Of a stretch of DNA of 64,000 nucleotides, positions 1 to 64,000 are shown piece after piece. A program made the translations under genes and the position numbers. The notes below the pieces were generated by a model. That model saw nothing but the letters and a program-made list of their open reading frames with translations. It had not been told where the DNA came from and made no database searches. Source of the DNA: Flavobacterium sp. N2270 (lineage in GTDB: Bacteria; Bacteroidota; Bacteroidia; Flavobacteriales; Flavobacteriaceae); the NCBI RefSeq assembly GCF_025947225.1, contig NZ_CP110005.1, forward strand, positions 2,232,001 to 2,296,000, written 5' to 3'. Position 1 is the stretch's first letter. Each line of letters begins with the position of its first letter.

Positions 1-2
1 TT

Positions 3-782
3 GGTGATGCTCTAAAGTTAACGCCTTGGGAATCGTTTACTAAAGATATTGTATTGTTATTCTTTATTCTAATACTTTTCTTTAATCAAAAATTCATAAA
101 TCCAATATTAGATAAAACTCCTATCAACTTAACCGTTTTTGCTACTTATTCTTTATGTTTATTCATGGCTTTTTATGTTTTACAGCATTTGCCTTTAATC
201 GATTTTAGAGCGTATAAAGTGGGCACAAATATTCAAAAAGGAATGGAAATCCCCGAAGGAGCTGAAAAAAGCGAATATGAAATGGTGTTCATTTATAAAA
301 TAAATGGTGTGGATACCGAAATTAGTTATGCTGATGTTATGGCTAATAAAATTCCTGAAGGAGCTGAATTTGTTGACAGAAAAGACAAACTAATCAAGCA
401 AGGTTATGTTCCGCCAATTCATGATTTCTCTATTGAAAAAGACGGAACAGATTATACTGATAGTGTTTTACAAGAACCAAAAGTTATGTTATTTATTTCG
501 TATGACTTAGATAAATCAAAAGATAAAGGAATGGAAGCTTTAGAAGAACTACATCAAAAAGCAATTGCAAAAGGATACTTGGTAATTGGTATGACTTCTT
601 CTAATCTTGAAACAATTGCTGCTTATAAAACTAAATTCAAACACACATTTGATTATTACTTTTGCGATGCAACAACTTTAAAAACAGTAGAAAGAGCAAA
701 TCCTAGTATTGTACTTTTAGAAAAAGGAACAATTGTTCAAAAAGTACACTTTAATGATATTGACAAATTAGACTTAAAATAA
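3..782 (+). CDS. BT_3928-like/DoxX-type membrane protein, C-terminal part (5' end outside window)
   Basis: The frame is open back to base 3 with no stop, so this is the 3' part of a longer gene; the TTG at 54 is only an internal codon. Two hydrophobic segments (bases 51-90 and about 110-200) are followed by a roughly 190-residue soluble domain that ends in a thioredoxin-fold-like stretch. Length, the membrane plus periplasmic layout, and the position before a TlpA-like protein and tpiA match the BT_3928 family of Bacteroidota, whose N-terminus is DoxX-like. Its exact role is unknown; a redox or envelope function is inferred from the thioredoxin neighbour only. Confidence 0.75.
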   Translation, partial: GDALKLTPWESFTKDIVLLFFILILFFNQKFINPILDKTPINLTVFATYSLCLFMAFYVLQHLPLIDFRAYKVGTNIQKGMEIPEGAEKSEYEMVFIYKINGVDTEISYADVMANKIPEGAEFVDRKDKLIKQGYVPPIHDFSIEKDGTDYTDSVLQEPKVMLFISYDLDKSKDKGMEALEELHQKAIAKGYLVIGMTSSNLETIAAYKTKFKHTFDYYFCDATTLKTVERANPSIVLLEKGTIVQKVHFNDIDKLDLK

Positions 783-881
783 AAAGTTAGTTAGCTAACA
801 ATAGCTAAACAATTGAGGTTTTATTAAGAAAATCTGATTTTACTAATTGTAATTTTATAAAAAATTTAAAACAATATTATT

Positions 882-1379
882 ATGAAAAAGATTATTTCAC
901 TATTTACAATAGCATTATTTACACTTTCTTGTTCGCAAGCACAACAAACAAAGTTTAAGCAAGAAGCCTTAGAAAATGTAATGGTAGATACTAATAATGA
1001 ATCTATTGCATTTAAAGATATTTTAAAAAAATACGAAGGAAAAACCATTGTTATTGATGTTTGGGCTTCGTGGTGTTCAGATTGTATCAAAGGAATGCCT
1101 AAACTAAAAGCATTACAAGCAAAATTTCCCGATGCAACTTACTTATTCATTTCTATGGATAAAAATTATGAATCATGGATAAAAGGAATTGCTAAATATG
1201 ATGTACAAGGAGAACACTATTTAACTTCAGACGGAATGAAAGGCGTTTTTGGAAAATCAGTGAAACTAAATTGGATTCCACGTTATATGATTGTTGATAA
1301 AACAGGTAAAATTGCATTATTTAAAGCTATTGAAGCTGATGATGAAAAAATTACAGAAACATTAAATGCATTAAAATAA
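882..1379 (+). CDS. TlpA/ResA-like thiol-disulfide oxidoreductase, probable lipoprotein
   Basis: The 165-aa protein starts with a lipoprotein-type signal (hydrophobic stretch then LFTLSC, Cys17), so it is probably tethered in the periplasm. The thioredoxin fold carries WASWCSDC with the redox pair Cys65 and Cys68; CSDC differs from the classical CGPC. The rest has the usual cis-Pro region (NWIPRYMIVD). The family reduces or shuffles disulfides in exported proteins. The stop codon overlaps the tpiA start by one base (TAATG), so the two genes are translated as one unit. The specific substrate cannot be told from sequence. Confidence 0.85.
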   Translation: MKKIISLFTIALFTLSCSQAQQTKFKQEALENVMVDTNNESIAFKDILKKYEGKTIVIDVWASWCSDCIKGMPKLKALQAKFPDATYLFISMDKNYESWIKGIAKYDVQGEHYLTSDGMKGVFGKSVKLNWIPRYMIVDKTGKIALFKAIEADDEKITETLNALK

Positions 1380-2128
1380 TGAGAAAAAATATAGTTGCAG
1401 GAAACTGGAAAATGCACAAAACGCATTCAGAAACAATTGCTTTAATTGAAGAAATTGTATTAAAAAAACAAAATACATCAACAGAAATTATTGTAGCACC
1501 AACGTTTGTTAACTTACAAACAGCAGTTACTATTTCTGAAGGAAATAATATAACTGTTGCGGCACAAAATATGCATCAAGCTGAAGGTGGCGCTTTTACA
1601 GGAGAAATTTCAGCATCAATGTTAACTAATATTGGTGTAAATACTGTAATTCTTGGTCATAGTGAAAGAAGAGCATATTTTCATGAAACAGATGCACTAT
1701 TAGCAAATAAAGTCGATACAGCTTTAAAACACAACATGCGTGTTATTTTTTGTTTTGGCGAAGAGTTAAAAGACCGTCAAATAAACAATCATTTTAATGT
1801 GGTGGAATACCAATTAAGAGATGCTTTATTTCATTTACAAAAAAGCGATTGGTCAAATATCATTTTAGCTTACGAACCTGTTTGGGCTATTGGAACAGGT
1901 GAAACTGCTTCTCCAGAACAAGCTCAAGAAATGCATGCGTTCATTCGTAGCTTAATTGAAAAAGTCTACGGAAACGATGTTGCTGAAAACGTTTCTATAC
2001 TTTATGGTGGAAGTGTAAAACCAGAAAATGCAAAAGAAATATTCTCTAAAAAAGATGTCGATGGTGGTTTAATTGGTGGAGCAGCATTAAAAGCAGACGA
2101 TTTCTTAGCAATTGTAAATGGGTTTTAA
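1379..2128 (+). CDS. tpiA: Triosephosphate isomerase
   Basis: This glycolytic enzyme interconverts dihydroxyacetone phosphate and glyceraldehyde 3-phosphate in the cytoplasm. At 249 aa it has normal length. It shows AGNWKMHK with catalytic Lys11, GHSERR with His94, YEPVWAIGTG with the catalytic base Glu166, and the phosphate-binding YGGSVKP and GGLIGGAAL loops near the C-terminus. It overlaps the preceding thioredoxin-like gene by one base, and the next gene follows after 3 bases, so it lies inside an operon. Confidence 0.98.
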   Translation: MRKNIVAGNWKMHKTHSETIALIEEIVLKKQNTSTEIIVAPTFVNLQTAVTISEGNNITVAAQNMHQAEGGAFTGEISASMLTNIGVNTVILGHSERRAYFHETDALLANKVDTALKHNMRVIFCFGEELKDRQINNHFNVVEYQLRDALFHLQKSDWSNIILAYEPVWAIGTGETASPEQAQEMHAFIRSLIEKVYGNDVAENVSILYGGSVKPENAKEIFSKKDVDGGLIGGAALKADDFLAIVNGF

Positions 2129-2131
2129 AAA

Positions 2132-2521
2132 ATGAAAAAAATACAAAAACTACTTTTAACCTTAATCCTAACAATAACTTCAATATCTTATGGACAAGAA
2201 GATTGTAAGAACTTTAGAAACGGAACTTTTAAACTAGTTGACAAAACTACAGGAACTGTTTTTTTAATTAAGCGTAAAGGAAACATACAAACGGAAGAAA
2301 TTGAAGGTGAAAAAGAAGGATATTCATTTCATGTAAATTGGATTTCCGATTGTAAGTACACTTTGTATCCTACAAAAGAAACTCTTGCAAAAAACAAAGA
2401 TTTTGCAGGTTATTTATATGTTGAAATAACAGAAGTTAGAGAAAAATCTATCATCATAAAAAGCACAATGAAAGAATATCCAGAAATGGAGATTTTTTCT
2501 GAACTTACAAAGTTAGACTAA
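2132..2521 (+). CDS. Small secreted protein of unknown function, paralogous to a cassette gene
   Basis: The 129-aa protein has a clear signal peptide (MKKIQ then a hydrophobic core, cleavage after SYG) and a mature domain with two cysteines, in ECDKN-like (EDCKNF) and SDCKY contexts. The pattern CK...FLIKRKGN...W.SDCKYTLYPT recurs in the cassette gene at 63357-63749 (QDCKILK...WINECEYNATMTE). The two are therefore members of one small exported family, one copy in the core genome and one in the mobile array. Function is not known. It starts 3 bases after tpiA and ends 4 bases before the DUF1304 gene. Confidence 0.8.
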   Translation: MKKIQKLLLTLILTITSISYGQEDCKNFRNGTFKLVDKTTGTVFLIKRKGNIQTEEIEGEKEGYSFHVNWISDCKYTLYPTKETLAKNKDFAGYLYVEITEVREKSIIIKSTMKEYPEMEIFSELTKLD

Positions 2522-2525
2522 TTTT

Positions 2526-2891
2526 ATGCATATTATTTCACAACTATTAATCGTTCTTGTAGCACTACTCCACTTGTATTTCTTATGGTTAGAAATGTTT
2601 GTATGGACCACAAAAGCCTATAAAGTATTTAGAAATTTTCCAAAAGATTTATTTGAGAAAACAAAAACTATGGCTGCCAATCAAGGTTTATATAACGGAT
2701 TTTTAGCAGCTGGATTAATTTGGTCTTTATTTATAACAGATGTTGTTTGGAGCAATAACATTGCATTATTCTTTTTAACATGCGTTGCTATTGCAGGTAT
2801 TTATGGTGCTTATTCTATTTCTAAAAAAATATTCTTTGTACAAAGTATTCCTGCTATTTTAGGAATTTTGAGTTTGATATTTTTAAAGTGA
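2526..2891 (+). CDS. DUF1304-family membrane protein
   Basis: A 121-aa protein with about four transmembrane helices covering most of its length. The N-terminal HLYFLWLEMFVW and the AANQGLYNGFLAAGL segment in the middle are typical of DUF1304 proteins, which are small inner-membrane proteins of unknown function. It is the last gene of the tpiA operon and ends just before a hairpin terminator. Confidence 0.8.
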   Translation: MHIISQLLIVLVALLHLYFLWLEMFVWTTKAYKVFRNFPKDLFEKTKTMAANQGLYNGFLAAGLIWSLFITDVVWSNNIALFFLTCVAIAGIYGAYSISKKIFFVQSIPAILGILSLIFLK

Positions 2892-2893
2892 GT

Positions 2894-2944
2894 ACAAATT
2901 GATTTTACTTTTTTTTAGATAAAATAAAATCAATTTGTTTTTGC
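2894..2944. terminator. Bidirectional hairpin terminator
   Basis: A perfect 14-bp inverted repeat (2894-2907 with 2925-2938) brackets a T/A-rich loop and is followed by a T-run. It lies between convergent genes; the stop codon of the minus-strand gene sits inside the left arm. It can serve both the tpiA operon and the YcxB-like gene. Confidence 0.7.
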
Positions 2945-3384
2945 TCAACAAAAAGCCTGTCAGGTAAATAAATACTTAATCCATTTTGTGGTTTAATTAC
3001 AATTCCTTTTTTAGTCTTTATTATTGACATTAAACCACTCCAATTTATTTCTCCAGAAGAAAATGGCCCTGAATGTTTAATATGTGTATCTGTAAATTCA
3101 AGTTCAATTTTATTTCCATTTATTTTACTTTCATTTCTATCCTTCAACCATTTATTTCTATCATAATAAAATTTAAAAAACTCATATATTCCAATTGCTG
3201 AAAATATCATAGACGAAAAACCGAACGCTTTATTCATATTAAAATAATATAAACAAACTCCGATTAAGACAAAAACTACTGCAAAAATAGGTTCAAATTT
3301 CTTTAGTTTAGCAATACTTATTAATTGGTCATAAGCTTCTTTATAATATTCTTCATCTGGATGAAAATTTAATTTAAAGTCCAT
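2905..3384 (-). CDS. YcxB-like membrane protein
   Basis: This 159-aa protein has two central transmembrane helices (about residues 33-50 and 54-70). They are followed by a C-terminal soluble domain with the pattern T.IKHSGPFSSGEINWSGL and a later KKGIVIKPQNGLSIYLP, which is characteristic of the YcxB-like domain. The function of that family is unknown. It is convergent with the DUF1304 gene. Confidence 0.65.
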   Translation of the reverse strand: MDFKLNFHPDEEYYKEAYDQLISIAKLKKFEPIFAVVFVLIGVCLYYFNMNKAFGFSSMIFSAIGIYEFFKFYYDRNKWLKDRNESKINGNKIELEFTDTHIKHSGPFSSGEINWSGLMSIIKTKKGIVIKPQNGLSIYLPDRLFVEQKQIDFILSKKK

Positions 3385-3416
3385 TATTACAATATTTTAA
3401 AAGTACAAACAAAATA

Positions 3417-4919
3417 TTAATCCTCTATATCAATTTGAAAACTATTCAAAAACTGAATCGATTTTTCAATATCGTAATGTAAAATTCTATCTTCACTTAC
3501 AAAAGGAACTTCTTCTCTATACGATTTAATAAACATTTCAATAAAATCACTCGATTTTAAGGGTCTTCTAAACTCTAAAGCTTGTGAAGCATTCATCAAT
3601 TCAATAGCTAAAATACGTTCTAAATTTTCAACAATTTTAAGCGTTTTAGTTGCTGCATTTGCTCCCATACTTACATGATCTTCTTGTCCGTTACTCGAAA
3701 CAATACTATCAATACTTGCTGGCGTAGCAAATTGTTTATTTTGACTTACAATACTTGCGGCAGTATATTGCGGAATCATAAATCCTGAATTTAAACCTGG
3801 ATCATTCACTAAAAAGGCAGGTAAACCTCTTAATCCTGAAATTAATTGGTAGGTTCTTCTTTCTGAGATACTTCCTAATTCAGCTAAACCTAATCCTAAA
3901 AAGTCCAAAGCTAAAGCTAATGGTTGTCCGTGGAAATTTCCGCCAGAAATAATTTGGTCTTCGCCCACAAAAATATTTGGGTTATCGGTAACCGAATTAA
4001 TTTCAGTACGAAAAACTTTCTTTACGTAATCAATAGTATCTTTACTCGCTCCATGTACTTGAGGAATACATCTAAATGAATACGGATCCTGTACATGTAC
4101 TTTTTCTTGTTCTATAATTTCACTTCCGTCTAAGAATTCTAACATTTTTTCGGCAGTAACAACCTGACCTTTATGCGGGCGAATTAAATGAATTAAATCG
4201 GTATATGGTTCTTTTCTTCCATCAAAACCTTCTAAAGAAACAGCTCCAATTAAATCGGCTAAATACGATAATTTACTTGCTTTTATTAAACTGTAAACTC
4301 CATATGCACCCATAAATTGAGTTCCGTTCAATAAAGCTAACCCTTCTTTTGATTTTAATATCAAAGGTTTCCAACCAAAACTTTCTAAAACTTTATGAGA
4401 AGGTTGTCTAAATCCATTATAATAAACTTCACCTTCACCTAAAAGAGGCAACGATAAATGAGCTAATGGAGACAAATCGCCAGAAGCTCCTAATGAACCT
4501 TGAGTATATATAACTGGTAAAACATCATTATTATAAAATGCAATTAAACGCTCAACCGTTTCTAACTGAACGCCAGAATGTCCGTAACTTAACGATTGAA
4601 CCTTAAGCAACAACATTAACTTCACAATCTCATGAGGTACTTCATCTCCAGTTCCACAAGCATGCGATTTTACTAAGTTTTCTTGAAGCTTAGATAAATT
4701 TTCTCCAGCAATTTTTACATTACAAAGCGAACCAAAACCTGTATTAATTCCGTAAATTGGCTTATCATGAGATTTCATTTTCTCATCTAAATAATTACGG
4801 CATTTTTCAATATTAATACGAGCTTCTTCTGATAATTCTAGTTTTAAATCATAAGAAATTATTTCATTAATTTTCTCAATAGATAATAAATCAGCGCTTA
4901 TATAATGTATCGTTTCCAT
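3417..4919 (-). CDS. hutH: Histidine ammonia-lyase
   Basis: The enzyme deaminates L-histidine to urocanate. The 500-aa sequence has the MIO-forming triad Ala145-Ser146-Gly147 in GSLGASGDLSPLAHL and the active-site Tyr56 in YGINTGFGSL. It also has the conserved GGNFHGQPLA and QEDHVSMG segments, so all key positions are intact. The rest of the Hut pathway (hutU, hutI) is not adjacent. The gene is divergent from gcvT. Confidence 0.96.
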   Translation of the reverse strand: METIHYISADLLSIEKINEIISYDLKLELSEEARINIEKCRNYLDEKMKSHDKPIYGINTGFGSLCNVKIAGENLSKLQENLVKSHACGTGDEVPHEIVKLMLLLKVQSLSYGHSGVQLETVERLIAFYNNDVLPVIYTQGSLGASGDLSPLAHLSLPLLGEGEVYYNGFRQPSHKVLESFGWKPLILKSKEGLALLNGTQFMGAYGVYSLIKASKLSYLADLIGAVSLEGFDGRKEPYTDLIHLIRPHKGQVVTAEKMLEFLDGSEIIEQEKVHVQDPYSFRCIPQVHGASKDTIDYVKKVFRTEINSVTDNPNIFVGEDQIISGGNFHGQPLALALDFLGLGLAELGSISERRTYQLISGLRGLPAFLVNDPGLNSGFMIPQYTAASIVSQNKQFATPASIDSIVSSNGQEDHVSMGANAATKTLKIVENLERILAIELMNASQALEFRRPLKSSDFIEMFIKSYREEVPFVSEDRILHYDIEKSIQFLNSFQIDIED

Positions 4920-5001
4920 GTTAAATTTTTATAAGCCCAAAATTCAACAAACAATTGTTAAAATGCAAGGTTTCATTAAGATAATCATCAATTTATTTTT
5001 A

Positions 5002-5032
5002 TTTGGAATAAAACTATGTATTTATACCTTCA
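5002..5032 (+). promoter_or_regulatory. Bacteroidota-type promoter for gcvT
   Basis: TTTG at 5002-5005 and TACCTTCA at 5025-5032 are separated by exactly 19 bp. This matches the TTTG-N19-TAnnTTTG layout except for two bases at the end of the -7 box. It lies 54 bp before the gcvT start. Confidence 0.55.
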
Positions 5033-5085
5033 AAAATTAAGAATTTTAATAAATTAGCCACTTCAAATTTTATACTATAATTATA

Positions 5086-6168
5086 ATGAAAAATACAGCT
5101 TTAACTCACGTTCATGAAAGTTTAGGAGCGAAAATGGTTCCATTTGCAGGTTACAATATGCCTGTGCAATATGAAGGTGTAAATGCAGAACATGAAATTG
5201 TTAGAACAGGTGTTGGAGTTTTTGATGTTTCTCACATGGGAGAATTTTTCCTAAAAGGAGAAAATGCATTAGCATTAATTCAAAAAGTAACTTCAAATGA
5301 CGCTTCTAAATTAGTTGATGGTAAAGCACAATATTCTTGTTTACCAAATAACGAAGGTGGAATTGTAGATGATTTAATTATTTATAAAATAGCTGATAAT
5401 CATTATATGCTTGTTGTAAACGCATCAAACATTGAAAAAGACTGGAATTGGATTTCGAAACATAACGACTTAGGTGTTGAAATGCAAGATTTATCAGATT
5501 CTTATTCTTTATTAGCGATTCAAGGTCCAAAAGCTGCTGAAGCAATGCAATCATTGACTTCAATTGATTTAGTTAATATGCCTTATTATACGTTTCAAAT
5601 TGGAGAATTTGCTGGTGTAGATAATGTAACGGTTTCTGCAACTGGTTATACTGGTTCTGGAGGTTTTGAAATTTATTTTAAAAATGAAGATGCTGAAACG
5701 ATTTGGAACAAAGTTTTTGAAGCCGGTGCATCTTTTGGTATTAAACCAATTGGATTAGCTGCAAGAGATACTTTGCGTTTAGAAATGGGATTTTGTCTAT
5801 ATGGAAACGATATTAACGATACAACTTCTCCTTTAGAAGCTGGTTTAGGTTGGATTACCAAATTTGATAAAGAATTTACCAATTCTGAAAATTTAAAGAA
5901 ACAAAAAGAAGCTGGTGTAACAAGAAAATTAGTTGCTTTTGAATTAACAGAAAGAGGAATTCCTCGTCACGATTATGAAATTGCTGATGCAAACGGAAAT
6001 GTAATAGGAATTGTAACTTCTGGAACTATGTCGCCATCACTTGGAAAAGCAATTGGTTTAGGATATGTACCTACTGCTCTATCAGCGATTGATTCAGAAA
6101 TTTTCATTCGAATTAGAAATAAAGACATTGCTGCAAAAGTGGTTAAATTACCTTTTTATAAGAAATAG
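5086..6168 (+). CDS. gcvT: Aminomethyltransferase, glycine cleavage T protein
   Basis: The T protein releases ammonia from the aminomethyl group carried by the H protein and transfers the carbon to tetrahydrofolate. At 360 aa it has full length. It opens with the conserved [20 protein letters not shown] and continues with [17 protein letters not shown] and [12 protein letters not shown]. It then has [18 protein letters not shown], and the C-terminal GCV_T_C domain with [18 protein letters not shown]. It stands alone; genes for the H and P proteins are not nearby. Confidence 0.97.
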
Positions 6169-6275
6169 CAACTTAAAAGAATCAAGAGCAAGAACAAATT
6201 TCAAGTGCTATAAAAAGCATGAATATTTTTTAAAAAAATTGAAGTTGAAACTTGAAATTGATTTTTAAAATGTCT

Positions 6276-6306
6276 TTTGAAATTGACCTTGAAATAATTA
6301 AATTTG
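6276..6306 (+). promoter_or_regulatory. Bacteroidota-type promoter for the YebC-family gene
   Basis: TTTG at 6276-6279 and TAAATTTG at 6299-6306 are separated by 19 bp, an exact match to TTTG-N19-TAnnTTTG. The downstream start codon is 20 bp away. Confidence 0.75.
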
Positions 6307-6326
6307 CACAGATTAAAAAATAAGAA

Positions 6327-7049
6327 ATGGGAAGAGCATTTGAATTTAGAAAAGCACGTAAAATGAAACGTTGGTCAGCAATGGCTAAAACGTTTACTCG
6401 TATAGGAAAAGATATCGTAATGGCAGTTAAAGAAGGAGGACCAAATCCTGAAACTAACTCGCGATTAAGAGCTGTAATACAAAATGCTAAGGCTGCGAAC
6501 ATGCCTAAAGATAATGTAGAGCGAGCAATTAAAAAAGCATCTGAAAAAGATACGGCAGATTTTAAAGAGGTATTATTTGAAGGTTATGCACCACACGGAA
6601 TTGCAATTTTAATTGAAACAGCTACTGATAATAACAACAGAACAGTTGCCAACATAAGAAGTTACTTTAATAAATGTAATGGAACTATGGGAACACAAGG
6701 TTCTGTAGAATTTATGTTTGATCATACTTGTAATTTTAGAATCCCAGCTGAAGGACAAGATGTTGAAGAACTTGAACTTGAAATGATTGATTTTGGGGTT
6801 GAAGAAATTTTTGCTGATGAAGATGGTATTTTAATGTATGCACCATTTGAAAGTTTTGGAGCTATTCAAAAAGAATTGGAAAACAGAGGTTTAGAAATAC
6901 TTTCTTCTGGCTTTGAGAGAATTCCACAAGTTACAAAAGAACTTACAGCAGAAGAAGCAGCAGACGTTGAAAAACTTTTAGAAAAAATTGAAGAAGACGA
7001 TGATGTAATGAATGTGTACCATTCTATGCAAGAAAATACAGAAGAATAA
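6327..7049 (+). CDS. YebC/PmpR/TACO1-family protein
   Basis: The 240-aa protein starts with MGRAFEFRKARK and continues through GGPNPETNSRLR and AKAANMPKDNVERAIKKA. It also has GYAPHGIAILIETATDNNNRT and the acidic C-terminal region, all hallmarks of the YebC family. Members have been described as transcriptional regulators and as translation factors that relieve ribosome stalling; which role applies here is not visible. It has its own consensus promoter and a strong terminator, so it is probably monocistronic. Confidence 0.92.
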   Translation: MGRAFEFRKARKMKRWSAMAKTFTRIGKDIVMAVKEGGPNPETNSRLRAVIQNAKAANMPKDNVERAIKKASEKDTADFKEVLFEGYAPHGIAILIETATDNNNRTVANIRSYFNKCNGTMGTQGSVEFMFDHTCNFRIPAEGQDVEELELEMIDFGVEEIFADEDGILMYAPFESFGAIQKELENRGLEILSSGFERIPQVTKELTAEEAADVEKLLEKIEEDDDVMNVYHSMQENTEE

Positions 7050-7057
7050 TTTCTTAT

Positions 7058-7089
7058 AAAAAAACCGCTGCAATTGTAGCGGTTTTTTT
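7058..7089. terminator. Bidirectional intrinsic terminator
   Basis: CCGCT (7065-7069) pairs with AGCGG (7078-7082) around a CAATTG core, with an A-run before and a T-run after. It sits between the convergent YebC and carboxypeptidase-regulatory-domain genes and can work in both directions. Confidence 0.85.
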
Positions 7090-7090
7090 A

Positions 7091-8113
7091 TCATTCTATC
7101 CCATAATTAGAAGGCAACATTAGTCCAACTTTTTTTTCTGAAAGAGCTCCAGAAAAATAAATTTTATCATAATTTGTAAATAAACCAAACTCATCAATTT
7201 CAAAATTATCTGTATGAAAAATAATTTTAGATTGTTCTTTATTATTATACAACAAACCAAACTCTGCAATAAAACCTTTTGATTTTAAATTACTTTCTTG
7301 AGGAAATATTATCACTTTTGTAGATTTATCAAAAGGACTATTAATAGTGAAATGATTTTTTGGGTTATCTTGAAAAGACTTATAAAACAATACAAACTTA
7401 TCTTTTCCCCAACTCATTTTTGCAAAATTTCTGAAAAACTGTAAAAGAGAACCATTAAATGCCTTTTCTCTATTTTTAACAATTTTAATACTATTTGAAG
7501 TCTCTTCAAATCTTGAAGTACCAATGTAAATACTCGAATAAATATCAGAATTTTTAATACTGTATTTATAAAACTTTGCTTCAAACGAATTTATATCAAA
7601 ATAAATCTTGTAGCCTAAAAAAGGATTATTAATAATTAATGGTTTATCTGCAAATGCTTTAAGTAAAAAATTATCGTTATCGTAAGTAAAGTATAATTCA
7701 TCTTCATTTTCAATTGTACACCTTTTTCCAGCTTTTGTAACTCCTAAAAACTGGTTTTTAAAAATAGTCAACATTTGTTTTCTTGAAAATTTATTGTTTG
7801 AAACGACCACTTCATTTAAATTTTCAATAGATTCTTGCATTATGAATTTATATCTTTTGTTAAAATCTATTTCTTTTAAATAAATTTTTTCATAACCAAC
7901 ATAACTTATCACTAATGGAGTGTTTATACTTGATTTAATTTCAAAAGAGAATTTCCCATCAATATCAGTTGTTGTTCCATAAGATGTTCCATCAAAATAA
8001 ATAAAAGCACCAAAAATAGGTTCTTCATTTGAATCTACAACGGTTCCTAGAATTGTTTGTGAATGTATTATAGAAGTAACAAATAAAAAAAAGAATAGTA
8101 TTATTTTTTTCAT
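7091..8113 (-). CDS. Secreted protein with a carboxypeptidase-like regulatory (CarboxypepD_reg-like) domain
   Basis: The 340-aa protein has a signal peptide (cleavage near IIHSQ) followed at residues 20-100 by a beta-sandwich domain. Its pattern is ILGTVVDSNEEPIFGA, then GTTTDIDGKFSFE, then ISYVGYE and LNEVVV, typical of the N-terminal domain of many Bacteroidota outer-membrane proteins. No TonB-dependent barrel or plug follows; the remaining 240 residues show no family I recognise. It begins one base after the end of the threonylcarbamoyl-AMP synthase gene, so the two are co-transcribed. Confidence 0.75.
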   Translation of the reverse strand: MKKIILFFFLFVTSIIHSQTILGTVVDSNEEPIFGAFIYFDGTSYGTTTDIDGKFSFEIKSSINTPLVISYVGYEKIYLKEIDFNKRYKFIMQESIENLNEVVVSNNKFSRKQMLTIFKNQFLGVTKAGKRCTIENEDELYFTYDNDNFLLKAFADKPLIINNPFLGYKIYFDINSFEAKFYKYSIKNSDIYSSIYIGTSRFEETSNSIKIVKNREKAFNGSLLQFFRNFAKMSWGKDKFVLFYKSFQDNPKNHFTINSPFDKSTKVIIFPQESNLKSKGFIAEFGLLYNNKEQSKIIFHTDNFEIDEFGLFTNYDKIYFSGALSEKKVGLMLPSNYGIE

Positions 8114-8114
8114 A

Positions 8115-8735
8115 TTACAAAATATCTAAACTTCCTTTTCCTTCACGAATAACTTCTGGCTCATAGCCTGTTAAATCAATTATGGTTGAAGCAATATTAT
8201 TTCCATAACCGCCATCAATTACTAAATCGACTTTATTCTGCCATTTTTCAAAAATTAATTCAGGATCGGTAGAATATTCTATTACTTCATCTTCATCATG
8301 TATCGATGTAGATACAATTGGATTTCCTAATAATTTTACAATTTCTAAGGCTATATTGTTGTCAGGAACACGAATACCAACTGTTTTCTTTTTACGAAAT
8401 TCTTTAGGCAAATCGTTATTTCCTGGCAAGATAAATGTATAAGGACCAGGTAAAGCTCTTTTTAAAATTTTAAAAGTAGAAGTATCTATTTGCTTTACAT
8501 AGTTTGAAATATTACTTAAATCGTTACAAATGAATGAAAAATTGGCTTTTTCTAATTTGATTCCTTTAATTTTAGCAATGCGTTCCAATGCTTTTGTATT
8601 CGTAATATCACATCCTAAACCGTAAACTGTATCGGTTGGATAAATAATTAAACCTCCATTTCGTAAAACATCAACTACTTTTTTAATAGCAGCTTCACTA
8701 GGTTTATCTTCGTATATTTTAATAAATTCTGCCAT
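8115..8735 (-). CDS. L-threonylcarbamoyladenylate synthase (YrdC/Sua5 family)
   Basis: This enzyme makes threonylcarbamoyl-AMP for the t6A37 modification of ANN-reading tRNAs. The 206-aa YrdC-type domain has YPTDTVYGLGCD, the K-x-R-type KKKTVGIRVPD segment, and SIHDEDE. The late DLVIDGG..ASTIIDL matches the nucleotide-binding end of the fold. It lacks the extra Sua5 C-terminal domain, so it is the short TsaC/YciO-like form; the two cannot be separated with certainty here. Confidence 0.9.
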   Translation of the reverse strand: MAEFIKIYEDKPSEAAIKKVVDVLRNGGLIIYPTDTVYGLGCDITNTKALERIAKIKGIKLEKANFSFICNDLSNISNYVKQIDTSTFKILKRALPGPYTFILPGNNDLPKEFRKKKTVGIRVPDNNIALEIVKLLGNPIVSTSIHDEDEVIEYSTDPELIFEKWQNKVDLVIDGGYGNNIASTIIDLTGYEPEVIREGKGSLDIL

Positions 8736-8804
8736 TTTTTTAAAGATTGTTAGATTATTAGACTGATGGGTTTTTAGATTCTATTGTAACGTTAAGGGTT
8801 TTAA

Positions 8805-11138
8805 CTATCCAATTACTTCTAGTTTTGCAAAACGGAGTAATAACTTTTTAACTCCACCAACTTCAAACTTAATTTCGGCTTTTTTATCGCCAGCCATTCC
8901 TTCAATATTGATGATTTGCCCTTTTCCAAAACGTTCATGCATAACAACATTTCCAATCGCTAAATTAGAATCGAATAAATTAGTATTTCCTTGTGTTCTA
9001 ACGCCAGAAACCGGTTTTAACTTACGAATGTTTGGCTTTTCGTTTGCTTGTGTATTTAAATATGCGGGTGGCTTGCTAGCAACAGGTTTTGCTGTCCGTA
9101 ATTTAGATTTATCAATGTCTCCAAAAATATCAACATCCATCATTGGTTTATAACGGTATCCTGAATTATTTTCTGGATTTAAATATTCTAAATACTGACT
9201 GTCAATTTCTTCAATAAAACGTGAAGGTTCACTGTCAACTAATTTTCCCCAACGGTAACGCGATTGCGCATACGTTAAATACGCTTGATTTTCTGCTCTT
9301 GTTAGTGCAACATAAAACAAACGTCGTTCTTCTTCTAAGTCGCTTCGAGAACTTAAACTCATAGCACTTGGAAACAAATCTTCTTCTAAACCAACAATAA
9401 AAACATGAGGAAACTCAAGTCCTTTTGCTAAGTGAATAGTCATTAATGCAACTCTATCGTCATCGCCAGTATCATTATCTAAATCAGTTGCAAGAGCAAC
9501 ATCTTCCATAAATTCAGCTAAAGCACCTCTTGCTCCATCAATTTCTTTTTGACCTTCAATAAAATCTTTTATACCGTTTAAAAGTTCTTCGATATTTTCA
9601 ATACGAGTAATTCCTTCTGGCGTTCCGTCTTTTTTAAGTTCTTGAACTAATCCGGTTTTTTTAGTAACTAAATCAGCTAAATAAAAAGCATCATGATTTT
9701 CATTAATTACTTGAAAACTTTTAATCATCGTTACAAAATCTTGCAACTTATTTTTGGTTCCCGAATTCAGTTTTAAATCTATTTTATCAATATGTTCTAA
9801 AACTTCGAAAATGGATCTTTTGTAATGATTGGCTGCTACTGTTAATTTTTCAATAGTTGTATTACCAATTCCTCTCGCCGGATAATTGATGACACGAATT
9901 AAAGCTTCTTCATCATTTGGGTTGATAATCAATCGTAAATAACATAAAACATCTTTAATCTCTTTACGTTGGTAGAAAGATAATCCACCATAAATACGAT
10001 ACGGAATATCGCGTTTACGCAAAGCATCTTCCATTGCACGAGATTGCGCATTGGTTCTATATAAAATGGCAAACTGACCGTTATGCAATTGTTGTTGCAT
10101 CTTTTGTTCGAATATTGTTGCCGCTACAAAACGACCTTCTTCCCCATCAGTTAAACTGCGGTGTACTTTAATTTTTGGTCCGTTATCATTTGCGGTCCAA
10201 ACAATTTTGTCTAATTTGGTCTTATTCTTATCAATAATATTATTTGCGGCTTCAACTATATTTTTTGACGAACGATAATTTTGTTCCAATCGGTACATTT
10301 GAACATTATCGTAATCTTTTTGAAAGTTTAAAATGTTGTTGATGTTTGCACCCCTAAAACCGTAAATACTTTGCGCATCATCTCCAACTACACAAATATT
10401 TTGAAAACGATCAGATAAAGCTCTAACAATTAAATACTGTGAATGGTTTGTATCTTGATACTCATCGACTAGAATGTAACGAAATCTATCTTGGTATTTT
10501 GCTAAAACTTCAGGAAAACGATTAATTAACTCATTGGTTTTCAATAACAAATCATCAAAATCCATTGCGCCCGATTTAAAACAACGCTCTACATAATTTT
10601 TATAAATATCGCCTAAACGAGGCTTTTTACTCATAGCATCCGCTTCTTGTAAATCTTGATTATTGAAGTATGCTTTAACCGTAATTAATGAGTTTTTGTA
10701 GGATGAAATTCTACCTAAAACTTGTTTTGGTTTATATACATCTCTATCGAGTTGCATTTCTTTAATGATTGCCGAAATTAATCGAACAGAATCTTGTGTG
10801 TCGTAAATGGTAAAATTTGAAGGGTAACCCAATTTTTCGCCTTCGATTCGTAAAATTTTAGCAAAAACCGAGTGAAAAGTTCCCATCCAAAGATTTTTCG
10901 CTTCGTTATTCCCTACTATATCGGCAATACGTTTTTTCATTTCACGCGCAGCCTTATTGGTAAATGTCAATGCCAAAATATTAAACGCATCAACACCTTG
11001 ATGCATAAGATTTGCAATACGTACCGTTAATACTCTAGTTTTTCCAGAACCGGCACCAGCGATTACAATCATTGGCCCGTCTTTTTGAAGAACAGGAGCT
11101 TGTTGGGCTTCATTTAATTGGGCAATTATTTGCTGCAT
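8805..11138 (-). CDS. UvrD/PcrA-family superfamily 1 DNA helicase
   Basis: A 777-aa 3'-5' helicase for repair or replication restart. Walker A GAGSGKT is at residues 28-34. It also has TFTNKAAREMKKR (motif Ia), VDEYQDTN (motif II), GDDAQSIYGFRGA (III), QNYRSS (IV), and TIHLAKGLEFPHVF with VALTRAE (V, VI). The C-terminal 60 residues form the Tudor-like tail typical of PcrA/UvrD, ending in MHERFGKGQIINIEG. Length matches the family. The long gap upstream (11139-11578) holds its promoter region. Confidence 0.95.
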   Translation of the reverse strand: MQQIIAQLNEAQQAPVLQKDGPMIVIAGAGSGKTRVLTVRIANLMHQGVDAFNILALTFTNKAAREMKKRIADIVGNNEAKNLWMGTFHSVFAKILRIEGEKLGYPSNFTIYDTQDSVRLISAIIKEMQLDRDVYKPKQVLGRISSYKNSLITVKAYFNNQDLQEADAMSKKPRLGDIYKNYVERCFKSGAMDFDDLLLKTNELINRFPEVLAKYQDRFRYILVDEYQDTNHSQYLIVRALSDRFQNICVVGDDAQSIYGFRGANINNILNFQKDYDNVQMYRLEQNYRSSKNIVEAANNIIDKNKTKLDKIVWTANDNGPKIKVHRSLTDGEEGRFVAATIFEQKMQQQLHNGQFAILYRTNAQSRAMEDALRKRDIPYRIYGGLSFYQRKEIKDVLCYLRLIINPNDEEALIRVINYPARGIGNTTIEKLTVAANHYKRSIFEVLEHIDKIDLKLNSGTKNKLQDFVTMIKSFQVINENHDAFYLADLVTKKTGLVQELKKDGTPEGITRIENIEELLNGIKDFIEGQKEIDGARGALAEFMEDVALATDLDNDTGDDDRVALMTIHLAKGLEFPHVFIVGLEEDLFPSAMSLSSRSDLEEERRLFYVALTRAENQAYLTYAQSRYRWGKLVDSEPSRFIEEIDSQYLEYLNPENNSGYRYKPMMDVDIFGDIDKSKLRTAKPVASKPPAYLNTQANEKPNIRKLKPVSGVRTQGNTNLFDSNLAIGNVVMHERFGKGQIINIEGMAGDKKAEIKFEVGGVKKLLLRFAKLEVIG

Positions 11139-11322
11139 TATGATTTTCTATAAATTGTACTAATTTACAAAAATAGGTGTTTTAAAGTTCAATTACAAAG
11201 AACAAAAGCCAATTTAAAAATCGAATTAAAAACTCAAGTTCAAGGACAAGTTTAATAAGAAATTCTTAAAAACTTAGCATCACAGATTATACAGATTAAA
11301 AGGATTTACTTCCCGTTTTTAT

Positions 11323-11411
11323 TGTCATTCCGACGAAAGGAGGAATCTCATATGGTTTTTAAGATATTTAGATTATATTTTATGTGATTTCTCCCGTTGG
11401 TCGAAATGACA
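11323..11411. repeat. REP-like dispersed hairpin, copy 1
   Basis: An imperfect inverted repeat with about 28-bp arms: TGTCATTCCGACGAAAGGAG on the left pairs with CTCCCGTTGGTCGAAATGACA-type sequence on the right. The element recurs at 24067-24136 and as a half copy at 39424-39450. All three copies are intergenic. It lies inside the 440-bp gap between the helicase and the DUF gene at 11579. Confidence 0.8.
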
Positions 11412-11490
11412 AGATAGTGTAGAATGTGATTTGTTGAAATTGAAATTGTATTTTGAAATTGTAAATATTAATGTTTTCTTTGTACTACTA

Positions 11491-11571
11491 ACATAGCCCT
11501 GATAGAGCTGATATCCTTTTTTGTAGTGCTAACGAAAAAAAAGATAAAAGCGAAAGCAGGAAATAGCTTCA
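11491..11571 (+). ncRNA. Candidate structured RNA (flavobacterial motif)
   Basis: Directly before the gene at 11579 lies a segment with the order ATAGCCCTGATAGAG, TGATATCCTTTTTT, a loop, AAAAAAAAGATA, then GAAAGCAGGAAATAGCTTC. Two nested pairings are visible: TATCC-T-run with A-run-GATA, and GCCCTG with CAGG...AGC. I recall very similar strings recurring in Flavobacterium genomes, and it may correspond to the Flavo-1 RNA family; this is memory, not a search. Its function is unknown. It could instead be the leader of the downstream gene. Confidence 0.45.
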
Positions 11572-11578
11572 AATAAAA

Positions 11579-12103
11579 ATGGATATTACTACAAAAATAA
11601 TTGAATTAGCAGCTTATACATTACCTGCTTTAATAACGGGGGGAGTTGCCTACTTATCTTTTCAAACTTTTTTTAAAAATGAGGAAAGTAGAAGACGTTT
11701 TGAATTATTAAAAGAAAACCAAAGCTTAGCATTACCTGTTCGTTTACAAGCTTATGAGAGAATGGTTTTATTTTTAGAACGTATTAACCCTGCGCAATTA
11801 TTATTGAGAGTTTCTCCTCCAAATACAAGTAAAGAAGATTATGCTACTTTTTTAATTCATACGATTCAAACAGAATTTGAGCATAATTTAACACAACAAA
11901 TTTATTTGACTTCAACAAGCTGGGATATTGTGAATAAAGCGAAGAATTCTACTATTCAATTAATTAGAAAAAAATCTATTGAACAAGAAGTTACTTCGGC
12001 AGAAAAACTTCGTGAAGCTATTTTAATTGAAATGACCGAAACAGAAGCACCAAGCGCAATTGCAATTAGTTATTTGAAAGAAGATTTGAAAACGATTTTT
12101 TAA
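11579..12103 (+). CDS. Conserved membrane-anchored protein of unknown function
   Basis: A 174-aa protein with one N-terminal membrane helix (residues about 8-30) and a charged, helical cytoplasmic part. Visible motifs are ESRRRFELLKENQ, LPVRLQAYERMVLFLERI and a C-terminal ETEAPSAIAISYLKEDL. This organisation is common in flavobacterial hypothetical proteins, but I cannot assign a function. It follows the candidate structured RNA by 8 bases. Confidence 0.75.
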   Translation: MDITTKIIELAAYTLPALITGGVAYLSFQTFFKNEESRRRFELLKENQSLALPVRLQAYERMVLFLERINPAQLLLRVSPPNTSKEDYATFLIHTIQTEFEHNLTQQIYLTSTSWDIVNKAKNSTIQLIRKKSIEQEVTSAEKLREAILIEMTETEAPSAIAISYLKEDLKTIF

Positions 12104-12187
12104 GATTAAAGAACGCTTTGCTGAAAGAAAAAAGATAAAAGATTAAAATTATATTTTTTTTAAATTGTGCTTGTTATTACAATTCTT

Positions 12188-13096
12188 TTATTCTTCGGTA
12201 ATTATTTCTTGACTATCAATATCTTTAGACTTAGCATACTCATAGCCAATTTGCCACCATTTTTTCATTTGTTCTTTGTTAAAAACTAAAGAATTTGTGG
12301 TTAACATTGTGGGCGTATAATAGAAATTTATAGTTGCTCCATGAATAATTGCTTCATATTTTCCAATTTTAATATTCTGGAACTCAATTCTATCCATCAT
12401 AAAAGCAAATAAATTGGTTAAGGAGGCAAATACACTTGTTGCTGGCATTCTATTAAACAAAGTGCTTTCGGTATGTAGAATAATAGCATCTACATGAGTT
12501 GCACCATTTCTAATTGCTTCTTCAATAGGAATCATAGCTGCGAAACCACCATCGGCATAATCACAGCCGTTTTTTCTAGCTAATGACATAAACGGAATAT
12601 AATTGCAGGAAATCCAAATCCATTCGCAAAAATCGTCGTAACTACATTCATTTATCGACTTATATTCTACTGTATTTAAAGATAAATTAGAAACAGTGAT
12701 TATAATTTCTTTATTGGAAGCTTTTAAAATTTCAAATTCAGATGGCGTAAATTCTTTTTTAATTAATTTTTTTAAATTTTTGCTTTCACCAAAGGTTTTG
12801 GAGCCTTTTAGGAAATTTTTTAAAACATTCCAATGGTTGATTTCTATTACTTCTTCTCCAAATTTCTTTCTTACAACAAACGGACAATTACTAAAAATAC
12901 TGTTTTGATTTACCGAAGTATACATTTCTTTTACTTTGTCTACTTTTCCTAATGCCAAATGCGACACTAATAAACTACCAGTTGAAGTTCCTAAATACAA
13001 ATCGTAATCGTGCTTTAAATCCTCTATAAGATATTGCGCCACTCCTCCTGCGAATGCACCTTTACTTCCTCCTCCTGATATTACTAATGCTTTCAT
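12188..13096 (-). CDS. Patatin-like phospholipase
   Basis: The 302-aa protein has the full patatin signature: an oxyanion loop GGGSKGAFAGG from residue 8, nucleophile Ser38 in GTSTG, and the partner Asp in YADGGFAAMIP. These make a Ser-Asp acyl-hydrolase that acts on phospholipids or acylglycerols. No signal peptide is visible, so it is probably cytoplasmic. Its start codon is immediately next to the end of the M1 peptidase gene, which lies upstream in the same direction, implying one transcript. Confidence 0.9.
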   Translation of the reverse strand: MKALVISGGGSKGAFAGGVAQYLIEDLKHDYDLYLGTSTGSLLVSHLALGKVDKVKEMYTSVNQNSIFSNCPFVVRKKFGEEVIEINHWNVLKNFLKGSKTFGESKNLKKLIKKEFTPSEFEILKASNKEIIITVSNLSLNTVEYKSINECSYDDFCEWIWISCNYIPFMSLARKNGCDYADGGFAAMIPIEEAIRNGATHVDAIILHTESTLFNRMPATSVFASLTNLFAFMMDRIEFQNIKIGKYEAIIHGATINFYYTPTMLTTNSLVFNKEQMKKWWQIGYEYAKSKDIDSQEIITEE

Positions 13097-15169
13097 TTAT
13101 TTTATTTCATTAAAAAAAGAATTCAATCTACTTTGCTGATTTTCATTCAATAAAGGTAATAAATCTTTTAACTGTTGGTTTCCTTCATCTGTTGAAATTA
13201 ATTTTCTAATTTCAGCCTTTGCATAACTTACAAAACGCCATTTATGATGCATTGAAGCATCTATTAACGAAGTTAAAACCGAATTAGATATCAATTTAAA
13301 GTTAATCAACGTTTCTAAAGCATTTTGCCTAACTCCAGATTCATATGGTGCTTTTGATAATTTTTCTAATTCTTGAATAGCTACTTGCTTATCTTCAAGA
13401 TTTACTTGCTGTGATACTAATTGCAATGTTAAATGAGCTATTTTTAAATTATAATTTAAACCGTTTTCGTTTTGAAATAAATCAATATAACGATTTCTTT
13501 CATCAGGAAAATTAGACCAAAGTCTGAATAAAGCAATTTCTTTAGTAATGTAAGATTCATCATTTAATAAGGTTTCAAACTTTTCTCTGTAAGAAGAAGG
13601 AATTTTAATAAGTGATTGTGCTAAAGCTTGGCGAACTTTTATATTATTACTATCAAAAGCTAAATCTATCAATTCTTTTTTATCTTCAAAATCTACAACC
13701 GAGGTTTGTAACATAATTTCTTGTTGAACTGGATAATAACTTTTCTTTGTCATTAAAGTCAGTAATTGATCTTTTTTATCATCAAAAGGTAATACTTCTA
13801 ATGCTTTTACTTTTTGTAAATCGACAATAAATGTGTTTTTATTTAAGATTGAAATGGCATCGTTCCATCTAAAATCTGCATTTTCTAACCATTCTTTTTT
13901 AAATTTATCGGTATCAAAATTCGATACTTTTTTAATTTTAGCTAAAAATTCATCGGTATCAACATTTTTAAAAGCATATTCTTTTAAATAAGATTTAACT
14001 GCTTTTTTAAATTTTCGTTCACCAATTTGAGTTCTTAAATAATGTAAAGCCCAAGCTCCTTTTTTATAAAATGTAAGCGAACTCGCTTTTTCATTCAAAA
14101 TTGGAATCGTATCTGTTTTAGCTGCTTGTTTTAATTGGTCTGCCATTTGAAACAATTCGTAATTAAAATAATCATCACCAAAAATTTCTTTTTCAGCTAA
14201 CAAAGCATAATACGTTGCAAAACCTTCTTGAAGCCAGTGATGTTTACTTTCTTTCGCCGTAATAAAATCGCCAAACCATTGATGAGCCAATTCATGCGCA
14301 TTTACATTTACATAATTTTTATCGTTAAAACCTATTTCGTCTACTACAAAATCTTGTGCAAAAATGGTAGAAGTCGTGTTTTCCATTCCGGCATATAAAA
14401 AATCACGAACTGGAACTTGACGGTAAATTCCCCAAGGATACTTCACTCCTATTTCTTTTTCCAAGAAATTAAACATTTGTTTTGAATAACGATACGTTGG
14501 TTCAAATTTATCAGCGTCATTTCGATCTAAATAATATTCTAATTTCGTTCCTGATTTTGTTACATCTGTTTGTTTTACAAACTTTCCAATTGCCAACATA
14601 ACCAAATAAGAAGACATTGGTTTTTGCATTTGGTAACTCGAAGTCATCATTCCATCTTGACTAATCCCAAACTCGTATTTCCCATTAGTTATTACCTCAA
14701 ATTTAGGCTCAAAATCAACTTTTATTTTAAAAATAACTTTCTCATTTACATCATCAAAACTAGGCAACCAGTGACTTGTGTATTTACCTTGACCTTGTGT
14801 CCAAATTTGTAAATCATCTCCTTCACCAATAAAATATAAAGTTTGCTTGGGTTTAGCTGAATAATTAAATGAAAGTTTATTTTTTCCAATCTGAAAACCT
14901 TCATAAAACTGAAGTTTATTTCTAGTATTTATAAAATCAACTTTTTTACCATTTAGTTCTACATTAATAAATTCCATATTAATTGCATCAATACTGATAG
15001 TATCAATTGTACTAAAAACATTAAATTCATAAGTTACTGAACCCAAAACAACTTTATCAGATGATATTGGAGTTATAGAAGCATTACAAGAAATAAAGTC
15101 AACCTTTTTAAATTGCTGAGCAAAAGTAGAAATTGTAAAAAAACAGATAAAAAGAAATCGAAACATCAT
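13097..15169 (-). CDS. M1-family zinc aminopeptidase, exported
   Basis: The 690-aa protein has an N-terminal signal peptide (cut after STFAQ), so it is periplasmic or surface-bound. The gluzincin site is complete: HELAH at 292-296 with zinc ligands His292 and His296, catalytic Glu293, and the third ligand Glu315 exactly 18 residues later. GMEN at 261-264 is the substrate-amine (GAMEN-type) motif. The last 250 residues look like HEAT/ARM-type helical repeats. It removes N-terminal residues from peptides. It is upstream of the patatin gene in the same operon. Confidence 0.93.
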   Translation of the reverse strand: MMFRFLFICFFTISTFAQQFKKVDFISCNASITPISSDKVVLGSVTYEFNVFSTIDTISIDAINMEFINVELNGKKVDFINTRNKLQFYEGFQIGKNKLSFNYSAKPKQTLYFIGEGDDLQIWTQGQGKYTSHWLPSFDDVNEKVIFKIKVDFEPKFEVITNGKYEFGISQDGMMTSSYQMQKPMSSYLVMLAIGKFVKQTDVTKSGTKLEYYLDRNDADKFEPTYRYSKQMFNFLEKEIGVKYPWGIYRQVPVRDFLYAGMENTTSTIFAQDFVVDEIGFNDKNYVNVNAHELAHQWFGDFITAKESKHHWLQEGFATYYALLAEKEIFGDDYFNYELFQMADQLKQAAKTDTIPILNEKASSLTFYKKGAWALHYLRTQIGERKFKKAVKSYLKEYAFKNVDTDEFLAKIKKVSNFDTDKFKKEWLENADFRWNDAISILNKNTFIVDLQKVKALEVLPFDDKKDQLLTLMTKKSYYPVQQEIMLQTSVVDFEDKKELIDLAFDSNNIKVRQALAQSLIKIPSSYREKFETLLNDESYITKEIALFRLWSNFPDERNRYIDLFQNENGLNYNLKIAHLTLQLVSQQVNLEDKQVAIQELEKLSKAPYESGVRQNALETLINFKLISNSVLTSLIDASMHHKWRFVSYAKAEIRKLISTDEGNQQLKDLLPLLNENQQSRLNSFFNEIK

Positions 15170-15322
15170 GTAAACTTAATTTATGTCACGAATATAAGGC
15201 ATTTTAAGAAAAAGTCATTTCCAAATTAATAATTTATCAACTATCTTCGCTTAATGTGATTAAAAAAATTAAAAGATTGAAGAATTGAAAAATTCTAATA
15301 GTCTAATAATCTTACAATTTAA

Positions 15323-17428
15323 ATGTCTAACAATCTCTTAGAAACTCCCATTGAATACTTAAAAGGCGTTGGTCCGCAACGTGGCGACTTGCTACGCAAA
15401 GAATTAGGCATTCATAAATATGGAGATTTAATTCATTTATTTCCCAATCGTTATATCGATAGAACACATTATTTTAAAATCAATCAGTTACAAAATACCA
15501 GTTCAGAAGTTCAAATTGTAGGTCGAATAATCAACATTAAAACGGTTGAACAAAAACGAGGAAAAAGATTGGTCGCTACTTTTGTAGATGAAACAGGACA
15601 AATGGAATTGGTTTGGTTTCAAGGACATAAATGGATTAGGGAAGGTTTAAAAATTAATGAAGTTTATGTGATTTTTGGAAAAGTGGCTCAATTTGGAAGT
15701 GCTTTTAACATGGCGCATCCAGAAATGGAACTTTTAGCCGAACATAAAGCAAGTCTGCGTTCGGCAATGCAACCAGTTTATCCTAGTACGGAAAAACTAA
15801 ATAATAAAGGCATTACAAGCAGAACTATCAATAAATTAATGCAACAATTGTTTATTGAAACGCAAAATTTATTTACTGAAAACTTACCAATATATTTAAT
15901 TGAAAATTTAAAACTAATTCCTAAAAATGTAGCTTTATTTAATATTCATTTTCCGAAAAATCAAGATTTATTGAACAAAGCTCAATTTAGATTGAAGTTT
16001 GAAGAATTATTTTTTATTCAATTGCAATTAATTACTAAAAATCTAATTCGAAAACATAAAATAAAAGGACATCAGTTTGAAATAGTTGGCGAAAACTTTA
16101 ATGATTTTTATAAAAACCACTTGCCTTTTGAATTGACAAACGCTCAAAAAAGAGTAATTAAAGAAATTCGAAACGATATGGGAAGTAATGCCCAAATGAA
16201 TCGTTTGCTACAAGGTGATGTTGGTTCAGGGAAAACAATTGTAGCCTTAATGAGCATGTTAATTGCTAAAGATAATGGTTACCAAAGTTGCTTAATGGCG
16301 CCAACAGAAATACTGGCCAATCAGCATTTTATTGGTTTAACCGAATTAGCTAAAGACCTAAATATTAACATACAAATACTTACAGGTTCAAGTAAAACTA
16401 AAGAACGAAGACTTATACATGAAGCTTTAGAAGATGGAACTTTAGATATCTTAATTGGAACGCACGCTTTATTAGAAGATAAAGTAAAATTCAAAAATTT
16501 AGGTTTAGCCATTATTGATGAACAACATCGTTTTGGTGTTGAACAACGAAGTAAACTGTGGAAAAAAAATACAATTCCACCACATATTTTAGTAATGACA
16601 GCAACGCCTATTCCGCGTACTTTAGCCATGAGTTTATATGGCGATTTAGATATTTCGGTTATTGATGAATTGCCACCAGGAAGAAAACCTATTGAAACCG
16701 TACATCGTTATGACAACAACCGATTAAAAGTTTGGAAATTCATTAAAGATGAAATTAAAAAAGGGCGACAAATTTACATCGTTTATCCGTTGATTCAGGA
16801 ATCTGAAAAAATGGATTATAAAGATTTAATGGACGGTTACGAAAGTATTTCACGTGATTTTCCGTTACCCGAATATTCTATTTCTATTTTACACGGACAA
16901 ATGAAACCAGCAGATAAAGACGAAGAAATGCGTCGTTTTGCAGCAGGAAAAACCAATATAATGGTCGCTACAACTGTAATTGAAGTTGGTGTTAATGTTC
17001 CAAATGCATCGGTAATGATTATTGAAAGTGCTGAACGTTTTGGATTATCACAATTACATCAATTAAGAGGAAGAGTTGGGCGTGGCGCCGAACAGAGTTA
17101 CTGTATTTTAATGACAAGTCATAAATTAAGCGAAGACAGTAAAGTAAGAATGGAAACCATGGTTCGTACCAATGATGGTTTTGAAATTGCTGAAGTCGAT
17201 TTAAAACTTCGTGGTCCTGGAGATTTAATGGGAAAACAACAAAGTGGTGTTTTAAATCTTCAAATTGCTGACTTAGTTAAAGATAGAGACATTCTTCAAC
17301 TTGCAAGACATGAAGCTGTAAAACTACTAAAAGCTGACGCTCCAATGGAAAAACCAGAACATGTAACTTTAAGAAAAGCTTTTATTGAATTAAGTAAGAA
17401 AAAAAATATCTGGAATTATATAAGTTAG
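15323..17428 (+). CDS. recG: ATP-dependent DNA helicase RecG
   Basis: RecG reverses stalled replication forks and branch-migrates recombination intermediates. The 701-aa sequence has the N-terminal wedge/OB domain (residues about 1-150, with EYLKGVGPQRGDLL). Walker A GDVGSGKT is at 298-305, followed by DEQHRFG as motif II, TATPIPRTLAM as III, and VIEVGVNVPNAS. The QLHQLRGRVGRG motif VI is present, and the C-terminal part has the RecG-type GPGDLMGKQQSG. A TATCTTCG box at 15242-15249 is a plausible -7 element. Confidence 0.97.
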   Translation: MSNNLLETPIEYLKGVGPQRGDLLRKELGIHKYGDLIHLFPNRYIDRTHYFKINQLQNTSSEVQIVGRIINIKTVEQKRGKRLVATFVDETGQMELVWFQGHKWIREGLKINEVYVIFGKVAQFGSAFNMAHPEMELLAEHKASLRSAMQPVYPSTEKLNNKGITSRTINKLMQQLFIETQNLFTENLPIYLIENLKLIPKNVALFNIHFPKNQDLLNKAQFRLKFEELFFIQLQLITKNLIRKHKIKGHQFEIVGENFNDFYKNHLPFELTNAQKRVIKEIRNDMGSNAQMNRLLQGDVGSGKTIVALMSMLIAKDNGYQSCLMAPTEILANQHFIGLTELAKDLNINIQILTGSSKTKERRLIHEALEDGTLDILIGTHALLEDKVKFKNLGLAIIDEQHRFGVEQRSKLWKKNTIPPHILVMTATPIPRTLAMSLYGDLDISVIDELPPGRKPIETVHRYDNNRLKVWKFIKDEIKKGRQIYIVYPLIQESEKMDYKDLMDGYESISRDFPLPEYSISILHGQMKPADKDEEMRRFAAGKTNIMVATTVIEVGVNVPNASVMIIESAERFGLSQLHQLRGRVGRGAEQSYCILMTSHKLSEDSKVRMETMVRTNDGFEIAEVDLKLRGPGDLMGKQQSGVLNLQIADLVKDRDILQLARHEAVKLLKADAPMEKPEHVTLRKAFIELSKKKNIWNYIS

Positions 17429-17514
17429 TTTGCAGTCGCAGTTTTCAGTTACAATTAAAATACAAATCCTTTTAAACTTATAAACACATAAACTTTTAAC
17501 TCTTAAAAACAAAA

Positions 17515-18378
17515 ATGGTACAATACAACCCAAAAGACTGGATTACTTTTATTTTTAGATTTCATAAAGCCGACACATTTAGGCAACTTATTCCTATGAT
17601 GATTACTATAGGATTGTATTCATATGGAGTTGCCTATTTAGAAATGGAATATTGGAAACTTTCAGAAGATAGTCATGTTAAAAACATCACCATTATGCAC
17701 GGAATGCTTGGTTTTGTAATTTCATTATTGTTAGTTTTTAGAACCAATACTGCTTACGATCGTTGGTGGGAAGGTAGAAAACATTGGGGAGCATTAGTCA
17801 ATAACAGTCGAAATTTAGCCATTAAACTATCGGTAATATTAAAAGACGAACACGATAAAAATTATTTTAGAAAAGTAATTCCGGGTTATGCATCCATTTT
17901 ACAGAAACATTTATCAAACGAAGAAACGGCAAAAATGCTTTTTGAAGATTTAAATTTAGACATTGACCATCAAAAACACAGACCCAATCAAATTGCAAAA
18001 ATGTTATTTCAAAAAATACATGATTTACATATTAGCGGAAAAATATCAGGTGACCAGTTGATTATTTTAAATAGTGAAATTCAATCATTTACAGATATTT
18101 GTGGCGCTTGCGAACGAATTAAAAATACACCTATTCCCTATTCTTACAGCTCATTCATTAAAAAATTCATATTCTTTTATGTTATGACATTACCTTTTGG
18201 ATATGTATTTAGTTTAGGTTATTATGTAATACCAGTAGTAGTTTTTATTTTTTATGTTTTAGCTAGTTTAGAATTAATTGCCGAAGAAATAGAAGATCCT
18301 TTTGGAAACGATGCAAATGATTTACCTACAGAAAAATTAGCAAGCAACATTAAAAAACATGTTGAAGAGATTATTTAA
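17515..18378 (+). CDS. Bestrophin-family ion channel
   Basis: A 287-aa membrane protein with transmembrane helices near residues 25-45, 62-80, 222-240 and 240-255. It has the bestrophin signatures FRTNTAYDRWWEGRKHWG and NNSRNL in the second helix region, and GACERIKNTPIPYSY before the third. The C-terminal ELIAEEIEDPFGNDANDLP is strongly conserved in this family. Bacterial homologues form pentameric channels that conduct cations or anions; selectivity cannot be read here. Confidence 0.92.
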   Translation: MVQYNPKDWITFIFRFHKADTFRQLIPMMITIGLYSYGVAYLEMEYWKLSEDSHVKNITIMHGMLGFVISLLLVFRTNTAYDRWWEGRKHWGALVNNSRNLAIKLSVILKDEHDKNYFRKVIPGYASILQKHLSNEETAKMLFEDLNLDIDHQKHRPNQIAKMLFQKIHDLHISGKISGDQLIILNSEIQSFTDICGACERIKNTPIPYSYSSFIKKFIFFYVMTLPFGYVFSLGYYVIPVVVFIFYVLASLELIAEEIEDPFGNDANDLPTEKLASNIKKHVEEII

Positions 18379-18440
18379 TTTTTCTAAAAATAGTAAAGCT
18401 TAAAAATTTATTTTATTAAAAAAAATACTATTTTTATAAT

Positions 18441-19367
18441 ATGCCAATAAAATCTTTATTAAATAAACCAGCATTAACAAACGAAAAGTCTTTAAAGACT
18501 TTGGTCGAAAATAGAACTATTTTTTCACTAAACCATTGTGAACTAAACATTTTTGAAACGTATCAACAATCAGACTTGGTTCCATTAAAATTTAATGATT
18601 TAGTGGTGACTAGTATGTTGCGTGGAAAAAAAATAATGCATTTATTTGACGAACCTCAATTTGAATATTTACCAGGCGAAACTGTAATAGTTCCTTCTAA
18701 TGTTGAAATGAAAATAGACTTTCCAGAAGCTTCAAAAGAAAACCCTACACAGTGCATTGCATTAGCAATAGACAATAAAATAATAACAAATACACTTGAT
18801 TTTCTAAATGAAAAATATCCGAAAGAAGGAAAGAATAACCTTTGGAAATTAGATAATGAAAATTACTTTTTTTATAACAATGTTGAATTAGCAACTACTA
18901 TAAATAAGCTCATTAAAGAATGTATGGGAAGTTCTATTACTAAAGATGCCTTAGCAGACTTAACATTACAAGAATTGATCATTAGAATCATTCAAACACA
19001 AACGACAAAAAGATTTGAAAACGAACAGTATATTGATAGTAATAGTCCAATAACACCATCTATTGAATTTATTAGAAATAACATTCACGAAAGCATTAAT
19101 TTAAAAGAATTAAGTGATAAAGCATGTATGAGTACGACTTCATTTTACAGATATTTTAAAAGAGAATTAGGAATGAGTCCAATTGAATTTATCTTAAATG
19201 AAAAAATAAAACATGCTAAAAAACTATTAAGTAACCCAAACATTAATGTTTCTGAAGTTTCTTATGCAACCGGATTTGAAGATAGTAATTATTTTATTCG
19301 ATTATTCAAAAAATATGAAGGGGTTACTCCAAAACAATACCAATTAATGAATTTTACATCGCAATAA
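18441..19367 (+). CDS. AraC-family transcriptional regulator
   Basis: The 308-aa protein has an N-terminal cupin-like sensing domain and a C-terminal AraC double helix-turn-helix (about residues 205-305). Recognisable pieces are INLKELSDKACMSTTSFYRYFK, split by the second helix, and VSYATGFEDSNYFIRLFKK with GVTPKQY. It is convergent with the DUF779 and aldehyde dehydrogenase genes, which are its likely targets. This AraC/DUF779/ALDH grouping recurs in bacteria with alcohol or aldehyde oxidation genes; that link is inferred. Confidence 0.88.
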   Translation: MPIKSLLNKPALTNEKSLKTLVENRTIFSLNHCELNIFETYQQSDLVPLKFNDLVVTSMLRGKKIMHLFDEPQFEYLPGETVIVPSNVEMKIDFPEASKENPTQCIALAIDNKIITNTLDFLNEKYPKEGKNNLWKLDNENYFFYNNVELATTINKLIKECMGSSITKDALADLTLQELIIRIIQTQTTKRFENEQYIDSNSPITPSIEFIRNNIHESINLKELSDKACMSTTSFYRYFKRELGMSPIEFILNEKIKHAKKLLSNPNINVSEVSYATGFEDSNYFIRLFKKYEGVTPKQYQLMNFTSQ

Positions 19368-19369
19368 AT

Positions 19370-19750
19370 TTAATTATTTACTTGTACAGGTTCTAAATTT
19401 AATAACTCATCTTCAGTAAATAATTTATAACTTATAACAAATGTTTTTCCATATGGAGTTTCTAAAGAAAATCCTCCTGCACCTATTCCATCAGTAACAT
19501 CTAAAGTAAAATGAGAAAATTTCCAATACTCATACAAATCTTTATCTACCCAAAATTCAAAACCATTAATTGTTCCAATACAAACATCACCCATACGCAA
19601 ATAAAACCCACCTTTTTCAAAACACTGTGGTTGCGTCCCTTCACAACAACCACCTGCTTGATAAAACATTAAATCACCAAACTTTTCTGAAATTGTATTA
19701 ATTAATGAAATTGCTTTTTCAGTAGCATCTAATCTTTTAATTTTTTCCAT
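19370..19750 (-). CDS. DUF779 protein
   Basis: A 126-aa protein with the DUF779 pattern FYQAGGCCEGTQPQCF, which holds three closely spaced cysteines, then GTINGFEFWVD, and HFTLDVTDGIGAGGFSLE. Function is not established; the cysteine cluster suggests metal or redox chemistry. DUF779 genes are typically found next to aldehyde dehydrogenases, as here (74 bp downstream of the ALDH gene on the same strand), so an accessory role in aldehyde oxidation is inferred. Confidence 0.88.
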   Translation of the reverse strand: MEKIKRLDATEKAISLINTISEKFGDLMFYQAGGCCEGTQPQCFEKGGFYLRMGDVCIGTINGFEFWVDKDLYEYWKFSHFTLDVTDGIGAGGFSLETPYGKTFVISYKLFTEDELLNLEPVQVNN

Positions 19751-19823
19751 AATATTTTTAAATAAAACCGCAAATTCATCAAAAAATATTGTGAATTTGC
19801 GGCTAATTAATAAAGTTTATCTA

Positions 19824-21329
19824 CTAAAAGAACCCTAATTTATTTTTATTGTAAGAAATTAACATATTCTTAGTTTGACGATAATGATCCAACATCATTT
19901 TATGGTTTTCTCTACCAATTCCTGATTGTTTATATCCACCAAATGGAGCTCCTGCAGGATAAGAATGATATTGATTTACCCATACACGACCCGCCTGAAT
20001 TGCTCTTGGAACTTGATATAATTCATGTGCATCTCTTGTCCAAACTCCAGCACCTAAACCATACATTGTATCATTTGCAATTTCTAAAGCTTCTTCAGTC
20101 GTTTTAAAAGTTGTAACCGCTAAAACAGGACCAAAAATTTCTTCTTGAAAAATTCTCATTTTATTATGCCCTTTAAATAAAGTAGGTTGAATATAGTAAC
20201 CGCCTTCTAAATCATCACCTAAATGATTTACATCACCACCACATAATAATTCTGCACCTTCTTCTTTTCCTAATTTTATATAAGAAAGAATTTTATCTTT
20301 TTGAATTTGTGATGCTTGAGCACCCATCATTACAGTTGGATCAAGTGGATTACCTACTTTAATAGCTTTAATTCTAACTAATAATTTTTCCATGAATTTA
20401 TCATAAATTGACTCATGAATTAAAAGTCGAGAGGGACATGTACAAATTTCTCCCTGATTAAGAGCAAAAAGTGCAGCACCTTCAAGAGCTTTATCTAAAA
20501 ATTCATCATCAGCATCCATTACAGAAGGAAAAAATACATTTGGAGATTTTCCTCCTAATTCTAATGTAACTGGAATAATATTTTCAGTTGCATATTGCAT
20601 TACCATTCTTCCAGTAGCAGTTGAACCAGTAAAAGCAGCCTTAGAAACTTTAGGGTTTGTAACCAAAGTTCTTCCAAGTTCAGCTCCAAAACCATTTACA
20701 ATATTTATTACACCGGCAGGAATTAAATCGCCAATTAATTCCATTAATACTAAAATAGAAATTGGGGTACTTTCTGCAGGTTTTAAAACCACACAGTTAC
20801 CTGCAGCTAAAGCTGGAGCTAATTTCCAAACAGCCATTAAAATTGGAAAGTTCCACGGAATAATTTGAGCTACAACTCCTATTGGCTCTTGAACTACAAT
20901 TGAAACAGTATCTTTATCTAACTCCGTAATTGAACCTTCTTCTGCACGAATAACACCTGCAAAATATCTAAAATGATCTATTGCTAAAGGAATATCTGCA
21001 GCTAAAGTTTCTCTAACAGCTTTACCATTATCAAGGGTTTCCACTGCCGCAATATATTCTAAATTTGCTTCAATTCTATCTGCAATTTTATTTAAAATGA
21101 TACTTCTTTCAGTTGCCGAAGTTTCACTCCAAGTTTTAAAAGCCTCATATGCCGCATCTACTGCCATTTCAACATCCATTTTTGCAGAATGAGCGGCTTT
21201 AGACATTAGTTTTCCATCAACTGGAGAAAGAACTTCAAAATATTGCCCTGTTGAAGGTGCTTCCCATTTTCCATTGATATAATTATCATACTTATCTTTT
21301 AACTGTGGTCTTTGAATTACATTACTCAT
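19824..21329 (-). CDS. NAD+-dependent aldehyde dehydrogenase (acetaldehyde dehydrogenase type)
   Basis: The 501-aa enzyme oxidises aldehydes to acids. It has [10 protein letters not shown], the cofactor site [11 protein letters not shown], general base Glu257 in [10 protein letters not shown], and catalytic Cys296 in [12 protein letters not shown] second cysteine (Cys298) lies two positions on, as in the ExaC/AdhA-like acetaldehyde dehydrogenases. [10 protein letters not shown] and [16 protein letters not shown] complete the match. With DUF779 and the AraC regulator it forms a probable aldehyde-responsive unit. Confidence 0.93.
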
Positions 21330-21547
21330 AATTTTGATATTTATTTGATTTCTTCAAATTTAAAATCAAAATACAAGTATAAATAGCACTTTTAGTTCAT
21401 TTAATAGCACAAAATTGATAATTAATAAGTAAAAGCCTTTTAAAAATGAATTTATAATAAAAATATAGCTTAATAATTACTAAATAATCAAATTAAAAGA
21501 AATGAAGTTTTCGATAAAATATATTTTAATCTAAAATTTACAATACC

Positions 21548-21555
21548 TATCTTTG
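21548..21555 (+). promoter_or_regulatory. -7 promoter element for pheT
   Basis: TATCTTTG matches the Bacteroidota -7 consensus TAnnTTTG and lies 22 bp before the pheT start. No clear TTTG is found at the -33 distance. Confidence 0.6.
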
Positions 21556-21577
21556 CATCCTTAAAATTCGAATAAAA

Positions 21578-24007
21578 ATGCGTATTTCATATAATTGGCT
21601 TAAACAGTTTATCAAAACAGATTGGAAATCAGAAGAAACGGAAATATTATTAACCGACTTAGGATTAGAAGTAGAAGGAATTGATAAATATGAAAGTTTA
21701 AAAGGCGGTCTTGAAGGAGTTGTTGTAGGTCATGTTTTAACCTGTATACAGCACCCAAATGCTGATAAACTTAAAATTACAACTGTTGATTTAGGCGATG
21801 GTAATGAGCCTGTTCAAATTGTTTGTGGTGCTCCAAATGTAGCTGCTGGCCAAAAAGTACCTGTTGCAACTATAGGAACAAAATTATATGACAAAGAAGG
21901 AAATTCTTTTGAAATTAAAAAAGGAAAGATTAGAGGTGAAGAATCTCTCGGAATGATTTGTGCCGAAGATGAACTTGGTATTGGACAAGGTCACGATGGA
22001 ATTATGATTCTTGATGAAGCCTTAAAACCAGGAACTTTAGCTAAAGATGTTTTTAAAATTGAAACCGATGAAGTTTTTGAAATTGGATTAACTCCAAATA
22101 GAGCCGATGCAATGAGTCATTACGGTGTTGCTCGTGATTTAAAAGCAGGAATGGTTTTAAAAGGAAAAAACATCGAATTAATCACTCCTTCTGTAAGTAG
22201 TTTTAAAGTTGACAAAAGAACTGTTAAGATTGATATTAAAGTTGAAAATGATAAAATTACACCTAGATATTGTGGTGTTACCATTTCCGATGTTAAAGTA
22301 AAACCATCTCCAAGTTGGTTACAAAATAGATTAAAAGCAATTGGATTAACTCCAAAAAATAATATTGTTGATGTTACCAATTATGTTTTACACGAATTAG
22401 GTCAGCCGTTACATGCTTTTGATGCAAGTAAAATTAAAGGTAACAAAGTAATTGTAAAAACACTTCCTGCTGGAACAAAATTTACTACTCTTGATGATGT
22501 GGAAAGAACACTACATGAGGAAGACTTAATGATTTGTCATGCAGATGGACCAATTTGTATTGCAGGTGTATTTGGGGGAAAAGATTCAGGTGTAACTGAA
22601 AATACACAATCTATCTTTTTAGAAAGTGCTTATTTCAATCCGGTTTCTATTCGAAAAACAGCAAAAAGACATACATTAAGCACAGATGCTTCTTTCCGTT
22701 TTGAAAGAGGAGTTGACCCAAGTATTACTGAATATGCTTTAAAAAGAGCAGCCTTATTAATTCAAGAAGTGGCTGGAGGAGAAATCACTTCAGACATTGT
22801 TGACTTTTATCCTAAGAAAATTGAAGATTTTCAAGTTTTCTTAAACTTCGATAAAACTGCTAAAATTATTGGTGAAGAAATTCCAAAAGATACCATCAAA
22901 AAAATATTAGTTTCATTAGATATTAAAATTAATACTATTTCTGATGCAGGAATTGGATTATCAATTCCTCCATATAGAGTAGATGTTCAAAGAGAAATTG
23001 ATGTTATTGAAGAAATACTTCGTGTTTATGGTTACAACAACATTAAGTTTTCTCAAAAATTAAATGCTACTATTTCTAATTCATCAAGAACTGAAGAGTT
23101 TAAAGTTCAAAATGTAATTGCAAACCAACTTTGCTCTTTAGGTTTCAATGAAATGATGGCTAATTCATTGACTTCTCCAGAATATACAAAACTTTCTGAG
23201 TTGATAAAATGTGAATTTAACGTGATGATGCTTAATCCTTTAAGTAGCGATTTATCTGCAATGAGACAATCAATGTTATTTTCAGGACTAGAAGCTATTT
23301 CTTATAATATTAACAGAAGAAACAGTGATTTGAAATTCTTTGAATTTGGAAAAACATATCATAAACTTCCATCTGGTTATGAAGAAAACAAGCACTTAAC
23401 AATGTTTGTTACTGGAAATACTACTAAAGAAACTTGGAATCAAGCTACAGCAAAATCTGACTTCTTCTTATTCAAAGGTTATGTAAATACAGTTCTTTCT
23501 AGGCTTGGTTTAGATGCTAAAATAACTACTTTACCATTAGAAATGGACTTACTTTCAGAAGGAGTATCATTAGTAATTGGAAAAGAAACAATTGTAGAAT
23601 TTGGAACAGTTAAGAAAAACATCTTAAAACATTTTGATATTAAACAAGAAGTTTTTTATGCTGATTTTGACTGGAATAGAATTCAAAAATATGTTTCAAA
23701 TAAAATTAAATTTACAGATATTCCAAAATATCCAGAAGTACGACGAGATTTGGCATTATTGGTTGGTAATGATATTACTTTTGAAGCTATATATAAAGTA
23801 GCTAAACAAACTGAAAAGAAATATTTAAAAGACGTAAATTTATTTGATGTTTATGAAGGTAAAAACTTACCTGAAGGTAAAAAATCTTATGCTGTAAGCT
23901 TTACTATTCAAGACGAAAGTAAAACCTTAACAGATAAAGAAATAGAAAAAACAATGCTAAAATTACAAACTAATTTAGAGAAAGAATTAGGAGCAGCACT
24001 TCGTTAG
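21578..24007 (+). CDS. pheT: Phenylalanine-tRNA ligase beta subunit
   Basis: The 809-aa subunit pairs with PheS to charge tRNA-Phe. The order of domains is complete. It has MRISYNWLKQFI, then the EMAP/tRNA-binding domain (residues about 40-150, GHVLTCIQHPNADKLKITTV), then B3/4 (about 215-370). B5 follows with YRVDVQREIDVIEEILRVYG, then the core, and last the C-terminal anticodon-binding FDX-ACB domain with KYPEVRRDLALLV. PheS is not adjacent. Confidence 0.98.
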   Translation: MRISYNWLKQFIKTDWKSEETEILLTDLGLEVEGIDKYESLKGGLEGVVVGHVLTCIQHPNADKLKITTVDLGDGNEPVQIVCGAPNVAAGQKVPVATIGTKLYDKEGNSFEIKKGKIRGEESLGMICAEDELGIGQGHDGIMILDEALKPGTLAKDVFKIETDEVFEIGLTPNRADAMSHYGVARDLKAGMVLKGKNIELITPSVSSFKVDKRTVKIDIKVENDKITPRYCGVTISDVKVKPSPSWLQNRLKAIGLTPKNNIVDVTNYVLHELGQPLHAFDASKIKGNKVIVKTLPAGTKFTTLDDVERTLHEEDLMICHADGPICIAGVFGGKDSGVTENTQSIFLESAYFNPVSIRKTAKRHTLSTDASFRFERGVDPSITEYALKRAALLIQEVAGGEITSDIVDFYPKKIEDFQVFLNFDKTAKIIGEEIPKDTIKKILVSLDIKINTISDAGIGLSIPPYRVDVQREIDVIEEILRVYGYNNIKFSQKLNATISNSSRTEEFKVQNVIANQLCSLGFNEMMANSLTSPEYTKLSELIKCEFNVMMLNPLSSDLSAMRQSMLFSGLEAISYNINRRNSDLKFFEFGKTYHKLPSGYEENKHLTMFVTGNTTKETWNQATAKSDFFLFKGYVNTVLSRLGLDAKITTLPLEMDLLSEGVSLVIGKETIVEFGTVKKNILKHFDIKQEVFYADFDWNRIQKYVSNKIKFTDIPKYPEVRRDLALLVGNDITFEAIYKVAKQTEKKYLKDVNLFDVYEGKNLPEGKKSYAVSFTIQDESKTLTDKEIEKTMLKLQTNLEKELGAALR

Positions 24008-24023
24008 TGTTCAGTCGCAGTAT

Positions 24024-24058
24024 AAAAAAACTCCAAAATGAAATTTTGGAGTTTTTTT
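24024..24058 (+). terminator. Intrinsic terminator of pheT
   Basis: CTCCAAAAT (24031-24039) pairs perfectly with ATTTTGGAG (24043-24051) across a GAA loop and is followed by seven T. It ends the pheT transcript. Confidence 0.9.
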
Positions 24059-24066
24059 ATTTAGAT

Positions 24067-24136
24067 TTCATTTCGACGCAAGGAGAAATCACATCATGGA
24101 TGTAGCTAATGTGATTTCTCCTTCGTCGAAATGACA
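24067..24136. repeat. REP-like dispersed hairpin, copy 2
   Basis: The arms TTCATTTCGACG...GGAGAAATCACAT and ATGTGATTTCTCC...CGTCGAAATGACA pair almost perfectly over about 28 bp. It is the same element as 11323-11411 and is located between convergent pheT and the T9SS cargo gene, next to the pheT terminator. Confidence 0.85.
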
Positions 24137-24148
24137 AATTCACTTTAA

Positions 24149-26932
24149 CTACTCTTTCACAAACTTATTATTTGAAGTTCCATTACTTGTATTTACTTTA
24201 ACAAAATAAGTTCCTGTTTTTAGGTTTGAAACATCAATTGCATTAGAACTATTTGGAACTGCTAAAACAACTTGACCTAAAAGGTTATAAATCTCAATTG
24301 ATTGAATTTCTAAACTATTTTTAGATTGAATATTCAAAACATCTTTTGCAGGGTTTGGGTATAGAATAAACTCTGAACCAAATTCGAAATTTTGAGTACT
24401 TAAAGCTGCTATTGTATTAACAGGCAGTCTATGATTGCTTTCAACTCCATTAATAGTTTGTGTAACATAATAAGTCATACCGTTAACAAGTAAAGTATTG
24501 TTAGGCAAAATACTATTCATTTCATTTGAGTTTCTTTCCATAGAATTGAATGCACATTCGCTTTGAGTACTGTACCATTGTAAATTTTGACCATTTATAA
24601 TTAAATCTGCTAATGTTTGACCCTGCGTAAATAACTGATTTAATTCGCCAGTTGGTGTAGGTGTTAAAGTTAGTCCAGGCACACTTAATCTAATAATATT
24701 ATTTCTATTTGTTTCATAAATTTTAAAAAAACTACCAACAAGAATAATATTTTCACAATTCTGTGACATTATTGAGGTTGTTTCATAAATATTATTTGGT
24801 ATCGAAACTGAAGATGTTTGAATTCCATTTGAATCATTTATTTTATATAATAATGTATTTGTATATTGACCAACATCAGTTGTACTCGTAACTGTTCTTT
24901 CATTAGATAAAATAATATATTTAGAACTATTACTTGTTTCTATTTGATTAAAACTTGAATCAAAAGTCCAATCGTTATTATATCTAAAAAGTAAATAAGG
25001 TAACGAATTTGAACTAGAATAAATTTTACCATTAATATTTTTAGTTTTGAAAATTGGAATATTTAATGTTAAATTATTCATAGGAAGGGTTGTTCCTGTT
25101 GCATCTAATGTTACCAAGTACTTGCCATTAATACTATTATTAAAGCTAAGTAAGGTTTTATTATCATCCAACAATTCAATATTCATAGGTTGATAATTAA
25201 AAATTGGAGATGTAAAAGAAACATCTAAAGATCCATCAGAGTTATATCTATTAACTTTATATTGATTCCCGCTACCACTATTAAAAATTACGCTTGCAAT
25301 AATTTTATTTTCATCATTTACTTTAAACCTTAAAACGTTATCATAAAAATTAAAGCCTAAATCAAGCCCTCCATCGGAATTAAATTTAATAATCCTTCTA
25401 ACAGCCTGATTAGGAATTTGAAAATTTCCTGAGATATAAATATTTCCATCATAATTCTTTCTAGTTTGAATATTAAATTGATCATTTAAATTGATAGAAT
25501 TATAATCAATTGGAGAAAAATCAAAATTAAAAGTAGTATCAAGCTCTCCATTTTCAAATAGTCTGATCATTTTTTTTACTGGAATATCATTATACGTTGT
25601 AAAACCACCATTCAATAATATTTTATTATCTGGCAACATTAACCCGTATATTTTTGAGGCTACCCCACCTGTTTCTAAAGAACCAGTGATATTACTATAA
25701 AAAATATTATTTGGCCCATAGCTTGGGTTAAATGTAACGTCCAAACTACCATCAATAGCATTTAATCTATGATATCCAATTCTTGTAACTCCAGATACAT
25801 TCTTGTAATTACCTACAACCAACAGTTTATTATTTTGTAAGAACATCTTTCCTTCTTCCGTTAAGAAAATATTTCCATCATTAAATGTTGAGTCAATAAT
25901 CCCTGAAGTATTAATTTTTTTTATAGAACCAGATACTTTAAAATATATGCTACCATCAGGGCTCAAAAGTAATCTTTCTGGATAAATTCCGCTAGGATTA
26001 GAAAAAAACAAATTAAATGACGGATCAACAGTTCCGTTTGAATTAAATCTAACAATATACCTTCTGTAAACACTTCCAGAAGAATACAAGCTAGTTCCAG
26101 ATGTTACTATTTTTCCGTCAGGCAAAACAATTATGTCATTTAATGGACCATTAATATCTAACCCTGTTGATAAACCAAATGAATTATAAACTGTATTAAC
26201 ATTAAAAGATGTATCTAAAGTTCCATCAGGAAACAATCTAGCAATCATTCCTTTTGAAACACCATTATAATAAGAAAAGCTTCCACCTATAATATATTTT
26301 CCATCTGGTTGTAAAGCAAAAGCAGTTGTACCTCCTGCAAAACCAGATCCAATAACAAATGTAGTATCAACTGATCCATTGCTGTTTAATCTAACAATAT
26401 TATTGTATGGTAATCCATTAACTTGATTGAAACCCCCTAAAATTAAAATTTTACCATCATTAAGGAACTGTATTTTAGATATACTTCCTGCCCCCCCATT
26501 CCTTGATAAAATTGGAACATTAAATGTAGCGTCCATTATACCATTATTATTATAACTTTTTAATTCTGTGCTATTACCACTGACATTATTATTTACAGTA
26601 ATAAAATTTCCTTGATTAGGATTTGCAAAAAAACTCTTTACCAAATAATCAAGATTTACTTTTGTAAACGAATTATCTACACTTCCATCATTATTTAAAC
26701 GATATATACAACGCTCTAAAGCAGATGGGCCATCTAAAAAAAAGGGACTACGAGTACCAATCCCTTCTGATGTAAGTATTTTTCCATTATTTAATATAGT
26801 TCCATACAATCCAATAAATTGATTATATATTCCATTATCAGTTGGATTAAACGTATTATCAATTGTATATGTTTGCCCATAATTCACATTAAATGAGGCA
26901 ATAATAATTAGAATAAAATATAATTTTTTCAT
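24149..26932 (-). CDS. T9SS-secreted protein with delta-60 (beta-propeller) repeats
   Basis: The 927-aa protein has a signal peptide cut after NVNYG. It then carries about a dozen delta-60-type repeats built on LNSNGSVDTTF, QPDGKYIIGGSF and LPDGKIVTSG, which fold into propeller blades. The last 80 residues are a type A T9SS sorting domain (YPNPAKDVLNI, IYNLLGQVV, LKTGTYFVKV), so the protein crosses the outer membrane by type IX secretion and is attached or released at the surface. The ligand or substrate is unknown. Confidence 0.93.
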   Translation of the reverse strand: MKKLYFILIIIASFNVNYGQTYTIDNTFNPTDNGIYNQFIGLYGTILNNGKILTSEGIGTRSPFFLDGPSALERCIYRLNNDGSVDNSFTKVNLDYLVKSFFANPNQGNFITVNNNVSGNSTELKSYNNNGIMDATFNVPILSRNGGAGSISKIQFLNDGKILILGGFNQVNGLPYNNIVRLNSNGSVDTTFVIGSGFAGGTTAFALQPDGKYIIGGSFSYYNGVSKGMIARLFPDGTLDTSFNVNTVYNSFGLSTGLDINGPLNDIIVLPDGKIVTSGTSLYSSGSVYRRYIVRFNSNGTVDPSFNLFFSNPSGIYPERLLLSPDGSIYFKVSGSIKKINTSGIIDSTFNDGNIFLTEEGKMFLQNNKLLVVGNYKNVSGVTRIGYHRLNAIDGSLDVTFNPSYGPNNIFYSNITGSLETGGVASKIYGLMLPDNKILLNGGFTTYNDIPVKKMIRLFENGELDTTFNFDFSPIDYNSINLNDQFNIQTRKNYDGNIYISGNFQIPNQAVRRIIKFNSDGGLDLGFNFYDNVLRFKVNDENKIIASVIFNSGSGNQYKVNRYNSDGSLDVSFTSPIFNYQPMNIELLDDNKTLLSFNNSINGKYLVTLDATGTTLPMNNLTLNIPIFKTKNINGKIYSSSNSLPYLLFRYNNDWTFDSSFNQIETSNSSKYIILSNERTVTSTTDVGQYTNTLLYKINDSNGIQTSSVSIPNNIYETTSIMSQNCENIILVGSFFKIYETNRNNIIRLSVPGLTLTPTPTGELNQLFTQGQTLADLIINGQNLQWYSTQSECAFNSMERNSNEMNSILPNNTLLVNGMTYYVTQTINGVESNHRLPVNTIAALSTQNFEFGSEFILYPNPAKDVLNIQSKNSLEIQSIEIYNLLGQVVLAVPNSSNAIDVSNLKTGTYFVKVNTSNGTSNNKFVKE

Positions 26933-27011
26933 TTGTAAGAAGATTTTTGTAAAGAAAAAAAAAAAAAAATGATTACAAAGAAATTATTTACAAATATTTT
27001 CTTAATTAATT

Positions 27012-27044
27012 AAACCTGACTGGTTTCAGAAACCAGTCAGGTTT
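27012..27044. other. Perfect 15-bp hairpin between divergent genes
   Basis: AAACCTGACTGGTTT (27012-27026) pairs perfectly with AAACCAGTCAGGTTT (27030-27044) around a CAG loop, followed by TT-A-TT. It looks like an intrinsic terminator but lies upstream of two divergent genes (starts at 26932 and 27082), where no transcript should end. It may insulate the two promoters, attenuate the 27082 gene, or be left over from a deleted gene. Confidence 0.7.
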
Positions 27045-27081
27045 TTATTAAATTAAAATTAAAATTCACTATTTTAGCCAC

Positions 27082-27840
27082 ATGATTAAAGTAGTCATTA
27101 TTGGTAGCGGAAATGTAGCACAACACTTAATTAAAGTGATGCAAATTGCTGCAAATGTGAATTTGGTTCAGGTTTTTGCTCGTAATAAAGAAAGTGTGCT
27201 TCATTTAATTACTGAAGACAAAATAACGTCTGATTACAATGCAATTAAAGAAGCAGATGTTTACATTATTTCGGTTTCTGATAATGCCATTGCAGAAGTA
27301 GCCGAAAATTTACCTTTTCAAAATCGTTTAGTGGTACATACATCTGGAACTTCTGAGCTTTCTGTTTTAGATGCTAAAAATAGAAAAGGTGTTTTTTATC
27401 CGCTTCAAACGTTTAGTAAATCTAAAGAAATTGACTTCACTTCTATTCCCATTTGTTTAGAAGCGGAAAATGGGGAAGATTTTAAAACATTACAAAGTTT
27501 ATCTCAAAATATTTCAGAGAAAGTATTTGCTATTTCTTCAGAACAGCGTAAAAGCCTTCATGTTGCAGCCGTTTTTGTCTGTAATTTTGTGAATCACATG
27601 TACACTATTGGAAACCAAATTTGTGAAGAACATAATGTTCCATTTGAAGTGTTACAACCTTTAATTATGGAAACAGCACAAAAAATAAGTACTTTAAAAC
27701 CAGAAGACGCACAAACGGGTCCTGCTTTACGAAACGATACCAAAACAATTAACAAGCATCTTGAATTTTTACAAAATTTAGATTACCAAGAGCTTTATAA
27801 ACTATTAACACAATCGATACAAAATGTCAAAAAGCTATAA
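27082..27840 (+). CDS. Rossmann-fold/DUF2520 NAD(P)-binding protein
   Basis: The 252-aa protein has an N-terminal dinucleotide fold with the VIIGSGNVAQHL glycine motif. A helical DUF2520 domain follows (about residues 125-245, with KSLHVAAVFVCNFVNHMY and ALRNDTKTINKHL). The layout resembles P5C- or ketopantoate-type reductases, but no substrate is known for the family. Its 3' end overlaps the kdsC-like gene by 17 bp, so the two are translationally coupled. Confidence 0.88.
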   Translation: MIKVVIIGSGNVAQHLIKVMQIAANVNLVQVFARNKESVLHLITEDKITSDYNAIKEADVYIISVSDNAIAEVAENLPFQNRLVVHTSGTSELSVLDAKNRKGVFYPLQTFSKSKEIDFTSIPICLEAENGEDFKTLQSLSQNISEKVFAISSEQRKSLHVAAVFVCNFVNHMYTIGNQICEEHNVPFEVLQPLIMETAQKISTLKPEDAQTGPALRNDTKTINKHLEFLQNLDYQELYKLLTQSIQNVKKL

Positions 27841-28351
27841 AGAATTAATGAACAACATTACTACATTTATTTTAGATGTAGACGGAGTTTTAACCGATGG
27901 AACCATACACGTAACTGGAACGGGAGAAATGCTTCGGCATATGAATATTCGTGATGGTTATGCAATGAAAGCCGCTGTAGAAAATGGTTATACCGTTTGT
28001 ATTATTTCTGGCGGAAGCAACGAAGGTGTTCGTGTTCGTCTTAGAAATTTAGGAATTACCGATATTCATCTTGGTGTTCCAAATAAAGTAGAAACATTTC
28101 AAGAATTTATAGATGTTTACAATATTAAACCAGAACAAGTGTTATACATGGGTGATGATATTCCCGATTTTCATGTAATGAAATTAGTAGGTTTACCCAC
28201 TTGCCCGCAAAACGCAGCTCCAGAAATTAAAGAAATTAGTACTTATATTTCGCATATCGATGGCGGAAAAGGTTGTGTAAGAGATGTTATAGAACAAGTA
28301 ATGAAAGTACAAGGAAAATGGATGTCGCATTTTGATGCAAAGTATGATTAA
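27824..28351 (+). CDS. kdsC: 3-deoxy-D-manno-octulosonate 8-phosphate phosphatase (HAD family)
   Basis: A 175-aa HAD phosphatase of the compact C0 type: FILDVDGVLTDG supplies the Asp nucleophile and general acid, IISGGSNEGVRVR motif II, and YMGDDIPDFHVMK motifs III/IV. KdsC releases phosphate from KDO-8-P in the lipopolysaccharide inner-core pathway and works as a tetramer. Length and motifs fit KdsC. The gene overlaps the DUF2520 gene and leads into the UbiA/maf/mscS group. Confidence 0.9.
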   Translation: MSKSYKELMNNITTFILDVDGVLTDGTIHVTGTGEMLRHMNIRDGYAMKAAVENGYTVCIISGGSNEGVRVRLRNLGITDIHLGVPNKVETFQEFIDVYNIKPEQVLYMGDDIPDFHVMKLVGLPTCPQNAAPEIKEISTYISHIDGGKGCVRDVIEQVMKVQGKWMSHFDAKYD

Positions 28352-28452
28352 AGAATAATTAGGAATTCTAAATTAGGAATTATGTGACTAACGTATTTCC
28401 AAATTAAACAAATAAACAAATCCACAATTAAACAGATTAACAATCTCAACTA

Positions 28453-29373
28453 ATGAAAATAATTAAACTTATACGCATACAAAACCTATTGATGATTGCT
28501 TTTATGCAAATCATTTTCAGGTATGGTTTTTTAAAAAAAATTACAGAAAACTATTTATCATTAAGTGATTTTCAATTTGCACTTTTAGTATTATCGACTG
28601 TTTGTATTGCAGCAGCGGGTTATATTATCAATAATATTTTAGATCAAGAGAATGATGCAATTGCAAAACCAAAGTCGAGAATTGTAGGTGTTTCTATTTC
28701 AGAAGCAATGGCGTATAATTTATATGTAGTATTCAATTTAATTGGTGTTGGAATTGGGTTTTATCTTTCAAATATCATTGGAAAACCAAGTTTTGCTACC
28801 ATTTTCATCTTAATTGCTGCTTTATTATACATTTATTCAACAAGTTTAAAACATATTGTTCTAGTTGGAAATGTTGTAGTTTCAGTCATTTTATCATTAA
28901 GTTTATTAATACTTGGAATGTTCGACTTGTTTCCGGCAATTCACGATGGAAATCAGGAACAAATGAGTGGAGTATTTCGTATTTTGCTTGACTATGCCAT
29001 ATTTGCCTTTATCATTAACTTGATTAGAGAAATGGTTAAAGATTTAGAAGATATGGATGGCGATAAAGCTTCAGGAGTTAATTCATTAGCTATTCTTTTA
29101 GGAATTAATAAAACAACAAAAATACTTTTTGTACTTACTATAGCTTCGATTGGTTTATTTCTTTATTATTTAAACCAAAATTTATTGCAATTTGATTATG
29201 TTTTATATTATGCATTGCTTTTAATTATTGGACCACTACTCTATTTTGTAATTAAAATTATTTCAGCTAAAACGAAAAAAGAATTTCATCATTTAAGTAC
29301 CGTTTTAAAAGTGATTTTATTTTTCGGAATTATTTCTATTTTAGTCGTAAATTATTGTTTGACAAATGCTTAG
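28453..29373 (+). CDS. UbiA-family prenyltransferase (geranylgeranylglycerol-phosphate synthase-like)
   Basis: A 306-aa integral membrane protein with about eight helices and both Asp-rich prenyl-diphosphate sites: NNILDQENDAIAKPKSR near residue 65 and REMVKDLEDMDGDKASG near residue 200. These define the UbiA superfamily. Bacteroidota homologues in this position are usually annotated as geranylgeranylglycerol-phosphate geranylgeranyltransferase, but the acceptor cannot be told from sequence. Its stop overlaps the maf-like start by 8 bp. Confidence 0.88.
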   Translation: MKIIKLIRIQNLLMIAFMQIIFRYGFLKKITENYLSLSDFQFALLVLSTVCIAAAGYIINNILDQENDAIAKPKSRIVGVSISEAMAYNLYVVFNLIGVGIGFYLSNIIGKPSFATIFILIAALLYIYSTSLKHIVLVGNVVVSVILSLSLLILGMFDLFPAIHDGNQEQMSGVFRILLDYAIFAFIINLIREMVKDLEDMDGDKASGVNSLAILLGINKTTKILFVLTIASIGLFLYYLNQNLLQFDYVLYYALLLIIGPLLYFVIKIISAKTKKEFHHLSTVLKVILFFGIISILVVNYCLTNA

Positions 29374-29947
29374 AACAAAATTAAAACATAAAAACATCAT
29401 ATTAGCTTCGGGTTCACCCAGAAGACAACAGTATTTCAAAGAATTGGATCTTGATTTTACTATTCAATTAAAAGAAGTTGAGGAAGTCTATCCTAATCAT
29501 TTAAATGCTGAAGAAATTACCAACTTTCTATCCGAATTAAAAGCTGCAGCTTTTGAACATTTAAATGAAAATGACATTCTAATTACGAGCGACACCATTG
29601 TTTGGCATGAAGGAAAAGCATTAGGTAAACCAAAAGATTATCAAGATGCGTTTGAAATGCTACAGTCAATGTCAAATAAAACACATGAAGTAATTACTTC
29701 TGTTTGCTTTAAAACAAATGCAAAAACAGAAACAATATTTGAAGTTACTAAAGTCACTTTCAAAGCAATTTCAGATGAAGCAATTACTTATTATTTAGAC
29801 AATTACAAGCCTTTTGATAAGGCTGGTTCTTACGGAATTCAAGAATGGATTGGTTTAGTTGCCATTTCAAAAATTGAAGGTTCTTATGCAAATGTTGTAG
29901 GAATGCCAGTTGACAAAGTATATGATAAATTAATTGAATATGTTTAA
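29366..29947 (+). CDS. Maf-family nucleotide pyrophosphatase
   Basis: The 193-aa protein has ASGSPRRQQYF near the N-terminus, the SDTIV metal-binding segment, GKPKDYQDAFEMLQSMSNKTHEV, and DKAGSYGIQEWIGLV. These are the standard Maf motifs. Maf proteins hydrolyse dTTP/UTP or modified nucleotides to monophosphates and have been linked to house-cleaning and septum control. It overlaps its neighbours on both sides, so it is embedded in the kdsC-UbiA-maf-mscS operon. Confidence 0.93.
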   Translation: MLRTKLKHKNIILASGSPRRQQYFKELDLDFTIQLKEVEEVYPNHLNAEEITNFLSELKAAAFEHLNENDILITSDTIVWHEGKALGKPKDYQDAFEMLQSMSNKTHEVITSVCFKTNAKTETIFEVTKVTFKAISDEAITYYLDNYKPFDKAGSYGIQEWIGLVAISKIEGSYANVVGMPVDKVYDKLIEYV

Positions 29948-30476
29948 ATTAATTGAAAATCAGTATTTACACGAAGAGATATTAACTTTTAGTATAATAT
30001 TATTGGCATTTATTTTAAAAACAATAATCGCTAAATCAATTAGAAAATATGCTTCTTTACATGAAACCATTGAACATAGAACCAATTTGGTAATAAAATA
30101 CATAAACATACTTCTGGGAATTTTAACATTCTTATCCATTATTATAATTTGGGGAGTTAAAAAAGATCAAATATTTTTATTTGTTTCCTCTATTTTTACT
30201 GTTGTAGGAGTTGCAGCATTTGCACAATGGTCAATTCTAAGTAATATTACTGCAGGTGTAATATTGTTTTTTTCATATCCATTTAAAATTGGTGATGTTA
30301 TAGAAATTCACGATAAAGATTTTCCTGTAAAAGGAGAAATTGAAGACATCAAAGCTTTTTATATATTATTAAAAACAACAGAAGGTGAATTAATTACTTA
30401 TCCAAATAATTTGTTAATGCAAAAAGGAATTTCTGTTGTTAAAACAGAAAGAAGTTTTCATGAATTTACAGATTAA
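29940..30476 (+). CDS. Small mechanosensitive channel (MscS family)
   Basis: I place the start at the ATG at 29940, inside the last codons of the maf-like gene, rather than at an upstream TTG, giving 178 aa. Two or three transmembrane helices are followed by the MscS pore and beta-domain sequence GVAAFAQWSILSNITAGVI and FSYPFKIGDVIEI, then ITYPNNLLMQKGI. It lacks the long C-terminal domain of E. coli MscS. It would gate on membrane tension to release solutes. Confidence 0.88.
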   Translation: MFKLIENQYLHEEILTFSIILLAFILKTIIAKSIRKYASLHETIEHRTNLVIKYINILLGILTFLSIIIIWGVKKDQIFLFVSSIFTVVGVAAFAQWSILSNITAGVILFFSYPFKIGDVIEIHDKDFPVKGEIEDIKAFYILLKTTEGELITYPNNLLMQKGISVVKTERSFHEFTD

Positions 30477-30499
30477 CAATCATTCACTAAAAAAATGTT

Positions 30500-30528
30500 A
30501 AAAAGGAAGGGGAAAAAGCTTCCTTTTT
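30500..30528 (+). terminator. Intrinsic terminator after the MscS-family gene
   Basis: AAAAAGGAAG pairs with CTTCCTTTTT, followed by more T. An ATG at 30495 that would extend the next reading frame lies at the foot of this hairpin, which argues against that start. Confidence 0.85.
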
Positions 30529-30563
30529 TTTATTTCCTTATTTTTGAAAATAATAAAAAAAAT

Positions 30564-33008
30564 ATGATTAAAAATATTACTCTAACTCTACTCTTATTTA
30601 TTGCATTTAATGGCTTTTCTCAAACTCCAAAAAAGTTAAATTCAAACGAAATATACCACCAAATTGAAAAACTTAATTTTCTTGGTAAAGTACTATACGT
30701 TGCTGCACATCCTGATGATGAAAACACTAAGTTAATTTCTTATTTTTCTAATTATTATCATGCGGAAACGGCTTATTTATCTTTAACAAGAGGAGATGGC
30801 GGACAAAATTTAATTGGTAATGAATTAAGAGAGAAATTAGGGGCAATTCGAACTCAAGAATTATTAGCTGCCAGAAGAATTGACGGTGGAAAACAATTTT
30901 TTACGAGAGCCAATGATTTTGGTTATTCTAAAGAACCAAATGAAACGTTTACCATTTGGAACAAACAAGAAGTTTTAGAAGACGTAATTCAAACTATTGA
31001 AACTTTTCAACCCGATATTATCATCAATCGATTTAATCACAGAACTCCGGGAACAACTCACGGACATCATACTGCATCTGCAATTTTAAGTCTAGAAGCT
31101 TATGAAGTATTAAAAACAAAACCTAAAAGAGTTTTCTTCAACACCTCATGGTGGTTTTACGGAAGTCAAGAAAAATTTGACAAAGCCGACAAATCTAAAT
31201 TACTTGCTATAGATGCCAATGTTTATTTTGCTTCAAAAGGATTAAGTAATTATGAAATTGCAGCTTTAAGCAGAAGTCAGCATAAATGTCAAGGTTTTGG
31301 AACAACAGGTTCTCGCGGTAGTGAAACCGAATATTTAGAACTTTTAAAAGGCGAAATGCCAACTTCTGGAAATATTTTTGAAGGAATTGATACTTCTTGG
31401 AATCGTGTTGAAGGTGGAAAAGAAATTGGAGCCATTTTGAATAAAGTGCAAGAAAATTTCAATTTTAATAATCCATCTGTTCATATTCCTGAGCTTATAA
31501 AAGCATATCGATTAATTTCAAATTTAAAAGACAATCATTGGAAAACAATCAAACAAAATCAAATATTAGCAATTATAGAAGCTTGTAGCGGGTTATACTT
31601 GGAAGCGGTTAGTAATCAAGAATCGGTTACCAAATCAGAAAATTTTTCCATAAATATTGAAGCTACAAATAGAAGTAATACTCAAGTAAAATTAATTTCA
31701 GTAAATGTATTTAATACGAATGAAATTGTAAAAAATGAAAGTATAAAAAACAATACCAACTTTAGTTTTTCTATTGATAAAGTAAATGTTCCAAGCAATT
31801 ATGATTACTCCAATTTATTTTGGCTAAAGGAAAAAGCAACTGTAGGAATGTACTCTGTGAGCAATAAATCCATTCGTATTTTGCCTCAAGAAGAATTACA
31901 ATATCCCGTTATTTTTAAACTAGAAATTGAAGGAGAAATTATAGAATTTGTAAAAAAATTAGACTACAAAAAGAACATGCCTGAAAACGGTGAAACATTC
32001 ATGCCTTTTACAATTTTACCAGAAGTAACTACTGAAGCGCTGAATAAAGTTGCTATTTTTAATTCGAATCAACCTAAAGCATTTAAAGTAAAAATTAAAG
32101 CTCACAAAGATAATGTATCTGGTTTTGTAACACTTCAAGCGGATGACAATTGGACTATTTTACCAAAACAAATTCCGTTTACAATAACTACTAAAAACGA
32201 AGAGCAAACGGTTGTTTTTACGATTACACCTTCTGAAAAAGAAATCACTTCAACGTTGAATATTATTGCAAATAGTAACAGTAAAGAGTTTACAAAAGAA
32301 TTAGTTCAAATTGATTATGCTCATATTCCAAAGCAAACAATTCTTGAAAAATCAGAAGCAAAAATCGTTCGTTTAAACATTCAAACCAAAGGAAAAAACA
32401 TTGGTTATTTAATGGGTGCTGGTGATGAAGTTGGTAAAAATTTAGAAAATTTAGATTTTAATATTACCTATTTAGATCCAAATGAATTAACCCTAGAAAA
32501 TTTACAAAAATTTGATGCTGTTATTCTTGGAATTAGAGCTTTTAATGTTGTTGAAGAATTGAAATACAAGAACAAAGTTTTATTTGATTATGTTGAAAAT
32601 GGTGGAAATTTAATTGTTCAATACAATACTACTAATAATTTAGTTACCAATGAATTAGCCCCTTTTGAATTAAAACTTTCAAGAGATAGAGTTACCAATG
32701 AAAATGCGCCTGTTACTTTTTTAAGCAAAAATCATCAAGTATTAAATAAACCTAATAAAATCACTATTGAAGATTTTAAAAATTGGGTACAAGAACAAGG
32801 TTTATATTATCCATCCGATTGGAGTAACGAATTTATTCCTATTTTAGCTTCTCATGATGATGGAGAATCTAATAAAAAAGGAGCCTTACTTATTGCAAAA
32901 TATGGTAAAGGAAATTATATTTATACAGGTTTAAGCTTTTTTAGAGAACTTCCAGAAGGAGTTAGTGGAGCTTATCGTCTTTTGGCAAACATAATCGCAT
33001 TAGAATAA
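30564..33008 (+). CDS. Exported PIG-L (LmbE-like) family deacetylase
   Basis: I choose the ATG at 30564 because it opens a normal signal peptide (MIKNITLTLLLF..GFSQ), while the upstream in-frame ATG lies in a terminator. The 814-aa product has the zinc site AAHPDDEN near residue 48 and HGHHTAS, the PIG-L N-acetyl-sugar deacetylase motifs. Large beta-sandwich and C-terminal glutamine-amidotransferase-like parts (LGIRAFNV, YVENGGNLIVQYN) follow. Substrate is unknown; a glycan deacetylation role outside the cytoplasm is inferred. Confidence 0.88.
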   Translation: MIKNITLTLLLFIAFNGFSQTPKKLNSNEIYHQIEKLNFLGKVLYVAAHPDDENTKLISYFSNYYHAETAYLSLTRGDGGQNLIGNELREKLGAIRTQELLAARRIDGGKQFFTRANDFGYSKEPNETFTIWNKQEVLEDVIQTIETFQPDIIINRFNHRTPGTTHGHHTASAILSLEAYEVLKTKPKRVFFNTSWWFYGSQEKFDKADKSKLLAIDANVYFASKGLSNYEIAALSRSQHKCQGFGTTGSRGSETEYLELLKGEMPTSGNIFEGIDTSWNRVEGGKEIGAILNKVQENFNFNNPSVHIPELIKAYRLISNLKDNHWKTIKQNQILAIIEACSGLYLEAVSNQESVTKSENFSINIEATNRSNTQVKLISVNVFNTNEIVKNESIKNNTNFSFSIDKVNVPSNYDYSNLFWLKEKATVGMYSVSNKSIRILPQEELQYPVIFKLEIEGEIIEFVKKLDYKKNMPENGETFMPFTILPEVTTEALNKVAIFNSNQPKAFKVKIKAHKDNVSGFVTLQADDNWTILPKQIPFTITTKNEEQTVVFTITPSEKEITSTLNIIANSNSKEFTKELVQIDYAHIPKQTILEKSEAKIVRLNIQTKGKNIGYLMGAGDEVGKNLENLDFNITYLDPNELTLENLQKFDAVILGIRAFNVVEELKYKNKVLFDYVENGGNLIVQYNTTNNLVTNELAPFELKLSRDRVTNENAPVTFLSKNHQVLNKPNKITIEDFKNWVQEQGLYYPSDWSNEFIPILASHDDGESNKKGALLIAKYGKGNYIYTGLSFFRELPEGVSGAYRLLANIIALE

Positions 33009-33014
33009 AAAAAT

Positions 33015-33119
33015 ATGGAAAAACAAAAACATCAATGGAAGAAAAGCTATAGTTTAGTTTTACTCTTAAATGCATTATACATTTTATTTTTTTATTTATT
33101 AATGGAAATTTTCTCATAA
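33015..33119 (+). CDS. 34-aa single-helix membrane peptide
   Basis: A short frame starting MEKQKHQWKKSYSLVLLLN and ending FFYLLMEIFS fits exactly between the PIG-L gene (6 bp before) and the symporter gene, whose ATG follows its stop directly. It has a basic N-terminus and one transmembrane helix (residues about 13-32). Tight packing on both sides and a gene-like composition support it. It may be a small subunit or regulator of the adjacent symporter; that is inference. Confidence 0.65.
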   Translation: MEKQKHQWKKSYSLVLLLNALYILFFYLLMEIFS

Positions 33120-34805
33120 ATGGAATATTTAGATTGGATCGTTTTATCATCTACCCTACTTTTTATTGTAATCTATGGAGCTTATAAAACTAAAGGAAGT
33201 GCTAATGTAAAAGATTATATCTTAGACAATAACGAAACACCTTGGCATACAGTAGGAATTTCTGTAATGGCAACTCAAGCCAGTGCCATTACATTTTTAT
33301 CTACTCCTGGTCAGGCATATCATGACGGAATGGGATTTGTTCAGTTTTATTTTGGATTGCCACTAGCAATGGTTGTAATCGCTTATACATTTATTCCCAT
33401 TTACCACAAGTTAAAAGTATATACTGCTTATGAATACTTAGAACAACGATTTGATGTTAAAACACGTTCATTAGCAGCTATTTTATTTCTTATTCAACGA
33501 GGTTTAGGAACTGGTTTAACTATTTATGCGCCATCAATTATACTATCGGCATTATTAGGATGGAATTTAACCTTATTAAACGTTGTTATAGGATTATTGG
33601 TTATTGTTTACACGGTTACCGGTGGAACAAAAGCAGTAAACATGACGCAAAAACAGCAAATGTTTGTCATTATTAGTGGAATGTTCATTACCTTTTTTCT
33701 AATTCTAAATTACCTTCCACCTGAATTAGATTTTACAACTGCGTTGCATATTGCTGGAGCGAATGGTAAAATGAACATCTTAGATTTTTCTTATAATCCA
33801 GAAACACGTTATACATTTTGGAGCGGAATTACAGGAGGATTTTTCTTAATGCTTTCTTATTTTGGAACTGATCAATCTCAAGTTGGTCGCTATTTATCTG
33901 GAAAATCAATCAAAGAAAGCCAAATGGGATTAATCATGAATGGTTTTCTAAAAGTTCCAATGCAATTTTTCATTTTATTAACTGGAGTTTTAGTTTTTGT
34001 TTTTTTTCAATTCAATAGCACGCCACTTCATTTTAATCCAACAAATGTTACCAAAATAAATAACTCAGAATATAAAGAATCGTATCAAGCACTAGAGAAA
34101 AAATTAGAAGTAATAAATGAAGAAAAAAAAGTAGTCAATCAAATTTATATTGAACAATTCAAATACAATGAGTTTGATAATCCAACTTTAAAAAAACAAA
34201 TAGTTGTTTTAAATCAGAAAGAAAAAGAATTAAGAGAAGATGCTAAAGAGTTAATTAGTAAAGTTGATAGTAGTTCAGAAACTAACGATAAAGATTATGT
34301 TTTTCTGTACTTTATTATTAACTATTTACCAAAAGGATTACTCGGACTTTTATTAGCTGTAATTTTTAGTGCAGCAATGTCGTCAAGTGCTTCGGGTTTA
34401 AACTCATTAGCAGCCACAACCACAATTGATATTTACAAACGAAATAATGATACAAAGTCTGATAAGCATTATGTATATGCTACTCAATTTTTTACTTTAT
34501 TTTGGGGATTAGTTGCTATTGGTTTTGCGTGTATAAGTTCGCTATTTGAAAACCTAATTCAACTAGTTAATATTATTGGTTCTATCTTTTACGGGACTGT
34601 TTTAGGAATATTCTTAGTTGGATTTTACATCAAATATGTAAAAGGAAAAGCAATATTTATAGCCGCTTGTGTTAGTCAACTTACTATATTTTTTATTTTC
34701 TACCTAGATATTGTAAGTTTCTTATGGTTGAACTTTATTGGGGCTTTATTGACAATTATTTTATCATTAAGTATTCAAAAAATATTGAATAAACAAAATA
34801 CATAA
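33120..34805 (+). CDS. Sodium:solute symporter (SSS family)
   Basis: A 561-aa inner-membrane transporter with about 13 helices. Signature stretches are MATQASAITFLSTPGQAYHDG, split across helix 2, TGGTKAVNMTQKQQ, SYFGTDQSQVGRYLSGKS and SAAMSSSASGLNSLAA, all typical of SSS proteins. A long charged, coiled-coil-like insertion lies near residues 310-385 between two helices, larger than in PutP-like members. Substrate unknown. It is co-transcribed with the 34-aa peptide and ends before a terminator. Confidence 0.9.
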   Translation: MEYLDWIVLSSTLLFIVIYGAYKTKGSANVKDYILDNNETPWHTVGISVMATQASAITFLSTPGQAYHDGMGFVQFYFGLPLAMVVIAYTFIPIYHKLKVYTAYEYLEQRFDVKTRSLAAILFLIQRGLGTGLTIYAPSIILSALLGWNLTLLNVVIGLLVIVYTVTGGTKAVNMTQKQQMFVIISGMFITFFLILNYLPPELDFTTALHIAGANGKMNILDFSYNPETRYTFWSGITGGFFLMLSYFGTDQSQVGRYLSGKSIKESQMGLIMNGFLKVPMQFFILLTGVLVFVFFQFNSTPLHFNPTNVTKINNSEYKESYQALEKKLEVINEEKKVVNQIYIEQFKYNEFDNPTLKKQIVVLNQKEKELREDAKELISKVDSSSETNDKDYVFLYFIINYLPKGLLGLLLAVIFSAAMSSSASGLNSLAATTTIDIYKRNNDTKSDKHYVYATQFFTLFWGLVAIGFACISSLFENLIQLVNIIGSIFYGTVLGIFLVGFYIKYVKGKAIFIAACVSQLTIFFIFYLDIVSFLWLNFIGALLTIILSLSIQKILNKQNT

Positions 34806-34835
34806 ACATAGAAGCTAAAAAACTTTAAGAAATAA

Positions 34836-34867
34836 AAAAAACCGAATCAGAAATGATTCGGTTTTTT
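34836..34867. terminator. Bidirectional intrinsic terminator
   Basis: ACCGAATCA (34841-34849) pairs with TGATTCGGT (34854-34862) around GAAA, with flanking A- and T-runs. It separates the convergent symporter and dnaK genes. Confidence 0.9.
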
Positions 34868-34886
34868 ACTATTTGTAAGTTGTAAA

Positions 34887-36773
34887 TTATTTTACTTCTT
34901 CAAAATCAACATCTTGTGTTTGATCTCCAGTTGCATCACCTTGTGGTTGTGCATCTTGAGCTTGTCCTTGCTCACCTTGAGCATACATAGCTTCAGTTGC
35001 AGTTTTCCAAGCAGCGTTTATGTTTGCTAGAGCAGTATCAATAGCTGGTAAATCTTGAGATTCGTGAGCCATTTTTAATTCTGTTAAAGCATATTCGATA
35101 GCTGTTTTGTGTTCATCAGATAATTTCTCACCTAATTCTTTCAATTGGCTTTCAGTTTGAAAAACCATTGCATCCGCTTCGTTTAATTTCTCAACTCTTT
35201 CTTTTGCCGCTTTATCAGCATCAGCATTAGCTTCAGCATCTTTTTTCATTCTTTCAATTTCTTCAGCTGTTAAACCAGAAGAAGCTTCGATACGAATATC
35301 GTGAGATTTTCCAGTTCCTTTATCAGTAGCAGAAACTTTAATGATTCCGTTTGCATCAATATCGAAAGTTACTTCAATTTGAGGAACACCTCTTGGTGCT
35401 GGTGGAATACCATCTAAGTTAAAACGACCTATTGTTTTATTATCTGCAGCCATTGCTCTTGCTCCTTGTAAAACGTGTAATTCAACTGTTGGTTGATTAT
35501 CCGCAGCAGTAGAGAATATTTGCGATTTTTTTGTTGGAATAGTTGTGTTAGACTCAATTAATGTAGTCATAACTCCACCCATTGTTTCAATTCCTAAAGA
35601 TAAAGGTGTAACGTCTAATAACAATACATCTTTTACATCTCCAGATAAAACTCCACCTTGAATAGCTGCACCAATTGCAACAACTTCATCAGGATTTACT
35701 CCTTTTGATGCTTTTTTACCAAAGAATTTTTCAACTTGTTCTTGGATAACTGGGATACGAGTAGAACCACCAACTAAAATAACTTCATCAATATCAGATG
35801 TAGATAAACCTGCATCTTTTAATGCTTTAGCAACTGGCTCCATAGAACGTTTTACTAAAGCAGCAGCTAATTGTTCAAATTTAGCTCTAGTTAATGTTTG
35901 TACTAAGTGTTTTGGTCCTGTAGCAGTAGCAGTAACATATGGCAAGTTAATTTCTGTTTGAGCAGAAGAAGATAATTCAATCTTCGCTTTCTCAGCAGCT
36001 TCTTTTAAACGTTGTAATGCCATTGGATCTTGACGTAAATCAATTCCTTCAGCAGAATTAAATTCAGTTGCTAACCAGTCAATAATAACTTGGTCAAAAT
36101 CATCTCCACCTAAGTGAGTATCTCCATTAGTAGATAATACTTCGAAAACTCCATCTCCTAATTCAAGGATAGAAATATCAAATGTACCACCACCTAAATC
36201 GTAAACTGCAATTTTTTGATCAGTTCCTTGTTTGTCTAATCCATAAGCTAATGCCGCAGCAGTAGGCTCATTGATAATACGCATAACTTCTAAACCAGCA
36301 ATTTGACCTGCTTCTTTAGTAGCTTGACGTTGTGCATCGTTAAAATAAGCTGGAACAGTAATAACCGCTTGAGTTACTGTAGTTCCTAAATAATCTTCAG
36401 CAGTTTTCTTCATTTTTTGAAGCGTCATAGCTGACAATTCTTGTGGAGTGTATAATCTTCCGTCAATATCAACACGTGGTGTGTCGTTATCTCCTTTTAC
36501 TACTTTGTAAGCAACAGTAGATGCTTCTTTAGCACTTTCTGAAAATTTGTTCCCCATAAAACGCTTCACTGAAGCAATCGTTTTTGTAGGATTGGTAACC
36601 GCTTGTCTTTTTGCAGGATCTCCAACTTTGATTTCTCCTCCTTCAACAAATGCAATTACTGACGGTGTAGTTCTTTTACCTTCCGCATTTGCAATTACAA
36701 CAGGTTCTCCACCTTCCATAACTGAAACACAAGAATTGGTTGTACCTAAATCGATTCCAATAATTTTACTCAT
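34887..36773 (-). CDS. dnaK: Molecular chaperone DnaK (Hsp70)
   Basis: DnaK binds exposed hydrophobic segments of proteins in ATP-driven cycles with DnaJ and GrpE. The 628-aa protein has [37 protein letters not shown] and VGGSTRIP in the nucleotide-binding domain. The interdomain [19 protein letters not shown] and the substrate-binding domain follow, and the protein ends with the EEVK-type tail. dnaJ and grpE are not adjacent. Confidence 0.98.
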
Positions 36774-36818
36774 AACTTTACTCTTAATTTATTTGTGTTT
36801 TTTAATTTCGTTTTAAAA

Positions 36819-36840
36819 ACTTGATAGTCATAAGTCAAGT
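36819..36840. promoter_or_regulatory. Inverted repeat upstream of dnaK
   Basis: ACTTGA and TCAAGT flank a 10-bp spacer, 46 bp upstream of the dnaK start. It is not a CIRCE element. It could be a regulator-binding site for the heat-shock gene or simply chance in AT-rich DNA. Confidence 0.3.
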
Positions 36841-36974
36841 ATTATGCCAAGCGTAATTGTACCTAAAAATTGTCAGTTTTAAATAGAAATATATGACAAG
36901 ATGACATTTTTAAGGTTATAAGCATAATTACTTTTGGGTATTTGGTCACAGAAATAACTATTAAACTTTTATAC

Positions 36975-37005
36975 TTTGCATCTATCATACTAAAAGCTAT
37001 CTTTG
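36975..37005 (+). promoter_or_regulatory. Bacteroidota-type promoter for sdaA
   Basis: TTTG at 36975-36978 and TATCTTTG at 36998-37005 are separated by 19 bp, a full match to TTTG-N19-TAnnTTTG. The start codon follows 19 bp later. Confidence 0.8.
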
Positions 37006-37023
37006 TAAGAATAAACAATAGTT

Positions 37024-38445
37024 ATGGAATGTATTTCGGTTTTTGATATGCTTAAAATTGGGGTTGGACCTTCAAGTTCTCACACATTAGGACCTTGGCG
37101 TGGTGCTGAACGTTTTTTAGGCGAATTACGTAATGAAAATTTAATTGACTCAATTAATAGAGTTAAAGTAGATTTATATGGTTCGTTGTCATTGACAGGA
37201 AAAGGACATGCTACTGATTTAGCTGTTATGTTAGGACTAAGTGGTGCTGACCCTGAATATATTCCGGTTGAAAGCATTGATATTATCATTACTGCCATAA
37301 AAAATAAAAAAGAACTTTTTTTAGGGAATGAAATTATTATTCCATTTGATTTTGAAACTGATATCGTATTTAACAGAGAGTTTTTACCTTTTCATTCTAA
37401 TGGAATAAAATTTACAGCTTACACAGATACTAGAGAAATTGAAGTTGTATATTATTCAATTGGTGGAGGTTTTGTTGTAAAAGAAGAAAGAGTAAATTCT
37501 GCGAAGAATGAAGAAATAAAATGTTCATTTCCTTTTCCTACTGAAAATGGTGCCGACTTACTAAGGTATTGTAATGCTGAAAACAAAAAAGTTTGGGAAA
37601 TTGTTTATGAGAATGAAAAGTCAATGCGCAGTGAAGAAGAAATTCATAACGAATTGATGCGCATTTGGGATACCATGCTAGAATGTATGTATATAGGTTG
37701 TCATACCGAAGGAACTTTACCTGGTGGACTAAATGTTCGTCGTAGAGCTTATGACATGCATAAAAACTTAATTGGTGTTTTACCTTATGATAGTCCGTAT
37801 TCTTGGATGCAAATTATTCGTCAGACTGAAGTCAAATTCAGACAAATATTAAAATGGGTGAGTTGCTTTGCTTTATCTGTAAACGAAGTAAATGCTTCTT
37901 TGGGTAGAGTTGTAACTGCACCTACAAATGGAAGTGCAGGTGTTATTCCAGCCGTTTTAATGTATTATTTAGTTATTGAAAACCACAAAGCTGGTGAACA
38001 AGAAATAAAACAATTTTTAATGACCGCAGGTGAAATAGGAAGTATCTTTAAAAAAGGAGCTACCATTAGTGCAGCTATGGGCGGATGCCAAGCTGAAATT
38101 GGTGTTTCTAGTGCAATGGCAGCCGCAGCTTTATGTGAAGCTATGGGCGGAACTCCAGAACAAGTAACTGTTGCAGCAGAAATTGCTATGGAACATCATT
38201 TAGGATTAACGTGTGACCCTATTGGTGGATTAGTACAAGTCCCTTGTATTGAACGTAATACTATGGGTGCAATTAAAGCTATTAATGCGGCCGAACTTGC
38301 TTTAGAAACCGATTCTAAAAATGTAAAAGTTCCCTTAGACAAAGTAGTGAATACGATGTGGGAAACCGCAAAAGACATGAACACAAAGTATAAAGAAACT
38401 TCTGAAGGAGGTTTAGCTATTGGAGTTAACTTGGCGGATTGTTAA
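37024..38445 (+). CDS. sdaA: L-serine ammonia-lyase (iron-sulfur type)
   Basis: The 473-aa single-chain enzyme deaminates L-serine to pyruvate. [14 protein letters not shown] is the conserved N-terminal substrate motif. The catalytic half has [32 protein letters not shown] and [20 protein letters not shown], whose cysteines are the candidate [4Fe-4S] ligands. It has its own consensus promoter. Its stop codon overlaps by 4 bp the end of the convergent gene at 38442. Confidence 0.96.
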
Positions 38446-38915
38446 TTTATTAAATTTTTAATATTTATTTCTTCTAAAAGAATCGAACTTGAATTAAAAT
38501 TTTCATCATATTCAGAGGCAAATAATAATTGTTTATTTTCAAAATAATATTTTAAATTTTTAGATTTTTCTTTCAATTTTCGTTTTTGAAAAATAATTTT
38601 AAAATCTACAAAAATTAGCTGTTTGTTATCATAATAATAAACATATTTTCTATATACATGATTAAAATTTTCTGAAAAGGTAATTCTTATTGGAATATTT
38701 AAATCATTGTAAAGTACATAAACTTCCCAACCTCCATTTTTCTTAAACATTTTTTTAGAAATTATTTCACCTTCAGTAATACTTTCTTTTAAAATATGTT
38801 GTTTATTTTCAATAAAATTAACAATAGAATCTATACTATTCTTTTTAGAGCCAAAACCTTGTTGCCCATAAAAAGAATAAGATAAAAGAAATAAAAATAG
38901 AATATATTTTTTCAT
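38442..38915 (-). CDS. Small exported protein of unknown function
   Basis: A 157-aa protein with a signal peptide (MKKYILFLFLLSYSFYG) and a basic, aromatic-rich mature part that appears mainly beta-stranded (VYVLYNDLNIPIRITFSENF, then YYYDNKQLIFVDFKI). No known family is recognised. It lies 20 bp downstream of the NTF2-like gene on the same strand, so they may form a pair. Confidence 0.7.
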   Translation of the reverse strand: MKKYILFLFLLSYSFYGQQGFGSKKNSIDSIVNFIENKQHILKESITEGEIISKKMFKKNGGWEVYVLYNDLNIPIRITFSENFNHVYRKYVYYYDNKQLIFVDFKIIFQKRKLKEKSKNLKYYFENKQLLFASEYDENFNSSSILLEEINIKNLIN

Positions 38916-38935
38916 ATTTAAAATATTTCTTCGAC

Positions 38936-39370
38936 TTACTTCCTCCTAGTATCAATAATATGAATAATTTGCCAAGTATCTTTTTCTTTAAATAACGTAA
39001 AAGAATTTACACCACTATGGCTTAGCTTTCCGTTTACATAAAACTCATAAGGAGTCCAAACATGAGCAAGTGGACCGTCTATTTGAATTTTATAATCCAG
39101 TAATTTTTCAAACAACACCACATTTTCTGGAATAGAGACAATAGACTTCATAAAGTCTTGAAAGTTTTCAAGAATAAGTTTATTATTTTGCTCTTTATCT
39201 TTTCCTATAGTTTGCATATTTATAGTTGCATGACACACTTTTTTAAATTGTAATGTGTCGCGTTTATGTAAACCCACAAAAAAATCATCAACAGCTTGCT
39301 TCACTTCTACTTCTTGTGAAAAAACAGAGGTAAAACTTATAAGTAAAAGAAAAACTATAAACTTCTTCAT
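38936..39370 (-). CDS. Exported NTF2/SnoaL-like protein
   Basis: The start is placed at ATG 39370 because it gives a clean signal peptide (MKKFIVFLLLISFTSVFSQ); the longer frame from 39394 adds eight residues that spoil it. The 144-aa product shows an NTF2-like cone fold pattern, with VKQAVDDFFVGLHKRD at the start, HVWTPYEFYVNGKLSHSG in the middle and DTWQIIHIIDTRR at the end. Such proteins bind small ligands or act as enzymes; the function here is not known. Confidence 0.75.
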   Translation of the reverse strand: MKKFIVFLLLISFTSVFSQEVEVKQAVDDFFVGLHKRDTLQFKKVCHATINMQTIGKDKEQNNKLILENFQDFMKSIVSIPENVVLFEKLLDYKIQIDGPLAHVWTPYEFYVNGKLSHSGVNSFTLFKEKDTWQIIHIIDTRRK

Positions 39371-39423
39371 AATGCGAACTTTTAAAAATATCATTCATTA
39401 AAGGTAAAACTCATATATCTTAA

Positions 39424-39450
39424 TGAGATTCCTCCTTCTTCGGAATGACA
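39424..39450. repeat. REP-like dispersed element, half copy
   Basis: TGAGATTCCTCC...TCGGAATGACA matches one arm of the hairpins at 11323-11411 and 24067-24136; the second arm is missing. It is intergenic, just downstream of nhaD. Confidence 0.7.
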
Positions 39451-39464
39451 ATTAAGTGACTAAA

Positions 39465-40751
39465 TTAAAATATAAGTAATTCTAAAGCTAAATATGTTAC
39501 AATTCCGGCAATATATCCAGCAACAGCTAAAGGTGTTATTGTTTTTAAATACCACATGAATGTCATTTTTTCTTTCTCCATAACTGCAATACCAGATGCA
39601 GAACCAATAATTAACATACTTCCTCCTGTTCCTGCACAAAGCGCAATCATTTCCCAAAGTTGATTATCCATTGGAAAATCTTGTAAACTAAACATTCCTT
39701 GAGTAGCAGCTACTAAACTTCCGTTATCTACTAATGAAGATAGAAAACCTATGGCAACAATCATAGTATTTCTATTGGGTAATGTTTCTTCTAAGAAGGA
39801 AGCCAATTGAGTTAAAATATGAACCTCTTGCAAAGCAAAAACCATTAATAAAATTCCCATGAAATATAAAATTGAACTAACATCTACTTTAGATAAGGCT
39901 GTAGCAATTGAAAAACTATCTTTTTCTTCTTGAGTCTTATTTCTATGATAAATTATAGATACTAAGGAAACCATACTTAACGAAACTAAAATTCCAATAA
40001 ATGGCGGTAATCCAGTAATTGATTTAATTATTGGAACCAATATTAAACCTATAACTCCAGCAATAAACACACTTAAACTTCCACGCATTTTTTCTTCTTT
40101 TTTAGCTTCGGCCATAGAAATTTGTGCGCGTAAAACAGCAAAACCTCTCATTTTAAAACTTGCTAAAACTAAAGGTACTAAAATACACATAACAGAAGGT
40201 AAAAATAATTTGGTAGCAATTCCTACTGCACTTACTTGTCCTCCTATCCAAAGTAATGTAGTAGTAACGTCACCTATCGGGCTAAAAGCACCACCAGCGT
40301 TTGAAGCAATAACCACTACTCCAGCTAAAATCATTCTAATTTTTCCTTTCGGCAATATCTTTCGTAATAAAGTAACCATTATTATGGCTGTAGCTAAATT
40401 ATCTAAGAATGCCGATAAAATAAAAGTAATCCCTCCTATTATCCATAATAATTTTAAAACAGACTTAGTTCTAATTCTATGCGTAATTACCGAAAAACCT
40501 TTATGTAAATCAATTAGTTCCACAATAGTCATTGCACCTAATAAAAAAATTAAAAGTCCAGCTATTTCTCCAAAATAGTTTGTAAGTTTCTCAGAAATTT
40601 CATGTGAACCTTCATTATTAAATATAGCAATTACGATCCAGCATAATGACCCAGTTAATATTGCAGAAATTGTTTTGTTTATTCGCATTGGCGATTCTAA
40701 AACAACAATAAAATACCCTAAAATGGCAATGGTAAGTAGTATAGTAATCAT
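39465..40751 (-). CDS. nhaD: NhaD-type sodium/proton antiporter
   Basis: A 428-aa inner-membrane protein with about 12 helices of the ion-transporter (IT) superfamily. NhaD features include NNEGSHEISEKL near the N-terminus, ILSAFLDNLATAIIMVTLLRK, SNAGGAFSPIGDVTTTLLW and a late VDNGSLVAATQGMF. It would expel Na+ or Li+ in exchange for protons for salt and pH homeostasis. Confidence 0.92.
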   Translation of the reverse strand: MITILLTIAILGYFIVVLESPMRINKTISAILTGSLCWIVIAIFNNEGSHEISEKLTNYFGEIAGLLIFLLGAMTIVELIDLHKGFSVITHRIRTKSVLKLLWIIGGITFILSAFLDNLATAIIMVTLLRKILPKGKIRMILAGVVVIASNAGGAFSPIGDVTTTLLWIGGQVSAVGIATKLFLPSVMCILVPLVLASFKMRGFAVLRAQISMAEAKKEEKMRGSLSVFIAGVIGLILVPIIKSITGLPPFIGILVSLSMVSLVSIIYHRNKTQEEKDSFSIATALSKVDVSSILYFMGILLMVFALQEVHILTQLASFLEETLPNRNTMIVAIGFLSSLVDNGSLVAATQGMFSLQDFPMDNQLWEMIALCAGTGGSMLIIGSASGIAVMEKEKMTFMWYLKTITPLAVAGYIAGIVTYLALELLIF

Positions 40752-40825
40752 TAGGTTAAAGTTTAATCAAATGTATAGAATAAATCATTTCAAAATAAAA
40801 AAATAGGAAAGAAAATATCATTTTA

Positions 40826-40833
40826 TACCTTTG
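40826..40833 (+). promoter_or_regulatory. -7 promoter element for panB
   Basis: TACCTTTG matches TAnnTTTG and lies 21 bp before the panB start. No matching -33 TTTG is seen. Confidence 0.6.
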
Positions 40834-40854
40834 CGTTTCAAATACTAGAAAAAC

Positions 40855-41673
40855 ATGTCTGTAGCAAAAAAAGATTACAAAAGAATTACTACTAAAACAT
40901 TAGTAGAAATGAAAGAAAACGGAGAGAAAATCTCGATGTTAACAGCTTACGATTATACAATGGCTAAAATTGTAGATTCGGCAGGTATTGATGTAATTTT
41001 AGTTGGTGATTCGGCAAGTAATGTAATGGCGGGTCATGAAACTACTTTGCCCATTACTTTAGATCAAATGATATATCACGCTTCATCAGTAGTTAGAGCT
41101 TGTGAAAGGGCTTTAGTTGTTGTTGATTTACCTTTTGGTAGTTATCAATCAGATCCAAAAGAAGCGTTACGCTCTTCTATTCGCATTATGAAAGAAAGTG
41201 GTGGACATGCAGTTAAAATGGAAGGTGGAAGCGAAATTAAAGATTCAATCAAAAGAATTTTAAATGCTGGAATACCTGTAATGGGTCACTTAGGGCTTAC
41301 TCCTCAATCTATTTATAAATTTGGAACATATACTGTAAGAGCTAAGGAAGACGAAGAAGCAAATAAATTAATTGAAGACGCAAAAATGCTTGAAAGAGTG
41401 GGTTGTTTTGCTTTGGTATTAGAAAAAATTCCAGCTCATTTAGCTAAAAAAGTTGCTGAAAGTATTTCTATTCCAGTTATTGGAATTGGTGCAGGAAATG
41501 GTGTTGACGGTCAAGTATTAGTTTTACATGATATGATAGGAATGACACATGAATTTAGTCCAAGATTTTTAAGAAGATACATGAATTTATATGAAGAAAT
41601 GACAGCTGCAATTGGTCAATATGTGGCTGATGTTAAGTCAGTTGATTTTCCAAATGAGAATGAGCAATATTAA
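40855..41673 (+). CDS. panB: 3-methyl-2-oxobutanoate hydroxymethyltransferase
   Basis: PanB transfers a one-carbon unit from methylene-tetrahydrofolate to 2-oxoisovalerate to form ketopantoate, the first committed step of pantothenate synthesis. The 272-aa protein has [36 protein letters not shown], the KMEGG substrate segment, GHLGLTPQS and PVIGIGAG, all conserved in PanB. The product feeds CoA synthesis, as does coaD further right at 51662. Confidence 0.97.
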
Positions 41674-41714
41674 TTTGGAAATTTTAGACTTGTAGATTTT
41701 TAGAAAAAAATATT

Positions 41715-42068
41715 ATGCATCAATTCAAAGAATTAATTATTTGGCAGAAAAGCAGACTATTTTGTTCTGAAATATATTCTATAACATCTTCTTTCCCAGA
41801 AAGTGAAAAATTTGGCATCACAAATCAATTAAGAAGAGCATCAGTTTCAATTCCATCAAATATCGCTGAAGGTTCCTCGAGAAAATCTAATAAAGACTTT
41901 TCAAGATTTCTTGAAATTGCAATTGGTTCAGCTTATGAAATAGAAACTCAACTATTAATTTCAAAAGATTTAGGCTTCTTAAAAACTCATGAGTTAGAAA
42001 ATTTGGTAATTCAATTAGAAGAAATAATCAAAATGACATCTAAATTTAAATCTAGTCTAAAACTCTAA
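41715..42068 (+). CDS. Four-helix bundle protein (23S rRNA intervening-sequence protein family)
   Basis: The 117-aa all-helical protein has the family signature FKELIIWQKSRLFCSEIY at the start, FGITNQLRRASVSIPSNIAEG in the middle and FLEIAIGSAYEIETQL later. Members were first found inside 23S rRNA intervening sequences but are often free-standing and strain-variable, as here between panB and a pseudouridine synthase gene. Structural work on relatives shows pentamers; the cellular role is unknown. Confidence 0.9.
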   Translation: MHQFKELIIWQKSRLFCSEIYSITSSFPESEKFGITNQLRRASVSIPSNIAEGSSRKSNKDFSRFLEIAIGSAYEIETQLLISKDLGFLKTHELENLVIQLEEIIKMTSKFKSSLKL

Positions 42069-42094
42069 TTTTCTAATTAGTCTAAACTAACTAA

Positions 42095-42784
42095 ATGAAA
42101 ATCCTCTCAACAAAAGATAACTTACAAGTTTTACATGAAGATAATCACATTATTGTGGTCAATAAACGTGTAGGCGATATTGTGCAAGGTGATAAAACAG
42201 GTGACAAACCATTATCTGATGTTGTTAAAGAATATCTTAAAGATAAATATAATAAACCTGGTGAAGTTTTTTTAGGCGTTATACATCGTTTAGACAGACC
42301 AACAACTGGTATTGTTGTTTTTGCCAAAACGAGTAAAGCATTAACTCGTTTAAATGAATCTTTTAAAAATAGAGAAACTAAGAAAATGTATTGGGCAATT
42401 GTAAAAAAAATGCCTCCAAAAGACAAAGATATTTTGGTACATTTTTTAAAACGTAATCCTAAAAACAATACTTCAAAAGCACATACTAAAGAAGTTCCTG
42501 AAAGTAAAAAAGCAAGTTTAGATTATACTGTGTTTAAAAAACTAGATAATTATTATGCTTTAGAAATAAACCTACATACAGGAAGACATCATCAAATTAG
42601 AGCGCAACTTAATGCTATGGGGTGCCCAATAAAAGGCGATTTAAAATATGGTTTTGACAGAAGTAATAAAGATGGTGGTATTCATTTACACGCAAGAACT
42701 TTAGAATTTATTCACCCAGTTACAAAAGAAATTATTAAATTAACAGCTTCAACTCCAATAGATCCAATTTGGAATAATTTATAA
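42095..42784 (+). CDS. RluA-family RNA pseudouridine synthase
   Basis: A 229-aa single-domain enzyme that isomerises specific uridines in rRNA or tRNA. It has LHEDNHIIVVNKRVGDIVQG, catalytic Asp in HRLDRPTTG, GRHHQIRAQLNAMGCPI, and LHARTLEFIHPVT near the end. It lacks the S4 domain present in the RluD-type gene at 47361. The target uridine cannot be predicted. Confidence 0.92.
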   Translation: MKILSTKDNLQVLHEDNHIIVVNKRVGDIVQGDKTGDKPLSDVVKEYLKDKYNKPGEVFLGVIHRLDRPTTGIVVFAKTSKALTRLNESFKNRETKKMYWAIVKKMPPKDKDILVHFLKRNPKNNTSKAHTKEVPESKKASLDYTVFKKLDNYYALEINLHTGRHHQIRAQLNAMGCPIKGDLKYGFDRSNKDGGIHLHARTLEFIHPVTKEIIKLTASTPIDPIWNNL

Positions 42785-42789
42785 CAAAC

Positions 42790-43575
42790 ATGAATTCAAC
42801 AAAAGAAAATAAGATTAATGTAATTATTGAAGAGAAAATCAATAGTGGATATACAATTGATTTAGGTACTATTATTGATAGTAGTTTAGAAACTTTCAAA
42901 AAAATTGTTTGGATTGCTGGACTTGGCTATTTTTTAGTTTTTTCGCTATTAACTATTATAGCACTAATCGCTGTAAACCAATTTGTAGATCCAGAGCAAC
43001 TTAGAGAGTTTACTGAATTAATACAAGACCCAACATATCTTGAAAATCATCCAAATATTTATTTATATAATTTTATTGCAATAGTAGGAATAGGAATCAT
43101 TTTTGCTCCTTTAAATGCCGGTTTCTTACATCTATGCCGTTTGGCTCATTACAATAAAACAATTTCAATTTCAGATTTATTTATTTACTATTCTAGTAAA
43201 AAAGCTATTGATCTAATTATTGGAACATTAATTGTTTCATTAATATCTTTTATAATAAGTATGGGCTTAGAACTGGCAAACCTTAAATTAGTCAGCTTTG
43301 TGGTCTCAATTTCAATATCACTATTTACATTTTTATTTATTCCGTTAATCATATTTGCCAACCAAAATTTTTCTCAAGCATTATCAAAAAGTATTAAGTT
43401 AGTTGTAAAATCTCCATTTACTATATTGGGTGCTATGATAATTGGAATTCTTTTTGCTTTAGCTGGTTTAATAGCATTATGTATTGGAATTTTATTTACA
43501 ATATCTTTTATGTATTGCATTCAGTTTAATCTCTATGAAAAGATTATAGGTTTTGAAGATGAACTAACAAATTAA
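42790..43575 (+). CDS. Polytopic membrane protein of unknown function
   Basis: The 261-aa protein has a 35-residue polar N-terminus and about six transmembrane helices with a soluble loop near residues 60-95. Segments such as FAPLNAGFLHLCRLAHYNK and FIPLIIFANQNFSQALSKSIKLV resemble glycerophosphoryl-type or DUF975-like integral membrane proteins of Bacteroidota, but no certain family can be named. It sits between the pseudouridine synthase and DUF5723 genes with 4-6 bp gaps, so it is in their operon. Confidence 0.75.
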   Translation: MNSTKENKINVIIEEKINSGYTIDLGTIIDSSLETFKKIVWIAGLGYFLVFSLLTIIALIAVNQFVDPEQLREFTELIQDPTYLENHPNIYLYNFIAIVGIGIIFAPLNAGFLHLCRLAHYNKTISISDLFIYYSSKKAIDLIIGTLIVSLISFIISMGLELANLKLVSFVVSISISLFTFLFIPLIIFANQNFSQALSKSIKLVVKSPFTILGAMIIGILFALAGLIALCIGILFTISFMYCIQFNLYEKIIGFEDELTN

Positions 43576-43578
43576 AAT

Positions 43579-44937
43579 ATGAAAAAAATATTCTGTTTAA
43601 GTATTGCTCTAATAAGCTTTTATGCTAATGCACAAGAACATTTTTCTGGAATTAATATTTCCAAAAGAATTGGAATTTTAAATGCAACTATTAACCCTGC
43701 TGAATTAAACAATTTGTCTACTTCATACGAGGTTAATGTATTTAATTTTAGTACAAATGTTTCTAATAATAAAATTAGTTTTCAAGAATTATTAAAAGGT
43801 GAAGATATTGAGAATAAATTTTTCACAGGTTCAGAACCAGCAAACTTTAGATTAGATGCTGTAATACAAGGTCCTTCATTTGCAATGAAATACAAAAAAT
43901 GGGGCTTTTTAATAAACTCAGCTGCAAATATTAAAGCAAATGCAATAGATGTCGATGTTAATTTTGGAGATGCAGTTACAAATTCATTCTTAGGAACCGC
44001 ACAAATAAATTCAAATTACAATCAAAGATTAAATGCTGTTACTTGGGGAGAAATAGGTTTTGGAGCCTCTAGAACATTGTTTGAAAATGATTTGCATAAA
44101 TTTAATGCTGGAGCTACTTTTAAACTATTATTCCCAGGATCTTATATGAATTTAGGTGTAGATCATTTAACAGGTGATGTAACTAATATTGCAGGAAACG
44201 TAGAATTGAGTAACGCAAATGCAAATGTAAACATTTCTTATTCAGGGAGTTTAGCTGATAATTATACAGATAGTTCAAATTATAGTCAATTATTTGCAGG
44301 CGGTTTAAATGGTTTTGGTGTAGATTTTGGATTCAATTACCAATTGAAAGAAAAAATCGCTGACAACACAGATGATTCTTCAAAAAACAAATCGGGTTAT
44401 CGATTAAATGCTGGGCTTTCAGTTCGTAATATTGGATCAATGAAGTTTAAATCTGATAATAATGTTTCTAATAATTATAATTTAGAAATTCAAGGTTTTG
44501 AGAGTTTAAACCTAAATCAATTTGATGGTTCAGAAAGTATTACTGAAATTGAAGATGTATTAATTAGCAGTGGTTATTTAACTAAAACTAGTTCAACTAA
44601 AGATTTTAAAATTAATTTACCAACAGTAATTAATGCTTATGCAGATTACCATATTTATAATAAATGGTATGTTTCTGGTTATATACAACAAAAAGTATCA
44701 GATGATTCTGAAAATGATTTTACTACAATTCAAAACATTTACACTTTAACTCCAAGGTTTTCAGGTAAAAACTATGAAATCTATTTACCATTTTCACAAA
44801 ATGAAGTTTCAGATTTCACGACGGGCTTAGGTTTTAGATTAGGTGGTTTTTTCATGGGTTCAGGTTCTATTGTAACAGCATTAATAAACGATTCAACACA
44901 AGCAGATTTATATTTAGGATTTAGATTTGCTCTTTAA
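43579..44937 (+). CDS. DUF5723-like outer-membrane protein
   Basis: The 452-aa protein has a signal peptide (cut after YANAQ) followed by alternating aromatic and polar strands typical of an outer-membrane beta-barrel. The early NISKRIGILNATINPAELNN and the end TQADLYLGFRFAL, with a terminal aromatic-rich strand, fit the DUF5723 family that is specific to Bacteroidota. Role unknown. It follows the membrane-protein gene by 3 bp. Confidence 0.78.
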   Translation: MKKIFCLSIALISFYANAQEHFSGINISKRIGILNATINPAELNNLSTSYEVNVFNFSTNVSNNKISFQELLKGEDIENKFFTGSEPANFRLDAVIQGPSFAMKYKKWGFLINSAANIKANAIDVDVNFGDAVTNSFLGTAQINSNYNQRLNAVTWGEIGFGASRTLFENDLHKFNAGATFKLLFPGSYMNLGVDHLTGDVTNIAGNVELSNANANVNISYSGSLADNYTDSSNYSQLFAGGLNGFGVDFGFNYQLKEKIADNTDDSSKNKSGYRLNAGLSVRNIGSMKFKSDNNVSNNYNLEIQGFESLNLNQFDGSESITEIEDVLISSGYLTKTSSTKDFKINLPTVINAYADYHIYNKWYVSGYIQQKVSDDSENDFTTIQNIYTLTPRFSGKNYEIYLPFSQNEVSDFTTGLGFRLGGFFMGSGSIVTALINDSTQADLYLGFRFAL

Positions 44938-44962
44938 AAAATACTAACAAAAATTATTTACT

Positions 44963-45820
44963 ATGAAATGGAAAGGTAGAAGACAAAGTGATAATGTAGA
45001 AGACAGAAGAGGAATGTCTACCAAAGGCAAAGCAATTGCTGGTGGTGGATTACTTGGAATTGTAATTCTTTTACTAAATGCTTTTGGTGGCGAAAACGCT
45101 AAAATGCTAACTCCAGTATTAGAACAATTAAATCAAGGTCAACAAACAGAACAAGTTCAAGAAAGACAATTAACTGCCGAAGAAATGGAACTTGGTGATT
45201 TTGCAAAAACGGTTTTTGCAGATACTGAAGACATTTGGAACAAAATTTATGCTGAAAATAATTTAGGAGACTATGAAGAACCAGGAATGGTTCTATTTTC
45301 AGGATCTGTTCAAACTGCATGTGGTGGAGCATCGTCAGCTTCAGGACCATTTTATTGCCCTGCCGATAAAAAAGTGTACATGGACTTAACTTTTTTTGAA
45401 GAATTACGAACTCGTTTTGGAGCTAAAGGCGGTGATTTTGCAATTGCTTATGTAATTGCTCATGAAGTTGGACATCACGTTCAAACTTTAATGGGAACAT
45501 CGGGAAAAGTAAGACAATTGCAACAACAAAAAAGTAAGGTTGAAGGGAATAGGCTTTCTGTTTGTTTAGAACTTCAAGCTGATTTCTATGCAGGTCTTTG
45601 GGCACATTATAATAAAAAGTATTTAGAAAGTGGAGATATTGAAGAAGCATTAAGCGCTGCTCACGCAGTTGGGGATGACGCTATCCAAAGTAAAATGCAA
45701 GGTCATGTTGTACCCGATTCATTTACACATGGAACTTCTGAACAAAGAATGAAATGGTTTATGAAAGGATATAATAGCGGAGATATTAGACAACATGATA
45801 CTTTTTCTGAAGAACTTTAA
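44963..45820 (+). CDS. Neutral zinc metallopeptidase, YpfJ/KPN_02809 family
   Basis: The 285-aa protein begins MKWKGRRQSDNVEDRRG, then one membrane helix (about residues 27-43), then a zincin domain with HEVGHHVQ as the HExxH site. Downstream ELQADFYAGLWAH supplies the third ligand region. These and the SACGG-like QTACGGASSASGPFYCPAD segment define the family. It is probably a membrane-anchored peptidase acting outside the cytoplasm; substrates are unknown. Confidence 0.92.
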   Translation: MKWKGRRQSDNVEDRRGMSTKGKAIAGGGLLGIVILLLNAFGGENAKMLTPVLEQLNQGQQTEQVQERQLTAEEMELGDFAKTVFADTEDIWNKIYAENNLGDYEEPGMVLFSGSVQTACGGASSASGPFYCPADKKVYMDLTFFEELRTRFGAKGGDFAIAYVIAHEVGHHVQTLMGTSGKVRQLQQQKSKVEGNRLSVCLELQADFYAGLWAHYNKKYLESGDIEEALSAAHAVGDDAIQSKMQGHVVPDSFTHGTSEQRMKWFMKGYNSGDIRQHDTFSEEL

Positions 45821-45834
45821 AAAAGTAAAAACAC

Positions 45835-45867
45835 AAAAAAGGTCTGAAACTTATTCAGACCTTTTTT
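45835..45867. terminator. Bidirectional intrinsic terminator
   Basis: AAAAAAGGTCTGAA and TTCAGACCTTTTTT form a perfect 14-bp stem around ACTTA. It separates the convergent metallopeptidase and DEAD-box helicase genes. Confidence 0.92.
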
Positions 45868-45874
45868 AATGTAA

Positions 45875-47164
45875 TTATCTTCTTTTATTTGTAAAAACTC
45901 TTTTCTTTTCCGTTGAATTTTCTTTTGAAGATGAATTTGAGTTCGTTTTTGCTTTAGAAGCTTCTCTTTGTTTTTGTTTTCTAAACTCACGCGCTTCTTG
46001 TTGTCTGTTAATTGGTTTAGTAGATGCGTTTGGATCGGGTTCAAAACCTTCAACAATTTCAACTGGTAATTTTAAACCAACTAATTTTTCAATTGCAAGT
46101 AAAAACGAAGTTTCATCAGCACTTACTAATGAAATTGCTTCACCACTAGCTCCTGCTCTACCTGTTCTACCAATCCTGTGAACATAGTCTTCAGAAATAT
46201 TTGGTAAATCAAAATTAATAACATGTGGTAATAATGGAATATCTAATCCACGTGCTGCAATATCAGTTGCTACCATAACACTTACCGTTCCTTTTTTAAA
46301 ACCTTCTAATGCTTTTGTACGTGCACCTTGACTTTTGTTTCCGTGAATTGCAGCAGCAGTAATCCCCGCTTTTTCAAAACTTTCACAAAGTCTGTTTGCA
46401 CCATGTTTTGTTCCTGTGAAAACTAAAACTTGTTTCCAGTTTCCTTCTGAAATTAATTTTATAGCTAATCCTGTTTTCTTTTCTCTAGCAACACGATATA
46501 CTTTTTGACTAATGGCATCAACTGTAGAATTTTCTGGAGTTGCATCAACTTGAACCGGATTATTTAAAATTCCGTGAGCTAATTTCTTAATATCTTTTGA
46601 AAAAGTTGCTGAAAACATCAAATTTTGACGTTTAGCTGGTATCAATTTCATTACTTTTTGGATATCACGAAGGAAACCCATATCTAACATTCTATCAGCT
46701 TCGTCTAAAACGAAAATTTCAACTTTGTTTAATGATAAATGACCTTGTGCTTGTAAGTCTAATAAACGACCTGGAGTGGCTATTAAAACATCTACTCCAT
46801 TTTTTAATGTTGCAATTTGTGGATTTTGATTTACTCCTCCAAAAATAACAGCACTTCGTAAATTTAAGAATTCTCCATATTCACGAACGTTATCATAAAT
46901 TTGAGCGGCTAATTCTCTTGTTGGTGTTAATATCAATGAACGAACTGGTCTATTTCTTAAAGGTGCTTCTTGCGATAATAATTGTAATATAGGAAGTGTA
47001 AATCCAGCCGTTTTTCCTGTTCCTGTTTGTGCTGAAGCCAAAACATCATGACCTTCTAATACTGGTGGAATTGCTTTTTCTTGAATAGGTGAAGGAGTTT
47101 CGTATCCTTTTTTGCTAATAGCTTTTAGCAAGGCTTCAGATAAGCCTAATGATTTAAATGACAT
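45875..47164 (-). CDS. DEAD-box RNA helicase (RhlE-like)
   Basis: The 429-aa ATP-dependent RNA helicase has the Q-motif [52 protein letters not shown] and [10 protein letters not shown] in order. A basic, low-complexity C-terminal tail of about 60 residues rich in K, S and N can bind RNA. The family works in ribosome assembly and cold adaptation. A two-hairpin leader precedes the start codon (47175-47247). Confidence 0.95.
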
Positions 47165-47174
47165 ATAAATTAAT

Positions 47175-47247
47175 TATGAATTCCCATTGTGGGCAATTAA
47201 TAATGAAGTAGTAATTCTTTTTCATTATTAATGAGATGGGGTTCATA
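47175..47247 (-). promoter_or_regulatory. Two-stem structured 5' leader of the DEAD-box helicase gene
   Basis: An outer stem (47175-47187 with 47236-47247, imperfect) encloses a perfect 12-bp inner stem (47197-47208 with 47221-47232). A minus-strand TACATTTG (47273-47280), matching TAnnTTTG, would place the transcription start near 47266, so the RNA leader of about 100 nt is almost entirely this structure. A temperature- or helicase-sensitive leader is a plausible inference. Confidence 0.5.
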
Positions 47248-47360
47248 TTTAATTCCATCTCTAATTATTATGCAAATGTACACTATTTTTATTTAGTGTG
47301 TTTTTATTGTAAAAAACAAATGAATTATAGTTCCTTATAATTCATTTGCTTGATTGTTAT

Positions 47361-48398
47361 TTATTCTTCTTCAATAGTTTGTGCTTTTGAATACACACGC
47401 CATTTATCAATACATTCTTGAATATCGGCAGGAATTTCGGTATCAAAACGCATAAATTCTTTTGTAACTGGATGTTCAAATCCTAATGTTTTAGCATGCA
47501 GTGCTTGTCTTGGTAATACTTTAAAACAATTATCTACAAATTGTTTATATTTTGTAAATGTAGTTCCTTTAAGAATTAAGTTTCCGCCGTAGCGCTCATC
47601 ATTAAATAGAGTATGTCCAATATATTTCATGTGCACACGTATTTGGTGTGTACGACCTGTTTCTAATTTACAAGAAACTAATGTAACATAACCTAAACGC
47701 TCTAATACTTTAAAATGCGTTACAGCTGGTTTTCCTTTGTCTCCTTCAGGATAAACGGCCATTTGCATTCTGTTGCTAATGTGACGGTCAATATTTCCTT
47801 CAATTGTACCTTCATCTTCTTCAATATTTCCCCAAACAATACCAATATATTCTCTTTCAGAAGTTTTATCGGCAAATTGTTTCGCTAAATACGTCATTGC
47901 ACTTTCTGTTTTAGCCACTACTAATAAACCCGAAGTATCTTTATCTATTCTATGAACCAATCCAGGACGTTCTGAGCTGTTCATTGGTAAATTATCGAAA
48001 TGAAATGCCAACGCATTTACAAGTGTTCCCGAATAATTTCCATGACCAGGATGTACAACCATTCCAGCAGGTTTATTTACAACCAGCAATTGATCATCTT
48101 CATACACAATATCTAACGGAATATCTTCAGGAGTTAGAAGGTTTTCGTAAGGCGGATGTGATAAAAGAACCCTTACAACATCATTTGCTTTTACTTTATA
48201 ATTTGACTTAACTGCAATATCATTTACAAATATATTTCCTGATGTTGCCGCTTGTTGAATTTTATTTCTAGTTGCATTTTCAATCAGGTTCATTAAATAT
48301 TTATCTACACGCAAAGGAGATTGTCCTTTTCCAGCTACAAAACGATGATGTTCATACAAATCATCATCAAAATCATTATCTACAGTATTATTCTCCAT
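47361..48398 (-). CDS. rluD: RluD-family 23S rRNA pseudouridine synthase
   Basis: The 345-aa enzyme carries an N-terminal S4 RNA-binding domain (residues about 24-85, RVDKYLMNLIENATRNKIQQ split across its helices) and a catalytic domain with Asp in HRIDKDTSGLLVVAK. GRTHQIRVHMKYIGHTL and HAKTLGFEHPVT follow. RluD makes the pseudouridines of helix 69 in 23S rRNA; assignment to RluD rather than RluC rests on the operon type and motifs. Its start overlaps the end of the PASTA gene by 11 bp. Confidence 0.88.
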   Translation of the reverse strand: MENNTVDNDFDDDLYEHHRFVAGKGQSPLRVDKYLMNLIENATRNKIQQAATSGNIFVNDIAVKSNYKVKANDVVRVLLSHPPYENLLTPEDIPLDIVYEDDQLLVVNKPAGMVVHPGHGNYSGTLVNALAFHFDNLPMNSSERPGLVHRIDKDTSGLLVVAKTESAMTYLAKQFADKTSEREYIGIVWGNIEEDEGTIEGNIDRHISNRMQMAVYPEGDKGKPAVTHFKVLERLGYVTLVSCKLETGRTHQIRVHMKYIGHTLFNDERYGGNLILKGTTFTKYKQFVDNCFKVLPRQALHAKTLGFEHPVTKEFMRFDTEIPADIQECIDKWRVYSKAQTIEEE

Positions 48399-49029
48399 CT
48401 TCTACAAATTCTTCTATTTTAATATTTTCTGAATCATCTTCAGTTGTTGTTGAACCTTCAAAATTAGTTCCATCATATAATTCTTTTCCATCACCTAGTA
48501 CGAAATCAATTACAGTATTCTTTTTAACTTTATCTCCTTTTTTAAGATTTTTACCTTTACTCATTATTTGTATAACGATGTCTTTAGCAATATGTGGTTT
48601 ATATGTTTTCTTACCCTCTTTTAAGCCTAATGAGTTTAAATTTGCAATAATTTGTCGGTAAGTTTTATCTTTAAACTCAGGAAGAGTAACTTCATTGTAT
48701 TCACCTGCATTTAATTTTACATAAATCTTTCTTCCGTCTTTTACTGTACTACCACTTTTAGGGTCTTGTTCTACAATAGAATAAGGAGGTAAATCATCTT
48801 TAAAATCAACAGTATCTAACAAAATAATTTCAAGTCCCATTTCAGCTAATTTTTCTTCAGCAATAGAAAACTGCATTTTAGATAAATCAGGAACTTCCAT
48901 TTCTTCACCATGATTAGTTCTAAAACTTAAAAATTGCATTAATAAAAATGCCGAAACAACCACAATTGCAAATGCAATTGCAATTTGAATAAAAAATGTT
49001 TTACTCGTTAAAAAGTTTTTAATACTCAT
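48388..49029 (-). CDS. PASTA-domain membrane protein
   Basis: A 213-aa protein with one N-terminal membrane helix (residues 12-33). Two PASTA-type repeats follow, with EVPDLSKMQFSIAEEKLAEMGL near 45-65 and VTLPEFKDKTYRQIIANLNSLGL near 115-137, each followed by an extended segment. The acidic C-terminal tail is low complexity. PASTA domains recognise cell-wall muropeptides in other phyla. Here it is translationally coupled to rluD and divergent from ddl, a peptidoglycan precursor enzyme, which fits a cell-wall link. Confidence 0.85.
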   Translation of the reverse strand: MSIKNFLTSKTFFIQIAIAFAIVVVSAFLLMQFLSFRTNHGEEMEVPDLSKMQFSIAEEKLAEMGLEIILLDTVDFKDDLPPYSIVEQDPKSGSTVKDGRKIYVKLNAGEYNEVTLPEFKDKTYRQIIANLNSLGLKEGKKTYKPHIAKDIVIQIMSKGKNLKKGDKVKKNTVIDFVLGDGKELYDGTNFEGSTTTEDDSENIKIEEFVEDGE

Positions 49030-49090
49030 AATTGTAGATATTTCAGCAAATATAAGAAATCGAAAAGATTTTTAGTTTGAATAAATAATG

Positions 49091-49098
49091 TAATTTTG
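49091..49098 (+). promoter_or_regulatory. -7 promoter element for ddl
   Basis: TAATTTTG matches TAnnTTTG and lies 25 bp before the ddl start. A TTTG further upstream is too close (11 bp) to act as the -33 box. Confidence 0.5.
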
Positions 49099-49123
49099 TA
49101 CACATACGATTAAAAATAATTAT

Positions 49124-50092
49124 ATGAGAAACGTTGCAGTAATAATGGGTGGATATTCTAGCGAATATAAAATCTCATTAACCAGTGGTGGTGTTGTTTG
49201 TGCAAATTTAAATACTAATAAATATAATATATTTCCTGTTCATATTTTGAAAGAAAAATGGGCTTGTGTTTTAGATGGGAAAGAATATACTATTGATAAA
49301 AATGATTTTTCTGTTACCATAAATGAAACTAAAATAACTTTTGATGTTGTTTTTAATGCCATTCATGGAACACCAGGCGAAGACGGACTAATGCAAGCTT
49401 ATTTTGAATTACTTGAGATTCCTCACACTTCATGCGACTATTACCAAGCTGCATTGACTTTTAACAAACGAGATTTACTTTCAGTATTAAAACCTTACGG
49501 AATTAAAACCGCTGAATCATTTTATTTGAATTTAGGCGATGAAATTAATGTTGATAAAATTCTTAATAAAGTAGGTTTACCTTGTTTTGTAAAACCTAAT
49601 AAATCGGGGTCTAGTTTTGGAATTTCTAAAGTAAAAACGGCAGCAGAATTTTTACCTGCAATTGAAACGGCTTATAAAGAAGATAATGAAATTATCATTG
49701 AGAGTTTTCTAGATGGTGTTGAAGTTTCTGTTGGAGTAATTAGTTATAAAGGAAAAACTAGAGTTTTACCAATGACAGAAATTGTTTCAGAAAACGAATT
49801 CTTTGATTATGAAGCTAAATATTTAGGAAAATCTAATGAGATTACACCTGCACGTATTTCTGAAGAATTAAGACTAAAAATTGAAATAGTTTCTAAAAAA
49901 GCCTATGAAATTTTAAAAATGAAAGGGTTTTCTCGTAGTGAATTTATAATTGTAAATAACGAACCTTACATGCTTGAAATGAACACAGTTCCTGGTTTAA
50001 CAAACGAAAGTATTTTACCACAACAAGCAAATGAAGCAGGCATTTCATTGTCTGAACTTTTTGAAAATGCAATTGAAGAAGCTTTAAAGTAA
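49124..50092 (+). CDS. ddl: D-alanine--D-alanine ligase
   Basis: Ddl joins two D-alanines for the peptidoglycan pentapeptide. The 322-aa ATP-grasp enzyme has MGGYSSEYKISLTSG near the start and the NAIHGTPGEDGLMQAYFE substrate region. It also has PCFVKPNKSGSSFGISKV in the ATP-grasp lid, and LEMNTVPGLTNESILPQQA at the end. The conserved residues are intact. Confidence 0.96.
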   Translation: MRNVAVIMGGYSSEYKISLTSGGVVCANLNTNKYNIFPVHILKEKWACVLDGKEYTIDKNDFSVTINETKITFDVVFNAIHGTPGEDGLMQAYFELLEIPHTSCDYYQAALTFNKRDLLSVLKPYGIKTAESFYLNLGDEINVDKILNKVGLPCFVKPNKSGSSFGISKVKTAAEFLPAIETAYKEDNEIIIESFLDGVEVSVGVISYKGKTRVLPMTEIVSENEFFDYEAKYLGKSNEITPARISEELRLKIEIVSKKAYEILKMKGFSRSEFIIVNNEPYMLEMNTVPGLTNESILPQQANEAGISLSELFENAIEEALK

Positions 50093-50097
50093 TAAGA

Positions 50098-50703
50098 ATG
50101 ATACCAATTCTATCCGAACAAAATATTATTCAAACCGGAAAAGTTAGAAATGCAATTTGCCCTAATTGTAAACAAAAAGATTCTTTAGAATATAGGGTTT
50201 ATGGTGGTGTTATTAGAATATTATTTATTCCTACTTTACCTAACAAGCGAATTACAAAAGTGTTTTGTACTGCGTGTGAAAAAGAATTTCAATTAAAAGA
50301 GTTTAATGACAGTATTAAACAAACAATTAAATATGAAAAGAGTAAAAAACCTATTAAATTTCCAATTTGGCAATTTTCTGGTATTATTATCTTAATTTCT
50401 ATTTTATCTTTTGGAATTTACACAGGTATTCAAATGAATAATTTAGAAAAAGTTTACATTCTAGAACCGAAAAAAAATGATATTTATAAAGTTAATATAA
50501 ACGGACAATATTCTACTTTAAAAGTAAGTAATATTACAAAAGATAGTATTTTCGTTTTATTAAATCAATTTACGTTAAATAGTTACAAAGGTCTTGATGA
50601 AATTAATATTGATGAAAATTATACAACTATAAAAAGTTTTTCACGAAAAGATATACTAACATTGTATAATGAAAACACTATTTACGAAATAATTAGAGAG
50701 TAA
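50098..50703 (+). CDS. Zinc-ribbon membrane protein of unknown function
   Basis: The 201-aa protein has an N-terminal zinc ribbon with CPNC (residues 21-24) and CTAC (about 59-62) as the four ligands. A membrane helix lies at about 93-113, and a C-terminal extracytoplasmic domain follows. This ribbon plus membrane-helix arrangement occurs in many proteins of unknown function. It starts 5 bp after ddl and may be co-transcribed with it. Confidence 0.7.
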   Translation: MIPILSEQNIIQTGKVRNAICPNCKQKDSLEYRVYGGVIRILFIPTLPNKRITKVFCTACEKEFQLKEFNDSIKQTIKYEKSKKPIKFPIWQFSGIIILISILSFGIYTGIQMNNLEKVYILEPKKNDIYKVNINGQYSTLKVSNITKDSIFVLLNQFTLNSYKGLDEINIDENYTTIKSFSRKDILTLYNENTIYEIIRE

Positions 50704-50718
50704 TTTTAAAATAATCCT

Positions 50719-51186
50719 ATGAAAAAAATAATTATACTTTTTATACTAGTTTTTTTATCTCAAAATATTTTTTCTCAAGAAAAGGTATTGCCTAAAAATC
50801 AAATGGTTTCAATAAAGTATGAATACGATTGGAAAAACGAAGATTTTCTTGTGGTTAATTATAGAATGCCAAATGATTATTGTCCGTACGAGAATTATTC
50901 AGGTTTAGAGAAGTCTTATCTTTGGGTTAAAAAAAGTATTTTAGATAGAGTTGGCGAAAGAAACTCCAGAACTATTTTTATTTATGCAGATAAATTAGCA
51001 GCAAAAAAAATATTAGATTTTAAAACCCATTACGACGACATTGGACACTATTTCTTAAAAACTTTTTTTGATAAAAAAGGAAGTTGTTATGGTGTTTTAG
51101 TAATTAATAAAGCAGGGAAATACAATTATATAATTGGAGAATATTCACATATTGATATTCAAAATTTAATGGATTCACTAAAATAA
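50719..51186 (+). CDS. Small exported protein, tandem paralogue A
   Basis: A 155-aa protein with a signal peptide ending near IFSQE. The mature part aligns along its whole length with the next gene: WKNEDFLVVNY with WGNEKFLVINF, CPYENYSGL with CHYDNYQKL, DKLAAKKILD with DKEAAKKIID, and CYGVLVINKAGKYN with CYGLLIIRQDGKFS. Both end in MDSLK or LDSLK. No known family is recognised; two conserved cysteines could form a disulfide. Confidence 0.72.
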   Translation: MKKIIILFILVFLSQNIFSQEKVLPKNQMVSIKYEYDWKNEDFLVVNYRMPNDYCPYENYSGLEKSYLWVKKSILDRVGERNSRTIFIYADKLAAKKILDFKTHYDDIGHYFLKTFFDKKGSCYGVLVINKAGKYNYIIGEYSHIDIQNLMDSLK

Positions 51187-51191
51187 AAACT

Positions 51192-51656
51192 ATGAAAAAC
51201 GTTTACCTATTATTAGTTTGCTTTTTTGTAACTAATTTAACTTTTAGTCAAATTGACATACCAAATTATCAACTTCAAGCTTTAAAAGAAGTGTATAAAT
51301 GGGGAAATGAAAAATTTTTAGTTATAAATTTTACACAACCAAAATTTAATTGCCATTATGATAATTATCAAAAACTAAATAACAAAAAAAAATGGCTTGA
51401 TGATAATGTTTATAATGATATTGACATGAATGATTGTAGAAGTATTTATGTTTTTTCAGATAAAGAAGCTGCAAAAAAAATTATTGACAACAACACTTAT
51501 TTCGAAGATTATCACAACTATTTTTTAAATAATTTTTTTAACCTCAAAGAAAACTGTTACGGTTTATTAATAATTCGTCAAGATGGTAAATTCAGCAACT
51601 TAGTAGGTGAGTATTTAAAAGAAGATGTAAAAGCTATGTTAGATTCACTAAAATAA
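51192..51656 (+). CDS. Small exported protein, tandem paralogue B
   Basis: A 154-aa signal-peptide protein paralogous to the preceding gene (see the paired motifs there). A 27-bp direct repeat covering the end of each copy and the start of the following gene (51172-51198 and 51642-51668) marks a tandem duplication. The pair sits between ddl and coaD, splitting what would otherwise be two housekeeping genes. Function unknown. Confidence 0.72.
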   Translation: MKNVYLLLVCFFVTNLTFSQIDIPNYQLQALKEVYKWGNEKFLVINFTQPKFNCHYDNYQKLNNKKKWLDDNVYNDIDMNDCRSIYVFSDKEAAKKIIDNNTYFEDYHNYFLNNFFNLKENCYGLLIIRQDGKFSNLVGEYLKEDVKAMLDSLK

Positions 51657-51661
51657 AAACT

Positions 51662-52117
51662 ATGAAAAGAGCCATTTTTCCAGGATCATTTGATCCAATT
51701 ACCAACGGACATTTTGATATTATTAAAAGAGGCGTTTCTTTATTTGATGAAGTTATAGTTGCTATTGGTGTAAACGCTGAGAAAAAATATATGTTTTCGC
51801 TTGATGAACGTAAAAAATTTATTGAAGAATCTTTTAAAGATGAACCAAAAGTTAGAGTTATTACTTATACAGGATTAACAATAGATTTGTGTAAAAAAGA
51901 AAAAGCCGATTTTATTCTTCGTGGGCTTAGAAACCCAGCCGATTTTGAATTTGAAAAAGCAATTGCACATACCAATAGGGTTTTATCGCAAATAGAAACT
52001 GTTTTCTTGCTAACTGCTGCTAGAACTTCTTATATTTCTTCAAGTATAGTAAGAGATGTACTTAGAAATGGTGGAGATATTTCTAGATTAGTGCCAGATT
52101 CTGTTTTAAAAAAATAA
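51662..52117 (+). CDS. coaD: Phosphopantetheine adenylyltransferase
   Basis: CoaD adenylates 4'-phosphopantetheine, the penultimate step to coenzyme A. The 151-aa nucleotidyltransferase has FPGSFDPITNGHFDII with the HxGH-type NGHFD motif, then ADFILRGLRNPADFEFE. The SYISSSIVRDVLRNGGDIS stretch near the end is also conserved. Length is normal. Confidence 0.97.
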   Translation: MKRAIFPGSFDPITNGHFDIIKRGVSLFDEVIVAIGVNAEKKYMFSLDERKKFIEESFKDEPKVRVITYTGLTIDLCKKEKADFILRGLRNPADFEFEKAIAHTNRVLSQIETVFLLTAARTSYISSSIVRDVLRNGGDISRLVPDSVLKK

Positions 52118-52264
52118 ATTATTAAATACCAATTTTAAAAATTTTAGACTTTAAAACTAGATTTTAAATATAAAATTAGAGTTAATAAGTAAAATTCATT
52201 TTCGTTTTTGATTCATTAAAAAATGTTCTTGCCTTTTGAGATTGCCATTGCAGTTTTAAAAACT

Positions 52265-52272
52265 TACTTTTG
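52265..52272 (+). promoter_or_regulatory. -7 promoter element for the SulP transporter gene
   Basis: TACTTTTG matches TAnnTTTG, 26 bp before the start. ATTG ends 20 bp upstream and could serve as a weak -33 box. Confidence 0.55.
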
Positions 52273-52298
52273 CATTTTTAAAATTTAAAGCAAAATAA

Positions 52299-53837
52299 AT
52301 GCGTAAAGCACTCAACTTATTCGATTTTTCTCAAAAAGTAGATTATAAAATAGAAATCCTAGCCGGGCTTACTGTTGCAATGACTATGATTCCTGAATCC
52401 TTATCATTTGCAATTTTAGCAGGCTTCCCTCCTCTTGTGGGGTTATATGGCGCTTTTATAATGGGATTAATTACTGCTATTTTAGGCGGTAGACCAGGAT
52501 TGGTTTCTGGAGGTGCTGGTGCAACAGTTATTGTTTTAATTGCTTTAATGAAATCGCACGGTTTAGATTATGTTTTTGCAGCTGTTGCTATGGCAGGAGT
52601 TATTCAAATAATAGTTGGTTTATTAAAACTGGGTAAATTTATTCGTTTAGTTCCACAACCGGTAATGTTTGGATTTGTAAATGGTTTAGCCATTATTATT
52701 TTCATGTCGCAATTAGAACAATTTAAAACAGTTGTAAACGGACAAAAAGAATGGTTAACTGGAGCACCTATGCTTATAATGGCAGGATTAGTAGCTTTAA
52801 CCATTGCAATAATTATTCTTTTGCCAAAAATTACCAAAGCAGTTCCGGCTTCTTTAGTGGCTATTTTAGTGGTTTTTGCAATAGTTTTACTTTTTGATAT
52901 AGAAACAAAACAAGTGGTAGATATTGCTTCAGTTAGTGGAAGTTTACCTCCATTTCATATTCCAAATATTCCTTTTACTTTAGAAACGTTGCAAATTATT
53001 CTTCCTTATGGTTTAATAATGGCTGCCGTTGGTTTAACTGAAGGTTTATTGACACTTAATTTAGTAGATGAAATTACAGGTACTAAAGGAAACAGTAACC
53101 GAGAATGTTTAGCCCAAGGAACAGCAAATATTGCCAACGGATTCTTTTTTGGAATGGGCGGTTGTCCTATGATTGCACAAACCTTGGTAAACTTATCATC
53201 GGGCTCAAGAGCGAGATTATCTGGAATTGTAGCTGCATTAACTATTTTAACCATCATTTTAGTAGGTGCGCCAGTAATTGAATTATTGCCTATGGCAGCG
53301 CTTACCGGCGTAATGATTATGGTTGCTATTGGAACTTTTGAATGGGCCAGTTTTAAAGCTTTTACCAAAATGCCAAAACACGATATTTTTGTAATGTTAG
53401 TAGTTACTTTAATTACGGTTTTACTGCACAATTTAGCTTTAGCAGTTTTAATTGGAGTAATTATTTCAGCATTAGTTTTTGCTTGGGAAAGTGCTAAACG
53501 TATTCGTGCAAGAAAATATGTGGATGAAAATGGTGTAAAGCATTATGAATTATTTGGACCCTTATTTTTTGGTTCAACCACTGCTTTTGCTGAAAAATTT
53601 GACGTTGAAAATGATCCAAACGAAATTATAATTGATTTTGCCGAAAGTAAAATTACCGATATGAGCGCTATTGATGCAGTTAATAAAATAACTGAACGTT
53701 ATGCTAAACTGAACAAAAAAGTACATTTAAAACACTTAAGTAGCGACTGTATTGATTTACTTAAAAATGCAGAAGCCATAATTGATGTGAACATTATGGA
53801 AGACCCAACATATAAAGTTGCGGTTGATAAAATGTAA
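52299..53837 (+). CDS. SulP-family anion transporter
   Basis: A 512-aa inner-membrane protein of the SLC26/SulP family with about 12-14 helices. It has VAMTMIPESLSFAILAGFPP, MGLITAILGGRPGLVSGGAGA and GFVNGLAIIIFMSQLEQF, and a C-terminal cytoplasmic STAS domain (about residues 420-512, IIDFAESKITDMSAIDAV). It carries anions such as sulfate or bicarbonate; the substrate is not predictable. It is the last core gene before the cassette array. Confidence 0.93.
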   Translation: MRKALNLFDFSQKVDYKIEILAGLTVAMTMIPESLSFAILAGFPPLVGLYGAFIMGLITAILGGRPGLVSGGAGATVIVLIALMKSHGLDYVFAAVAMAGVIQIIVGLLKLGKFIRLVPQPVMFGFVNGLAIIIFMSQLEQFKTVVNGQKEWLTGAPMLIMAGLVALTIAIIILLPKITKAVPASLVAILVVFAIVLLFDIETKQVVDIASVSGSLPPFHIPNIPFTLETLQIILPYGLIMAAVGLTEGLLTLNLVDEITGTKGNSNRECLAQGTANIANGFFFGMGGCPMIAQTLVNLSSGSRARLSGIVAALTILTIILVGAPVIELLPMAALTGVMIMVAIGTFEWASFKAFTKMPKHDIFVMLVVTLITVLLHNLALAVLIGVIISALVFAWESAKRIRARKYVDENGVKHYELFGPLFFGSTTAFAEKFDVENDPNEIIIDFAESKITDMSAIDAVNKITERYAKLNKKVHLKHLSSDCIDLLKNAEAIIDVNIMEDPTYKVAVDKM

Positions 53838-53915
53838 GTTTTTAATTTTATAGACCTAAAAAAATGCTTTTATAAGCGAAATTTTTTAGTTTTTTTTTTT
53901 ATTATTTATTCCTAC

Positions 53916-53955
53916 TATGTACGGAGTATGTACGGAGTATGTATGGAGTATGTAC
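53916..53955. repeat. 11-bp direct repeats at the array edge
   Basis: TATGTACGGAG occurs at 53916 and 53927, TATGTATGGAG at 53938, and a partial TATGTAC at 53949, with an exact 11-bp period. They lie in the 337-bp gap between SulP and the restriction gene, about 150 bp before the first cassette boundary. They could bind a recombinase or another protein. Confidence 0.8.
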
Positions 53956-54031
53956 TTTTTAAATAAGTTTTTTTTTTGTTCAATTATGAATTAAATATAA
54001 AAAATTTTATTTAGATTTGGGTTAGAAAAAA

Positions 54032-54092
54032 GTATGATGCTTATCATACATATACAGCCAAAATTGGGCATATATGTATGACTACATCATAC
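54032..54092. repeat. 61-bp imperfect palindrome next to the first cassette boundary
   Basis: GTATGATG ... TCATACATATA on the left pairs with TATATGTATGA ... CATCATAC on the right around AAAATT, leaving only short mismatched bulges. A third TCATACATATA unit (54088-54098 region) leads straight into the first GTT box at 54103. This is the best candidate for an attI-like primary insertion site or a recombinase-binding region. The rest of the 53838-54174 gap is AT-rich and shows no gene. Confidence 0.65.
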
Positions 54093-54146
54093 ATATAAAC
54101 AAGTTACATGAAATTATTGGCGAACGATAATTCAAAAGAAAAACTG

Positions 54147-54154
54147 TATTTTTG
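54147..54154 (+). promoter_or_regulatory. -7 promoter element for the restriction endonuclease gene
   Basis: TATTTTTG matches TAnnTTTG and lies 20 bp before the start codon, inside cassette 1. Confidence 0.55.
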
Positions 54155-54174
54155 AAACTGTAAAAGTTAATAAA

Positions 54175-55578
54175 ATGAATAATGAAACTTTTGGAATTAC
54201 ATTCCAGTATGCAATCTGCCAACAATACAAACTTGATAATGACATTTCTTTAGAAAGGGTTGACAAAAAATTACTGATAACTTTCCTTAATTCTAGGATA
54301 ATTCCTAAAATATTTAGAGGAAGAAAACCAATTGAATATTTATCTAACTCTAAAGAGTATACTTCACCATTTATAAAAAGATGTCCTCACAACTTTTTAC
54401 TCACAAATAACGAAACATTTTCTGTTAGAACATTTCAAGGAAGTGGGAAAATGTTTGCACCAAAAGTGGTTGGACAGGCTGGAGACGAAACTTTCAATCA
54501 TTTCTTTGGACATTTATCAACAGAAGAAATTTCAAGAAATAATTTTAAGACATTTTGTTTGAATCATATTGACGAAATGTTACCAATTATTGTTGATTAT
54601 GCATTAGTAAGTGACTTAAATTGTTGGTTTTATATTAAAGACAATAATTTTCATTATGAAATATTAAAAAGAGATGATTTACCTGAATTGACTTTTGATT
54701 CAAAAAATTTCACTTTCACAAAACCAACCGTAAATGAATGGGTAGAATCAAATACAATTAAATACAAAGGAAAAACGGTTTTAGAATTACAATTACACAC
54801 GAATCGAGCAGGATATAAAATTAGACTTCACAGAGAAAACTTTCCAGTTTTGTTAAAAGTTGAAAAAGAAATAAATAATTCTTTGCTTGGTGATACTGCC
54901 GAATTAGCGATTTGTAACGTCTTTAATCTTGATTCAGGTGTAAACAATGAAAGATTGATGAATAACTCAGATAAAATAATTCTAAAAGCGTTCGAAAATC
55001 ATTATAAAGTCAACAAAACTAATTTATTCCCTTTGAAACCTATAAAATATTCAGGAACAGAAAAAAGGGAACGTGGAGGTCATAGCAAAAGCGGAGTTGA
55101 TTTTTTTCTTGAAAAAAATGCTACATTATCTGTAAAAACTAACAAATCAAAGTCATTTAAAGTTTGTCCACCTGAAGTTGGACAACCTTCCCCAAAAACA
55201 TTTGACCTATATTTTTCTAAAAAGGGTTGGTATGACGGAAATATGAATGAAGAAAAGTTTAGAATTTTAGTAAAAGACAAAGAAAAACTATCATTGCTTT
55301 TAAGTGAATATGTGAAATTTTTAAATGAATGTGATTATCTTTTATGGTCATTATATTTAAACGAAAATAATATAAACTCTAAACTTGTGGAAAAAGCCGA
55401 TTTGAAAAACATCACTTTCAATCCGGATTTAATTGAATATTCAAACGACTTTACAGAAAAAAGTAGTGTTACAATTAAATATGGTAAAGATCGCTTTTCA
55501 TTAGGCGAATTTCAAGTCCATTCTGCTAGAAATTCATTAAAATTCAGATTCAATTTTAATAATTTATTGTCAGTTTAA
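54175..55578 (+). CDS. Probable type II restriction endonuclease with duplicated halves
   Basis: I name this 467-aa protein from its position directly before a C5 DNA methyltransferase gene; I do not recognise the family. It is made of two homologous halves (about residues 1-228 and 229-467): YAICQQYKLD aligns with LAICNVFNLD, NETFSVRTF with NATLSVKTN, VVGQ with EVGQ, and the ends with each other. A PD-(D/E)XK-like pair, Asp309 and Lys321, is seen in the C half, while the N half has Asn73 and Arg85 at the same places. The C half is thus the probable catalytic part and the N half a degenerate, perhaps allosteric, copy. Confidence 0.7.
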   Translation: MNNETFGITFQYAICQQYKLDNDISLERVDKKLLITFLNSRIIPKIFRGRKPIEYLSNSKEYTSPFIKRCPHNFLLTNNETFSVRTFQGSGKMFAPKVVGQAGDETFNHFFGHLSTEEISRNNFKTFCLNHIDEMLPIIVDYALVSDLNCWFYIKDNNFHYEILKRDDLPELTFDSKNFTFTKPTVNEWVESNTIKYKGKTVLELQLHTNRAGYKIRLHRENFPVLLKVEKEINNSLLGDTAELAICNVFNLDSGVNNERLMNNSDKIILKAFENHYKVNKTNLFPLKPIKYSGTEKRERGGHSKSGVDFFLEKNATLSVKTNKSKSFKVCPPEVGQPSPKTFDLYFSKKGWYDGNMNEEKFRILVKDKEKLSLLLSEYVKFLNECDYLLWSLYLNENNINSKLVEKADLKNITFNPDLIEYSNDFTEKSSVTIKYGKDRFSLGEFQVHSARNSLKFRFNFNNLLSV

Positions 55579-55589
55579 AAAACTATATT

Positions 55590-55597
55590 TATATTTG
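55590..55597 (+). promoter_or_regulatory. -7 promoter element for the methyltransferase gene
   Basis: TATATTTG, identical to the element in the cassette sites, lies 27 bp before the methyltransferase start codon. The methyltransferase can therefore be expressed independently of the endonuclease, as restriction-modification systems require. Confidence 0.65.
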
Positions 55598-55634
55598 GAC
55601 ATAATTGGACAAATTTAGACAAATATGGACACAA
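55595..55634. promoter_or_regulatory. Four 10-bp direct repeats, candidate operator of the methyltransferase gene
   Basis: TTGGACATAA, TTGGACAAAT, TTAGACAAAT and ATGGACACAA follow one another with an exact 10-bp period, from the -7 box across the start codon at 55625. Helical phasing suggests a bound protein that blocks transcription. The N-terminal helix-turn-helix of the methyltransferase is the obvious candidate ligand. Confidence 0.6.
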
Positions 55635-56866
55635 ATACTAAATTATTAAGAATTGAAGATATTGCTATAAAACTAAATGTATCTCAAAAATCAGTTAGAA
55701 GATATATTCATTCAGGAAAATTGCAATCAAATAAAATCGGAGGTGTACACAGAGTTGAGGAAAGTGCTTTAGAATATTTTGTTCAAAAATCGTTGTTTGC
55801 ACCTGAAATAGAAGATGTAGAACTTACCGCTCCTAAATCAACAAAAACGGACACAATTAATTGGATTGACATTTCTGACGAATGGGATAATGTTCAAAAT
55901 TTAGATTTAACTTCAGCCGACTTATTCTGTGGCGCAGGCGGGATGGCTAAAGGATTTGAAATGGCAGGCTTCAACCAAGTTTGTGGCTTAGATTGGTTTA
56001 AAGAAGCTGGTATGACATATAGAGAAAACTTTTCTCATCCATTAATTGAAGGAGATATAACAAAAAGAGAGATAAAAGATAAGTTCATTAACACTGTAAA
56101 AGAAAAACTAAAGGGAAAGAACCTGACGGTTCTTTCTGGCGGTTTTCCTTGTCAAGGTTTTAGTATGTCAGGCAACAGAGTTGTCGAAGACCCAAGAAAT
56201 TCTCTGTATAAAGATATGTTGGAGATAATAAAAGAACTTCAACCTGAATTTATTGTTGCCGAAAATGTAAAAGGTTTACGCTCAATGTTAAAAGGAAAAG
56301 TCGAAGACAAAATAAGAGTAGATATTGAAAATCTTGGATATAAAGTAAATGTAACTGTTCTTAATTCAGCAGATTATTATGTTCCTCAAAAAAGAGAGAG
56401 AGTTATTTTTATTGCAAATAGAATAGGTAAAAAAAACTATCATCCTGCTCCGATTTTAGAATCTGATTCATATATAACCACAAAAGAGGCCATAGGAGAT
56501 TTAGTTAAACTAAAAGATAACCCAAAATTTAATCATGTCAGAACCAAACATTCAGATGAAATGAAAGATAGATTGGCTAAAGTTCCTGAAGGAAAAAGTT
56601 TATATGATAAATACTCTGATTCATGGAAAAAATGCCCCTGGAACGAAGCTAGTTGTACTATAAAAGAAAATCATGGTGGTGTGAATATTCATCCTATTGA
56701 GCCAAGAGTTATTACAGTTAGAGAAATGGCAAGATTACAATCATTTCCTGATGATTTTATATTTAAGGGAACAAAATCAAAACAAATGGTGCAAATTGGA
56801 AATGCAGTTCCTCCTTTGTTAGCAAAAGCTATTGCATTATCTATCAAACAAACTTTAAAAAAATAA
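55625..56866 (+). CDS. DNA cytosine-5 methyltransferase with N-terminal helix-turn-helix domain
   Basis: The 413-aa enzyme protects DNA against the partner nuclease. Residues 8-55 are an excisionase/MerR-like winged helix (IEDIAIKLNVSQKSVRRYIH). The catalytic part has motif I DLFCGAGG (99-106), motif IV GGFPCQGFS with nucleophile Cys176, motif VI ENV (213-215), motif VIII QKRER (255-259), and motif X QIGNAVPP near the C-terminus. All are intact. The target-recognition region lies between VIII and IX. The helix-turn-helix may autoregulate the gene. Confidence 0.95.
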   Translation: MDTNTKLLRIEDIAIKLNVSQKSVRRYIHSGKLQSNKIGGVHRVEESALEYFVQKSLFAPEIEDVELTAPKSTKTDTINWIDISDEWDNVQNLDLTSADLFCGAGGMAKGFEMAGFNQVCGLDWFKEAGMTYRENFSHPLIEGDITKREIKDKFINTVKEKLKGKNLTVLSGGFPCQGFSMSGNRVVEDPRNSLYKDMLEIIKELQPEFIVAENVKGLRSMLKGKVEDKIRVDIENLGYKVNVTVLNSADYYVPQKRERVIFIANRIGKKNYHPAPILESDSYITTKEAIGDLVKLKDNPKFNHVRTKHSDEMKDRLAKVPEGKSLYDKYSDSWKKCPWNEASCTIKENHGGVNIHPIEPRVITVREMARLQSFPDDFIFKGTKSKQMVQIGNAVPPLLAKAIALSIKQTLKK

Positions 56867-56870
56867 CTTC

Positions 56871-57002
56871 ATGTAACAGCAGTTTGGCAAAATGGCGAGT
56901 TTCGGTTTTAATCAAACATTCGGTTTTCTAATAAGCAATAGTTCTAAAATGAAAGTAAGTGTAACTATATCCGCCACTTCGCCAAGCTGCAAAACGTTGT
57001 AA
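56871..57002 (+). repeat. attC-like cassette site A
   Basis: Begins ATGTAAC and ends GTTGTAA. The stem GCAGTTTGGC pairs with GCCAAGCTGC, with a one-base spacer on the AAC side and AAAAC on the GTT side. It ends cassette 1: TTCATGTAAC here is the reverse complement of GTTACATGAA at 54103. It is the only site of the eleven without TATATTTG. Confidence 0.8.
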
Positions 57003-57457
57003 CTAATAGCTCGAAAAATCGCAGATAAAGGAAATTAACTGAACTTTTATTGAAATTAAATTGAAAATATTGAGCTGAATTTTTGAAAAGAACGAAATCG
57101 TAAATCAAGCATGTTTTCGTAAAATAGAAAATTCTCAAACTGAACTTTGTCGAAAAGTTTATCTGAAAAACTTTGTGCTGAAATTTTGAAAAGAACGAAA
57201 TTATAAATCAAGCATCTTTTCGTAAAACAGAAAAATATGAAACCGAACTTTGTCGAAAAGTTTGCTTGAAAGTCTTTGTTCTGAAATCTTGAAAATTATG
57301 TAAACGTTAATCAAGCATATTTTTTTTTAAGTTGAAAATCTCAATTTCTGAACTTTGTGGATAAATAAATTGCTGAAAAACTTTGTATTGAGAGTTTGAA
57401 TTCAACTTACATAAATTCGTTCCGAATTGACGCAATCTGAATTAAAACAGCTACTAG
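57003..57457. other. Non-coding cassette 2 body with ~103-bp tandem repeats
   Basis: No reading frame of useful length is present on either strand. Three degenerate tandem units fill most of it: 57074-57176 (103 bp), 57177-57279 (103 bp) and 57280-57386 (107 bp). All share CTGAAATTTTGAAAA, AATCAAGCAT and GAACTTTGT blocks. The site in front of it (A) also lacks the promoter box, so this cassette may be silent or act as DNA. Confidence 0.75.
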
Positions 57458-57593
57458 TTACAACAGTGGTTTGCAAAAATGGCTAGGCTCGCTCCTATTT
57501 TGGAAAATCCTGTCGGATTTTCCAATTTTTGTTTATATTTGTGAAGGCTTGGTGTTGGTTTACGCCACTTTTGCAAGCCACAAAACGTTATGG
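57458..57593 (+). repeat. attC-like cassette site B
   Basis: Begins TTACAAC and ends GTTATGG. The stem AGTGGTTTGCAA pairs with TTGCAAGCCAC; here GTGG/CCAC replaces GCAG/CTGC of other sites, so pairing is kept by covariation. An inner hairpin GGAAAATCC/GGATTTTCC (57502-57523) precedes TATATTTG at 57534-57541. Confidence 0.82.
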
Positions 57594-57628
57594 CTAATAC
57601 TAAAGCACCGAAATTCTAAGACGAAATT

Positions 57629-58195
57629 ATGAAAATATTAAATCTGCTTTTTTTAGCTTTTCTACTACTCAATTATAGTAGTGAAAATAAAATAGATTTT
57701 GGTGCATTCTCAATGAAAACACCAAAAAAATGGAATTACATAAAAGAACGTGGAATTGATTCATTTATAGGTAAAATAGGAATCGACAAAAGAGACACAT
57801 TATACTTTGACTATGGATTATATTCGAGTGACCTTGAAGAAAGCTTTAATGGTGGCTATTATTACATTATAAATAACGACAGTATTTTTACTCCAGATTG
57901 GGAACTTAGCAATTCAGACACAATTGATGAACCTATTTATAAATTCTTTGCACGAGGTGGAAAAAACAAGCTTTTAGAGTTTAAAAAAGACACTTTTTAT
58001 TATGAGAAAATTAATGGTTTGAAAGCAAAAATTGTTGTCCCTAAAAAACCCGAAATGGGAACCACTGGTGTGTATTTTGAAAATACAAGAATTGATGGAA
58101 AAGGAGTGAGTTTTCAAATTAACGGTTACAATTTGAAGAAAAAAAATCAGATAGAATTCCTCAAAGCTATTAAAACGATAAAATTTAAAGATTAA
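57629..58195 (+). CDS. Exported protein of unknown function, cassette 3
   Basis: The 188-aa protein has a hydrophobic N-terminus (MKILNLLFLAFLLLNYSS) and no cysteine, so it is probably a secreted or anchored protein. The mature part starts with FSMKTPKKWNYIKERGIDSF and has a late LKAKIVVPKKP and FLKAIKTIKF. The opening resembles PsbP/YjhX-like lipoproteins that begin with a MxxPKxW strand, but I cannot assign a family with confidence. The gene starts 36 bp after site B, whose promoter box should drive it. Confidence 0.72.
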   Translation: MKILNLLFLAFLLLNYSSENKIDFGAFSMKTPKKWNYIKERGIDSFIGKIGIDKRDTLYFDYGLYSSDLEESFNGGYYYIINNDSIFTPDWELSNSDTIDEPIYKFFARGGKNKLLEFKKDTFYYEKINGLKAKIVVPKKPEMGTTGVYFENTRIDGKGVSFQINGYNLKKKNQIEFLKAIKTIKFKD

Positions 58196-58205
58196 AAAGT
58201 ACTAG

Positions 58206-58340
58206 CCATAACAGCAGTTACAAGAAATTACTAGGCATGGGATTTATCAGAATTGGTAATTGTTGAATAAAAGTTTTGGTTATATTTGTAATTGTCGGTG
58301 AATGAAGTACGCAACTTCTTGTAGCTGCCAAACGTTATAA
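58206..58340 (+). repeat. attC-like cassette site C
   Basis: Begins CCATAAC and ends GTTATAA. The stem GCAGTTACAAGAA pairs with TTCTTGTAGCTGC, with one-base and five-base spacers as in site A. TATATTTG is at 58281-58288. Its interior (GGCATGGGATTTATCAGAAT) is shared with sites I and J. The preceding TAGCCATAAC complements TTATGGCTA at the start of cassette 3. Confidence 0.85.
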
Positions 58341-58689
58341 CGCATAAACTCTGTGCGTGTAAAAAAGCTGTTTAATAAATTCCGAAAACAGAAATTTTCA
58401 CAGAAAATATCCGAACTGATTTTTGTTGATTTGAACTTAAACTGACTTCAGAAAATATTCAGAATTTGAATTTCTTTGTGGAGTTTCACTCGCCGAATTT
58501 TCAGCTTACGTTCGCGAATTTTTCAGTTTTCTACTTATCCAGAGTTTGGAAAGTTTTGGATTTGAAAATTTGAACTACTTCTACTCTATTTTTTTTCAAT
58601 AAATTGAAAAACCTTAAAGCTTTCGTCCGAACTGAACGTAGCAATTCTTTGTGTGTAAACTGAGTTTTAACTTTGTGTTAGTTTACGCG
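58341..58689. other. Non-coding cassette 4 body, duplicate of cassette 6
   Basis: About 350 bp with no start codon-led frame of any length; neither strand codes for a plausible protein. It is nearly identical to 59497-59847. Ends ATAACGC-TAAACT and AGTTTACGCGTTAT are complementary over 14 bp. It may express an RNA from the promoter in site C or serve as spacer DNA. Confidence 0.75.
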
Positions 58690-58828
58690 TTATAACCGCA
58701 GTTAAATTCCATGGCTTTGGTTTGGGCTTTTCAGCGGAAAATAATGCGGTAAATTAAATGTTTTGTATATATTTGTGTTAGTCGTAGCTTAATTATCGCC
58801 ACTGAAATTTAGCTGCAAAACGTTAGCA
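58690..58828 (+). repeat. attC-like cassette site D
   Basis: Begins TTATAAC and ends GTTAGCA. The stem GCAGTTAAATTCCATGGC pairs with GCCACTGAAATTTAGCTGC. TATATTTG is at 58768-58775. Almost identical to site F apart from some arm bases. Confidence 0.85.
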
Positions 58829-58865
58829 GACATATTCTCAAAAATCGAAATAAATCAAAATTTTT

Positions 58866-59351
58866 ATGGAAGAAAATTTAGTGCAAAATTGGATTGAAAC
58901 AGATAAAAATCTCAGCAATTTAATTACTGAAATAGAAACAGAGTTTAATTCCTACGCAGAACAAGCCGAAGTTGCCTTCGAAAGATTATCAAAATTATAT
59001 AATATTCCAAGAATGCCAGAAGACGTCGCAGAGGACGAATTTGAAGATGACGACGAATCTGATGGTGTTTCGGATAAAAGATCTCTTTTTGAAGAGCACG
59101 CTTTAATTAAATATCTTACGGACGAAAATGAAGACCCACGAGGAGTTGTATTATCTGCTGCTTTTCACTTATTAAATGATTATCGAGTTGATTTATTTCA
59201 CGTTGCCAAAAAAGAGTTTGGTGAAAATATACCTGAAAATTGCAAAATTGGAATAACAGGAGAAGGTTTTAATGGAAATGTTGTTTTTCCACAAAAAGAA
59301 ACTAAAAGTTGGTTTGAGTTAGGTTGTAAAATAATGAAACAGATAAATTAA
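58866..59351 (+). CDS. Acidic cytoplasmic protein of unknown function, cassette 5
   Basis: A 161-aa protein without signal peptide. It is mostly helical, with an acidic linker (EDEFEDDDESDG, residues about 57-70) between an N-terminal coiled stretch and a C-terminal domain with VLSAAFHLLNDYRVDLFHVAKKEFG. Unlike most other cassette products it appears cytoplasmic. The overall look recalls small DUF families in Bacteroidota but I cannot name one. It starts 37 bp after site D. Confidence 0.68.
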   Translation: MEENLVQNWIETDKNLSNLITEIETEFNSYAEQAEVAFERLSKLYNIPRMPEDVAEDEFEDDDESDGVSDKRSLFEEHALIKYLTDENEDPRGVVLSAAFHLLNDYRVDLFHVAKKEFGENIPENCKIGITGEGFNGNVVFPQKETKSWFELGCKIMKQIN

Positions 59352-59358
59352 ATACGTC

Positions 59359-59496
59359 TGCTAACAACGGTTTTGTTCAATGGCTTGGGCTTGGTTTTTC
59401 CTTCGGAAAAACCTCTATGATTCGTAATTTTGTTTTATATTTGCTTTGGTCAGTGACTAATCAAAGCCACTGAAACAAAGCCGCAAAACGTTATAA
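59359..59496 (+). repeat. attC-like cassette site E
   Basis: Begins TGCTAAC and ends GTTATAA. The stem ACGGTTTTG pairs with CAAAGCCGC. An inner hairpin GGTTTTTCC/GGAAAAACC (59393-59413) precedes TATATTTG at 59436-59443. The preceding GTCTGCTAAC complements GTTAGCAGAC at the start of cassette 5. Confidence 0.82.
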
Positions 59497-59847
59497 CGCA
59501 TAAACTCTGTGCGTGTAAAAAAGCTGTTTAATAAAACCCGAAAAGAGAAATTTTAACCGAAAATGTCCGAACTGAATTTTGTTGATTTGAAATTAATCTG
59601 GCTTCAGAAAAACTTCAGAATTTGAATTTCTTTGTGGAGTTTCACTCGCCGAATTTTCAGCTTACGTTTGCGAACTTTTCAGCTTTCTACTTATCCAGAG
59701 TTTGCAAAGTTTTGGATTTGAAAAAATTGAACTACTTCTACTCTATTTTTTTTTCAATAAATTGAAAAACCTTAAAGCTTTCGTCCGAACTGAACGTAGC
59801 AATTCTTTGTGTGTAAACTGGGTTTTAACTTTGTGTTAGTTTACGCG
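59497..59847. other. Non-coding cassette 6 body, duplicate of cassette 4
   Basis: Nearly identical to 58341-58689; the full cassettes (58335-58822 and 59491-59978) are both 488 bp. A 20-codon frame seen here near 59564 has no start codon in the other copy, so it is not supported. The flanking cassettes and upstream sites differ, so the two copies were inserted as units and not made by one segmental duplication. Confidence 0.78.
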
Positions 59848-59984
59848 TTATAACAGCAGTTAAATTCCATGGCTTTGGTTTGGGCTTTTCAGCGGAAAAT
59901 AATGCGGTTAATTAAATGTTTTGTCTATATTTGTGTTAGTCGTAGCAAAGTTCCGCCACGGAATTTAGCTGCGGAACGTTAGCA
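59848..59984 (+). repeat. attC-like cassette site F
   Basis: Begins TTATAAC and ends GTTAGCA. The stem GCAGTTAAATTCCATGGC pairs with GCCACGGAATTTAGCTGC. TATATTTG is at 59926-59933. It belongs to the same family as D and H. Confidence 0.85.
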
Positions 59985-60004
59985 ACAATTTTAAGAAATA
60001 CTAA

Positions 60005-60568
60005 ATGAAATCTATTAAATTACTTACCATTTTGATATGCATCTCTACTTCTATTTCGTGTGGAACTTTTAACAAAACATCTAAAACAGATAGTAAAACT
60101 GGATACTTTCCAGCTAAAAAAAACAAAGCTGTAACTGTCATTAAAGAAGAAAAAATTAGTAAAGACATTTTAAAAAAATTAATAATTGTTCCAAACGATG
60201 AGTACACACTTGAGATGGTTAAAAATTTGAATTTTTTTGACAAAATAATGACGTTTGAAGAATTTCAAAAAGATATTATTTCTAAAAATTTAGAAGATAA
60301 AATTCCAAGTGTTTCTGATAGAATTGGTTTAAAAAACGCTTATAATCATTATGGTTCTTTTGTAATACTTCACTTTACAAAAGAAAGAAAAGAAACTAAC
60401 AACAATACTTCTTTATACACTGGAATATCTATTTATGACCCAAGCAAAGCTGATTTTATTTATCAAAATGAAATTTATGTAAATTTAATGTGGGACGGTT
60501 GGACAGACCAGGGAACTATGTATCCTTTATATAATTCACTAATTGATTATTTGAACAAGCAAGAATAA
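60005..60568 (+). CDS. Putative lipoprotein of unknown function, cassette 7
   Basis: The 187-aa protein starts with a lipoprotein signal (MKSIKLLTILICISTSISC, Cys19), so it is likely membrane-tethered. The mature part begins with a polar K/T/S-rich linker. A domain with SFVILHFTKERKE, DPSKADFIYQNEIYV and WDGWTDQGTMYPL follows, which looks like an alternating beta fold. No known family is recognised. It starts 20 bp after site F. Confidence 0.7.
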   Translation: MKSIKLLTILICISTSISCGTFNKTSKTDSKTGYFPAKKNKAVTVIKEEKISKDILKKLIIVPNDEYTLEMVKNLNFFDKIMTFEEFQKDIISKNLEDKIPSVSDRIGLKNAYNHYGSFVILHFTKERKETNNNTSLYTGISIYDPSKADFIYQNEIYVNLMWDGWTDQGTMYPLYNSLIDYLNKQE

Positions 60569-60575
60569 AAACTGT

Positions 60576-60713
60576 AGCTAACAGCGGTTTGCTTCAATGG
60601 CTACTTCGGGATTTTCCTACGGAAAATCCGCTGCTGAATGGAATGTTTTGTTATATTTGTAATGGCTTGGTGCTGGTTCAACGCCACTGAGAGCAAGCCG
60701 CAAAACGTTGTAC
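60576..60713 (+). repeat. attC-like cassette site G
   Basis: Begins AGCTAAC and ends GTTGTAC. The stem GCGGTTTGCTTC pairs with GAGCAAGCCGC. An inner hairpin GGATTTTCC/GGAAAATCC (60609-60629) precedes TATATTTG at 60652-60659. Confidence 0.84.
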
Positions 60714-60731
60714 GCAAGCTTCGAAAAAAAT

Positions 60732-61211
60732 ATGAAATTAAAAAGGAATTCTGATAATTGGTTTGACATAATATTGGGTGGCTTTACAAGCACTTTATTA
60801 TTTATCCCAGTATGTATACTGATATCAACAGAATTTAATTTTGAAATTAATTTTTTACACTTTATTTTACCTGTTTTATTTACTATATATATTCAATGGA
60901 AAGATGAATATTTTAGTGAAATAAATACCAAACTAACAGAAAAAAATAATTTTGAAATTGTAGCAAAAACTTTAAACAACTTAAATTGGGAGTATTTTAA
61001 AAAATATGACGAAATTAAACTTAGAAATAATAAATTCTATCTAAACTCTCTCGATGTAACAATAATTACTCGAAGTAAAAAAATATTTTATAATTTTAAT
61101 TATAGAAACCTAATTAGAAGTGGAAGACCAGCGTTCTTTTTTGGAATAAGCACAATCCTAAAAATGATTTTTATATATAATTTAAAAAAAGAATTGAAGA
61201 ACATGAAATAA
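60732..61211 (+). CDS. Small membrane protein of unknown function, cassette 8
   Basis: I use ATG 60732 as start; the frame extends upstream but only through a TTG that lies within the recombination box. The 159-aa product has two transmembrane helices (about residues 15-35 and 42-58) and a basic, polar cytoplasmic part with FEIVAKTLNNLNWEYFKKYDE. A final hydrophobic segment lies near residues 135-150. No family is recognised. Confidence 0.68.
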   Translation: MKLKRNSDNWFDIILGGFTSTLLFIPVCILISTEFNFEINFLHFILPVLFTIYIQWKDEYFSEINTKLTEKNNFEIVAKTLNNLNWEYFKKYDEIKLRNNKFYLNSLDVTIITRSKKIFYNFNYRNLIRSGRPAFFFGISTILKMIFIYNLKKELKNMK

Positions 61212-61219
61212 AAGCCTGC

Positions 61220-61359
61220 GTACAACAGCAGTTAAATTTCATGGCTTTGGCTTGGGTTTTATCAGCCGAAAATAATGCGCTTATTGAAAGGTTTTTTCTA
61301 TATTTGTGTCAGCCGTAGCTTAATTATCGCCACAGAAATTTAGCTGCAAAACGTTGGCG
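61220..61359 (+). repeat. attC-like cassette site H
   Basis: Begins GTACAAC and ends GTTGGCG. The stem GCAGTTAAATTTCATGGC pairs with GCCACAGAAATTTAGCTGC. TATATTTG is at 61299-61306. The preceding GCGTACAAC complements GTTGTACGC at the start of cassette 8. Confidence 0.85.
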
Positions 61360-61403
61360 GTAATATTAGCCGAGCGGAAACGAGAAAATATAATTTAAAA
61401 AAT

Positions 61404-62171
61404 ATGCTTACCGAAATTGAATTTTCTACAGAGTTTGCGAAACGACTTACTGAAAAAGTTGAAGGCTTGAAAATATTTTCTATTAAAGGTCTTGAAATCC
61501 AAACAGAATTTGATAACTCAAACGAATACAAACATTTTCTGAATAATTGTTATTCTGAATATTTAAGAGAACCTGAAAGTATTGAAGAAGTTTTTGAAAA
61601 ATATTTAAATTCATCTGACAGTTTGTATAAACCAAACGAAACTATTAATATATCTGATATTTTACCCGTAATAAAAGATGAACGCTTTATTCAAAGCATA
61701 TTTGAAATAAATCCAAATTTTGAAAAAAATCACACTTTCGAAAAATATAATAGCGAACTTTATATTTTCTACGTCGAAGATACAGAAACAAACATAAATT
61801 ATTTAACTCAAGAAGATTTTGAAAAACTAAACGTTGAAAAAAGTGAACTCAGAAGAATTGCAATAGAAAATCTGTCAAACTCTATAGAAATCGAAAGACA
61901 CGGAGAAAATGGTTACTTTATGTTATTGGCAGACGGAAATTATGAATCAAGTATGATTTTGCTTGACATTTGGAATGAAGAAAACTTTAAAGTTAAAGGT
62001 GAAATTGTAATAGGAATTCCATCGCGCGATTTGTTGATTATTACAGGTAAAAATGACAAAGAAAATATTAAGAAACTTAAACAGACAATAAGCGAAATAA
62101 ATGAAAATGGAGATCATTTAGTTTCTGAAAAGTTATTTGAATACAGAAACGGAAAATTTGAATCTATATAA
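61404..62171 (+). CDS. DUF1444-like protein, cassette 9
   Basis: The 255-aa cytoplasmic protein shows the DUF1444 (YtpQ-type) pattern: ISDILPVIKD near residue 85, ELYIFYVEDTETNI, SELRRIAIENLSNS, GNYESSMILLDIWNEENF and IVIGIPSRDLLIITGK. The family has no established biochemical role; it is best known from Firmicutes genomes, and the occurrence inside a cassette of a Bacteroidota array suggests acquisition. It begins 44 bp after site H. Confidence 0.72.
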   Translation: MLTEIEFSTEFAKRLTEKVEGLKIFSIKGLEIQTEFDNSNEYKHFLNNCYSEYLREPESIEEVFEKYLNSSDSLYKPNETINISDILPVIKDERFIQSIFEINPNFEKNHTFEKYNSELYIFYVEDTETNINYLTQEDFEKLNVEKSELRRIAIENLSNSIEIERHGENGYFMLLADGNYESSMILLDIWNEENFKVKGEIVIGIPSRDLLIITGKNDKENIKKLKQTISEINENGDHLVSEKLFEYRNGKFESI

Positions 62172-62179
62172 AATACTAC

Positions 62180-62342
62180 CGCCAACACACGTTTTGCGAT
62201 ATTGCTAGGCATGGGATTTATCAGAATACTTTAGTAAAAATTTTTTTTGCTTTCAATCAACATTGGTTTTCAAAATATTCGGTATATTTGTTAACGTCTT
62301 TGCTAAAATTACGCAACATCGCAAAGCGCGGGAACGTTATAC
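62180..62342 (+). repeat. attC-like cassette site I (divergent, 163 bp)
   Basis: Begins CGCCAAC and ends GTTATAC. The stem TTTTGCGAT pairs with ATCGCAAAGCG; the outer arm differs from all other sites. The interior GCTAGGCATGGGATTTATCAGAA is shared with C and J over its length, so the site appears mosaic. TATATTTG is at 62283-62290. Confidence 0.78.
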
Positions 62343-62377
62343 CTAATTTTAACCGAAGCGATAAAAACAGACAATTA

Positions 62378-63190
62378 ATGAATAAATTTTCACTTTCATT
62401 TTTATTAATTTTTATTATTAATATCTCGAATGGACAAGAATGCCAAATTCCAATTTTATTGGACAAAGAAATTTTTGAAGCTTCTAACAATGAAAAATTT
62501 GCAGAAGAAGATTTTTATAGAATTAACAGTTTGCTTTTTGAATATGAAGCAAAGGACAGTTTGAAAAATTTGAATAAATGCTCTTCATATTTTAAAAACA
62601 TTGAAAAACTATTTAATTCTGAAACTACTGATAAGCGTGTTTTAGCTTATAGATTGATTGGAGTTGCAAATGACAGTACTTTTAACAACGAACTAATCAA
62701 CAGAATTAACTCAAATGAAAGTTCACTTTTAAAAACTTGGAGCACAACTGCATTAATGGCAAATAATTGCGGAAAAGCATCTGATGATTTATTTGTTTTA
62801 TTCTCATCATTCCCAAAAGGATTGCCTGTTGATATTTTGATAAATATGTATATTAAATATGATACAAATGCTGTCAAAAAAACTTGTTGGAAATTTATAG
62901 ATTCAGAAAATAAAAACCAACAAATTTTGGCTATACAATGTTTAGCAAACTTTGAAAAAGACGAAAAATTGCAAACTAAACTAATTGAGTTTTTAAACTC
63001 TTGGGATAATAATTCTAAAGGTTGGGTAATTTCGTCAATTTCTATGCAAAAAATGGAAAATCTAAGACCTATTTTAGAAAAGTATAGTGAAGTAGAAGAT
63101 CTAAAAGACGTTATCATAAGAGCATTAGAAAATAGTCCAACGAAAACAGACAATAAGTTTGCGAAACAACTCGAAAAGAAGAAAAACTAG
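62378..63190 (+). CDS. Exported HEAT-like repeat protein, cassette 10
   Basis: The start is placed at ATG 62378, which begins a signal peptide (MNKFSLSFLLIFIINISNGQ); the longer frame starts inside site I. The 270-aa product is helical, with repeating units such as DKRVLAYRLIGVANDS, NQQILAIQCLANFEKDEKLQ and DLKDVIIRALENSPT, typical of HEAT/ARM repeats. Such scaffolds bind other proteins. Partner and role are unknown. Confidence 0.7.
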   Translation: MNKFSLSFLLIFIINISNGQECQIPILLDKEIFEASNNEKFAEEDFYRINSLLFEYEAKDSLKNLNKCSSYFKNIEKLFNSETTDKRVLAYRLIGVANDSTFNNELINRINSNESSLLKTWSTTALMANNCGKASDDLFVLFSSFPKGLPVDILINMYIKYDTNAVKKTCWKFIDSENKNQQILAIQCLANFEKDEKLQTKLIEFLNSWDNNSKGWVISSISMQKMENLRPILEKYSEVEDLKDVIIRALENSPTKTDNKFAKQLEKKKN

Positions 63191-63325
63191 GCATAACAGC
63201 AGTTACAAGAAATTGCTAGGCTTGGAATTTATCAGAATTGGTAATTATTGAATCAGAGTTTTGTTTATATTTGTAATTGACAGTGAATGAAGTACGCAAC
63301 TTCTTGTAGCTGCGAAACGTTGTAT
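63191..63325 (+). repeat. attC-like cassette site J
   Basis: Begins GCATAAC and ends GTTGTAT. The stem GCAGTTACAAGAA pairs with TTCTTGTAGCTGC. TATATTTG is at 63266-63273. It is almost identical to site C although the genes on either side differ. Confidence 0.86.
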
Positions 63326-63356
63326 GCAATATTTTAGAATCAAAATCCTAACAAAA

Positions 63357-63749
63357 ATGAAATTACTTAAATCAATTTTAACTTTATCAACATTATTCAT
63401 TACGATTATTTCATATTCACAAACTGAAAAAGTTCAAGATTGTAAAATATTGAAACATTCAAAACTAAAATATGTAGAAAATGATGACAAAACGGCTTTC
63501 GTGGTAATCAAGAACAATAAACATATTGAATATTTGAGAAATGAAAAATATTACATAAAATCAGATTTAGTTTGGATTAATGAATGTGAATATAATGCAA
63601 CAATGACAGAAATAACATTGCCAAACTTTCCATTTAAAGCTGGAGAAGTTATGAATGTAAAATTTGAAAAAATTGAGAATGGAATTGTTACTGGTATTGG
63701 AACGGTACGTGGAAATAGTTTTCCTGTGAAATTCGAGTTAATTAATTAA
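63357..63749 (+). CDS. Small exported protein, cassette 11, paralogue of the gene at 2132
   Basis: I start at ATG 63357 because it opens a signal peptide (MKLLKSILTLSTLFITIISYSQ); an in-frame ATG at 63324 lies in the recombination box. The 130-aa product has two cysteines in QDCKILK and INECEY contexts, as in the core-genome protein at 2132-2521 (EDCKNF, SDCKY), with TAFVVIKNN matching TVFLIKRKG. Function unknown. Confidence 0.75.
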   Translation: MKLLKSILTLSTLFITIISYSQTEKVQDCKILKHSKLKYVENDDKTAFVVIKNNKHIEYLRNEKYYIKSDLVWINECEYNATMTEITLPNFPFKAGEVMNVKFEKIENGIVTGIGTVRGNSFPVKFELIN

Positions 63750-63755
63750 TACTGC

Positions 63756-63893
63756 ATACAACAGCAGTTAAAAGCAATGGCTTAGGCAAGGGCATACTTC
63801 CGAATTTTCTCCGAAAATTCAAAAGTTTGCGTTATATTTGTTTTGGCTTGGTCTTGGCTCGTCGCCACTTCTTTTAGCTGCAACACGTTACCC
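63756..63893 (+). repeat. attC-like cassette site K
   Basis: Begins ATACAAC and ends GTTACCC. The stem GCAGTTAAAAGCAATGGC pairs with GCCACTTCTTTTAGCTGC. An inner hairpin GAATTTTC/GAAAATTC (63802-63820) precedes TATATTTG at 63833-63840. The preceding GCATACAAC complements GTTGTATGC of cassette 11. Confidence 0.85.
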
Positions 63894-63925
63894 AACATTT
63901 TTGAGAAACGTAAACGGAAAATAAC

Positions 63926-64000
63926 ATGAAAACAAAATTACATTTATCGGCTTTATTTTTTTTAATATCTATAACTATTTATTCTCAAAACAGTAATTTT
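63926..64000 (+). CDS. Exported protein of cassette 12, N-terminal fragment (cut by window end)
   Basis: Twenty-five codons are visible from ATG 63926 with no stop. They form a signal peptide (MKTKLHLSALFFLIS, then ITIYSQ), so this cassette again encodes an exported protein. Start is 33 bp after site K. Nothing can be said about the mature part. Confidence 0.65.
   Translation, partial: MKTKLHLSALFFLISITIYSQNSNF

What the first reader, a model, noticed from the sequence alone, without database searches (positions are those of the whole stretch)
54103..64000. Integron-like gene cassette array in a flavobacterial chromosome
Seen: eleven imperfect palindromes, all in one orientation, separate twelve modules. 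Each palindrome starts with ...AAC and ends with GTT.... In each of the eleven complete modules the bases after GTT at its start are complementary to those before AAC at its end (6 to 16 bp). Neighbouring cassettes do not share these bases. That is exactly what circular cassettes with one attC site would leave behind. Known: attC sites of integrons use RYYYAAC and GTTRRRY boxes with cleavage between G and TT. Inference: this is an integron or a cluster of attC sites without integrase in a phylum where such arrays are little described. Several boxes do not fit the RYYYAAC consensus strictly, so a distinct recombinase subclass is possible.
Basis: partly seen in the sequence, partly recalled or inferred. 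Interest (0 to 1): 0.95.

Follow-up and report, generated by a model that had tools for sequence, protein, structure and literature searches.

The report
Hidden integron class in Bacteroidota
A Flavobacterium chromosome holds a 58-kb row of small gene modules separated by 59 hairpin-like sites, and sites of the same design follow a distinct recombinase gene in many other Bacteroidota, so this is likely a widespread gene-capture system that works like an integron but is predicted to use a different enzyme class, one that current integron searches would miss.

Summary
The eleven palindromes are the first 11 of 59 in a 58.5-kb array. The same chromosome has a second array, headed by a tyrosine recombinase. 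Both arrays start with the same ~193-bp sequence (98.96% identical), ending at the first G|TT: an attI.

Cassette ends pair with each other in a fixed pattern: GTT+7 bp, a conserved A·C mismatch, 4 bp, then background. Neighbours do not pair. Cassette gain or loss at G|TT is visible directly: array 1 minus one cassette equals array 2 over 1,462 identical bases. One cassette is shared with F. luteum (97.2%) with unrelated flanks.

In 69 of 69 loci carrying both, recombinase and sites lie on one strand; 345 of 346 sites lie downstream. attI lies 92-108 bp after the recombinase stop in 42 of 45 mapped cases (own: 254 bp), and its half-sites covary with one recognition-helix residue.

It is not a standard integron. 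The enzyme lacks the IntI insertion (48 of 48 examined), fails the integron-integrase cut-off and forms a separate clade; boxes almost never fit RYYYAAC/GTTRRRY (1 of 71). Best reading: a second, phylum-wide kind of integron; single-strand hairpin recombination is inferred, not tested.

The parts
53916..54107 (+). attI region of array 1: 193-column match, 98.96% identical, to the attI between the recombinase gene and array 2
54012..54019 (+). TAGATTTG, fits the Bacteroidetes -7 box TAnnTTTG (motif recalled); possible common promoter of the array, untested
   Evidence: read from the sequence
54032..54049 (+). attI arm 1, palindrome GTATGATGCTTATCATAC, predicted recombinase-binding dyad
54076..54092 (+). 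attI arm 2, palindrome GTATGACTACATCATAC, predicted recombinase-binding dyad
54093..54105 (+). attI core ATATAAACAA|GTT; predicted crossover between G54103 and T54104
54103..56995 (+). cassette 1: Type II restriction enzyme (54175-55578) and C5 cytosine methylase (55625-56866), with its attC-like site
56875..56998 (+). attC-like site 1
56996..57586 (+). cassette 2, no ORF of 60 aa or more listed
57462..57589 (+). attC-like site 2 (best-scoring, 117.9 bits)
57587..58333 (+). cassette 3 (188-aa protein of unknown function) with site 3
58210..58336 (+). attC-like site 3
58334..58821 (+). cassette 4, no ORF of 60 aa or more listed; similar copies at 59490-59977 (93.8%) and L009:16697-17184 (96.9%)
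58694..58824 (+). attC-like site 4
58822..59489 (+). cassette 5 (161-aa protein of unknown function) with site 5
59363..59492 (+). attC-like site 5
59490..59977 (+). cassette 6, copy of cassette 4
59852..59980 (+). attC-like site 6
59978..60706 (+). cassette 7 (187 aa, unknown); 98.7% identical over its first 614 bases to a cassette in L015 that ends in a different palindrome
60580..60709 (+). attC-like site 7
60707..61352 (+). cassette 8 (159-aa protein of unknown function) with site 8
61224..61355 (+). attC-like site 8
61353..62335 (+). cassette 9 (DUF1444 protein, 255 aa) with site 9
62184..62338 (+). attC-like site 9 (long loop, 155 nt)
62336..63318 (+). cassette 10 (270 aa, HEAT-like below cut-off); relatives at L009:9262-10241 and in F. 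luteum (L163)
63195..63321 (+). attC-like site 10
63319..63886 (+). cassette 11 (130 aa, unknown); 99.6% copy at L009:10242-10809
63760..63889 (+). attC-like site 11
63887..64000 (+). start of cassette 12; array continues to genome position 2,344,604 (48 more sites)

Best explanation
This is the start of a large array of gene cassettes that likely works like a chromosomal integron, predicted to be run by a non-IntI tyrosine recombinase encoded at the head of a second array in the same chromosome. Shown: array, attI copies, cassette ends and gain/loss footprints at G|TT. Inferred: the recombinase binds double-stranded attI by sequence through its recognition helix. It would bind the cassette site by shape, as a hairpin of one folded strand, because the site keeps its pairing but little of its sequence. 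It would cut at G|TT and move cassettes as circles: circularisation brings the two cassette ends together and completes a 15-bp R stem with one A·C mismatch. Array 1, which has an attI but no recombinase gene beside it, would be served in trans.
For: Array: 87 sites in the genome (150 of 6,592 first-look candidates scored, so a lower bound; one search shows one more weak site in array 2): 59 in array 1, 17+6 in array 2, 5 elsewhere. Array 2 begins right after the 348-aa recombinase, on the same strand. attI: 98.96% identical over 193 columns at both arrays; 42 of 45 mapped attI sites lie 92-108 bp after the recombinase stop. Mobility: array 1 minus cassette Q equals array 2 over 885+577 identical bases; beyond them identity lasts 3 bases (GTT) on the right and 12 (the conserved palindrome end) on the left. 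Of 24 similar cassette pairs (85.8-100% identity), 20 have both flanks at 0.64 identity or less. F. luteum shares a cassette at 97.2% over 980 bases, with identity reaching 3 bases beyond on either side. End pairing. Stem covariation in 115 sites of named genomes: 94.7% paired against 65.8%, 514 double-change cells against 137.5 (alignment fitted to the model). Linkage to the recombinase: 69/69 codirectional, 345 of 346 sites downstream; genome co-occurrence 103 of 115 against 47 of 84, Fisher p 5.9e-8. Recombinase-attI coevolution in 44 loci: arms vs catalytic domain r=0.479, 0 of 5,000 permutations, vs N-terminal domain r=0.043; residue 277: TGA-Ser 17/18, CCA-Asn 5/5, AAG/AAA-Leu 12/12, CTA-Gln 4/5. 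Catalytic R-K-H-R-H-Y present in 46 of 47 relatives and in the own enzyme.
Against: No experiment and no strain pairs of one species; all footprints are within one genome or between species. Two cassettes kept their gene but have a different palindrome, which a single cut at G|TT does not give. In 8 of 53 named/own loci no attI was found within 300 bp, and 3 of the 45 found lie at 225-254 bp, the own one among them. 12 of 115 genomes with the recombinase show no site, and 47 of 84 without it (at 1e-60) do, although the scan scored only 17 candidates per genome. In one search two of five covariation measures are not clearly above shuffles (further pair types 41 against 42.3; pairs with double change 15 against 13.4, 28 of 500 shuffles as high). 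Independent helix/half-site changes on well-supported branches are few (1-4 pairs per test), too few for significance, though none goes the wrong way. Sites far from any recombinase exist on both strands (e.g. G113 at 1.88 Mb, G068 at 1.84 Mb). A single-strand intermediate is not shown; the stem could also matter as a cruciform or as RNA.
Confidence: 0.9

Rival explanations
1. A conventional IntI integron, or a cluster of ordinary attC sites whose IntI was lost.
For: Same overall plan: attI, cassettes with one site each, G|TT junctions. True IntI genes do occur in the phylum: 70 of 247 genomes over the cut-off.
Against: None of the 71 genomes with a TIGR02249 match at E<=1e-60 is of this family, and G000 has none; own enzyme 209 bits against cut-off 265; Arg-HxxR spacing 131 residues in 20 of 20 IntI, here 89-90 in 48 of 48; GTTRRRY 1 of 71; the site model finds 0 sites at 10 of 10 IntI loci. 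Five of those were checked for repeats; two (L213, L215) hold short repeated hairpins that look, by eye, like ordinary attC.
Confidence: 0.05
2. Dispersed palindromic repeats (REP/MITE-like, or moved by a HUH or other transposase) scattered between ordinary genes, with no cassette recombination.
For: Palindromes fall into families (64 sites, 18 clusters at 80% identity), and in two cases a palindrome seems to have been replaced on its own.
Against: Transposed repeats do not explain unique pairing ends of each module, one orientation within each of 75 loci, recombinase at the head in 69 of 69, or a gene plus its palindrome moving as one exact unit.
Confidence: 0.03
3. An array built and amplified by homologous recombination alone; the recombinase is a Xer/phage-type enzyme that only happens to sit there.
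For: Duplicate cassettes and repeated sites would support recA-type exchange.
Against: Identity beyond the footprints is 3 bases on one side, 12 on the other for P-R, 3 and 3 for F. luteum; attI position fixed relative to the gene; half-site/helix covariation.
Confidence: 0.05
4. Cassette sites act mainly as folded RNA or as promoters, and the conserved stem is kept for expression.
For: 51 of 78 own-genome sites contain TAnnTTTG on the coding strand against 1 on the other strand and 6 in shuffles.
Against: In other genomes the motif is near background: 35 of 335 against 28 on the other strand and 21 shuffled. Expression does not need the ends of one cassette to pair.
Confidence: 0.04

Closest known systems
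Chromosomal integrons (IntI, attI, attC)
   Same: Recombinase at the head, attI with repeated and inverted motifs next to it, long arrays of cassettes with one imperfect palindrome each, AAC...GTT ends, crossover at G|TT, little sequence but strong stem conservation, unpaired spacer and mismatches that differ between the strands (compare UCS and EHB in PMC2727003, passages).
   Different: Recombinase without the IntI insertion and in another clade; R stem is GTT+7 bp+A·C+4 bp unique to each cassette instead of RYYYAAC/GTTRRRY; spacer very unequal in this genome's sites (1 against 5 nt); recombinase codirectional with the array (divergent in two more distant genomes); N-terminal extra domain of about 60 residues; a second array with its own attI but no recombinase.
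XerA/Xer-type tyrosine recombinases (NCBIfam NF040815, 5hxy, 4a8e)
   Different: Linked to cassette arrays and a variable attI with two palindromic arms; extra N-terminal domain; two other Xer-like genes are separate in this genome.
CALIN (attC clusters without integrase)
   Same: The window's array has no recombinase gene beside it.
   Different: It keeps a full attI, and the recombinase is elsewhere in the chromosome; sites are not ordinary attC.

Membership tests
Integron (IntI type) | Integrase over the integron-integrase cut-off (TIGR02249, 265 bits) | tested here: not met
   209 bits, two stretches
Integron (IntI type) | IntI-specific insertion between catalytic Arg and HxxR (feature recalled) | tested here: not met
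   89-90 residues in 48 of 48 examined (own plus 47 of 109 relatives extracted), 131 in 20 of 20 IntI, 94-96 in two own Xer
   1 and 1 of 71 own cassettes; 19 and 22 of 264 others
Integron (IntI type) | Array of cassettes, each with one imperfect palindromic site, same orientation | tested here: met
Integron (IntI type) | attI beside the integrase gene | tested here: met
   mapped within 300 bp of the stop in 45 of 53 loci; 42 of those 45 at 92-108 bp
Integron (IntI type) | Cassette gain/loss at G|TT | tested here: met
   P-Q-R footprint and F. luteum cassette
Integron (IntI type) | Promoter Pc reading into the array | tested here: inconclusive
   TAGATTTG in the attI of both arrays; no transcription data
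Integron (IntI type) | Recombination of the folded bottom strand of attC | not testable with these tools
   covariation only; needs a single-strand delivery assay as in PMC2727003 (passages)
Integron (IntI type) | Recognised by IntegronFinder's attC model | not tested
   model not available here; conversely the model of these sites finds 0 sites at E<=1 around 10 of 10 IntI genes of the phylum, of which 5 were checked for repeats and 2 hold attC-like repeats
XerA-type recombinase (NF040815) | Curated cut-off 220 bits | tested here: met
   225.5 bits
XerA/XerCD chromosome-dimer resolution | Acts at a single dif site | not tested
   two other Xer-like genes exist (L001, L003; L001 fragment best matches XerD; L003 judged by length and tree only); no dif search made

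The most novel reading that the evidence does not exclude
Bacteroidota carry a second, separately evolved integron: a Xer-lineage recombinase without the IntI insertion that recognises folded single-stranded cassette hairpins, with an attI code written in one recognition helix (residue 277 and neighbours) and cassette ends that carry their own unique 15-bp R stem. It would be the main gene-cassette reservoir of the phylum.
Probability: 0.6. Interest if true: 0.96.

Novelty: new variant of a known kind. Interest (0 to 1): 0.92.

Why it matters
Reported integrons in Bacteroidota proper are few. Two papers list the phylum among those with integrons (PMC8618304, PMC9668308; passages); the IntegronFinder 2.0 paper names one complete integron there, in Salinibacter ruber, beside Chlorobi and Ignavibacteriae (PMC9024848, passages). 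Here sites of one design appear in 150 of 199 sampled Flavobacteriaceae genomes (E<=0.01) and in 79 of 247 genomes across the phylum (E<=1e-4). If the mechanism holds, a whole phylum has a gene-capture system that standard searches would not see, with restriction-modification and mostly unknown genes as cargo. It would also test whether hairpin recombination needs the IntI insertion, show how attI specificity is encoded, and provide new recombinases with swappable target sites. The unique, exactly bounded pairing of each cassette's ends bears on the open question of how cassettes arise.

Tried and rejected
My own idea that the N-terminal domain binds the attI arms was tested and rejected: arm half-sites follow the catalytic domain, not the N-terminal one. 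Its fold stayed unidentified: Pfam gives weak DUF5710 hits (9 of 24 members, best 1.6e-4) and other chance-level ones, PDB sequences nothing convincing (best E 0.21), the whole-model fold comparison covers residues 70-343 only, and a fold search with the domain alone was not accepted.

A promoter inside every cassette site looked general at first; the motif is enriched in this genome's sites only. A home-made search for ordinary attC hairpins found none in any of the real loci tried, so it is uninformative; a repeat search showed attC-like repeats at two of five IntI loci checked. Rfam has no family matching the sites (gathering thresholds). A possible explanation of the two palindrome swaps: PMC2727003 (passages read) reports that top-strand transfer moves the crossover to the R'' box; rare events of that kind would exchange a palindrome alone, but this was not tested. 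Papers read in passages only: PMC8618304, PMC9668308, PMC9024848, PMC8352920, PMC8946536, PMC2727003, PMC8400371; all others seen as search listings.

Limits of the counts. In the BLAST of cassettes sequences were cut at the predicted ends first, so the match ends alone prove nothing; the flank comparison and one search do. Of 413 sites, 18 do not start AAC and end GTT; they were kept and left out of the site-consensus counts. One site cut off by a contig end was dropped. 44 of 45 attI rows were used. The spacing count uses 47 of 109 relatives; the tree uses 31 of 109 plus the own protein and L203. The strand check (46 of 46 site rows, 20 recombinase loci) used rows that I picked by eye from the capped lists, within about 80 kb; I overlooked at least one further agreeing row (G012), and more distant sites on both strands were outside it. 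In one search the 1e-50 threshold also lets through secondary matches of 175-186 bits, so I count only matches over 280 bits.

Full report
What is there. The window is G000:C1:2,232,001-2,296,000 of a one-contig 2.79-Mb genome. The nearest named relatives of its recombinase are mostly Flavobacterium. Downstream of a SulP-type transporter gene (52299-53837; label from recall) lies a series of modules on the + strand, separated by imperfect palindromes of 124-155 nt. A covariance model from 16 site types finds 87 sites in the genome (a lower bound, since 150 of 6,592 first-look candidates were scored): 59 in this array, which runs to 2,344,604; 17 plus 6 on the other strand at 1.81-1.82 and 1.77 Mb; and 5 elsewhere. 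The window holds the first 11.

attI. The 193-column stretch before the first cassette of the window array is 98.96% identical to the stretch between recombinase and first cassette of array 2, and beyond the first GTT the two arrays differ. Using only the rule that the first cassette's start must pair with its end, attI was located within 300 bp of the recombinase stop in 45 of 53 loci (52 named relatives with sites, plus own); 42 lie at 92-108 bp and three at 225-254 bp, including the own one (254 bp; extra tandem repeats lie in between). The 75 bp before G|TT share a plan: a 17-bp arm, about 26 bp around CCaaatttGG, a second, palindromic 17-bp arm, then TATAtACaA|GTT. The two arms resemble each other within a locus (0.66) more than between loci (0.43; 0 of 2,000 permutations). 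They differ between species, and arm 2 follows the recombinase's catalytic domain (r=0.479, 0 of 5,000) but not the N-terminal (0.043) or SAM-like (0.035) domain (44 loci). The strongest single position is residue 277, in the helix 272-285: TGA-Ser 17/18, AAG/AAA-Leu 12/12, CCA-Asn 5/5, CTA-Gln 4/5; the other four loci are one-offs. Both traits change 18 times on a tree made without that region, and no independent pair goes the wrong way, but only 1-4 pairs per test lie on well-supported branches, and in some of them the residue does not differ. This ties the enzyme to this attI more firmly than nearness alone.

The cassette site. Sequence is conserved at AAC, GTT and a few inner positions; the rest of the stem covaries (96.2% paired; 94.7% paired in 115 sites of named genomes, with 514 double-change cells against 137.5, though the number of further pair types does not exceed shuffles there). 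The folded strand has AAC/GTT, a very unequal spacer, a 4-bp stem, a T·G pair, a variable stem and an A·C mismatch before a long loop. Outside AAC/GTT, pairing between the two ends of one cassette is 0.85-1.0 at positions 1-7, 0.00 at position 8 (A on one side in 100%, C on the other in 91.5%), 0.79-0.97 at positions 9-12 and 0.14-0.25 at 13-14, in 71 own cassettes; 264 others show the same profile at lower level (0.66-0.90, 0.02, 0.55-0.83, 0.11-0.14). The same bases across one site pair hardly better than random ones (run of 6 or more: 1.8% against 1.0%). Two of the three conserved odd pairs (A·C on the top strand) would be wobble pairs on the bottom strand; the third is the reverse; the strand used is not decided here.

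Cassettes are compact: the longest ORF starts a median 30 nt after G|TT and stops a median 11 nt before AAC; it lies on the + strand in 61 of 71 own cassettes, on the other strand in 2, and 8 have no ORF of 60 aa. Cassette 1 carries a Type II restriction enzyme (PADLOC profile only) and a C5 methylase. Of the nine window cassette proteins, two have a Pfam match over its cut-off (the methylase and a DUF1444 protein).

Movement. Cassette P is followed by Q then R in array 1, but directly by R in array 2. P (885 bp) and R (577 bp) are identical in both, so array 1 without Q equals array 2; beyond R identity lasts 3 bases, before P 12 bases of conserved palindrome end. In all, 24 pairs of similar cassettes were found among 335; 20 have both flanks at 0.64 identity or less.

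Spread. Sites occur in 150 of 199 sampled Flavobacteriaceae genomes (E<=0.01) and the recombinase (1e-60) in 115 of 199; 103 genomes have both (Fisher p 5.9e-8). In loci carrying both, orientation agrees in 69 of 69 and 345 of 346 sites lie downstream. In the phylum sample 79 of 247 genomes have sites at 1e-4. Of 15 such genomes outside the family, chosen by me for strong hits, 12 have a match of over 280 bits to the recombinase profile; a 13th (G305, 186 bits) is no better than secondary matches, and two have none. In seven of the 12 (G254, G375, G379, G383, G230, G211, G204) sites lie downstream on its strand on the same contig, in two (G242, G385) the order is divergent, in three the recombinase and sites are on different contigs (read). 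True IntI genes occur in 70 of 247 phylum genomes, none of the 71 with any match being of this family. The site model finds nothing around the 10 IntI genes examined, of which five were checked for repeats and two hold repeated hairpins of ordinary attC look.

What it is. It has the three parts of an integron and its footprints, so 'works like an integron' is well supported. Membership in the IntI family fails on three tested features (enzyme cut-off, insertion, box consensus). I therefore call it a new variant: a second kind of integron. Whether it arose separately from IntI or split early from a common ancestor is open, because the tree does not settle the order of IntI, this family and Xer. 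Single-strand hairpin recombination is an inference from a site that keeps shape but not sequence while attI keeps sequence specificity.

What was not settled. How palindromes were exchanged alone in two cassettes; whether the attI TAGATTTG box drives the array; what the N-terminal domain does; whether the third attI-like place (L219:2426) is active. In print: nine library searches listed no paper on such a system; most subscription papers and preprints are not held.

Noticed in passing
window 62336-63318 vs L009:9262-10241; window 59978-60706 vs L015: Same cassette gene and end up to about AAC, but a different palindrome follows: the palindrome appears to have been exchanged alone, perhaps by a crossover at the other (R'') box.
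   Followed up: partly
L219:2426 (genome 2,016,925): A third attI-like sequence with one clear cassette behind a type-I-restriction-like gene (label from recall); tblastn finds no recombinase in the 7 kb searched. A weaker attI-like place is at L222.
   Followed up: partly
L012:2633-2790, L012:4775-4934, L011:4811-4968: The same ~30-bp insert (GCTTCGCCAGTTCGCACAAAGTGCTCGAG) sits in the loop of two different palindrome families.
   Followed up: no
genome 1,776,519-1,809,206 (L016, L015): Array 2 is interrupted by about 33 kb that begins near another tyrosine recombinase gene (L004, 409-aa open frame); possibly an inserted mobile element.
   Followed up: no
window 53916-53956; L011 about 9720-9810: Tandem TATGTACGGAG-like repeats just before attI, in different copy number at the two arrays.
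   Followed up: no
window 54175-56866: A restriction-modification pair travels as one two-gene cassette.
   Followed up: partly
genome 2,592,882 (L218): A single high-scoring site (102.6 bits) behind one gene outside any array; no paired cassette start was found in the stretch searched, so it may be an off-target insertion.
   Followed up: partly
L203 (G242) and G385:C7: In two genomes outside the family the recombinase is shorter (open frames of 282 and 291 aa, without the N-terminal domain; the G242 match crosses one stop codon) and divergent from the array, as in ordinary integrons.
   Followed up: partly
window 11491-11567: Flavo-1 RNA match (Rfam RF01705, 52.8 bits).
   Followed up: no
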